A DNA stretch of 26,352 nt. Origin: a virus. Numbering within the stretch: the first letter of the stretch is position 1; each line of letters opens with the position of its first letter. Below the pieces are notes generated by a model. It did no database searches. It was not told the DNA's origin and saw only the letters and a list, made by a program, of their open reading frames with translations. The stretch is taken from IMG/VR virus record IMGVR_UViG_3300017728_003423, positions 1 to 26,352 of that record. One strand, written 5' to 3'. Below are positions 1 to 26,352 of the stretch, piece by piece. The position numbers were made by a program, and so were the translations under genes.

Positions 1-236
1 AAATAATCTTTGCATTTATCTGCAAGTTCGTAACTAGTAAGGTATCCTACAATACCATCGGGAGATGGTTTATTTGTTATATTCCAGTGTATATTTGTAG
101 TAACTAGTGGTCCTTTATATTTAGAATAAGGATCAACACATTCAATGAATTCTATATCATTGTCGTCGAATAGTTCTTTTGGAGTTATTGGTAGAGTTAT
201 ATCTAGGTCTATATAGCAACCGTTTAAGGCAGACAT
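1..236 (-). CDS. Unknown protein, N-terminal part only
   Basis: An open frame starts at ATG 236-234 and runs off the left edge of the window, giving at least 78 residues beginning MSALNGCYIDLDITLPITPK. It is acidic and rich in Ile, Asp and Thr, with no signal peptide or membrane segment in the visible part. It starts two bases after the stop of the gp13-like neck gene, so it is probably translated from the same late transcript. A structural or assembly role is suggested only by this position. I do not recognise the family. The frame has no internal stop and its codon use matches its neighbours, so I regard it as a real, truncated gene. Confidence 0.6.
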   Translation of the reverse strand, partial: MSALNGCYIDLDITLPITPKELFDDNDIEFIECVDPYSKYKGPLVTTNIHWNITNKPSPDGIVGYLTSYELADKCKDY

Positions 237-238
237 AA

Positions 239-1006
239 TTAACCCATAACAAAACCAAGTGGAGAATTACCTTCTTCCATATCATGGATTCCGGATATCA
301 ACTGCTCTAGTTCTGTTAATGCCTCAGCCTTTAATGCATCACCGTTAAGTTGTATTGCTCCGCCTGGTCCAGGTAATCCGCCTGTAAACTTACTTCTTGC
401 TTCACCTAACATCATTTTGCTCTGTGCTAAAGAATAAGCAGATAACCAATCACTTGCATATACATCTTTTATTAATACACTTTCTGGTATAAAATTATTA
501 ACTCCTACAGCAATATCTTCTGCGTGATTTACATTTCTTAATATAGTAAGTTTTTTACTATTCCTATTAAATGTAAAATTATATTCACTACCAAACACAC
601 GACCTATAGTTTCTTTGTATTGTGCAAATGCATCAAATACTGCTAAACCGCCTACTTGCCCTGCTTGTAACATGTACATATTGTTGAATGCAACATCAAA
701 TGGATCAAAGTTAGTACCGCCACCGCTGTTTGTACCTATACCTCTTCTGTATAGTCTTTTAACATCGATAACTTCATCAGGAAGTGTATATTCTACAATA
801 CCTGCTTGAGTTTGTATAAAAATAATTGCTTCTTCAACACTACCGCTACTTAATTGACGATATTTTTGAATTGCTTTATTAATTGCTATGTCGTAATGGT
901 CTCTATCTAATTCAACATCTACCATTCCATCAGCAAGACGTAACTGAATTTCTTCAATTATTTCTTCTCTATTGTTGTACCCAACTTGGTCTATTCTAGT
1001 TGCCAT
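239..1006 (-). CDS. T4 gp13-like neck protein
   Basis: This 255-residue protein matches the pattern of T4-type gp13, the neck protein that closes the DNA-filled head and forms the platform for tail attachment. Visible family features are an N-terminal helical segment (about residues 10-55, including DVELDRDHYDIAINKAIQKY), a sheet opening with EYTLPDEVIDVKRLYRRGIG, a central FNRNSKKLTIL strand, and a C-terminal part with a Pro/Gly-rich LNG motif followed by a helix (KAEALTELEQL). In gp13 homologues the same order ends in a PGG-LNG-helix tail. I start it at ATG 1006; the frame extends to a GTG at 1021, but that GTG lies within the promoter-like box. The gp14- and gp15-like partners are on the opposite strand from 6447. 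The assignment is by pattern recognition, not a computed alignment. Confidence 0.78.
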   Translation of the reverse strand: MATRIDQVGYNNREEIIEEIQLRLADGMVDVELDRDHYDIAINKAIQKYRQLSSGSVEEAIIFIQTQAGIVEYTLPDEVIDVKRLYRRGIGTNSGGGTNFDPFDVAFNNMYMLQAGQVGGLAVFDAFAQYKETIGRVFGSEYNFTFNRNSKKLTILRNVNHAEDIAVGVNNFIPESVLIKDVYASDWLSAYSLAQSKMMLGEARSKFTGGLPGPGGAIQLNGDALKAEALTELEQLISGIHDMEEGNSPLGFVMG

Positions 1007-1011
1007 ACAAC

Positions 1012-1019
1012 TATTTATC
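1012..1019 (-). promoter_or_regulatory. T4-type late promoter box GATAAATA
   Basis: The box reads GATAAATA on the minus strand inside the 12-mer GTGATAAATAGT, which recurs exactly upstream of the gp14-like gene. It resembles the T4 late consensus TATAAATA and the NATAAATA motif described for T4-like cyanophages. Only five bases separate it from ATG 1006, leaving no room for a Shine-Dalgarno site downstream of a normal start point. Confidence 0.6.
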
Positions 1020-1030
1020 ACATTTTGTAT

Positions 1031-2200
1031 TTAAAATGCTTTAAGAATGATTGTTGTGTCGTTTAATCTACCATTTAATTTGGTTTCTACTGCTTTTACT
1101 TCTTCGAATGCTTTTGCAAATCGTGTTTTAGCATTTCCAGTCCAATTTTTGATTTGTTCTGCTGGTTTACGCAATGTTTTTTGAAAACTTTGTTCGGTGT
1201 CGTAGTCTTTTATTGTTGTGCCTTTAATTGTAAGTCCTGTACCTGGTCTACTTAATCCTCTAGGGTCCTTATTTTTAGCATGGTATACTCCAACCTTTCT
1301 AGTTTTAGTATTGTATACCCACACCTCATTAGCATACGCAACTTCTTCTGGTCTAATACTTGCTATGCCTAATGAACTTTCATTGACTTGAAACTTTAAT
1401 TTAGCAACCATTTTTTCTTTACTTACAACACGTTTTTTTCTAGGCTTGCGTTGAGACTTACCTGTTTCAATTATAGTATCACATGCTGTATGTATTTTTT
1501 CAAACCACGTTAAATATTCTTTACGCATTTTAGGAGTCATAAATGAATACCCTTCTTTGATTTGGTCACATTCCCAAGCAATAATTTCTTTTGCTTCTAC
1601 TATTTGGTTAGCATAAGCATCTTTAATTAATTTTGCATGATTGGGTTTTATACATCCACCATCAAATGCTCTCATATCGTTATAAGGATCGAAATCTTTA
1701 AGAGACATTTTGCCATCTAAATAGTCATCTATATAGCCTTCCCATTCGCCTAATAAAGGATCAATTTGTTCGTGCATTCGTTGTTGTATAGATATTTTTG
1801 GTTTACTTGCTTTTTCCTCTGCTTTGGCTTCTGCTTCTTCAACGACAGTATGACCACGTTTCAACCATTCTTCAGATCTGTTATCAATATGACTTCTAGT
1901 ATTTTCTGGCATCCAGCCTAATTTGTCTTCCATAAAGAATACAGTGGCACTAGAAGAAAATACCCAGTCTGGATTTTTTAGAATAATTTTAATTTTATTT
2001 TTATCCCAACCGGACTTGTCTTTTATCCATTTTCGAGTAAGTGCAATTTTTGGCTTGTCGCTTATTTCTGTTCTTCCAAAATACTGACAATCCTGAAAAA
2101 TCTTTTCTCGTTTTTCATTGTCTGTTTCTTCGCGAAGTGCTTTCCAATCCGGTTCCGGAGTAAAGTAAACATTCTTTGCTCTTGGTTTGCGTTTTGCCAT
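1031..2200 (-). CDS. Unknown phage protein, 389 residues
   Basis: I do not recognise this protein. It is lysine-rich and very basic at the N-terminus (MAKRKPRAK) with no signal peptide or membrane segment, so it is probably cytoplasmic or part of the virion. An Ala/Glu/Lys-rich stretch near residues 118-135 looks like a helical linker. A basic patch (KSQRKPRKKRVVSKEK) near residues 250-265 precedes a predicted mixed alpha/beta C-terminal domain. The start is ATG 2200, supported by AGGA nine bases upstream. It follows the 77-residue membrane protein by ten bases, and both probably share the sigma70-type promoter at 2472-2500. It lies directly upstream of the gp13-like gene, which has its own late box. 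Nucleic-acid binding or a structural role is possible, but neither is shown. Confidence 0.7.
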   Translation of the reverse strand: MAKRKPRAKNVYFTPEPDWKALREETDNEKREKIFQDCQYFGRTEISDKPKIALTRKWIKDKSGWDKNKIKIILKNPDWVFSSSATVFFMEDKLGWMPENTRSHIDNRSEEWLKRGHTVVEEAEAKAEEKASKPKISIQQRMHEQIDPLLGEWEGYIDDYLDGKMSLKDFDPYNDMRAFDGGCIKPNHAKLIKDAYANQIVEAKEIIAWECDQIKEGYSFMTPKMRKEYLTWFEKIHTACDTIIETGKSQRKPRKKRVVSKEKMVAKLKFQVNESSLGIASIRPEEVAYANEVWVYNTKTRKVGVYHAKNKDPRGLSRPGTGLTIKGTTIKDYDTEQSFQKTLRKPAEQIKNWTGNAKTRFAKAFEEVKAVETKLNGRLNDTTIILKAF

Positions 2201-2210
2201 TAAATGTATC

Positions 2211-2444
2211 CTATTCTGATTCCATTAAAACCTTTTCTGGATCTTCCAATACTTGTTTTACTGGAAGAGGTAATGCATCATAGTTATGTATTGCATTTTT
2301 ATTTTTTAATATATTGTGATCCTTAAGCATTGATACTAATCCAACTATACCTAAAAATTGTCCTTCTTTCATTCCTGCCCTGTAACTAAAAACTGTGTTA
2401 CATATAACAAAAACAAGGAATATTAAGCCGATTTCAAAAGTCAT
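2211..2444 (-). CDS. Small single-pass membrane protein
   Basis: This 77-residue protein has an N-terminal hydrophobic segment (about residues 3-20, FEIGLIFLVFVICNTVFS) followed by a soluble tail with Asn, His, Lys and Glu. There is no lipobox or clear cleavage site, so the segment is probably an anchor. The start ATG 2444 has a good GGAG Shine-Dalgarno site about eight bases upstream and follows a near-consensus sigma70 promoter. It is the first gene of a two-gene unit with the 389-residue protein. Function unknown. Confidence 0.65.
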   Translation of the reverse strand: MTFEIGLIFLVFVICNTVFSYRAGMKEGQFLGIVGLVSMLKDHNILKNKNAIHNYDALPLPVKQVLEDPEKVLMESE

Positions 2445-2471
2445 TATTCATCTCCATGTTAATTGGTAGTT

Positions 2472-2500
2472 AGTATAACTTCAAAAAAAAGTAATGTCAA
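2472..2500 (-). promoter_or_regulatory. Near-consensus sigma70 promoter
   Basis: On the minus strand, TTGACA (2500-2495) is followed by a 17-base spacer and TATACT (2477-2472). This is a perfect -35, ideal spacing and a good -10, about 28 bases before ATG 2444. It would be read by unmodified host RNA polymerase and so probably drives early or constitutive expression of the 77- and 389-residue proteins. Confidence 0.75.
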
Positions 2501-2530
2501 TAGGTATTTTTTGATTCAAAATGCAAAAAA

Positions 2531-2953
2531 CTAAAGTTTTTTAGCAGTTAAACCAATATTTGCTGATGCAACACGTTTTTCATTACAAAATACTTCACAA
2601 TCATAAAATATATTGTTCATTTTTCTCGTCTTTAACGTTGCTTTGAGTGTTAAAACATTTCCAGGAAATACTGGAGTTCTAAATTTGCAGTTGTCTACTC
2701 TTGTTACAAAAGTAACATATTCGCTATGCTCTACAATGCCAACATCTTGTTCTGCTAGATGTAATGCATGTATGCCAGCACACTGATTCATGCCCTCTAT
2801 TAAATAGACTCCGGGCCAGATTTTAACGTGGGGGAAGTGTCCTTCTAGGACAGGATGGTCTGCTTGGACTTCATATGTAGCAACAATATTTTTATCATCT
2901 ATAATTTCATGACTGTCTATTAGTGCTATGGGGTGTCTATGTGGTAGTTCCAT
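2531..2953 (-). CDS. fabZ: FabZ-like 3-hydroxyacyl-ACP dehydratase (hot-dog fold)
   Basis: This 140-residue protein has the length and signature of FabZ, the cytoplasmic enzyme that removes water from 3-hydroxyacyl-ACP in fatty-acid synthesis. It opens with PHRHPIALID, matching the FabZ PHRxPFLLVD start. The catalytic His (residue 39, in GHFP) and catalytic Glu (residue 53, in WPGVYLIEGMNQ) have exactly the family spacing, so the site looks intact. It starts 16 bases after the radical SAM stop. No clear Shine-Dalgarno site precedes ATG 2953; a TATAATTA box lies six bases upstream. With the radical SAM and flavoprotein genes it forms a metabolic block. Whether it serves host fatty-acid synthesis or a phage-specific acyl modification cannot be told from the sequence. 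Other hot-dog enzymes are possible but less likely. Confidence 0.85.
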   Translation of the reverse strand: MELPHRHPIALIDSHEIIDDKNIVATYEVQADHPVLEGHFPHVKIWPGVYLIEGMNQCAGIHALHLAEQDVGIVEHSEYVTFVTRVDNCKFRTPVFPGNVLTLKATLKTRKMNNIFYDCEVFCNEKRVASANIGLTAKKL

Positions 2954-2969
2954 AGTAAGTAATTATACT

Positions 2970-4886
2970 TTACTTGGAGTAGTGTTTGCAACTTGTGGTA
3001 AAAAGATTATAAAAATAATCATTAACTTTACAATACTCATGATAATTAAAATTAAAATTATCTAGGTCATTATATAAATTACCGTCTAGTGCTAGACGTT
3101 CGTCTTTATAAGGCAATCCATGTGCTTTAAATAACGGACTAGATGCATGTTTGCCTGACGTGGCTAATCTGGCATTCCAGCTCATTGTAAATTTAATTGT
3201 ATCATAGAATGTTAACCCATTTCTATTTTGCCAAGAAATATTTGTTTTATACATATCAGTGTCTATGTCCGGGATAGGTTTCCCTCTCATATCCGTTCTT
3301 GTTTCTATGTAACCATGTTCTTTCCAATTTTTACTAAACTCACTTTCGCTTAGGTCAGTATAATAGTGTGAATGGTCATCTATACGTCTAATGTATAAAG
3401 GATTTAAATTTATAGTATGTAACGGATTTTCTTTTGATAATAAAAATGCACCCATCTTTTTAATAGTGTTCTTATCGTCACTAGGTAATCCAGCAATCAT
3501 GCCACTCATAAAGGTCATATCCTTCCAATGTGTTTCACTTAGTTCTCTCAAATAATCAAACTGTATGTTTGGATTTAAACCCTTACCTATATCTTTTGCA
3601 CATTCAGGATCAGTTGTTTCAATACCCAAATTCATTAACCTTGCACCGCTATCTGCAATTAATTTTGCTTGTGGTACTTCATGTTTTCTATTAAGATATA
3701 CTAAATCTAATCTAATATACGAACTCCATTTTAATTTGAACGGTAAACTCTGAGACATTTCATACCAGTCAACCATCTTTTGATGGTCATCATTAAATGT
3801 ATCGTCTGTTAACCAATAATCTTCTATACCATAAAGTTCATAATTTTCAATAAGTTCATCTCGAATATAACTAAAGTCTCTTATTGCTTCGCCTTTGCCT
3901 TTACCATTTAAAGGAAAAGAACAGAAATTACATTTAAATATACAACCTCTTGCTACTTCTAACGGTAATATCTCTCCTTCTTGTACTAAGTCTTCTGGTC
4001 TCCAGTTCATAGTAGAATGTTTTATATCTAATTCGCTAACACCGTCTTGGGTAACTTTTAATCCTGTTTTATTTGTAGGCAGGTGATTAGGATCTCCGCC
4101 TTCTTTTAAATGTTGCAAAATTTGAGGCAATGTTACATCTCCAAATCCTAGATTTATATAATCCATTAAATTTGTTTCTGTTTTAGGAAATTGAGATGTT
4201 ATATGTGCTCCGCCTACAATATACTTTACATCTGGGTTTATGTTATGAATATATTTTCCTAATATTTGGTCACCTTTGTGTCCTGTAGAAAAGAAATGTA
4301 ATCTTGTGTTGTTATCTCCCCTCACAAACATTTGTTCCATATGGTAATTTTTTTCTTCATCTGTAAATCCTTCAAAAGGATCAAAATTACTTATGGATGA
4401 ACGCATTGGTAATAATTGGAAACTTCTAAATGTACTGCTAACACCCAACAACAATGTTTCTTTTCCTACAAACTTATCTATAATACGTTTAGTTGTTTCA
4501 ATATCTAAATGCATCATGTTATCTATAACTTGGCATGTAAAACCGTGTTCCCTAACTTCGTGGGCAAGTTTATAGGCTCCCATTGCTCTACTAGTATTAA
4601 AGTTTAAGTGATTATATCTTCCGTCTTTCCACTTATCTGCTGATAAAACTCGACTAGGATTAGTAGATATGTTATGGAGTTTTATACCACGTTCATCTTG
4701 ATGGTTTTCTTGTGTGCTTGATAAAGGATGTTGGTTGCCCCAGCCTGGTGAATCTGTAAATAATAAGAATTGTACAGGTGTTTTTTCAACCGAAATATTT
4801 TTAAAAGGATTTACTAACTCTTCTTGCTTATGGAATTGTTTATACAATTCAAAATCAAAGTTTTTTTTATTTACATCGTTCTGCAT
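2970..4886 (-). CDS. B12-binding-type radical SAM enzyme
   Basis: This 638-residue protein carries the radical SAM cluster motif CxxxCxxC at Cys315, Cys319 and Cys322 (CIFKCNFCSFPLNGKGKG), which binds a 4Fe-4S cluster and S-adenosylmethionine. The N-terminal 300 residues look like a B12-binding-type Rossmann domain: a helix of the form AYKLAHEVREHGF, then LLLGVSS and KYIVGGAHIT strands. I do not see the classical DxHxxG cobalamin ligand, so cofactor binding is uncertain. The C-terminal part continues as a TIM-barrel-like region and a long tail. Family members methylate or rearrange unactivated carbons; the substrate here is unknown. ATG 4886 lies six bases after a TATAAATA box. The flavoprotein gene upstream could supply the electrons radical SAM enzymes need, and FabZ follows directly. 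Confidence 0.87.
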   Translation of the reverse strand: MQNDVNKKNFDFELYKQFHKQEELVNPFKNISVEKTPVQFLLFTDSPGWGNQHPLSSTQENHQDERGIKLHNISTNPSRVLSADKWKDGRYNHLNFNTSRAMGAYKLAHEVREHGFTCQVIDNMMHLDIETTKRIIDKFVGKETLLLGVSSTFRSFQLLPMRSSISNFDPFEGFTDEEKNYHMEQMFVRGDNNTRLHFFSTGHKGDQILGKYIHNINPDVKYIVGGAHITSQFPKTETNLMDYINLGFGDVTLPQILQHLKEGGDPNHLPTNKTGLKVTQDGVSELDIKHSTMNWRPEDLVQEGEILPLEVARGCIFKCNFCSFPLNGKGKGEAIRDFSYIRDELIENYELYGIEDYWLTDDTFNDDHQKMVDWYEMSQSLPFKLKWSSYIRLDLVYLNRKHEVPQAKLIADSGARLMNLGIETTDPECAKDIGKGLNPNIQFDYLRELSETHWKDMTFMSGMIAGLPSDDKNTIKKMGAFLLSKENPLHTINLNPLYIRRIDDHSHYYTDLSESEFSKNWKEHGYIETRTDMRGKPIPDIDTDMYKTNISWQNRNGLTFYDTIKFTMSWNARLATSGKHASSPLFKAHGLPYKDERLALDGNLYNDLDNFNFNYHEYCKVNDYFYNLFTTSCKHYSK

Positions 4887-4892
4887 GACTAG

Positions 4893-4900
4893 TATTTATA
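4893..4900 (-). promoter_or_regulatory. T4 late promoter box TATAAATA
   Basis: The minus strand reads TATAAATA, an exact match to the T4 late consensus. It lies in the 20 bases between the flavoprotein stop and the radical SAM start, with six bases between box and ATG 4886. It would give the radical SAM and FabZ genes a late transcript beginning at or next to the start codon. Confidence 0.65.
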
Positions 4901-4906
4901 ACTAAA

Positions 4907-5632
4907 TTAGTCTACAAATGCACGTTCAAGAACAAAGTCTCCGGCTTCTCCTAAATTGCCTTCTGCAAAACCATTTTCTTCAAAAAAATCTCTGCATTGA
5001 TAATTCATATCCGGGCCACCGCATACCATAATTCTATCTGTATCTTTGTTAAAACCGTTTTCTGTGAAATTATTTATGTGGTCCCAAAATCTTCCTTCCC
5101 TATCATATGTTTCTTGTGTGCAAGTATCATAATATTTTAAAGGAAAGTTTTCTGTTATTTCGTTTATAGTGTCTGTATATGTGTGTTCTGAGTGTGTTCT
5201 AGTGGTATGTACTAATATAACATTTTTAAATTTATCATATGTAGCAGGGTCTCTAATTATACTCATAAACGGTGCAATGCCTGTACCTGTTGACAGCAAA
5301 TATAGATTATCTGCTACAGTTAAGTTATCAATCGTTAAAGTGCCCGTTGTTTTAGGCATACATATTACTTCATCTCCAACTTTTAAATGCTGTAGACGGC
5401 TTGTAAGAGGTCCGTCAGGTACCTTAATACTAAGGAACTCTAAGTGGTCTTCGTAATTAGCACTTGCAATACTATATGCTCTGAGTATTGGTCTAGCACC
5501 CTCTTCTTCAGATGTTAATCCAATCATAGCAAATTCTCCGTTTACAAAACGGAATGTTTGGCTTCGTGTTGTTTTAAAACTAAATGTTTTGTCTGTCCAA
5601 TGATGGACCCATGTAACAGTTTCTTTGTTCAA
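4907..5632 (-). CDS. Ferredoxin-NADP reductase-like flavoprotein
   Basis: This 241-residue protein fits the bacterial ferredoxin/flavodoxin-NADP+ reductase family, which moves electrons between NADPH and ferredoxin or flavodoxin through FAD. The FAD-binding RxYS motif is at residues 51-54 (RAYSIAS), and the nucleotide-binding GTGIAP motif is at 116-121. MVCGGPDMNY near the C-terminus matches the usual CGxPxM element. The start appears to be TTG 5632, overlapping the previous gene's stop as TTGA, so translation is probably coupled. The block also holds a radical SAM enzyme, and reduced ferredoxin or flavodoxin is the normal electron source for those, so a supporting role is plausible. No ferredoxin gene is visible in this window. 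Confidence 0.88.
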   Translation of the reverse strand: MNKETVTWVHHWTDKTFSFKTTRSQTFRFVNGEFAMIGLTSEEEGARPILRAYSIASANYEDHLEFLSIKVPDGPLTSRLQHLKVGDEVICMPKTTGTLTIDNLTVADNLYLLSTGTGIAPFMSIIRDPATYDKFKNVILVHTTRTHSEHTYTDTINEITENFPLKYYDTCTQETYDREGRFWDHINNFTENGFNKDTDRIMVCGGPDMNYQCRDFFEENGFAEGNLGEAGDFVLERAFVD

Positions 5633-5880
5633 TGTTTTGTTGCCTTTATCGATTCTATCATCGCTTTTCTAACTTCTGGATCGTTTAATTTATCCAAAAA
5701 TTTGTCATTAATCTCAAATTCTATGCCTCGTTCAAACTTTGTCATTAAAGAAACATCGTCTACACCTAACATACTACAAATTTCTTCAAAACTTAGAGTA
5801 TTTAAACCGTTTTCTTTAGCAGTTAATAGCAAATCTAAAATTGCTTCGGTTATTAAATCTTCTAAATTGTTGTCTTTCAT
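5629..5880 (-). CDS. Unknown 83-residue protein directly after tRNA-Ala
   Basis: A small acidic protein starting MKDNNLEDLITEAILDLLLT, mostly helical by composition, with no membrane segment. The frame stays open back into the tRNA gene, but the sensible start is ATG 5880, only seven bases after the CCA end of tRNA-Ala. Its stop TGA overlaps the TTG start of the flavoprotein, so the two are probably translationally coupled. There is no Shine-Dalgarno site, since the upstream bases belong to the tRNA. Once the tRNA is cut out, the mRNA would carry a leader of only about seven bases. Function unknown; possibly a regulator or partner of the downstream reductase. Confidence 0.6.
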   Translation of the reverse strand: MKDNNLEDLITEAILDLLLTAKENGLNTLSFEEICSMLGVDDVSLMTKFERGIEFEINDKFLDKLNDPEVRKAMIESIKATKH

Positions 5881-5887
5881 AATAAAG

Positions 5888-5963
5888 TGGTGGAGCGAAG
5901 AGGGATCGAACCTCCGACCTACTGGTTGCAAACCAGTCGCTCTCCCAACTGAGCTACCGCCCC
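5888..5963 (-). tRNA. tRNA-Ala (anticodon UGC)
   Basis: The 76-base minus-strand sequence folds as a cloverleaf. The acceptor GGGGCGG pairs with CGCTCC and includes the G3-U70 pair that identifies alanine tRNAs. The D-arm GCTC...GAGC is present, and the anticodon arm ACTGG-TTTGCAA-CCAGT has anticodon TGC at loop positions 34-36. The T-arm contains GGTTCGATCC. Discriminator A and the 3' CCA are encoded. It lies between two small genes and is probably co-transcribed with tRNA-Ser from the promoter at 6389-6417. Confidence 0.95.
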
Positions 5964-5977
5964 TGCCTGTCTTTGTG

Positions 5978-6193
5978 CTACTTACTTAAATTTCTATTTA
6001 GGTATGCTTTCATATTGTCGCCAACTCTTTGTGAATTTGCTTGAATATTAGCACTAATTTGCTCTGCATTTTTCCTAATGTTTGCACTAATCTCTTCTGC
6101 GTTTCTCATTACGTTGTCGCCAACATCTTGAAACCACCAGTCATTCTTAGTTGCTTTTTTAGATACTTTTGCTTTTGCTTTTGCTTTTACCAT
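5978..6193 (-). CDS. Small basic helical protein with internal repeat
   Basis: This 71-residue protein lies between the two tRNA genes. It begins with an Ala/Lys-rich basic stretch (MVKAKAKAKVSKKATK), then a DWWFQDVGDN patch, then two near copies of the unit NAE(E/Q)ISANI followed by a looser third, ending NRNLSK. The repeat spacing suggests a continuous amphipathic helix or coiled coil. There is no signal peptide or membrane segment. The start ATG 6193 has a purine-rich AGAGAGAA stretch upstream. The basic tail might bind DNA or RNA, or the protein might be a minor virion or scaffold component; the family is not recognised. Confidence 0.55.
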   Translation of the reverse strand: MVKAKAKAKVSKKATKNDWWFQDVGDNVMRNAEEISANIRKNAEQISANIQANSQRVGDNMKAYLNRNLSK

Positions 6194-6289
6194 TTTGTAA
6201 TTCTCTCTGTGTTTCCACGTTTGCCTAATAATTCTTTATTACTAGGTAGAACATATTTACCACTATTTTTTAAAACTAGTTTTAATTAC

Positions 6290-6379
6290 TGGCGGAGAGT
6301 GAGAGATTCGAACTCTCGGTACAGTTACCCGTACTCTTCCTTAGCAGGGAAGTGCTTTAAGCCACTCAGCCAACTCTCC
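6290..6379 (-). tRNA. tRNA-Ser (anticodon GCU)
   Basis: This 90-base class II tRNA on the minus strand has acceptor GGAGAGT paired with ACTCTCC. The anticodon arm CTTCC-CTGCTAA-GGAAG has anticodon GCT, reading AGC and AGU. A long variable arm, typical of serine tRNAs, is followed by a TTCGAAT T-loop. Discriminator G, also typical for serine, and CCA are encoded. It is the first gene behind a perfect sigma70 promoter, whose start point should fall about three bases before the tRNA. Confidence 0.95.
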
Positions 6380-6388
6380 AGTACATTA

Positions 6389-6417
6389 ATTATAATATGT
6401 ATCATACTATTTGTCAA
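6389..6417 (-). promoter_or_regulatory. Perfect consensus sigma70 promoter for tRNA unit
   Basis: The minus strand shows TTGACA (6417-6412), a 17-base spacer and TATAAT (6394-6389), an exact match to the bacterial housekeeping consensus. It should drive tRNA-Ser, the 71-residue protein, tRNA-Ala, the 83-residue protein and the reductase early and strongly. It stands back to back with the late-type box at 6432 on the other strand. Confidence 0.88.
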
Positions 6418-6431
6418 GAAGTTTGTAAAGT

Positions 6432-6439
6432 GATAAATA
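6432..6439 (+). promoter_or_regulatory. T4-type late promoter box GATAAATA
   Basis: GATAAATA on the plus strand lies within the 12-mer GTGATAAATAGT (6430-6441), identical to the sequence before the gp13-like gene. Seven bases separate it from ATG 6447, with no Shine-Dalgarno site between. It probably drives gp14-like, gp15-like and the following genes late in infection. Confidence 0.62.
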
Positions 6440-6446
6440 GTACATT

Positions 6447-7478
6447 ATGCCAAGACTAAGTTTATGGAACAAGAACAAAACCAACGACTATGATTTTCAA
6501 GATAAAATTATAGCCGAAAACATCAATGCGGGTGGAACAGGGGTTTATGTACACAAATACATAGGCACATATACTGACGACTCTGCAAATACTAGTATTG
6601 GTACTGGTGATTTATATATACAAGATGTTTTGTTTTTAGAAAATAGAGATAGAAAGTACGATACAGACATTTATGAACTGAGAGGTACTTATAATGTAAG
6701 TGAACCAGATTTCGATTTAACACAATTTGGTATGTTTGTAAACAATAACGACTTACAAATGACGTTCCATATGAACACTCTAGCAAGTTTGCTAGGTAGA
6801 AGGTTAATGGCAGGTGATGTTTTAGAACTTCCGCATTTAAGAGACGATTTATTACTTGGTGGTGGTGAAGCAGTAAACAGATTTTTTGTAGTTAGTGATG
6901 CTGGACGTCCGGCAGAAGGATATGATGCTAGATGGTGGCCCCATTTATGGAAAGTTAAACTAACTAATATTACAGACAGTCCAGAATACAGAGATATTCT
7001 TGGAACTGGAGAACAAGCAGATGACCTTAGAAACATTCTAAGTACATACAGTACTGAGATAGCAATATCAGATAAAGTAATGGAAATGGCGGCATCAGAT
7101 ATGCCATATGACAGTGGCTATGCTAAAGGTGGTCATTTATACGTTGATGTAAATGCACCTGATAAGCCTGGAGTTTATTTTCCTGCAGATGGTACACCGC
7201 CAAACGGTGCTACTATTGTTGGTAGTGGAACAAGTTTCCCAACTGATTGTGTTAACGGAGATTATTTCTTGAGAACAGACTTTAATCCGAATAGATTATT
7301 TGTTAAAAACTTATCAGTTTGGCATAAAGTTAGTGATGATAAAAAAGAAGCCTGGTCCGCGGCAAACAAATTGCTTACATCATTTGTTAATAATGATGCA
7401 TCAAGAACTAATACAGATGGTACTACAGGTACAGAAAAAACATCTCTTAGTAAAATTATAAAACCAAAGGCAGATTAA
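6447..7478 (+). CDS. T4 gp14-like neck protein
   Basis: This 343-residue protein fits T4-type gp14, the second neck protein, which binds gp13 and joins head to tail. After a short N-terminal arm, IIAENINAGGTGVYVHKYIG corresponds to the gp14 segment that leads to a Tyr-rich strand. SEPDFDLTQFGMFVNNND and the following GDVLELPHLRDDLL and NRFFVVSDA strands match the order in the family. T4 gp14 has 256 residues; the extra length here is a C-terminal domain containing GDYFLRTDFNPNRLFV, a short module also common in structural proteins of T4-like marine phages. It is followed after one base by the gp15-like gene. Its start has a late box but no Shine-Dalgarno site. The assignment rests on pattern and on gene order with gp15. 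Confidence 0.8.
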   Translation: MPRLSLWNKNKTNDYDFQDKIIAENINAGGTGVYVHKYIGTYTDDSANTSIGTGDLYIQDVLFLENRDRKYDTDIYELRGTYNVSEPDFDLTQFGMFVNNNDLQMTFHMNTLASLLGRRLMAGDVLELPHLRDDLLLGGGEAVNRFFVVSDAGRPAEGYDARWWPHLWKVKLTNITDSPEYRDILGTGEQADDLRNILSTYSTEIAISDKVMEMAASDMPYDSGYAKGGHLYVDVNAPDKPGVYFPADGTPPNGATIVGSGTSFPTDCVNGDYFLRTDFNPNRLFVKNLSVWHKVSDDKKEAWSAANKLLTSFVNNDASRTNTDGTTGTEKTSLSKIIKPKAD

Positions 7479-7479
7479 T

Positions 7480-8907
7480 ATGGCAAATATGGATTACTTT
7501 TATGACGCTCAACTGAGAAGATATCTTCTCCAGTTTATGAGAATATTCAGCGAATTTAAAGTCAGTGAAGGTAAAAGAAATGGTGTTACTTATTTTAATA
7601 AAACACCAGTAAGATATGCAGATATGCAAAGAATGGTAGCACATATAATCAAACAAGGTAGTGAGAATATGGTTAATAGCACACCATTTATGGCTGTAAG
7701 TATTCAAAGTTTATTAATTGCTAGAGATAGAACACAAGATCCTATGTTAGTAGCAACGGACCAAATTGCAGAAAGAGAGTATGACACAGGTACTGCTTCT
7801 TATAAATCCGGGCAAGGAAATTTATATTCAACTAAGAAAATTATGCCTGTTCCTTATAACTTAACATTAAATGTAGATTGCTGGACAGCAAACACAGACC
7901 AAAAAATGCAACTGCTAGAACAAATACTAATACTTTTTAATCCTAGTTTACAGTTACAACAAAACAGTAATCCGTTAGATTGGACACAAATCTTTGAAGT
8001 TGAACTAACTGATATTCAATGGAGTAATAGAAGTATTCCTGCTGGAGTTGATGAAACCATTGACGTTGCCACCCTAACATTTACTTTGCCAATATGGTTA
8101 AGTCCGCCAGCACAGGTCAAAAGACAAAAAATTATTAATACAATTACTACCAATGTTTACAACACAAATAGTTTAGAAGATTTAGGATACGATGATGACA
8201 TATATGACTTCTTTAGAACTATTGACGGTGATATGGAAATTAATTCCATAACACCTAACAACTATTGGGTTGATGTAAGTGGCACTGAAGCAATTTTATA
8301 TAAAAGTGCTCCAACAGAAGACGGTAGTACTTATGACGATGGAACCACAGTAAAAGCAAATTGGAATGACTTGCTTGAAGTATTATCACCACAAAGTGCA
8401 TCAGGTACTGTAAGTGGTTCTGGTGTTAGTATTGCAGATATACCATTAACAACTGGAAGTACTTTACAACTTAACATTACAAATGAAATAGAAAGCACAT
8501 CACTAATAACAGGTACAGTAACTAGAAATGTTATTGATTCTGGTAAATTAATATTTACTGTTGACGCTGATACATTACCTGCTAACACAGAAACAAATGT
8601 AACTAGGATAGTTGATCCATTAAATAACCACCCAGGCGATGGTACATTAGATGCTGTTGCATCTGGACAACGTTACTTACTAACTAACGAAATTGTCGGT
8701 GATGTTTGGGGGATAACTGCAGATATAAATGATATTATTCAATATGATGGTTCTAAATGGTCCGTGGTTTTTGATGCTAGTACTATAAGTATAAACAAGT
8801 ATGTTACAAACACTTACACAAACAAACAATACAAATGGAACGGCGAAACATGGTCAAGCACACACGAGGGAACGTACAACCCGGGTTATTGGAAACTGAA
8901 CATATAA
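7480..8907 (+). CDS. T4 gp15-like tail completion / sheath stabiliser protein
   Basis: Residues 1-225 fit gp15, the hexameric protein that caps the contractile tail and holds the sheath. It opens with YFYDAQLRRYLLQFMRIFSE, followed by an arginine-rich RYADMQRMVAH helix, the conserved PVPYNLTLNVDCWTAN strand, and EQILILFNPSLQL. At 475 residues it is far longer than T4 gp15 (272). The extra C-terminal part is acidic and Thr/Ser-rich and ends with GQRYLLTNEIVGDVWG, IIQYDGSKW and PGYWKL, modules that look like small surface beta domains. The start ATG 7480 directly follows the gp14-like stop, with AAGG upstream. The last 73 bases overlap the longest reading of the Nudix frame. Confidence 0.85.
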   Translation: MANMDYFYDAQLRRYLLQFMRIFSEFKVSEGKRNGVTYFNKTPVRYADMQRMVAHIIKQGSENMVNSTPFMAVSIQSLLIARDRTQDPMLVATDQIAEREYDTGTASYKSGQGNLYSTKKIMPVPYNLTLNVDCWTANTDQKMQLLEQILILFNPSLQLQQNSNPLDWTQIFEVELTDIQWSNRSIPAGVDETIDVATLTFTLPIWLSPPAQVKRQKIINTITTNVYNTNSLEDLGYDDDIYDFFRTIDGDMEINSITPNNYWVDVSGTEAILYKSAPTEDGSTYDDGTTVKANWNDLLEVLSPQSASGTVSGSGVSIADIPLTTGSTLQLNITNEIESTSLITGTVTRNVIDSGKLIFTVDADTLPANTETNVTRIVDPLNNHPGDGTLDAVASGQRYLLTNEIVGDVWGITADINDIIQYDGSKWSVVFDASTISINKYVTNTYTNKQYKWNGETWSSTHEGTYNPGYWKLNI

Positions 8908-9380
8908 GTATAATTGAAAAATTAAATCCTTTAACTAATGTAAACAAACACAAAGGCGTTGCTGGTGCAGGTGTTATCTTCTTATGTAAACACACAGGTC
9001 GGTGCTTATTTCAATTAAGAAATGCAGATAAAAGACAAAAAAACACTTGGGGTTTTTGGGGAGGTATGGTTGACGACGGAGAAACTCCTTACGAATGTAT
9101 AAAAAGAGAACTTGGCGAAGAAATAGGGTTCGTTCCAGAACTGCAAAAATTAAATCCAATAGATGTATATCAAAGTAAAAATAAAAACTTTATGTATTAC
9201 AGTTTTGTTGCTGTAGTAGAGGAAGAATTTATACCAACATTAAACGACGAAAGTGCCGGATATGCTTGGGTCAATATAGGACAATGGCCCAAACCATTAC
9301 ATGATGGCGCACGAGTTACACTAGGAAGGAATAAAGGGACCAGTAAACTGTCCACTATATTGTCTATACATTCTAGATAA
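8835..9380 (+). CDS. Nudix hydrolase
   Basis: A complete Nudix box (Gx5Ex7REUxEExGU) lies at residues 77-99, with the motif pieces GMVDDGE, RELGEE and IGF. It is preceded by the usual GVAGAGVIF strand and NTWGFWGG. Such enzymes hydrolyse nucleoside diphosphates linked to another group, using Mg2+ bound by the box glutamates. Substrates range from oxidised or excess nucleotides to RNA caps and NAD, and this sequence does not identify which. T4-like phages often carry Nudix enzymes. The true start is uncertain: ATG 8835 and ATG 8850 both lie inside the gp15-like gene (ATG 8850 has GGAACGG upstream), and TTG 8889 is a third choice. The catalytic domain starts near residue 40 in all cases. Confidence 0.88.
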   Translation: MERRNMVKHTRGNVQPGLLETEHISIIEKLNPLTNVNKHKGVAGAGVIFLCKHTGRCLFQLRNADKRQKNTWGFWGGMVDDGETPYECIKRELGEEIGFVPELQKLNPIDVYQSKNKNFMYYSFVAVVEEEFIPTLNDESAGYAWVNIGQWPKPLHDGARVTLGRNKGTSKLSTILSIHSR

Positions 9381-9388
9381 GTAAGTGT

Positions 9389-10015
9389 ATGTCAAAAGAT
9401 ATTATAAATTTTGATGCCGTACGACTAACTACAGAACTTAATAAATTTCAACGTCATAAGGCTATTCCGAATTCTTTTTTCGATGGAACGTTTACAATTC
9501 CACAAGTATTAGAATTATACGAGTCCTTATCCAAAAGACACAAAAGAATAGCAGACAAACTTATTAAACAGTATAAGGTTGACTTAAATGCTAGTGAAGA
9601 AGGATTAGTTAAAAGTTTAAGAAGTGAGTATACAGCATTTTTAGAAAATCAGCACACTCGTAATGACAAGTGGTGGTATCCTGCTGTCATGAATAAGTAT
9701 AGATATAATATTAATCCAGTAAGAGCAATAACTTACGAAGTAAGAGAAATGGCATATTCATATAACTCGCATAATGAACATCATCATTGGCTTACAGAAT
9801 TAATTACAGAGCCAAATTTTTATCATAGAGTAATACAAGATATTATTAAAGATAGAAATAAAGTAGATAAAATTTTAAATTATTATCATCCTTTAATTGT
9901 AGAAGCAGGCATAAATGAACCTATTGAAATGCGACATTTAAGAGTTTTAAGAACTGATTTGTTAGAGTATGCAAATTTATTTACAACGTTTAGAAACTGG
10001 ACTCCAGACGAATAA
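9389..10015 (+). CDS. Unknown protein, 208 residues
   Basis: Not recognised. It is a mainly helical, soluble protein with many charged and aromatic residues. It has a basic segment near residues 45-65, a striking NSHNEHHHW histidine cluster around residue 130, and a C-terminal helical part. In T4 the terminase small subunit gp16 follows gp15, and the length would not exclude a diverged small terminase, but I see no motif to support that. The start ATG 9389 follows the Nudix stop by eight bases with only a weak Shine-Dalgarno site. Its stop abuts the stop of the convergent cyclase gene, and no terminator lies between them. Confidence 0.65.
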   Translation: MSKDIINFDAVRLTTELNKFQRHKAIPNSFFDGTFTIPQVLELYESLSKRHKRIADKLIKQYKVDLNASEEGLVKSLRSEYTAFLENQHTRNDKWWYPAVMNKYRYNINPVRAITYEVREMAYSYNSHNEHHHWLTELITEPNFYHRVIQDIIKDRNKVDKILNYYHPLIVEAGINEPIEMRHLRVLRTDLLEYANLFTTFRNWTPDE

Positions 10016-12112
10016 TTATTTAGAAGTAGCAATAAACACACCGTCCCAATCTTTAGGAAGTTTTTGAGTCTTTTGAAATTCACAACGTTCAATCCACATA
10101 TCATAATAACCTTTCATCTTACCCTCAAAGGCATCATGTAGTTGCTCACATAATTTAATTGCTTTATCAAAATTTTGTTTACGATATTGCATGTGCATAT
10201 CTTCATGCATCTGTTTGGCTTTTGCATACTTGCTTACTTTGATATCAAGTACAGTATATATTTCAATGCCCACAGTCTTTCCTTTTACTGCTAGGTCATC
10301 TACTTTAAGATAAAAGAATTTATTCTTTGTGTGTTTATAAGTGTCACCGCCTACAAGTAACAAGCAACCATATTCTTTACACTTGCTCTCTATTCTTGCC
10401 GCAGTACTTACAGCATCGCCAAGAATATCATAACTGTGTCTTGCAGTTGAACCCATCTCACCTATATAACCTAACCCTGTGTTTATACCAGCACCCATGC
10501 CTACCGGAGGTCTGCCCTCTGCTACAATTTTATCATTAAATGTTTCTACTGCTCTAAGCATTAGTAATCCTGTCTTCACAGCACTTGCAGGATGATCTGG
10601 ATCTTCCATTGGAGCATTGTGTATATGCATACTTGCATCGCCTATATATTTAATAACCATTCCGTCAGCATCAAGTATAGGTTGTGTAATAGCATCCATA
10701 TAACCATTCATTATTTTTGTAAGTCCTTTTACATCATCTCCAAAACTTTCTCCTAGTGGAGTAAAGCCACGTAGGTCAGAAAAGCATATACTTACTTCAC
10801 GTTTCATACCTTCTTTAATTAGTGCAGGGTTTTCTTGCAACATTCTCACCACAGTAGGGGAGGCATAACCGGCAAATTGTTTTTCTATCTCTTGTCTTAG
10901 TTTAAATTGTATCCAAAAATTGTTAAATGTGCTATGTGTGAACACTAAAAATCCTGATAAAACAGGAAAAGTTGCATCAAATAATACCAAATTTGCTGTA
11001 TAAGAGTGTATACTATAGTATATAATTCCACCTAAAATACTAAATGTTAGAGGTATATTAGCCCATAATGGTGCTCTATACACAACTAAACCTATCAAAA
11101 TCATAGTCAGTAGCCCACACAGAAGCTCGTATAAAGCACTTAACTGACTTCGTGTTATGTTACTACCATCTATAAAATTTTGTAGCATATGAGCTTGTAT
11201 TTGCTGTGGATATATGTTACCACGTGGAGTTGGGACAGGGTTTGCAATACCTTCTGCTGTAACACCTACTATAACCCATTTGCCTTTTAAGTCAGGAATA
11301 CTATCTGCACCCTCATATTCTATTTGTTCGAAGTTATTATTGAAACGTACATAAGCAGTACCGTCTGGTTGTGTTACTATAGGATCAAATGGAGGAACAG
11401 CAACTTCTTGTATTCCTATCTCACTTGTTTTAATCATATAACTAGGTTTGCCTGTATGTACTCTTAACATTTCAACTGCAAAACTAGGATATATTTTATC
11501 GCCTACAGTAATAGCAAGTGGATATGTTCTTGTTTGATTATCTGGTTGTGGTGCAGAAGCATTGACTCCTTTACCGTTTGCAACAACTTCTAACATAGGC
11601 ACGTTTGTTACAAGGTTAGGCCATGTAAGTAAATAGTCTTTTGCAGGAACAGGACCTATTGTGCCTGTACCTATATGTGGTCCTGTTGACTTTACGCCTT
11701 TAACACTTGGTGTTTGACTTAACACATTATAATTTACAGGATTCTTTCTTGCTCCTGGAACATTCATTACATTCTGTTGCATCATACCTGCAAAACTTTC
11801 ATCACCCTGAAATCTATCTGTTTCTGGAAACATAATGGTCCAGCCCAAAACACCGCCATTCTTCATAGCAACGTCTATTACTAATTGGGCATAGTATTGT
11901 CTTGGGAAAGGATACTGTCCGTATTTGGCTAAACTTTTTTCACCAATGTTAATCAATACAACATTGTCGCTTTGTTTAATTTCATCTAATTGCTGATAAC
12001 TGTCAAAAACCTGACTACGGAAACTTTGAAGTGCCGTAGGGTCTGCTACTCTTAATCCGAGTAGTAATAGTATTGTTACTGCTACTGCATAACCGCTATA
12101 TATCCATTTCAT
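10016..12112 (-). CDS. CHASE2-domain membrane adenylyl cyclase (class III)
   Basis: A 698-residue sensor cyclase. An N-terminal membrane helix (about 4-22) leads into an extracytoplasmic CHASE2 domain (about 22-320), three membrane helices (about 326-345, 350-368, 374-394) and a cytoplasmic class III cyclase domain (about 440-625). The metal-binding aspartates are Asp446 (CFSDLRGFT) and Asp492 (KYIGDASM). Lys488 and Asp562 (SYDILGD) are the pair that selects ATP, so cAMP is the likely product. The transition-state arginine is Arg573, but the usual asparagine three codons after GDA is Ser569, which may lower activity. ATG 12112 is preceded by a late box and the operon terminator; the frame extends to a GTG at 12151, inside that terminator. 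The curli operon lies just upstream on the same strand. CHASE2 ligands are unknown. Confidence 0.9.
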   Translation of the reverse strand: MKWIYSGYAVAVTILLLLGLRVADPTALQSFRSQVFDSYQQLDEIKQSDNVVLINIGEKSLAKYGQYPFPRQYYAQLVIDVAMKNGGVLGWTIMFPETDRFQGDESFAGMMQQNVMNVPGARKNPVNYNVLSQTPSVKGVKSTGPHIGTGTIGPVPAKDYLLTWPNLVTNVPMLEVVANGKGVNASAPQPDNQTRTYPLAITVGDKIYPSFAVEMLRVHTGKPSYMIKTSEIGIQEVAVPPFDPIVTQPDGTAYVRFNNNFEQIEYEGADSIPDLKGKWVIVGVTAEGIANPVPTPRGNIYPQQIQAHMLQNFIDGSNITRSQLSALYELLCGLLTMILIGLVVYRAPLWANIPLTFSILGGIIYYSIHSYTANLVLFDATFPVLSGFLVFTHSTFNNFWIQFKLRQEIEKQFAGYASPTVVRMLQENPALIKEGMKREVSICFSDLRGFTPLGESFGDDVKGLTKIMNGYMDAITQPILDADGMVIKYIGDASMHIHNAPMEDPDHPASAVKTGLLMLRAVETFNDKIVAEGRPPVGMGAGINTGLGYIGEMGSTARHSYDILGDAVSTAARIESKCKEYGCLLLVGGDTYKHTKNKFFYLKVDDLAVKGKTVGIEIYTVLDIKVSKYAKAKQMHEDMHMQYRKQNFDKAIKLCEQLHDAFEGKMKGYYDMWIERCEFQKTQKLPKDWDGVFIATSK

Positions 12113-12117
12113 AGTGA

Positions 12118-12125
12118 TATTTATC
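12118..12125 (-). promoter_or_regulatory. T4-type late promoter box GATAAATA
   Basis: GATAAATA on the minus strand lies between the operon terminator and the cyclase ATG at 12112, five bases away. It gives the cyclase its own late transcript, separate from the curli operon upstream. Confidence 0.6.
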
Positions 12126-12137
12126 GTATTTTTTATC

Positions 12138-12168
12138 AAAAAAAAGCACACTCTAGGTGTGCTTTTTT
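12138..12168. terminator. Strong intrinsic terminator ending the curli operon
   Basis: GCACAC-TCTAG-GTGTGC (12146-12162) is flanked by eight A residues and six T residues, so the stem extends through A-T pairs. It works in both directions on paper, but only minus-strand genes approach it. It begins three bases after the stop of the start-less -1 frame (12171-12173), which suggests that stop is the true end of the operon's coding sequence. Confidence 0.88.
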
Positions 12169-12170
12169 AT

Positions 12171-12299
12171 TTAACATTCTTTAGGATTCTTAGAGCAGTA
12201 TTCTTCTAACTTTTTTTGATTATCATTAAAAAGTTGTATAAGTTCTTCTGCTGTATATTCCTTTTCTCTTTTATTTTTGAATAGAGAAAAGGTACTTAC
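12171..12299 (-). CDS. Start-less -1 frame: probable frameshifted C-terminus of the lipoprotein
   Basis: From GTA 12299 a frame of 42 sense codons ends at TAA 12173-12171. It reads VSTFSLFKNKREKEY, then TAEELIQLFNDNQKKLEE, and closes with YCSKNPKEC. It has no ATG, GTG or TTG after the preceding in-frame stop, so it cannot start by itself. It is in the -1 frame relative to the lipoprotein, and a shift on GGGAAAG would fuse it to give a 135-residue lipoprotein with a charged helical tail and two cysteines near the end. Its composition looks like real coding sequence and it ends at the operon terminator. Alternatives are a decayed gene or a single-base sequence error. Confidence 0.5.
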   Translation of the reverse strand, partial: VSTFSLFKNKREKEYTAEELIQLFNDNQKKLEEYCSKNPKEC

Positions 12300-12305
12300 T
12301 TTCCC
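12260..12305 (-). promoter_or_regulatory. Probable -1 programmed ribosomal frameshift signal
   Basis: On the minus strand the heptamer GGGAAAG (12305-12299) is read as G GGA AAG in the lipoprotein frame. The stop TAA follows at once within a six-base spacer TAAGTA. Then comes a perfect 10-bp stem CCTTTTCTCT / AGAGAAAAGG (12292-12283 and 12269-12260) with a 13-base loop. GGGAAAG is the slippery site used for the phage lambda G-T tail protein frameshift. No T-run follows the stem, so it is not a terminator. Confidence 0.6.
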
Positions 12306-12577
12306 TCGGTTTTGTCGTCTTTTTGTAGTTCGTCGGTCTGTTTGTCTACATTATCTGCAACTGTTTTAACTACACCTTGTGCTGTATCAATTGTTACATC
12401 TGCAATGTTTCTAGCATCATCAGTAATAGCGACTGCCATTGTAGCGGCTCCGCCAACTACTGAGTCTACTGTTCCTGTGACAATTTCTGTTCCGGCGTTC
12501 CAAGCACCTCCAACTGAGGCACAACTTGTTATTCCAAAACAAACAATAAGTCCGAGAAACATAAATAAATTCTTCAT
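12296..12577 (-). CDS. Small outer-envelope lipoprotein
   Basis: This 93-residue protein has a lipoprotein signal peptide: a short charged start MKNLFMF, a hydrophobic core and the lipobox ITSC, giving a lipidated Cys19. The mature part is small, Ala/Gly/Val/Thr-rich and then charged (NVDKQTDELQKDDKTEGK). Its Ala/Gly/Val-rich make-up loosely recalls entericidin-like lipoproteins, but I do not claim that family. The start ATG 12577 has an excellent AAGGAG Shine-Dalgarno site. It is the last gene of the curli operon, but a late-type box at 12632-12639 may also drive it separately. The reading frame ends on a likely slippery site (see the frameshift entry), so a longer 135-residue form may also be made. 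A role in spanin-like lysis or in anchoring the secretion channel is possible but unproven. Confidence 0.75.
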   Translation of the reverse strand: MKNLFMFLGLIVCFGITSCASVGGAWNAGTEIVTGTVDSVVGGAATMAVAITDDARNIADVTIDTAQGVVKTVADNVDKQTDELQKDDKTEGK

Positions 12578-12631
12578 CTACTTTCTCCTTATATATAAGT
12601 GTTATAAAACCATCTGTTATTATAACATATA

Positions 12632-12639
12632 TATTTATC
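12632..12639 (-). promoter_or_regulatory. Late-type box GATAAATA before the lipoprotein gene
   Basis: GATAAATA lies about 55 bases before ATG 12577, so this transcript would have a normal leader with the AAGGAG site. A TATAAT hexamer lies just downstream (within GTTATAATAAC) but without a good -35, so a second host-type start is possible. Confidence 0.45.
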
Positions 12640-12656
12640 GGAAAAGTGTTGTAATT

Positions 12657-12675
12657 ATGTTACAATTAGTAACAT
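12657..12675. repeat. 19-bp perfect palindrome, possible operator
   Basis: ATGTTAC-AATTA-GTAACAT has seven-base arms and lies between the stop of the 102-residue protein and the lipoprotein promoter box. It has no T-run, so it is not an intrinsic terminator. Its half-site GTAACAT also occurs twice, as direct repeats, at 18312-18331 at the other end of the operon. Confidence 0.45.
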
Positions 12676-12676
12676 T

Positions 12677-12985
12677 TTAAATTCCGTGTCCGTTAAAAGT
12701 ACGGTCACCTGCAATGCTATTTTGGTCATGTAAATATAATTCATAACACAAGATAGATCTGGTCTGCTCGTTATTACATGTTTGAATTAACTCTAATAAG
12801 TGATTTCTATTTGATTCTTCTATTTCGTGGACTAAATTACACCAACAAAAAAAGAAATAAAATGTTATTGTAACGAATACTGTATAAAATACAACTACAG
12901 GGAAAAAATATGTGAATAGCAAAAAGTGTGTAAAAGCAACCGATAGGCAATAAGTTCTATATGATGATAGCCAACTAGTTATCAC
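12677..12985 (-). CDS. Unknown membrane protein, GTG start
   Basis: This 102-residue protein has a very hydrophobic, Phe-rich N-terminal half (about residues 12-50), long enough for two membrane helices, with two Cys near the end (FFFCWC). A soluble charged C-terminal half follows (EIEESNRNHLLELIQ), containing two more Cys. The start is GTG 12985, overlapping the end of the 53-residue gene by 11 bases; no internal Met offers an alternative. A small membrane protein with a short soluble tail could be a holin, but no family signature is visible. It lies in the 3' part of the curli operon, after the second curlin-like gene. Confidence 0.55.
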   Translation of the reverse strand: MITSWLSSYRTYCLSVAFTHFLLFTYFFPVVVFYTVFVTITFYFFFCWCNLVHEIEESNRNHLLELIQTCNNEQTRSILCYELYLHDQNSIAGDRTFNGHGI

Positions 12986-13136
12986 TGTTCTTAAATTGTT
13001 CTATATAGGCATTCGAATGCCAATAGGTATCTAACACAATATCCGCAACTAAGGCTATTAGAACCAGTGTCATTATTACGGATAGATATAAATTTATACC
13101 AGCGGTTATTTTTAACCACTTAATCATATGTTTCAT
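12975..13136 (-). CDS. Tiny single-pass membrane protein (53 residues)
   Basis: A short gene with ATG 13136, AAGG about four bases upstream, and stop TAG 12977-12975. It encodes MKHMIKWLKITAGINLYLSV and continues with a hydrophobic stretch (IMTLVLIALVADIVL) that should cross the inner membrane once, then a short polar tail ending QFKNSDN. Its end overlaps the GTG start of the next gene, so the two are probably translated together as a membrane protein pair. A TATAAT hexamer sits just before the AAGG and could be an extra promoter. No family recognised; a holin/antiholin-type pair is only a guess. Confidence 0.6.
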   Translation of the reverse strand: MKHMIKWLKITAGINLYLSVIMTLVLIALVADIVLDTYWHSNAYIEQFKNSDN

Positions 13137-13182
13137 TACCTTGCATTATAGTACGATTTGTACTGAATGTCAACCTTTTATG

Positions 13183-14136
13183 CTATTCTTGAGTTACAGA
13201 TATAGAACATCCGCCTGATGTATGACATGTTTGGTTAATGCTATAACTTTGTGCTGTACTACCTTGTTGTAATAAATCTAGTGTTGTAGGTTGGCTACCA
13301 TATAATAAAACAGTAGCAGTATGCTCTGCATTATTCTTCTGTACAATACTAACAACATTAGCATCGTTGTATGCTTTTACTGTGAGATTTTTTGACATAT
13401 CGTTTTGTTGTTTTGCCCAAAAGTCATTATCATCTGCGTATATCCATAAGTTAGCAGTATGTCCGTCTGGACTATTAGTATTACCATTAGTTTGATATCC
13501 TACAATTTTGTTGTTGTCCCCATGAAAGTCTGCTATTATTTTATGACCACCATATTCACCGCCATCATCGGTACCAAATGTTGTGTCATTTTTATTAGCA
13601 AGTGCAACACCTTGGCCCCATCTAAGCAAATTACTATCACCCCAAACGTGAAATCCTACTTCACTATCTTGACAATTAGCACCTGCTGTACAAACTTGAT
13701 GAACAAATACATCATTGTTTATTCCATCAACATCGCCACAGAATGTAGCATTGTTACAATTTACTTTACCCCATGTGCTAGTAAAACCCGCAAAGTTTTT
13801 TCTGCCTTCTTGTAGTATTTTTACTGTATTACCGTCGCCTGATACAGAAAACTCTACTTCATTGTCTTCGCCTAATTGCCCAATCCACATAGTAAGATTA
13901 TCAACATTTCCATATTGTAATCCTAAATCTAAGTCTATGTGTTGGTCTTTACCAGACTGTAATATATCTAATACTAAATTATCACCTTCTTGGTCTATAT
14001 GTACATGATTATGTTCGTCTCCTGCATTAGCATTAGCAGGTGCAAGTAATAGTATCATGCCTAATAACATGTATCCTAATACTAATAGAGGTGTGTCTTT
14101 AGGTTTCATATTTTTTAATTTTTCATCTATATTCAT
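13183..14136 (-). CDS. Curlin-like secreted protein (second)
   Basis: This 317-residue protein has a signal peptide or signal anchor (LLVLGYMLLGMILLLAP, cleavage expected near ANANA-G). The mature part has irregular curlin-type repeats, strands of the form IxxxQxGxxN. It starts with HIDQEGDNLVLDILQSG, closely matching the other curlin-like protein, and continues with IGQLGEDNEVEFSVSGDGN and ILQEGRKN. The end is CHTSGGCSISVTQE, a cysteine pair before a final strand. Curlins are exported through CsgG and assemble into amyloid fibres; this could be the major or nucleating subunit. I choose ATG 14136, two bases after the FecR stop with AGGAAG upstream, over the longer frame to 14181. Repeats are degenerate compared with CsgA, so amyloid formation is inferred. 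Confidence 0.75.
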   Translation of the reverse strand: MNIDEKLKNMKPKDTPLLVLGYMLLGMILLLAPANANAGDEHNHVHIDQEGDNLVLDILQSGKDQHIDLDLGLQYGNVDNLTMWIGQLGEDNEVEFSVSGDGNTVKILQEGRKNFAGFTSTWGKVNCNNATFCGDVDGINNDVFVHQVCTAGANCQDSEVGFHVWGDSNLLRWGQGVALANKNDTTFGTDDGGEYGGHKIIADFHGDNNKIVGYQTNGNTNSPDGHTANLWIYADDNDFWAKQQNDMSKNLTVKAYNDANVVSIVQKNNAEHTATVLLYGSQPTTLDLLQQGSTAQSYSINQTCHTSGGCSISVTQE

Positions 14137-14137
14137 A

Positions 14138-15331
14138 TTAATCTTCCTGTCTAATAATAATAGTAGTCCCTTCGCAATCATTTAAACATATAATAGTGTC
14201 TTTAAGATTATTGTCGTATAATTCTAATCTAGCACTTATTCCTGATGCTTGTCTAACACTGATAGTATTTGTAACTTGCCTAAAGAAAAATATTTTTCCG
14301 TCTAGTGCCAGGGTATTAACTTGTGTTTGTGGGTCTAACCCTAGTGCTGTACCTTCAATTTTATCAATGCCTAATGATGTATCTTTACTACTACTGCTAC
14401 TACTTTTATCTAAAGTATTTGTTTCCTCTATTATTTCTAGTAGGTCCTGTAAAAAATCTACTGCTAATAAATCAAAATCTAACTCTGTGTATTCTAAATC
14501 CTCTGTGGTATCTTCTAATACATCTTGCTCGATGGCGTTTGCATCCAATCCGTCAAAATCTAACAATCCGCCGTCGCCTTTTAATTCTTGTTGCTGTTCT
14601 TCTTCTGCTTCTACAATTTCTGTAGGCTTACTTACAATAAACATGTTATCAATTTGATTTAAATCTAAATCTACTATAACAACAGGATTAGTCGGAATTG
14701 TTTCAAAAGTGCTTACCATAACAGCCTGATAGGCCTCTGTTAATATTTGTGTTCCGCCGGCATTAGTAACTGTTATACTTCCGGACGGTCCACAACCTTC
14801 CTCTAATCTTACTGTGTCTGTACAATTTTCATCTGGTAATAATATTACCAAACTTCTACCCAGTTCATCTACTGTGGTAGTAAAATCTGTTCCCCTAATA
14901 CCTATCGTGGCAGTAGGAGTATCAATGACGATATTTTCTTTAGGTACTAATCCTAACCCGCCTGTGGCAAATCTTGCCGTTCCTTGCACAAAATTAAGAG
15001 CCATCTTACTTTTGCTTGGATCAGGATCATATACATATTCATTTATTTCCATATATGTATGTTCTGTCAAACTAACCTGTGTATCGTCTATAAATTTTAG
15101 TTTTAATCTACCATTGGTAGTTTCAACTTCGTCTAAACTTTGTATGTCTGTGTCTAACTTCGCAATCAAATTTTCACCAGACGTTCTATTAATTGTTCCT
15201 GGTGCACCACTTTGTTCGAATACTCCGCCGATACTGTCATTTGCATCGGCGGAAATACTATAAGTCGTGCTTAACAATAAAAATGTATATAAACAAACCT
15301 TAGTCAGTTTGTCTAATACTAACTGATGCAT
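14138..15331 (-). CDS. FecR-domain periplasmic protein with curlin-like C-terminus
   Basis: This 397-residue protein has a signal peptide (KVCLYTFLLLSTTYSISA) followed by a FecR-type beta domain. Its signature includes LKFIDDTQVSLTEHTYMEI and the TPTATIGIRGTDF strand near residue 145. FecR domains usually sense or relay signals in the periplasm. The middle is very acidic (Glu/Asp/Gln/Leu-rich) with a run of six Ser. The last 40 residues (TISVRQASG..., then CLNDCEGTTIIIRQED) resemble the ends of the two curlin-like proteins that flank it, including a CxxxC pair and a final IRQ strand. No membrane helix for a classical anti-sigma factor is seen, so FecR-sigma signalling is unlikely. The start ATG 15331 overlaps the first curlin-like gene; GTG 15337 is an alternative. 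It might cap, nucleate or regulate the fibre. Confidence 0.8.
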   Translation of the reverse strand: MHQLVLDKLTKVCLYTFLLLSTTYSISADANDSIGGVFEQSGAPGTINRTSGENLIAKLDTDIQSLDEVETTNGRLKLKFIDDTQVSLTEHTYMEINEYVYDPDPSKSKMALNFVQGTARFATGGLGLVPKENIVIDTPTATIGIRGTDFTTTVDELGRSLVILLPDENCTDTVRLEEGCGPSGSITVTNAGGTQILTEAYQAVMVSTFETIPTNPVVIVDLDLNQIDNMFIVSKPTEIVEAEEEQQQELKGDGGLLDFDGLDANAIEQDVLEDTTEDLEYTELDFDLLAVDFLQDLLEIIEETNTLDKSSSSSSKDTSLGIDKIEGTALGLDPQTQVNTLALDGKIFFFRQVTNTISVRQASGISARLELYDNNLKDTIICLNDCEGTTIIIRQED

Positions 15332-16118
15332 TTTCACTGTCTAAATCAACGTCAATTTTACCAGGACATACAGGACTACATGTAGCCGCATTGCTTTGTA
15401 AAAATTGGAAATCACCATCTGATCCTACTAAAACAAATTTTAAGTAGTGGTCAGAGTTACCAGTTTGATTTGATGTAATTGCATTATCGTCACCAGTAAT
15501 GTTCATTTCCCAAGTTGCGGAACCGGCATCTACTTTAACACCGCTTTGTGAAAAAGCAGTAGTACCGTTCCAACCTGATCCTGGAGTACCACCCCAAGTT
15601 CTTGAGTTAGCAACTGCACTTCTAAAGTCGTTCCTGTCACCTAGTATTGTTAAATCCATATTAAGGTTGTCTGAGGCAAAGTTGGCGCCGATATCAACAT
15701 CAAATATGTTAGTATCACCCTGGATGTTCCAAAGCATATCAACACTATCTGCACTACCTGTAGCACCGATGTTCATATCTAGTGAATTACTATTTCCGTA
15801 GAAATACATATCCCAAACAGTTGATCCAGAACCGTCACCAGTCCATGCACCAAATATTTCGTTGGCATTACCGTCTTGAATGATATCAATAATCAAATTT
15901 GCACCTGTAATAACTAAATCGCTACCGTCAGAAGCATCGCCTGATATTTTGTTACCATTACCAGCCTGTAATATGGTTAATGTTAAATTGTCTCCTTGTT
16001 GGTCTAGCAACACTTCATTATCGTCAGCCGCTAATGATCCTGATGCTAAAGCAAAGATTAAAGTAACACTTGCGAAGACATTGATTGCAAATTTTTCCAT
16101 AAAATTTCTAGTCTCCAT
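15300..16118 (-). CDS. Curlin-like secreted protein (first)
   Basis: This 272-residue protein has a signal peptide (MEKFAINVFASVTLIFALAS, cleavage near SLA-AD). The mature part has repeated strands of curlin type, Q-x-G-x-x-N: LLDQQGDNLTLTILQAGNGN, IIDIIQDGNANEIFG, and later WNIQGDTNIFDVDIG and LTILGDRNDF. The C-terminus has a CSPVC pair and ends ASVSIRQTD. It follows csgG directly, as expected for a substrate of the CsgG channel. I start it at ATG 16118 because GGAGAG lies just upstream; ATG 16130 is also possible. The start overlaps the csgG stop by 11 bases. The irregular repeats suggest a diverged fibre subunit or adhesin rather than a standard CsgA. Confidence 0.77.
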   Translation of the reverse strand: METRNFMEKFAINVFASVTLIFALASGSLAADDNEVLLDQQGDNLTLTILQAGNGNKISGDASDGSDLVITGANLIIDIIQDGNANEIFGAWTGDGSGSTVWDMYFYGNSNSLDMNIGATGSADSVDMLWNIQGDTNIFDVDIGANFASDNLNMDLTILGDRNDFRSAVANSRTWGGTPGSGWNGTTAFSQSGVKVDAGSATWEMNITGDDNAITSNQTGNSDHYLKFVLVGSDGDFQFLQSNAATCSPVCPGKIDVDLDSENASVSIRQTD

Positions 16119-17094
16119 TCTTCTCTCCATTAGAATTGTTCTTTAGGAATATTTTTTCCCAAAGTTTTCTCTCGGCTTCGAATTCTTCATCTGGAACATC
16201 TAACTTCATCCATGTTGCTGATTCGCCAGGTTCTAATTCCTGTACGTCCCAATTCTCTGGATAAACAATTTCCCAATATCCTCTTTCGTCGCCTTGTTGT
16301 ATAAGTGCCAAAACAGCCGCCTCTATAGCCGAGCGTACTGCCCATGTAACACTTTCGTTCTCTGTCATACCACTCTCAAGTTCAAGTAATTTAGTATCCA
16401 TATCTAAAAATTTAAATACATCTCCTGCCTGACCTGTGCTTAATATGGTTTTGTATGTCTGTACGTTGAGTATAACCTCACCAGTTAGAGTACTAACTGC
16501 TCTAAGTGATACTACAACTGAATCTCTTCTAAATTGATTGGTTGTGCCAATACCGAGATACCTTGCACCATTACCGCCTGTTTCTATATTAGAGTCATAT
16601 CCTACGATACCACCTTCTAATATCATTCCAGCAAATAGCAATGGTTGTACTTGTTGTGCTGGATCTGTTTCTGTTGCATATTGTTCTCTTGTACTCCGAA
16701 CAATCTGTCTTTCCCGCACTAAATTATCAAGTCCTAAACCTCTTTCAACAACTCTGAACCAAGTACCTTTTGGGTTATCTTTGGCTCCAGCCGCCTTTAA
16801 GGAATCTATTAATAAATCTTTAGCACCTTGTGTTACGGCGGTGCTAAAACTTGCCGATCCATCCGAACTTAACCGTTGTCCTGTTAAGTCATCGAATTTG
16901 TAAACTGCTACCACAGGCATGGCTTCTGCTGGTGGCAACTGTCGTAATTTTTTATATGTTGGTAATTCTACAAATTTAGGTTCTTCTACACATTCTAAAA
17001 AGTCTGTCATACAGGCTTCATCGCCAGGGATTGATATGCTGGCGCATCCACTAATTAACAAAGCAAATACTACTGCTAAAATTGTATTCTTCAA
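16108..17094 (-). CDS. csgG: CsgG, curli outer-membrane secretion channel
   Basis: This 328-residue lipoprotein has lipobox LISGC (lipidated Cys17) and the full CsgG fold. Diagnostic stretches include VAVYKFDDLTGQ, STAVTQGAKDLLIDSL, WFRVVERGLGLDNLVRERQI and SVVVSLRAVSTLTGEVIL, with the transmembrane-hairpin region around FAGMILEGGIVGYDSN. CsgG forms a nine-fold outer-membrane pore that exports unfolded curlin subunits. E. coli CsgG has 277 residues; the extra length here is a Cys-containing insert after the lipobox and an acidic C-terminal extension of about 40 residues. The start is TTG 17094, four bases after the csgF stop with GGCGGG upstream; no suitable ATG exists. No csgE or csgD is present in the window. 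csgG and csgF are known in some T4-like marine phages. Confidence 0.95.
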   Translation of the reverse strand: MKNTILAVVFALLISGCASISIPGDEACMTDFLECVEEPKFVELPTYKKLRQLPPAEAMPVVAVYKFDDLTGQRLSSDGSASFSTAVTQGAKDLLIDSLKAAGAKDNPKGTWFRVVERGLGLDNLVRERQIVRSTREQYATETDPAQQVQPLLFAGMILEGGIVGYDSNIETGGNGARYLGIGTTNQFRRDSVVVSLRAVSTLTGEVILNVQTYKTILSTGQAGDVFKFLDMDTKLLELESGMTENESVTWAVRSAIEAAVLALIQQGDERGYWEIVYPENWDVQELEPGESATWMKLDVPDEEFEAERKLWEKIFLKNNSNGEKNGD

Positions 17095-17098
17095 AATA

Positions 17099-17596
17099 TT
17101 ACCCGCCTAATGTTCCAATACCAATTGGAATTTCTATTTCAGTAATAGTACCATCAGCATCAACAATCGTTAATCTAATGTAGTCTATACCGTCTATATT
17201 AACAACTTGGTATGATACATTACTATCTTCAATAGTAAATGCACCTTGAGTCGAATTTGTACAAGTTACATCTTCTCCGGGATTACAAAACATACTATCA
17301 ACGAGGCCCTTAGAAATTTGACTGTAAATTCTGCTTTCTAAATTTCTAATGAACTTGTTTATAGTTGAATTGTCTTCTGCTCGTTCTGCCGCCCTTAGAG
17401 CCGATTCAATCTCATCTTTAATCTTATCCTTTCTGCTTTTTTCTTGGTTTTCAATCGTAAGATAATGTGCACCAGTGCCTACGCCGCTGAAACTTGGATT
17501 TTTAAATTTTTGTACGAGTTGGTCTGCCATTACTGTGTGTGCAGTAAAAAAACCAACAATAACAAAAATACCTAAATGAGTTCCTGTTATTTTCAT
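17099..17596 (-). CDS. csgF: CsgF, CsgG-associated curli assembly factor
   Basis: This 165-residue protein has a signal peptide ending VMA-DQ. The mature N-terminus LVQKFKNPSFSGVGTGAHYL matches the conserved CsgF segment (FRNPNFGG...) that inserts into the CsgG pore and makes its second constriction. The rest is a helical neck (KIKDEIESALRAAERAE) and a beta head with Cys near residues 103 and 111. In E. coli CsgF couples secretion to surface nucleation by CsgB. The start ATG 17596 overlaps the upstream stop as ATGA, so translation is coupled, and csgG follows after three bases. CsgF here is slightly longer than the E. coli form (138). Confidence 0.88.
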   Translation of the reverse strand: MKITGTHLGIFVIVGFFTAHTVMADQLVQKFKNPSFSGVGTGAHYLTIENQEKSRKDKIKDEIESALRAAERAEDNSTINKFIRNLESRIYSQISKGLVDSMFCNPGEDVTCTNSTQGAFTIEDSNVSYQVVNIDGIDYIRLTIVDADGTITEIEIPIGIGTLGG

Positions 17597-17892
17597 GTTT
17601 TTTCTTTTTCCTCTATCAGTTGAGCAAGTGCATCTTTTTCTTTAGCATCGTCTAACACTTCTTGTCTTGCTCTATATTCTAACACTACATCAACTTTTTG
17701 TTGAAGTCTAATTAAATCTTGGTCTAGTCTACGCATTTTATCAATAACTCTAATTAATGCTATGTGCATATCTGCTAAAGCAGGGTCTATTTTTTCGCCA
17801 ATAAACCACCAAACATAATATATAAAATAACCCATGCCTACTGACATTATAATAGGAAATCCGTAATCACTAACTGCTTGAGTCAAGTCCAT
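17593..17892 (-). CDS. Small membrane protein with coiled-coil tail (paralogue B)
   Basis: This 99-residue protein has one membrane segment (about residues 12-31, FPIIMSVGMGYFIYYVWWFI) followed by a long charged helix that looks coiled-coil (RLDQDLIRLQQKVDVVLEYR). It aligns by eye with its upstream neighbour over the membrane part (GxPIxxSxxMGxFIYxV) and the R-x-x-L/V register of the helix, so the two are probably tandem paralogues. The start ATG 17892 overlaps the upstream stop as TAATG, with AGGAGA as Shine-Dalgarno site, and its end overlaps csgF. The topology fits a holin or a small membrane adapter; no family is proven. Confidence 0.65.
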   Translation of the reverse strand: MDLTQAVSDYGFPIIMSVGMGYFIYYVWWFIGEKIDPALADMHIALIRVIDKMRRLDQDLIRLQQKVDVVLEYRARQEVLDDAKEKDALAQLIEEKEKT

Positions 17893-18188
17893 TAGTCTCT
17901 CCTAGTGTCAACCTTACCGTCTTCAACAAAGTTATCTGCCCTTGCAACTCTATCTATATCCGGACGAAGGTCTAATGCACTACTAACTAATAAGTCAATC
18001 TTTAGCATTTCGTTACTCATTGTACTGGCTCTGGCTTCTAGGGCTGAACAGAATCCAGTCAATGTTTTTAACTGATCTACTATGCCTTCAAGTATTTGCT
18101 TAACCACCATGTAAATGAAAAATCCCATTACAAGACTTCCGGCGATTGGAGCACCTACCTCGGCGATTAAACTAAAGATATCTTCCAT
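17892..18188 (-). CDS. Small membrane protein with coiled-coil tail (paralogue A)
   Basis: This is the first gene of the curli operon, encoding 98 residues from ATG 18188; GTG 18206 is a possible longer start. It has one membrane helix (about residues 13-30, PIAGSLVMGFFIYMVVKQ), then a helical region with one Cys and a polar tail ending DTRRD. It shares the GxPIxxSxxMG(F/Y)FIYxV membrane motif with the next gene. The weak Shine-Dalgarno site and the CATAAATA box 63 bases upstream suggest late transcription of the whole operon from here. Possible roles are holin-type pore former or inner-membrane partner of the CsgG system; both are inference. Confidence 0.65.
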   Translation of the reverse strand: MEDIFSLIAEVGAPIAGSLVMGFFIYMVVKQILEGIVDQLKTLTGFCSALEARASTMSNEMLKIDLLVSSALDLRPDIDRVARADNFVEDGKVDTRRD

Positions 18189-18250
18189 ATAATTTATTTC
18201 GCACACTTCTGTTATTTTAATATTAGTGTGTATGTGTTACTCTACACTTG

Positions 18251-18258
18251 TATTTATG
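18251..18258 (-). promoter_or_regulatory. Late-type box CATAAATA for the curli operon
   Basis: CATAAATA on the minus strand differs from the T4 late consensus only in the first base and fits the NATAAATA form. It lies about 63 bases before ATG 18188 and is the only promoter-like box I see for the operon. Confidence 0.4.
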
Positions 18259-18300
18259 CATTTCAGGGGCCGAAGTGTTACTACTGGCTTGGGTATTTTT

Positions 18301-18308
18301 GATAAATA
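18301..18308 (+). promoter_or_regulatory. Late-type box GATAAATA, plus strand
   Basis: GATAAATA faces the 40-residue gene, about 112 bases before its ATG. It would add late transcription of that gene over a long leader. The box is short and AT-rich, so chance is possible. Confidence 0.3.
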
Positions 18309-18311
18309 AGT

Positions 18312-18331
18312 TTGTAACATGATTGTAACAT
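18312..18331 (+). repeat. Two direct repeats TTGTAACAT, 11-bp period
   Basis: TTGTAACAT occurs at 18312-18320 and 18323-18331, one helical turn apart, in the divergent region between the curli operon and the 40-residue gene. The 7+4 layout is like a Pho box, though the half-site differs from the enteric CTGTCAT. GTAACAT is also the arm of the palindrome at 12657-12675. Confidence 0.45.
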
Positions 18332-18350
18332 AAGACGTTGCAGAACAATT

Positions 18351-18378
18351 TTGTAATACTCATTAGAGTTAATACAAT
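18351..18378 (+). promoter_or_regulatory. Sigma70-like promoter for the 40-residue gene
   Basis: TTGTAA (18351-18356), a 16-base spacer and TACAAT (18373-18378) make a fair host-type promoter. The start point would lie near 18385, giving a leader of about 36 bases with a GGAG site before ATG 18421. Confidence 0.5.
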
Positions 18379-18420
18379 AACAATGTTTATGAGAATCATC
18401 TACATCAATCGGAGAAAAAA

Positions 18421-18543
18421 ATGGCGAAATCCTTAGGAATAGTAGCCAATGCAACTCAACGTTTTGCTTTGGACTACTTTAAAAAATTTGACACGATGAT
18501 GAAAGCCGGCTCTATAGAAAGAGTTTTGGCAGAAAATTTCTAG
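18421..18543 (+). CDS. Stand-alone 40-residue protein (moron-like unit)
   Basis: A short gene encoding MAKSLGIVANATQRFALDYF and 20 further residues, ending ERVLAENF. It has a strong Shine-Dalgarno site (GGAG seven to eight bases before ATG 18421), a promoter just upstream and a strong terminator eight bases after the stop. It is the only plus-strand gene between 10016 and the window end, so it is a self-contained unit among late genes on the other strand. The peptide is predicted to be an amphipathic helix with basic and Phe residues and no membrane segment. Such independent small genes in phages often act early on host processes, but I do not recognise this one. Confidence 0.72.
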   Translation: MAKSLGIVANATQRFALDYFKKFDTMMKAGSIERVLAENF

Positions 18544-18551
18544 TCAGTCAT

Positions 18552-18580
18552 AAAAAAAGGGAGCAAATTGCTCCCTTTTT
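18552..18580. terminator. Bidirectional intrinsic terminator
   Basis: GGGAGCA-AAT-TGCTCCC is preceded by seven A and followed by five T, so it works on both strands. It ends the 40-residue gene on the plus strand and, 15 bases past the stop, the fibre gene on the minus strand. Confidence 0.92.
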
Positions 18581-18594
18581 ATTGTTTGTAAAGT

Positions 18595-21500
18595 TTACAT
18601 CATATTAACTAAAACTTCAATTACACCTTCGCCTGCATCGTTTGAACCAACTGCTTTACCAATGATTCTACCTGCCTGTGCATTGTTATCTGTTTTAGCA
18701 TGACCTTTAACATCTGAACTTACCATTAAGTCACCTTTAGCAACTGGACCAGTAACCTTAGTAGGTACTCTTCCTGTTAATGCTACATATTGTCCATCTC
18801 CGCCTGCATTCATCATGTATGCTGGATCAGTACTTATAACACCTGCAACTCTATGGTCATTAGCAGTTCCACATGCTGTAACTTCTTTGTCTCCTGCGAA
18901 ACACACAACTGTACCTGCTTCAAGTTCTTCATTACTTTCATATTTCTCAGCCAAATCCGCATATTGTGCCGATGTTGCTGTACCTTGGAAAGTAACTGCA
19001 TAAACTTCGTTATATCTTAATGAACTAGTACCTAAATCAACTGCATTATCACTACTTGGTGTAATATCACCTGAGTGTGAATCATTAGCATCTGCTCTTA
19101 GGAAACTTGCACTACTAATACCGTCTAATGTATCTGCATCAACATTTAATGCGTCAACAAAAGAATTAGTAACTCTTGCATCAATAAGTGTATTAACTCT
19201 TGCCGCAGTATGGTATTCGTTTGTGCCTTCTGATAAGTTTGACGTACTAAAGTCGCCCATATCTACAGCAATATCATTTGTATTAACTGTAATACCTGTA
19301 CCAGCACCAACTGTTAAAGTTGCTCCGCCACTACTTGCACCACCTGTTAAACCATTACCTGCTGTTACGGATGTAATATCACCTGTTGTAGTTGAGTATC
19401 CATAACTTAGAATTTTATCTTCAATAGCCGCTGATGTCATTAATGATGTGTCATCATTACCAAAAGATTCACCACTTGTTTGTAATGAGCCCGCCGCTAA
19501 TTCTGAAACTGTTATACCTGAAACATTAAGTGTAACCGTACCCGAAGTGCCGCCGCCACTTAAACCTGTTCCTGCTGTAACACCCGTTACATAACCAGTG
19601 TCTGTTAAACTAATAGCACCTGTGCCACTGTCATATGAAATACCAGTGCCACCGCTTAAGGCATTTCTTGCTCTTGAATCGGTGTAGTATAAGTTTGTAT
19701 TCTCAGATAAATTTGCAGTTGTAAATCCTGCAAGACTAACTGTAAAGTCTAATGTATTATCTGCATCATCATAAGCAACTGTAATACCACTTTCAGTATT
19801 TGATGTTACCATAGCACCTACAGTATCTGCTACCCGTTCTGCTGTAAAGTATAAATTACTTGATCCCTCTGAAACATCGTCAGTATCACCACTTAGTTCG
19901 CTTAATGCATCTTTTGTGGCTACCTGAGCGTCAACGTATGCTTTTACTGATTGCTGTGATGGAAGTTTAGTAGCACTATTAGATGCCATATTATCTTCAT
20001 CAACTAATGCATTTGTTATCCTTGCATCTGCTCTCGCATTTGTAAAGTATAAGTTAGTTGAACCTTCTGATAAACTATCAGAATCTTTTGCACTAAAGCC
20101 TGCATCTACTCTAGCATCTGCTCTAGCATTTGTAAAGTATAAGTTACTAGAACCTTCTGATAAATCATCAGTATCTTTACTACCTAAGTTTAAATTGGCT
20201 CCTGTTGCCGCCGCCACTCTGGCGTCTGCTCTAGCATCAGTATAATAAAGGTTAGTATTTTCTGATAAATCTGCAGTTGTTCTTGCTATTGTATATGTTG
20301 ACGAACCATCATTAAATACCCATGCATCTGAACTTTCTTTCCAATGTAAATATGCATTAGTTGATGTTCCTCTTTCAATTTCAATACCAGAATCTTCACT
20401 TGGAGTTCCTGATTCGTTATTGTTAAGAATAATAATGTTATCATCTACTGTTAGTGTTTCAGTATTAACAATAGTTTGTGTACCATTAACTGTTAAGTTA
20501 CCACTTAGGATCATATCATCACTAAATGTTTTAGCACCACCAATACTTTGTGTACCAGTAGTTCTAACAACTGTACTATCTGCTGTAATACTGCCTGAAC
20601 TAATATCAATACCTGAACCACCACTAAAGTGAGCTCTTACTTCACTAGCACTTGGGCCTGTATATGTAATTGTTCCGCCACTGTAAGCAAGACTTCCGTC
20701 TCCGCCTGCGTCTGTTACTGTAATGGCTCCTTGAGCATCTGAATCTGCATATTGAGTTATGCTTGTTGCAATAGCACCATCAGTAATTGTAATACCAGTT
20801 CCTGCTGTAATATGAGCTCTTACTTCACTAGCACTTGGGCCTGTGTAAGTAATAACACCTGTTGTGCTGTTGTATGCAAGTGAGCCATCTCCACCAGCAT
20901 CTGTGACTGATATGTCTCCTCTTGATAGAGCTTCTGTATATTGAGTAATTGTTGTTGCAATAACACCGTCTGTTACAGTAATACCTGTTCCACCACTAAT
21001 ATGAGCTCTTGTTTCTGCCGCACTAGGACCTGTGTAAGTTAATACACCTGAACTATAACCTAAACTTCCGTCTCCGCCTGCATCTGTAACACTAATTGCC
21101 GCTCTGGCTCTTGTGTTATTAAAGAACAAGTTACTTGAACCTTCTGTAATATCATCTGTATCACCACTTAGTTCGCTTAATGCATCTGCTGTATCAACTT
21201 GTGCATCTACATAAGTTTTAACTGCTAACTGTGAAGGTACTAAACTATTTGACGCACTACCAAAGGCGACATCTGTATCAATTGCGTTTGCAATTCTGGC
21301 ATCTGCTCTTGCGTTTGTAAAATACAAGTTAGTTGAACCTTCTGTCATTTCATCTGTATTATCTTTTGTTAAAATTTGTGCATCAACGTATGCCTTAGTT
21401 GCTCCATCCTGAGCCTCTACTGGATCATCTAGATTGTTGATACTGTTGCTGTTGAAATTAATGTTTGAACCCATTGTCAAACCGCTAGTACCTGTAAGTA

Positions 21501-22074
21501 CTTGACCTGCGTCTACTGTAATTCCACTTTGTAAATTAATTACACCAGTTCCTGCGGCGTTAAGTTCAACGTCACCTGATCCTGTTGTTTTAATAGATAA
21601 GTTTTGGTTAGCATCTGCAGTAACAGTAATAGTACCTGAATCATCTTCAAGAACTTTTTGTCCGTTAACATACAAAGATCCTGGACCAATGTATACATCT
21701 CTCCAAACTTTTGAAGTAGAACCTAAGTCATATGTATTAGTTGTTGCAGGTATAACATGTCCTGCAAGTGTTCCTGCCGCTAAGAAAGTTTGTACACCAC
21801 CTGTAAAGGTTGCTGATGTAGTATCTAAGTTAAGTGTGGCGTCTCCTGTTGTGGCGCCTCCTGATAATCCATTACCTGCTACTATACTACTAATATCACC
21901 TGCCGCGGCTGATGTTACTTCTGTATGTTTTGCAAGTCTGTGTCCGCCTGCTGTTGAACCGTCGTGGACAATAACGGTATTTAAATCTGTATCGATAGTA
22001 ATCTCACCAACTAATCCAGTAAATGAACTATGTTGGGAAGTAGTACCTCGTCTCCATTGAATTGCTGTGGCCAT
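18595..22074 (-). CDS. Long repetitive tail-fibre protein
   Basis: A 1159-residue fibre that probably binds the host surface. The N-terminus (MATAIQWRRGTTSQHSSFTG) is the short beta domain common in marine phage fibres. The shaft holds at least eight variants of a unit with core NLYFTNARADAR, usually preceded by TDDLSEGS, three tandem copies of a GDGSLAYxxGxITYTGPSAS unit, and TVNGTQT-type strands. The C-terminal domain starts near ALNVDADTLDGISS and contains YADLAEKY, VAGVISTDPAYMMN and TGRVPTKVTGPVAKGD. It closely matches the end of the other fibre and may be a trimerisation or chaperone-like tip. The start ATG 22074 has AGGA nine to twelve bases upstream. It ends 15 bases from the bidirectional terminator. 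Plus-strand frames inside this gene are shadows of its Ala/Thr/Gly-rich coding. Confidence 0.88.
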   Translation of the reverse strand: MATAIQWRRGTTSQHSSFTGLVGEITIDTDLNTVIVHDGSTAGGHRLAKHTEVTSAAAGDISSIVAGNGLSGGATTGDATLNLDTTSATFTGGVQTFLAAGTLAGHVIPATTNTYDLGSTSKVWRDVYIGPGSLYVNGQKVLEDDSGTITVTADANQNLSIKTTGSGDVELNAAGTGVINLQSGITVDAGQVLTGTSGLTMGSNINFNSNSINNLDDPVEAQDGATKAYVDAQILTKDNTDEMTEGSTNLYFTNARADARIANAIDTDVAFGSASNSLVPSQLAVKTYVDAQVDTADALSELSGDTDDITEGSSNLFFNNTRARAAISVTDAGGDGSLGYSSGVLTYTGPSAAETRAHISGGTGITVTDGVIATTITQYTEALSRGDISVTDAGGDGSLAYNSTTGVITYTGPSASEVRAHITAGTGITITDGAIATSITQYADSDAQGAITVTDAGGDGSLAYSGGTITYTGPSASEVRAHFSGGSGIDISSGSITADSTVVRTTGTQSIGGAKTFSDDMILSGNLTVNGTQTIVNTETLTVDDNIIILNNNESGTPSEDSGIEIERGTSTNAYLHWKESSDAWVFNDGSSTYTIARTTADLSENTNLYYTDARADARVAAATGANLNLGSKDTDDLSEGSSNLYFTNARADARVDAGFSAKDSDSLSEGSTNLYFTNARADARITNALVDEDNMASNSATKLPSQQSVKAYVDAQVATKDALSELSGDTDDVSEGSSNLYFTAERVADTVGAMVTSNTESGITVAYDDADNTLDFTVSLAGFTTANLSENTNLYYTDSRARNALSGGTGISYDSGTGAISLTDTGYVTGVTAGTGLSGGGTSGTVTLNVSGITVSELAAGSLQTSGESFGNDDTSLMTSAAIEDKILSYGYSTTTGDITSVTAGNGLTGGASSGGATLTVGAGTGITVNTNDIAVDMGDFSTSNLSEGTNEYHTAARVNTLIDARVTNSFVDALNVDADTLDGISSASFLRADANDSHSGDITPSSDNAVDLGTSSLRYNEVYAVTFQGTATSAQYADLAEKYESNEELEAGTVVCFAGDKEVTACGTANDHRVAGVISTDPAYMMNAGGDGQYVALTGRVPTKVTGPVAKGDLMVSSDVKGHAKTDNNAQAGRIIGKAVGSNDAGEGVIEVLVNMM
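20631..21105 (-). repeat. Three tandem repeat units inside the fibre gene
   Basis: Three copies of a 61-63 codon unit follow one another. The shared GAGCTCT element falls at 20631, 20814 and 21003, spacings of 183 and 189 bases. Each copy encodes the order (I/V)TVTDAGGDGSL, TYTGPSA, RAH, GTGI and ITQY with small changes. The copies are similar enough for unequal recombination to change fibre length. Confidence 0.7.
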
Positions 22075-22153
22075 CGTTTTATTCCTATTTGTCTATAATT
22101 GTTATAGTCTATCACCCGTCGATGATAGTCAATAAGGTTTTCCCTATTGCGTA

Positions 22154-22161
22154 TATTTATC
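22154..22161 (-). promoter_or_regulatory. Late-type box GATAAATA before the 1159-residue fibre gene
   Basis: GATAAATA lies 79 bases before ATG 22074. The resulting leader would contain a hairpin (CTATCA/TGATAG, 22109-22114 with 22123-22128, eight-base loop) and then the AGGA ribosome site. Unlike four other boxes in the window, it does not abut the start codon. The 118-base gap after the neighbouring fibre stop holds nothing else I can identify. Confidence 0.5.
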
Positions 22162-22193
22162 GTTTTTTATAGGATTATGTGAGTTAACGGTTT

Positions 22194-25100
22194 TTAAATT
22201 AAGACTTCAACAACACCTTCAGCAATATGGTCTTTGCTGGATATTGCTTTACCAATAATGCATGCCGCTCCAATAAAGTGAGGATCACTTCCTACTTTTG
22301 CAACACCTGGTGTGTCACTAGTAACGAGGACGTCACCTTTAGCAACAACACCCTCTACTCTCACAGGTACTCGACCTCTAAGTGCAACTGAAACTACATA
22401 GTGTCCTGATTGACCTGCGTTCATCAAGTATGCTGGATCTGTGGAAACAACTCCTGCAACTTTTGTACTGTTTGGAACGTTTGTTACTGTAACTTCTTCT
22501 TCTCCGCCTAATACTAGTACTGTTCCTACCGGATACTCAGAGTCTGCTACATAGTTCTCTGCCAAGTCAGCATATTGAGCCTGTGTTGCTGTACCCTGGA
22601 AAGTAACTGCATGTACTTCATTATATCTCAATGAAGTTGAACCTAAATCTATTGAATTATCTGCACTTGGTGTAATAGTATGAGTATGTGAATCTGCCGC
22701 ATCGCTTCTAAGGAAACTTCCACTCGATAAACTATCTAGTGTATCTGCATCTACATTCAAGGCATCGATTGCCGTTTTGGTAATTCTTGCATCTGCTCTA
22801 GCATTTGTGTAATATAAATTCGTGCCTTCACTTAAATCACTAGTACTAAATGCACTCATGTCTACAGCAACATCATTTGCATTTACAGTAATACCTGTAC
22901 CTGCTCCAACGGCTAGGTCGCCTGTTGTGGTTACTGTGCCAGTTAAACCAGCACCGCCGCCAACACTAGTAACTGTACCAGTTGTTTGTGAATAACCTTT
23001 ACTTTCTATTTGGTCATTTATTGCCGCTGATGTCATTAATGATGTATCATTGTCTACAAAACTTTCACCACTTGTTTGTAGTGAACCAGCCGCTAGTTCT
23101 GAAACTGTTAATCCGCTAACATTTAAAGTAACTGCACCTGAAGTACCACCACCTGTTAGTCCAGTACCTGCACCAACACTTTCAATATCACCTGCATCAT
23201 TAGTAAAACTAATTACACCTGTTGAAGAATCATATGCAATATCGCCACTGGCACTGATTGCCGCTCTGGCTCTTGCTGTTGTATGATATAAATTTGTACC
23301 TTCTGATAAATCACTAGTACTTGCCGCCGCTATCCTGGCATCTGCTCTTGCGTTTGTATAATATAAATTAGTACCTTCTGATAAATCACTAGTTGACTTA
23401 GCAGTAAATCCTGCGTCTACTCTAGCATCTGCTCTTGCGTTTGTATAATATAAATTTGTTGAACCTTCTGCTGTTTCGTCTGTTGTTTGTGCATCTACAT
23501 AGGCTTTTACTGATTGCTGTGATGGAAGTTTAGTAGCACTATTAGATGACATATTATCTTCATCAACTAATGCATTTGTTATTCTTGCATCTGCTCTAGC
23601 ATTTGTATAATATAAATTTGTTCCTTCTACTAAGTCGCCTGTATTAAAATCGGTCATTGCTACTTGAATGTTGTTAGCATTTACAGTTATACCTGTTCCG
23701 CCTACAACATCAAGTGTTATTGCTCCTGCACTACCGCCACCTGTTAAACCATCTCCAGCATTAACCTGTGTAATTAGTCCACTTAGTGAACTTGGATTGC
23801 TGAATCCTAAATTACCTGCACCGTCTGTTGTAAGTACTTGGTTAGCACTACCATCTGCTGTAGGTAAATCATAATTACCTGCAATACTTAATGCGTCTAA
23901 TCTTGTGTTACCACTAAATGTTTTATTACCTGCAATAGTTTGGTTGCCACTTGTTCTAACAACTGTGGAATCTACAGCAATATCATTTGCATTGGATGTA
24001 ATACCATCTCCGCCTATGACGTTTACAGTTATATCACCTGTTGTGCCGCCACCGGTCATACCAGTACCTGCTACAACACCAGTAACATCTGCATTTGTGG
24101 CTATTGTAATTGTGTTACCACTATGGGTAACATCCATGTTAGTGCCGCCGACGAAAGTAACTAGTTCTGCACTACTTACTGCTTCGTTTCCTGCGGTGTC
24201 CGTTGTAAAACTCCAACTGCCAAAATTGTCATAACTTATTGATGTTGCACTTGCATTTGTTACTCTACCAGTTGCATCAACTGTAACTGTTGGTATTTGT
24301 GTGCTTGTACCATATGTACCTGCACTAACACCTGAAGCCGATAATGAAATAGCACCAGGACTTGATGTAATACCTGTACCACCAACTACATTAAGTGTAA
24401 CATCTCCTGATGTTCCACCACCTGTCATACCGTCACCTGCTACAACACTTGTCATATCTCCTGCCAAGTCTGCATCAATTGTTAATGTGCCTGCGGTATC
24501 ATCATATGTTGCTGATACGTTTGCACCACCAACAATAAGAGCACCAACTCTGTCGTCTACTCTTTCATCTGTATAAAATAATTTTGAACCTTCTGCAATA
24601 TCTGTTGTTGTTAAAGAAGCAATACTACTTGTAATAACACCTGTTGCACTATCGTAAGATAAATTTGCACCAGTGGTACTAATATTGCCTCTAGCAGTAT
24701 CTCTTACTAAATCTAAGTTAGCAGAAAGTGTTGTAACATTAGCAGAAATATTTCCTGCTGTTGAAATACTAATACTGTTTACAGCATCTGGTCCTAGTGC
24801 AGGAAAATAATAATCTCCGCCTACTTCTTTACCAACTTCTACTCTGTTAGTACCTGTTGCTGTAAAGAATAAATCAGATGTTGAAGATGTTGTAACTTGC
24901 TTAATTACACCGCCTTCAATAACTTTAAATACACCTGCGTCAAAGAATATAGTACCGTTAACAAGTAATTCATCATCACCTGTTCTTGGTCCCATAATAA
25001 CACCACCATCAACTGTTAATCGTTCTAATGGTCTTGTTCCTGTAGTATATGTACTACCTCCATAACTTACGTTTGTGTAATTAGAAATATGTGCAATGTT

Positions 25101-26352
25101 ACCAATAAACATTGTGCTGTTTCCAAATGTTTGGAAATGAGCTCTATCGACACCTAAACTTTTTGCTTGTAAAGTTGTATTACTTGTATCAGAAGCATGT
25201 TGTCCTATAGTGCCTGCGCCTGATGTTTCGCTAACGATGTAAGTGTCTATTTCAGTTGCTTTAGTTTGGTAGAATAAATTTCCACCCAATACAAACAATG
25301 CACTCTCGCCTGTACCAATAGTATGTTTGAAGAATCCGTGATTCATATTACTTAATACTGTTTTTGTAGGTTGTGTAACTACACCGTTACCTGTGCCTAC
25401 ACTTGATGCCATAAAACTAGTTCCTACATTACTGTCTGCCGCACCATGATTTGTATAATCTGTTGTACCTGCTGTTTTAATTGTATATGTTTTACCAACA
25501 ACCATTGCTGTTGCATTAATATCAACTTCTTTGTTTTCCGACACAAATGTTGTATTACCACCAACAGTTAAAGAACCACTGCCTCTTTGGTCTGCAGGAG
25601 CACTTGTATTGTTTTCAATTCCTGGTTGTATTACAAGGTCACCTGTAATTGTTAATTGTCCGTGTCTTTTTTGAGTAAAATCTGCAGTTTGGTTACCTTG
25701 AACAAGTATTGCTGAAGCAGTACCACTTAATATAGGTGTAAATTTAATTCCACCTGTTGCACTATAATCTATAGATGTATCTGTACCAAATGCACTACTT
25801 GTTGGTGCAAAGTAAAAACTTGTTGAAGCAATAGTTTCTGTTTTGTCTACTTTAGTATCGTCTCTGCTATTAACAAATGCTAACATGTTTGCATTTGCAG
25901 TTCCAACTTGACTAACTGTTGCGGCATCTTGTGGATCTACACCATTAGCAAGACTAGTAATTTTATTACTACTCATTGCCAATGCGCCGGTCATTGTGTC
26001 GCCTGCTTTAGAAACTTTTGTTGCTATGCTGTTTGTTAATGTTGTATAAGCATTATCATCATCGTTGACTGCCGCGGCAATCTCATTTAATGTATTGAGT
26101 GTTCCAGGTGCTCCATCTACTAAGGAATCAATAGCCGCTTCTACATATCTTGTTGTTGCCGCTAATTCATTATTACCTGTGCCCGGAACATAATTTCCAC
26201 CACTTGATGTAGGCAATATGCTTGATTGATTTTGTAAAAATACGTCACCAGTAAAAGTGTCGCCTGTGCTTCTTGCTACTGTAGAATCTACATCTAAAGT
26301 ATAAGTGTTAGAAGCATCAATATAAGTTTTTGTTATTCCGTCGCCGTCTACT
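22194..26352 (-). CDS. Second long tail-fibre protein, N-terminus missing
   Basis: The frame is open from the right edge to TAA 22196-22194, giving at least 1385 residues, so the gene starts outside the window. The visible part opens with phage-fibre strands (TFTGDVFLQNQSS, then an AATTRYVEAAIDSL helix). It includes a TYTIKTAGTTDYTNHGA module near the middle and six units of the NLYYTNARADAR type. The C-terminal domain (YADLAENY, VAGVVSTDPAYLMNAG, LRGRVPVRVEGVVAKGD) is a close relative of the other fibre's tip. One stretch ending ATKLPSQQSVKAYVDAQ is nearly identical to the other fibre even at DNA level. The two are probably a long fibre made of successive proteins, or two alternative receptor-binding fibres. 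It has no late box in view because its start is not visible. Confidence 0.87.
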   Translation of the reverse strand, partial: VDGDGITKTYIDASNTYTLDVDSTVARSTGDTFTGDVFLQNQSSILPTSSGGNYVPGTGNNELAATTRYVEAAIDSLVDGAPGTLNTLNEIAAAVNDDDNAYTTLTNSIATKVSKAGDTMTGALAMSSNKITSLANGVDPQDAATVSQVGTANANMLAFVNSRDDTKVDKTETIASTSFYFAPTSSAFGTDTSIDYSATGGIKFTPILSGTASAILVQGNQTADFTQKRHGQLTITGDLVIQPGIENNTSAPADQRGSGSLTVGGNTTFVSENKEVDINATAMVVGKTYTIKTAGTTDYTNHGAADSNVGTSFMASSVGTGNGVVTQPTKTVLSNMNHGFFKHTIGTGESALFVLGGNLFYQTKATEIDTYIVSETSGAGTIGQHASDTSNTTLQAKSLGVDRAHFQTFGNSTMFIGNIAHISNYTNVSYGGSTYTTGTRPLERLTVDGGVIMGPRTGDDELLVNGTIFFDAGVFKVIEGGVIKQVTTSSTSDLFFTATGTNRVEVGKEVGGDYYFPALGPDAVNSISISTAGNISANVTTLSANLDLVRDTARGNISTTGANLSYDSATGVITSSIASLTTTDIAEGSKLFYTDERVDDRVGALIVGGANVSATYDDTAGTLTIDADLAGDMTSVVAGDGMTGGGTSGDVTLNVVGGTGITSSPGAISLSASGVSAGTYGTSTQIPTVTVDATGRVTNASATSISYDNFGSWSFTTDTAGNEAVSSAELVTFVGGTNMDVTHSGNTITIATNADVTGVVAGTGMTGGGTTGDITVNVIGGDGITSNANDIAVDSTVVRTSGNQTIAGNKTFSGNTRLDALSIAGNYDLPTADGSANQVLTTDGAGNLGFSNPSSLSGLITQVNAGDGLTGGGSAGAITLDVVGGTGITVNANNIQVAMTDFNTGDLVEGTNLYYTNARADARITNALVDEDNMSSNSATKLPSQQSVKAYVDAQTTDETAEGSTNLYYTNARADARVDAGFTAKSTSDLSEGTNLYYTNARADARIAAASTSDLSEGTNLYHTTARARAAISASGDIAYDSSTGVISFTNDAGDIESVGAGTGLTGGGTSGAVTLNVSGLTVSELAAGSLQTSGESFVDNDTSLMTSAAINDQIESKGYSQTTGTVTSVGGGAGLTGTVTTTGDLAVGAGTGITVNANDVAVDMSAFSTSDLSEGTNLYYTNARADARITKTAIDALNVDADTLDSLSSGSFLRSDAADSHTHTITPSADNSIDLGSTSLRYNEVHAVTFQGTATQAQYADLAENYVADSEYPVGTVLVLGGEEEVTVTNVPNSTKVAGVVSTDPAYLMNAGQSGHYVVSVALRGRVPVRVEGVVAKGDVLVTSDTPGVAKVGSDPHFIGAACIIGKAISSKDHIAEGVVEVLI

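Follow-up and report, generated by a model that had tools for sequence, protein, structure and literature searches.

We analysed a window of 26,352 bp, the full length of an IMG/VR virus record that has T4-like structural genes aboard, and found in it a block of curli secretion genes (Table 1). The order is two small membrane genes (S1 and S2), csgF, csgG, a curlin gene (A), a FecR gene, a second curlin gene (B), three small genes and a CHASE2-adenylyl cyclase gene, and the block sits between a tail fibre and a sheath-stabiliser block. The first-pass annotation had named CsgF, CsgG, FecR and the CHASE2-cyclase from the letters alone, and Pfam matches to all four bore these identities out. S1 probably starts at 18188 and curlin B at 14136, adjoining the FecR stop; for the cyclase, ATG 12112 is the most likely start, as the GTG ahead of it sits within a strong terminator hairpin (about 12168-12138). 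T4-type late promoters (TATAAATA) were no more frequent in the window than expected by chance.

Table 1. Genes and signals of the curli block, with window coordinates.
Feature	Position	Strand	Characteristics
Palindromic terminator	18554..18580	.	parts tail-fibre gene (18595-22074) from csg operon
S1, small membrane protein	17892..18188	-	N-terminal TM and coiled coil; C-terminus DxRRD; phrog_18771
S2, small membrane protein	17593..17892	-	paralogue of S1; phrog_18771
CsgF, secreted adaptor of CsgG pore	17099..17596	-	Pfam CsgF E 8e-12, over cut-off
CsgG, outer-membrane export pore	16108..17094	-	Pfam CsgG E 1e-44, over cut-off; lipoprotein signal LISGC
Curlin A	15300..16130	-	Sec signal; beta-solenoid model; C-terminus SVSIRQTD
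FecR-curlin protein	14138..15337	-	Pfam FecR 6e-10; Sec signal 1-33, FecR/CSS about 34-225, acidic linker about 226-318, curlin-like beta module 319-399; C-terminus TIIIRQED
Curlin B, secreted	13183..14136 (longer ORF to 14181)	-	C-terminus SISVTQE
Sigma-70 promoter	13145..13173	-	TTGACA-17-TATAAT, 12/12 match; before small-gene unit
tm53, 53-aa membrane protein	12975..13136	-	9 loci
tm102, small membrane protein	12677..12985	-	9 loci
Small lipoprotein	12296..12577	-	lipobox ITSC; 18 loci
Intrinsic terminator, small genes/cyclase gap	about 12138..12168	-	GCACAC-CTAGA-GTGTGC then T8, -16 kcal/mol
CHASE2-adenylyl cyclase	10016..12112	-	Pfam CHASE2 7e-33 and Guanylate_cyc 2e-15; phrog_35576 E 3e-144

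A bacterial origin of the window was ruled out by its structural genes. The nearest named phages of its structural proteins were jumbo phages (PA5oct, Paride and Phosso), and the csg block was syntenic in a 250-kb contig, with whose sheath-stabiliser the window protein shared 54% identity, against 25% with those of HTVC008M and Melnitz. This identity and the nearest named phages place the window outside the Pelagibacter podophage and Kyanoviridae myophage lineages; judged by its proteins, the carrier is a jumbo T4-like marine myophage of a lineage other than the pelagiphages. A literature search on jumbo phages with curli returned nothing relevant, an absence that is no proof in itself.

The first-pass annotation had tied the curlin-like genes to csgG, and the same gene order recurred in about 80 viral loci, which places it far beyond chance. 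Iterative HMM families of CsgF and the curlins merged, so families were defined by position, and homology between CsgF and curlins is not claimed. Taken together, the sequence comparisons supported the reading of the channel, CsgF, the two curlin-like cargo proteins, FecR and the CHASE2-cyclase as a single conserved module, which, judged by its predicted gene content, amounts to a full type VIII (curli) secretion module borne by a phage. None of the outcomes that would have spoken against the first-pass annotation (no solenoid model, curlin-like genes without csgG beside them, a bacterial source of the DNA) came about. The gene set itself was already reported between 2020 and 2022 in other ocean phages: csgFG in pelagiphages (PMC7029224, 2020; PMC9004378, 2022), and the order HK(1-2)-csgF-csgG-csgA/B-FecR-csgA/B-adenylate cyclase in Pelagibacter podo- and myophages (PMC9599517, 2022), with the same core order annotated in the GenBank records of HTVC008M (NC_020484) and Melnitz (MZ577097). 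The earlier statement that no phage system with channel, cargo and signalling enzyme had been described was thus mistaken, and the functions suggested with it (adhesion, superinfection block, pore or lysis aid) had all been proposed in the pelagiphage papers (PMC9599517; PMC7029224; PMC9004378). The conserved order of the pelagiphage T8SS module (two small genes, csgF, csgG, curlin, FecR, curlin and adenylyl cyclase) is present in the window, and the pelagiphage modules likewise lack CsgE (PMC9599517); however, they lie between ssb and tape-measure/baseplate hub genes, and they lack both the additional tm53-tm102-lipoprotein unit, which has a promoter to itself, and the jumbo background. New here are the jumbo lineage for the module, the curlin-like tail of FecR, the non-kinase nature of S1 and S2 and the promoter of the small-gene unit. 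Compared with csgBAC/csgDEFG of E. coli, the window shares CsgG, CsgF and curlins with a CsgB-like C-terminal end, lacks CsgD, CsgE and CsgC, and has the FecR-curlin protein and the CHASE2-cyclase in addition.

First, we considered the pore. CsgG also matched NCBIfam csgG (3e-49) and was about 45% identical to its HTVC008M and Melnitz counterparts; in an alignment with E. coli, HTVC008M, Melnitz and Caulobacteraceae sequences its constriction residues were altered relative to E. coli. CsgF was 42-43% identical to CsgF of HTVC008M and Melnitz and 19% identical to that of E. coli. CsgG exports unfolded chains through an eyelet of ~12 A, and CsgF bridges CsgB (PMC7304575). No CsgE was matched among the ten module proteins in the Pfam search, and without this periplasmic cap the pore could leak, as would suit the proposal that CsgG/CsgF is a gated pore or pinholin timing lysis (PMC9004378); the TM-plus-coiled-coil proteins before csgF are also holin-like in size and layout. 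Nevertheless, CsgG is an outer-membrane pore and holins act at the inner membrane, no significant holin match was found, and the two curlin cargos and curlin-tailed FecR found in most loci would be superfluous to a lysis pore, so that we regard this proposal as unlikely. A nutrient-uptake pore for iron or vitamins, to which the width of CsgG by itself and the name of FecR might point, would need neither curlins, CsgF nor a tethered FecR, and none of the window proteins searched was recognised as serving iron uptake; we consider it very improbable.

Second, the cargo. That both secreted proteins are curlin-like, as first proposed, was upheld by Pfam Curlin_rpt, which matched curlin B (ORF 13183-14181) over the cut-off (6e-5) and curlin A just under it (5e-4, 20.5 bits against 20.7); 15 of the 37 relatives in the curlin A family matched it as well. 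Curlin B also matched E. coli CsgB in NCBIfam (1.7e-6), whose C-terminus, AIRVTQR, has the same end pattern. A beta-solenoid had likewise been anticipated, and the AF2 model of curlin A, the one tested, was an all-beta solenoid (pLDDT 77.5, pTM 0.74). A second fold comparison matched this model to beta-helix proteins (Z up to 17.5); Foldseek gave nothing under 0.001, its best match being a SufD/SufB-type beta-helix (0.02), and therefore the modelled fold is assigned to the beta-solenoid class only.

Third, the FecR protein. The motif [VIL]x[VIL]xQ stood at the extreme C-terminus in 51 of 53 distinct FecR proteins and in 78 of 80 of a second set partly overlapping the 53, compared with 4 of 566 background ORFs and 2.3% of shuffles. 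Profile comparison matched the FecR tails to the C-termini of curlin B (P 1e-5, score 30.5) and curlin A (P 2e-4, score 24.3); scores with the C-termini of CsgG, CsgF and the cyclase did not exceed 15.3, and 120 column-shuffled profiles reached no more than 13.9. The Pfam curlin model matched one of 21 FecR proteins, weakly (0.085), and among the matches listed from 385 alphaproteobacterial genomes, FecR-domain matches ended before the tail, save those in csg clusters. These profiles showed the FecR C-terminus to be, at sequence level, a curlin-type module common to the C-termini of curlins A and B. In the AF2 model (pLDDT 82.9) the linker was of low confidence and the C-terminal strands were confident; the match list from the fold search of the whole protein was filled by CSS-domain matches, and PupR matched with Z 15.8 (rmsd 2.4, 135 residues).

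This resemblance to anti-sigma CSS domains, with the gene names and the neighbourhood, is what speaks for a regulatory role, in which FecR, the cyclase and the small membrane proteins labelled 'histidine kinases' would switch on the curli module (PMC9599517). However, the CSS domain of the window protein, like that of its relatives, is directly preceded by no more than a signal-peptide-like stretch of ~33 residues, and both a cytoplasmic anti-sigma domain and an inner-membrane anchor are absent; none of the window proteins searched was recognised as a sigma factor, and regulation leaves the curlin-like tail without a role. Moreover, Pfam found neither HisKA nor HATPase_c in 24 members of the S1/S2 family or in the HTVC008M and Melnitz genes at the same place, and by this domain content the 'histidine kinases' of the pelagiphage literature are small coiled-coil proteins of the membrane that lack a kinase domain, S1 being present in most loci. 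The regulator view is accordingly very unlikely. The sequences suggest instead that the FecR-curlin protein is a tether, with its folded domain in the periplasm, its linker through CsgG and a curlin cap outside, since its C-terminal module matches the curlin ends and E. coli CsgB has the same end pattern. Sharing this module with the cargo makes FecR, so far presumed to regulate iron, more likely a structural component.

A comparable arrangement is offered by the retention modules that keep T1SS adhesins anchored in the outer membrane (PMC12077191; PMC6890996), in which a folded periplasmic domain, as in the RTX adhesins MpIBP (5ix9) and LapA, could hold the exported chain in its channel. The FecR-curlin protein gave a modest match to the 5ix9 'cell surface anchoring domain' (Z 7.0, rmsd 2.3, 74/76 residues) and a profile E of 0.0097. 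The likeness is one of working principle and not of membership, as those modules serve type I secretion and not CsgG, and there is no T1SS here.

The three small genes had been taken for the operon tail, with the cyclase directly after the operon terminator. The terminator was confirmed, and the cyclase gene sits behind it, past the small genes; these genes (12296-13136), on the other hand, are not simply the tail of the csg operon, because a perfect sigma-70 promoter precedes them. Of the 8 relatives holding the unit, 6 further ones had the same 12/12 match, and the best of 2000 random 90-base stretches of the window reached 10/12. The cyclase has the catalytic motifs FSDLRGF, IKYIGD and SYDILGDAVSTAAR; the metal-binding Asp, Lys and Arg motifs are kept, and Ser takes the place of the Asn in VNxAxR, a change that many relatives share.

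The explanation that fits best, and to which we give about an even chance, is a putatively amyloid surface fibre of phage-built curlins exported through the pore, with FecR as tether or plug, a cAMP report and a surface coat. During infection, CsgG/CsgF would open a pore across the outer membrane of the host, through which curlins A and B would pass unfolded to polymerise at the cell surface. The FecR-curlin protein would act as tether and plug instead of transcription regulator: its folded periplasmic domain, being too large for the CsgG eyelet, would be retained, the acidic linker of ~90 residues would thread the pore, and the CsgB-like C-terminal module outside would nucleate, cap or anchor the fibre. 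Through its periplasmic CHASE2 domain the cyclase may sense the FecR domain, with cAMP as the signal for the state of the envelope or of secretion. More speculatively, and with a clearly lower probability, FecR-curlin may be a new kind of amyloid anchor, half periplasmic and half outside, that plugs CsgG and seeds or caps the fibre while the cyclase reads its periplasmic domain; an infected cell would then be able to tell occupied export pores from empty ones. Eight phage records (six may be fragments) and 56 of 61 Pelagibacter-genus genomes yielded no cNMP-binding protein, which leaves the cAMP branch without a receiver.

The fibre coat would most likely protect the infected cell against superinfection, or hold neighbouring cells together. 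The related idea of 'sibling capture' (PMC7029224), in which the exported fibres would clump sibling cells and so bring hosts within reach of released virions, agrees with the complete curlin cargo set and with the aggregation of cells by curli in other bacteria (PMC9599517), but fits the module no better than a superinfection block. Melnitz infections showed no clumping (PMC9004378), which counts against sibling capture and, although Melnitz is a relative from another lineage, against the fibre model too; we regard sibling capture as rather doubtful.

Caulobacterales clusters (in Caulobacteraceae MAGs L086 and L087 and Hyphomonas TMED17, L088) share csgF-csgG-curlin(s)-FecR-CHASE2 cyclase with the window; unlike the window, they lie in cellular genomes, and S1/S2 were not found there. 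FecR of L086 and L087 ends in INVTQD, a tail as in the window protein, and that of L088 is without a curlin-like tail. Phage contamination as the source of all bacterial FecR clusters was ruled out for L087 and L088 (82-kb and 705-kb contigs, no sheath-stabiliser), and the L087 cluster has metabolic gene neighbours; L090 and L094 look like binned phage DNA, as L085 probably is. In the CsgG tree, the Caulobacterales proteins grouped with the clade of the window (99/90), whose CsgG was closer to them than to the pelagimyophage clade. Together with the syntenic block of the jumbo lineage, this indicates that one and the same module entered unrelated phages at different places in their genomes, a pattern that speaks for a genuine advantage. 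Phage curli modules have been found at all 65 ocean stations surveyed (PMC9599517).

The window, a virus record of 26,352 bp, carries T4-like neck, virion and tail-sheath-stabiliser genes together with two tRNA genes, and its minus strand encodes, from 5' to 3', two paralogous membrane proteins of ~100 aa each (S1 and S2), CsgF, CsgG, curlin A, the FecR protein, curlin B, tm53, tm102, a small lipoprotein and a CHASE2-adenylyl cyclase. Pfam and NCBIfam profiles bore out the first-pass identification of CsgG, CsgF, FecR, CHASE2, the cyclase domain and the curlin repeats, and the gene order, which was to be sought in virus genomes, was found again in about 80 IMG/VR loci; relatives of the FecR protein were encoded at no fewer than 496 places in IMG/VR. 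The main novelty claim, that no phage system had been described with channel, likely cargo and signalling enzyme together, fails because the whole set, HK(1-2)-csgF-csgG-csgA/B-FecR-csgA/B-cyclase, was published for podo- and myophages in 2022 (PMC9599517), csgF and csgG were reported in pelagimyophages (Zaragoza-Solas et al., 2020; PMC7029224) and Melnitz (Buchholz et al., 2022; PMC9004378), and the records of the pelagiphages HTVC008M and Melnitz carry the same genes. The word CHASE2 is absent from these three papers. S1 and S2 occupy the place of the 'histidine kinases' in PMC9599517, but no kinase domain was found in 24 S1/S2 members or in the HTVC008M and Melnitz counterparts.

Features of the window with their positions
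Feature	Position	Strand
Gene closest to jumbo phages	1031-2200	
FabA-like/thioesterase, radical SAM and oxidoreductase group	2531-5632	
tm53-tm102-lipoprotein unit with promoter and terminator	12138-13173	-
Two long tail-fibre-like proteins	18595-26216	

The FecR protein is no classical FecR. A signal peptide and a CSS-like domain (PupR Z 15.8) are followed by a linker of ~90 residues (27 acidic vs 4 basic), modelled with low confidence, and by a confidently modelled beta module of 6-8 strands, whose end shares the pattern of the curlin A and curlin B ends and of E. coli CsgB. The motif [VIL]x[VIL]xQ plus 0-4 residues closed 51 of 53 distinct complete FecR proteins and, in another set that shares some members with the first, 78 of 80; among background ORFs it did so in 4 of 566. 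In addition, the FecR tail profile scored 30.5 against the curlin B tail and 24.3 against that of curlin A, with CsgG, CsgF and cyclase tails at ≤15.3 and 120 column-shuffled profiles at ≤13.9. FecR domains were common in alphaproteobacteria (143 among 385 genomes); among the matches listed, these ended before the tail, which was confined to csg-linked FecR. Many of the best alphaproteobacterial matches lay in long ORFs (about 800 to 6,900 residues; L251-L279); in many cases the FecR domain may serve to retain surface proteins.

Substrates cross the ~12 A CsgG eyelet unfolded, and CsgB is linked to the pore by CsgF (PMC7304575). By analogy with T1SS adhesins, which are held by retention domains (PMC12077191, PMC6890996), we infer that the FecR protein, with its folded periplasmic domain, long linker and CsgB-like end, would stay in the CsgG pore and tether the fibre. 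Its first domain resembles an anchor domain of this T1SS type, 5ix9 (Z 7.0, profile E 0.0097). The FecR protein could also replace the missing CsgE cap, and the CHASE2 domain, predicted to be periplasmic, could read its state. In a search for a receiver of the cAMP, eight phage records and 56 of 61 Pelagibacter-genus genomes yielded no cNMP-binding domain; matches in the other five all fell within one 870-aa frame. The fibre would most likely benefit the phage through superinfection block or cell capture; lysis and uptake models account for fewer module parts. The tm53-tm102-lipoprotein unit has its own conserved, perfect sigma-70 promoter (12/12 in seven of nine loci, spacers unlike; random stretches reached at most 10), which makes early expression, separate from that of the csg operon, probable; between this unit and the cyclase lies a strong terminator.

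Gene comparison places the window in a phage lineage other than that of HTVC008M and Melnitz, whose stabilisers are only 25% similar to its own and whose module lies between ssb and the tape-measure/baseplate hub genes. Its stabiliser and a second gene were closest to those of jumbo phages (for the stabiliser, 285-470-kb genomes such as PA5oct, Paride and Phosso), and a 250,519-bp contig, G005, has every gene of the block in unchanged order, at 29-73% identity: virion gene, stabiliser, nudix, gene 9389, cyclase, curlin B, FecR, curlin A, CsgG, CsgF, S2, S1 and tail fibre. The CsgG tree joined the window clade with Caulobacteraceae and Hyphomonas csg clusters (support 99/90), with the HTVC008M clade separate; as deep forks were weak (93/65), two separate captures are likely rather than proven.

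Two phages (L002/L003, L280/L281) were 99.9% identical over 13.4 kb including the module; identity fell to 96% in the few kb that follow, and beyond these the sequences matched at about 66-73% or could not be aligned, which points to a block of tail-fibre and curli genes having been exchanged recently. Phage-type csg modules whose contigs were assigned to Sphingobacteriales, Pelagibacter and Pirellulales MAGs (L085, L090, L094) probably reflect contamination of public bins by phage DNA, and the 1,499-bp record OR851715.1, named Salmonella phage S.Kent 1-2-1, with a csgG match, is possibly mislabelled host DNA. Elsewhere in the window, a FabA-like/thioesterase protein, a B12-type radical SAM protein and an NAD/FAD oxidoreductase are grouped, perhaps as a lipid or cofactor modification set, and the two long tail-fibre-like proteins have repeats in common, among them EGSTNLYYTNARADARI, and are related in their C-terminal domain.

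Follow-up and report, generated by a model that had tools for sequence, protein, structure and literature searches.

A small lipoprotein gene of an uncultured marine phage appears to encode two proteins, and the C-terminal tail of the longer one is very probably made by a programmed -1 ribosomal frameshift. The window, which is the whole stretch of DNA that was analysed, is IMG/VR virus record IMGVR_UViG_3300017728_003423 (26,352 bases). It contains the following features in this region.

13145..13173, minus strand: perfect sigma-70 promoter, TTGACA-17-TATAAT, between the second curlin gene and the pair of orf102 and lipoprotein genes
12677..12985, minus strand: orf102, encoding a small membrane protein; it opens the lipoprotein's unit and is upstream of the lipoprotein in most curli-linked relatives
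12296..12577, minus strand: lipoprotein in the 0 frame, 93 residues, lipobox ITSC, Cys19
12299..12305, minus strand: slippery heptamer G_GGA_AAG, in phase with the lipoprotein frame
12296..12298, minus strand: 0-frame stop TAA directly 3' of the heptamer, read from the sequence
12260..12292, minus strand: downstream stem-loop, 10 bp, loop of 13, spacer of 6, arms read from the sequence
12171..12299, minus strand: -1-frame tail, 42 codons and a stop, predicted helical hairpin, end YC-x6-C
about 12138..12169, minus strand: intrinsic terminator, GCACAC-CTAGA-GTGTGC then a T run, 3' of the tail, read from the sequence

The lipoprotein frame ends in G_GGA_AAG, followed by TAA. Six bases, TAAGTA (12298-12293, minus strand), separate the heptamer from the stem, whose arms CCTTTTCTCT (12292-12283) and AGAGAAAAGG (12269-12260) form ten perfect pairs around a 13-base loop (12282-12270). 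The 54-nt region folds at -14.1 kcal/mol, compared with -5.2 for shuffled versions (z -4.3, 0 of 200 shuffles). When the stem alone was compared with synonymous recodings of the same tail peptide, p was about 0.04. Among 7913 in-frame positions in the other genes of the window, 2 have a strongly shifty heptamer. The tail runs from GTA (12299-12297) to TAA (12173-12171), which brings lipoprotein and tail together to 135 residues, and there is no ATG, GTG or TTG in the window's tail or in its open stretch upstream. A sequence-only reading had proposed the heptamer GGGAAAG with a six-base spacer and a perfect 10-bp stem with a 13-base loop, a -1 frame open for 42 codons with no start codon of its own, a terminator after the tail and products of 93 and 135 residues. 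Direct reading confirmed each of these parts, and the two lengths follow from the frames, the longer being that of a predicted shifted form. The same 3' end was also found in two other assemblies (L003 and L004), and is thus no one-off error.

Most ribosomes would stop at the TAA and produce the 93-residue lipoprotein, which is probably located in the outer membrane. A minority would pause at the downstream stem, and the tRNAs on GGA and AAG could re-pair one base back on GGG and AAA. Translation would then continue for 42 codons and give a 135-residue lipoprotein with a C-terminal, cysteine-bearing helical hairpin. The shift would set the ratio of the short form to the tailed form. We infer the occurrence of the shift, its efficiency and the export of the lipoprotein from sequence. 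Read in the same way, the locus has the parts of a candidate -1 frameshift, which are an in-phase heptamer, a downstream structure (in most relatives) and coding potential in the -1 frame.

Viral contigs were first scanned with the lipoprotein as query, which yielded 30 loci, all with the window's arrangement, and three further scans used a profile and divergent members as queries. The tail was found in the -1 frame at 54 phage loci including the window, with 38 distinct 3' ends; these tails were taken as open frames, so their freedom from stops is by construction. An X_XXY_YYZ heptamer stands at the 0-frame end in 35 of the 38, with only A_AAG in three, and the 0-frame stop lies 0 or 3 bases after the slippery site in every one. 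The letters of the site are GGGAAAG (13), AAAAAAG (13), CCCAAAA (7), CCCAAAC (1), GGGAAAC (1) and A_AAG only (3). A_AAA_AAG, G_GGA_AAG and C_CCA_AAG are highly shift-prone in Escherichia coli and A_AAG is mentioned as shifty (reviewed in PMC5009743). The residues encoded at the site vary (EGK, PKKD, EKK, PKE, PNE), and on the lipoprotein tree GGGAAAG and AAAAAAG swap more than once. Since the heptamers swap on the tree with different amino acids at the site, selection keeps the slipperiness and not the peptide. The comparison of homologues, which had been proposed as a check on the frameshift, came out in its favor, as all 38 distinct relatives have kept the heptamer form and the -1 frame, and most of them a stem. 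L103 (3590-3999), L110 and L114 have kept the tail with a site reduced to the A_AAG tetramer and without a clear stem; these three may use a pseudoknot or other stimulator.

The structure 3' of the site was also explored across the relatives. The first 50 bases fold better than random synonymous recodings of the tail in 21 of 23 members (mean z -2.3). The arms differ by lineage yet pair, as in CCTGTTATCT/AGATAAGCAGG (L023), CCTTCTTA/TAAGAAGG (L026), GCTCTTC/GAAGAGC (L071), CCTACTGGT/ACCAGTAGAG (L074) and CGCTCCTTCCG/CGGAAGGAGACG (L111). The best stem score has a mean of 19.0 over all 38. Random places in these loci average 13.7, and in 22 of the 38 the best score is above the 90th percentile of such places. 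Between L009 and L023, two pairs are changed on both sides with pairing kept (double compensatory changes). The covariation count rests on three sequences and is equalled in 60 of 500 shuffles, which makes it weak alone. When 12 sequences of the frameshift region were aligned, the stems of different lineages fell out of register; the count of covariation was therefore limited to one close set and to another set that had no informative changes. No clear simple stem was found in L014/L015 or in L101/L103/L110/L114, and the CCCAAAA group has short stems only.

Purifying selection on the tail is seen in the -1 frame alone, which bears out the earlier remark that it looks like real protein. In pairwise codon comparisons, the median dN/dS of the tail in the -1 frame is 0.31 for all tails and 0.21 in the window's group. 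For these, the two larger sets, the 0 frame gives 0.65 and 0.58, and the +1 frame 1.65 and 1.64. For the lipoprotein in its own frame the values are 0.27 (all) and 0.18 (window's group), close to those of the tail; thus, the tail is constrained much like the lipoprotein. Over the same 1779 tail codons there are 131 stops in the 0 frame and 224 in the +1 frame, the zero of the -1 frame being by construction. Just two residues of the tail do not vary at all; both are cysteines and may form a disulfide. AlphaFold2 predicts a helical hairpin for tail residues 17-37 (pLDDT about 96), which suggests that the tail is a small folded domain. The end of the tail, YC..NP.EC (window 12299-12171, minus strand, and relatives), resembles the C-terminal cysteine hairpin of CP12. 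A CP12 profile scored at chance level against the tail (E about 0.5-0.7), with the short motif YC..NP..EC shared, and homology to CP12 was not accepted (E about 0.5).

The tail could instead be a small gene of its own, translated by ribosomes that terminate at the lipoprotein stop and re-initiate close by. Its overlap with the 0-frame stop resembles that of coupled genes and there are purine runs before the stop, but among 23 distinct members no ATG, GTG or TTG of the -1 frame lies less than 45 bases from the heptamer, and seven of them, the window included, have none in that frame. In nine of the 38 distinct 3' ends a -1-frame stop (TGA, as in CTGAGGGAAAG) abuts the heptamer, so that the frames overlap on the heptamer alone and it is the only entry to the tail. 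With start codons absent near the tail and -1 stops at the heptamer, neither re-initiation nor entry from upstream is plausible. Re-initiation also does not need the X_XXY_YYZ form, yet that form is kept through the letter changes, and we regard this explanation as very improbable. The same low probability is given to transcriptional slippage at an A run, by which mRNAs would gain or lose a base and ordinary translation would read the tail. The AAAAAAG members do have A runs, with seven A in L014/L015. However, the runs in the GGGAAAG, CCCAAAA and GGGAAAC members are of three or four only, and a fixed distance to the stem is characteristic of a shift in translation.

An assembly error or a decayed gene, in which one former reading frame has been split by an indel, is the least probable explanation and is hardly credible here. 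The window is a metagenome contig, and one relative looks like such a case: L083 (85-559), a sister of L078, has the conserved tail in the +1 frame with a long hairpin (AAGCTCATTCTCT/AGAGGATGAGCTT), and could be an indel, a -2 shift or a broken gene. Against this, the same frame offset is present in 38 distinct 3' ends from many assemblies, and the tail is under purifying selection. An indel, for which the sequence-only reading had proposed a check, is excluded for the family by the many independent assemblies with the same offset.

The body of the protein has the hydrophobic N-terminus, signal peptide and lipobox ending in Cys of a bacterial-type lipoprotein, and acylation is predicted. The lipobox cysteine (Cys19) is invariant in 23 diverse relatives. 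No Pfam or PHROGs family was accepted for the lipoprotein, the matches being at chance level only, and it did not match any Csg protein, the components of type VIII secretion. HdeA was a weak match (E 0.024) and was not accepted as a homologue. The flagellar L-ring protein (solved structures, E 0.003) was rejected, as the match spans the signal peptide and start only. For the lipoprotein body, AlphaFold2 gave a poor and unreliable model (pLDDT 55).

On its minus strand the window encodes CsgF, CsgG, a curlin-repeat protein, FecR, a second curlin-repeat protein, orf102, the lipoprotein and a CHASE2-adenylate/guanylate cyclase. This is the same type VIII secretion (curli) module that is known from pelagiphages (PMC7029224, PMC9599517). 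In most close relatives, too, the lipoprotein gene has the second curlin gene on one side and the adenylate cyclase gene on the other. The gene had been described as the last lipoprotein of an operon. The terminator does follow the tail; however, the gene belongs to a distinct unit, delimited by its own promoter and terminator, and does more than close the curli operon. All 12 of 12 promoter letters also match upstream of the lipoprotein in L005, L007, L014, L020, L021, L023 and L027, and again, with a 16-nt spacer, in L030, L073, L075 and L097. Perfect promoters (spacer 16-18) number only 25 in the 568 kb of strand searched, and 16 of the 25 sit 180-880 bases upstream of the lipoprotein. A second perfect TTGACA-17-TATAAT promoter is present in the window at 6417-6389 (minus strand). 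A similar hairpin and T run follow the tail in most curli-linked relatives. A consensus terminator scan did not report the 12138..12169 hairpin, a miss probably due to additional pairing of the T run with an A run. Rfam gave no match above threshold, and its weak sRNA matches fall on the terminator. For orf102, family searches gave no accepted match; orf102 and the lipoprotein could act together as a pair.

The neighbors vary among the relatives. The preceding genes match Rz-like spanins in L030 and L073, a tail terminator gene in L111 and a cyclase gene in L068 and L070. The inner and outer spanin genes are directly upstream of the lipoprotein unit (L030 2820-3684, L073 2791-3715). From the promoter found in relatives and the varied neighbor genes, the lipoprotein unit is a movable set of envelope genes that is probably expressed early.

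The role of the protein can be proposed with less confidence. The unit's own host-type promoter points to early expression and to a role at the envelope in infection. A bolder reading, at somewhat under even odds, is that the frameshift would set the ratio of two exported-lipoprotein forms, the minor one with a disulfide-closed hairpin, for early envelope remodelling, and that the proteins belong to an unrecognised family that is mobile among marine phages. As a first guess, superinfection exclusion or (early) envelope or surface remodelling is a possible role, though a doubtful one, and a role in lysis is unlikely. It is just as unlikely that the lipoprotein is an accessory part or helper of phage curli (type VIII) secretion with the tailed form as minor subunit, which would be compatible with the frameshift. 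This would fit the position of the gene in most close relatives, and modules with FecR and a cyclase have been described (PMC9599517). On the other hand, the lipoprotein unit has its own promoter and terminator, and the same signal is found beside spanins (L030, L073) or tail genes (L111). In the curli clusters of HTVC008M and Melnitz, which are otherwise like that of the window, no such gene is annotated and tblastn finds none.

The frameshift signal is absent from a distant clade (L084-L095 and L116-L127, tree support 100/98), in which neither heptamer nor tail was found and the proteins end PDFPT(S/G)(E/K)LKE(D). Two of its members, L087 and L116, are near a cell wall hydrolase gene. A tblastn search with four lipoprotein versions (one an approximate consensus-like query) gave no match in 50,697 phage records, and no bacterial relative came up when about 85,000 genomes were searched in two pattern scans.

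In tailed phages, tail chaperones and a few capsid genes account for most of what is known of frameshifting. The likeness to lambda G-T that had been proposed holds for the signal, which is the same heptamer, and not for the gene, which is not a tail assembly chaperone. With lambda gpG/gpGT and its relatives in dsDNA phages the window shares G_GGA_AAG, the -1 direction, a C-terminal extension and a minor product. Unlike them, its gene is not beside a tape measure gene, has a lipobox and is without chaperone homology. A tail assembly chaperone G/GT was rejected, as the contexts are curli, spanin or other and the protein has a signal peptide and lipobox. In Escherichia coli dnaX, an unrelated gene, A_AAA_AAG is followed by a stem as in L009, L023 and L026; the dnaX shift shortens its product, whereas the shift here would lengthen it. 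The T7 capsid gene 10A/10B has a -1 C-terminal extension that gives major and minor forms; it encodes a capsid protein with a different site, while the gene here encodes a lipoprotein.

The pelagiphage modules have the same CsgF-CsgG-curlin-FecR-curlin-cyclase cluster as the window, and neither "lipoprotein" nor "frameshift" is in the papers that describe them (PMC7029224, PMC9599517, PMC9004378). Superinfection-exclusion lipoproteins such as Ltp of TP-J34 (PMC3952083), likened by description, are also small and phage-encoded, and none with a frameshift appeared among the papers listed. In the literature searched, the coverage of which is incomplete, no frameshift in a phage lipoprotein was found. 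This is a new gene family that very probably uses a known mechanism, and the signal, in a predicted exported lipoprotein, survives swaps between strong bacterial slippery motifs. Such swaps provide a natural series of variants with which to ask what the ribosomes of streamlined marine bacteria require for a slip. Gene-calling programs stop at the short form and thereby miss the conserved tail, and an overlooked gene unit is added to the puzzling curli clusters of phages. On the L111 contig, which also carries the lipoprotein frameshift, an overlapping gene pair (5825-6675) precedes a tape-measure-like gene and is possibly the phage's own tail chaperone frameshift pair.
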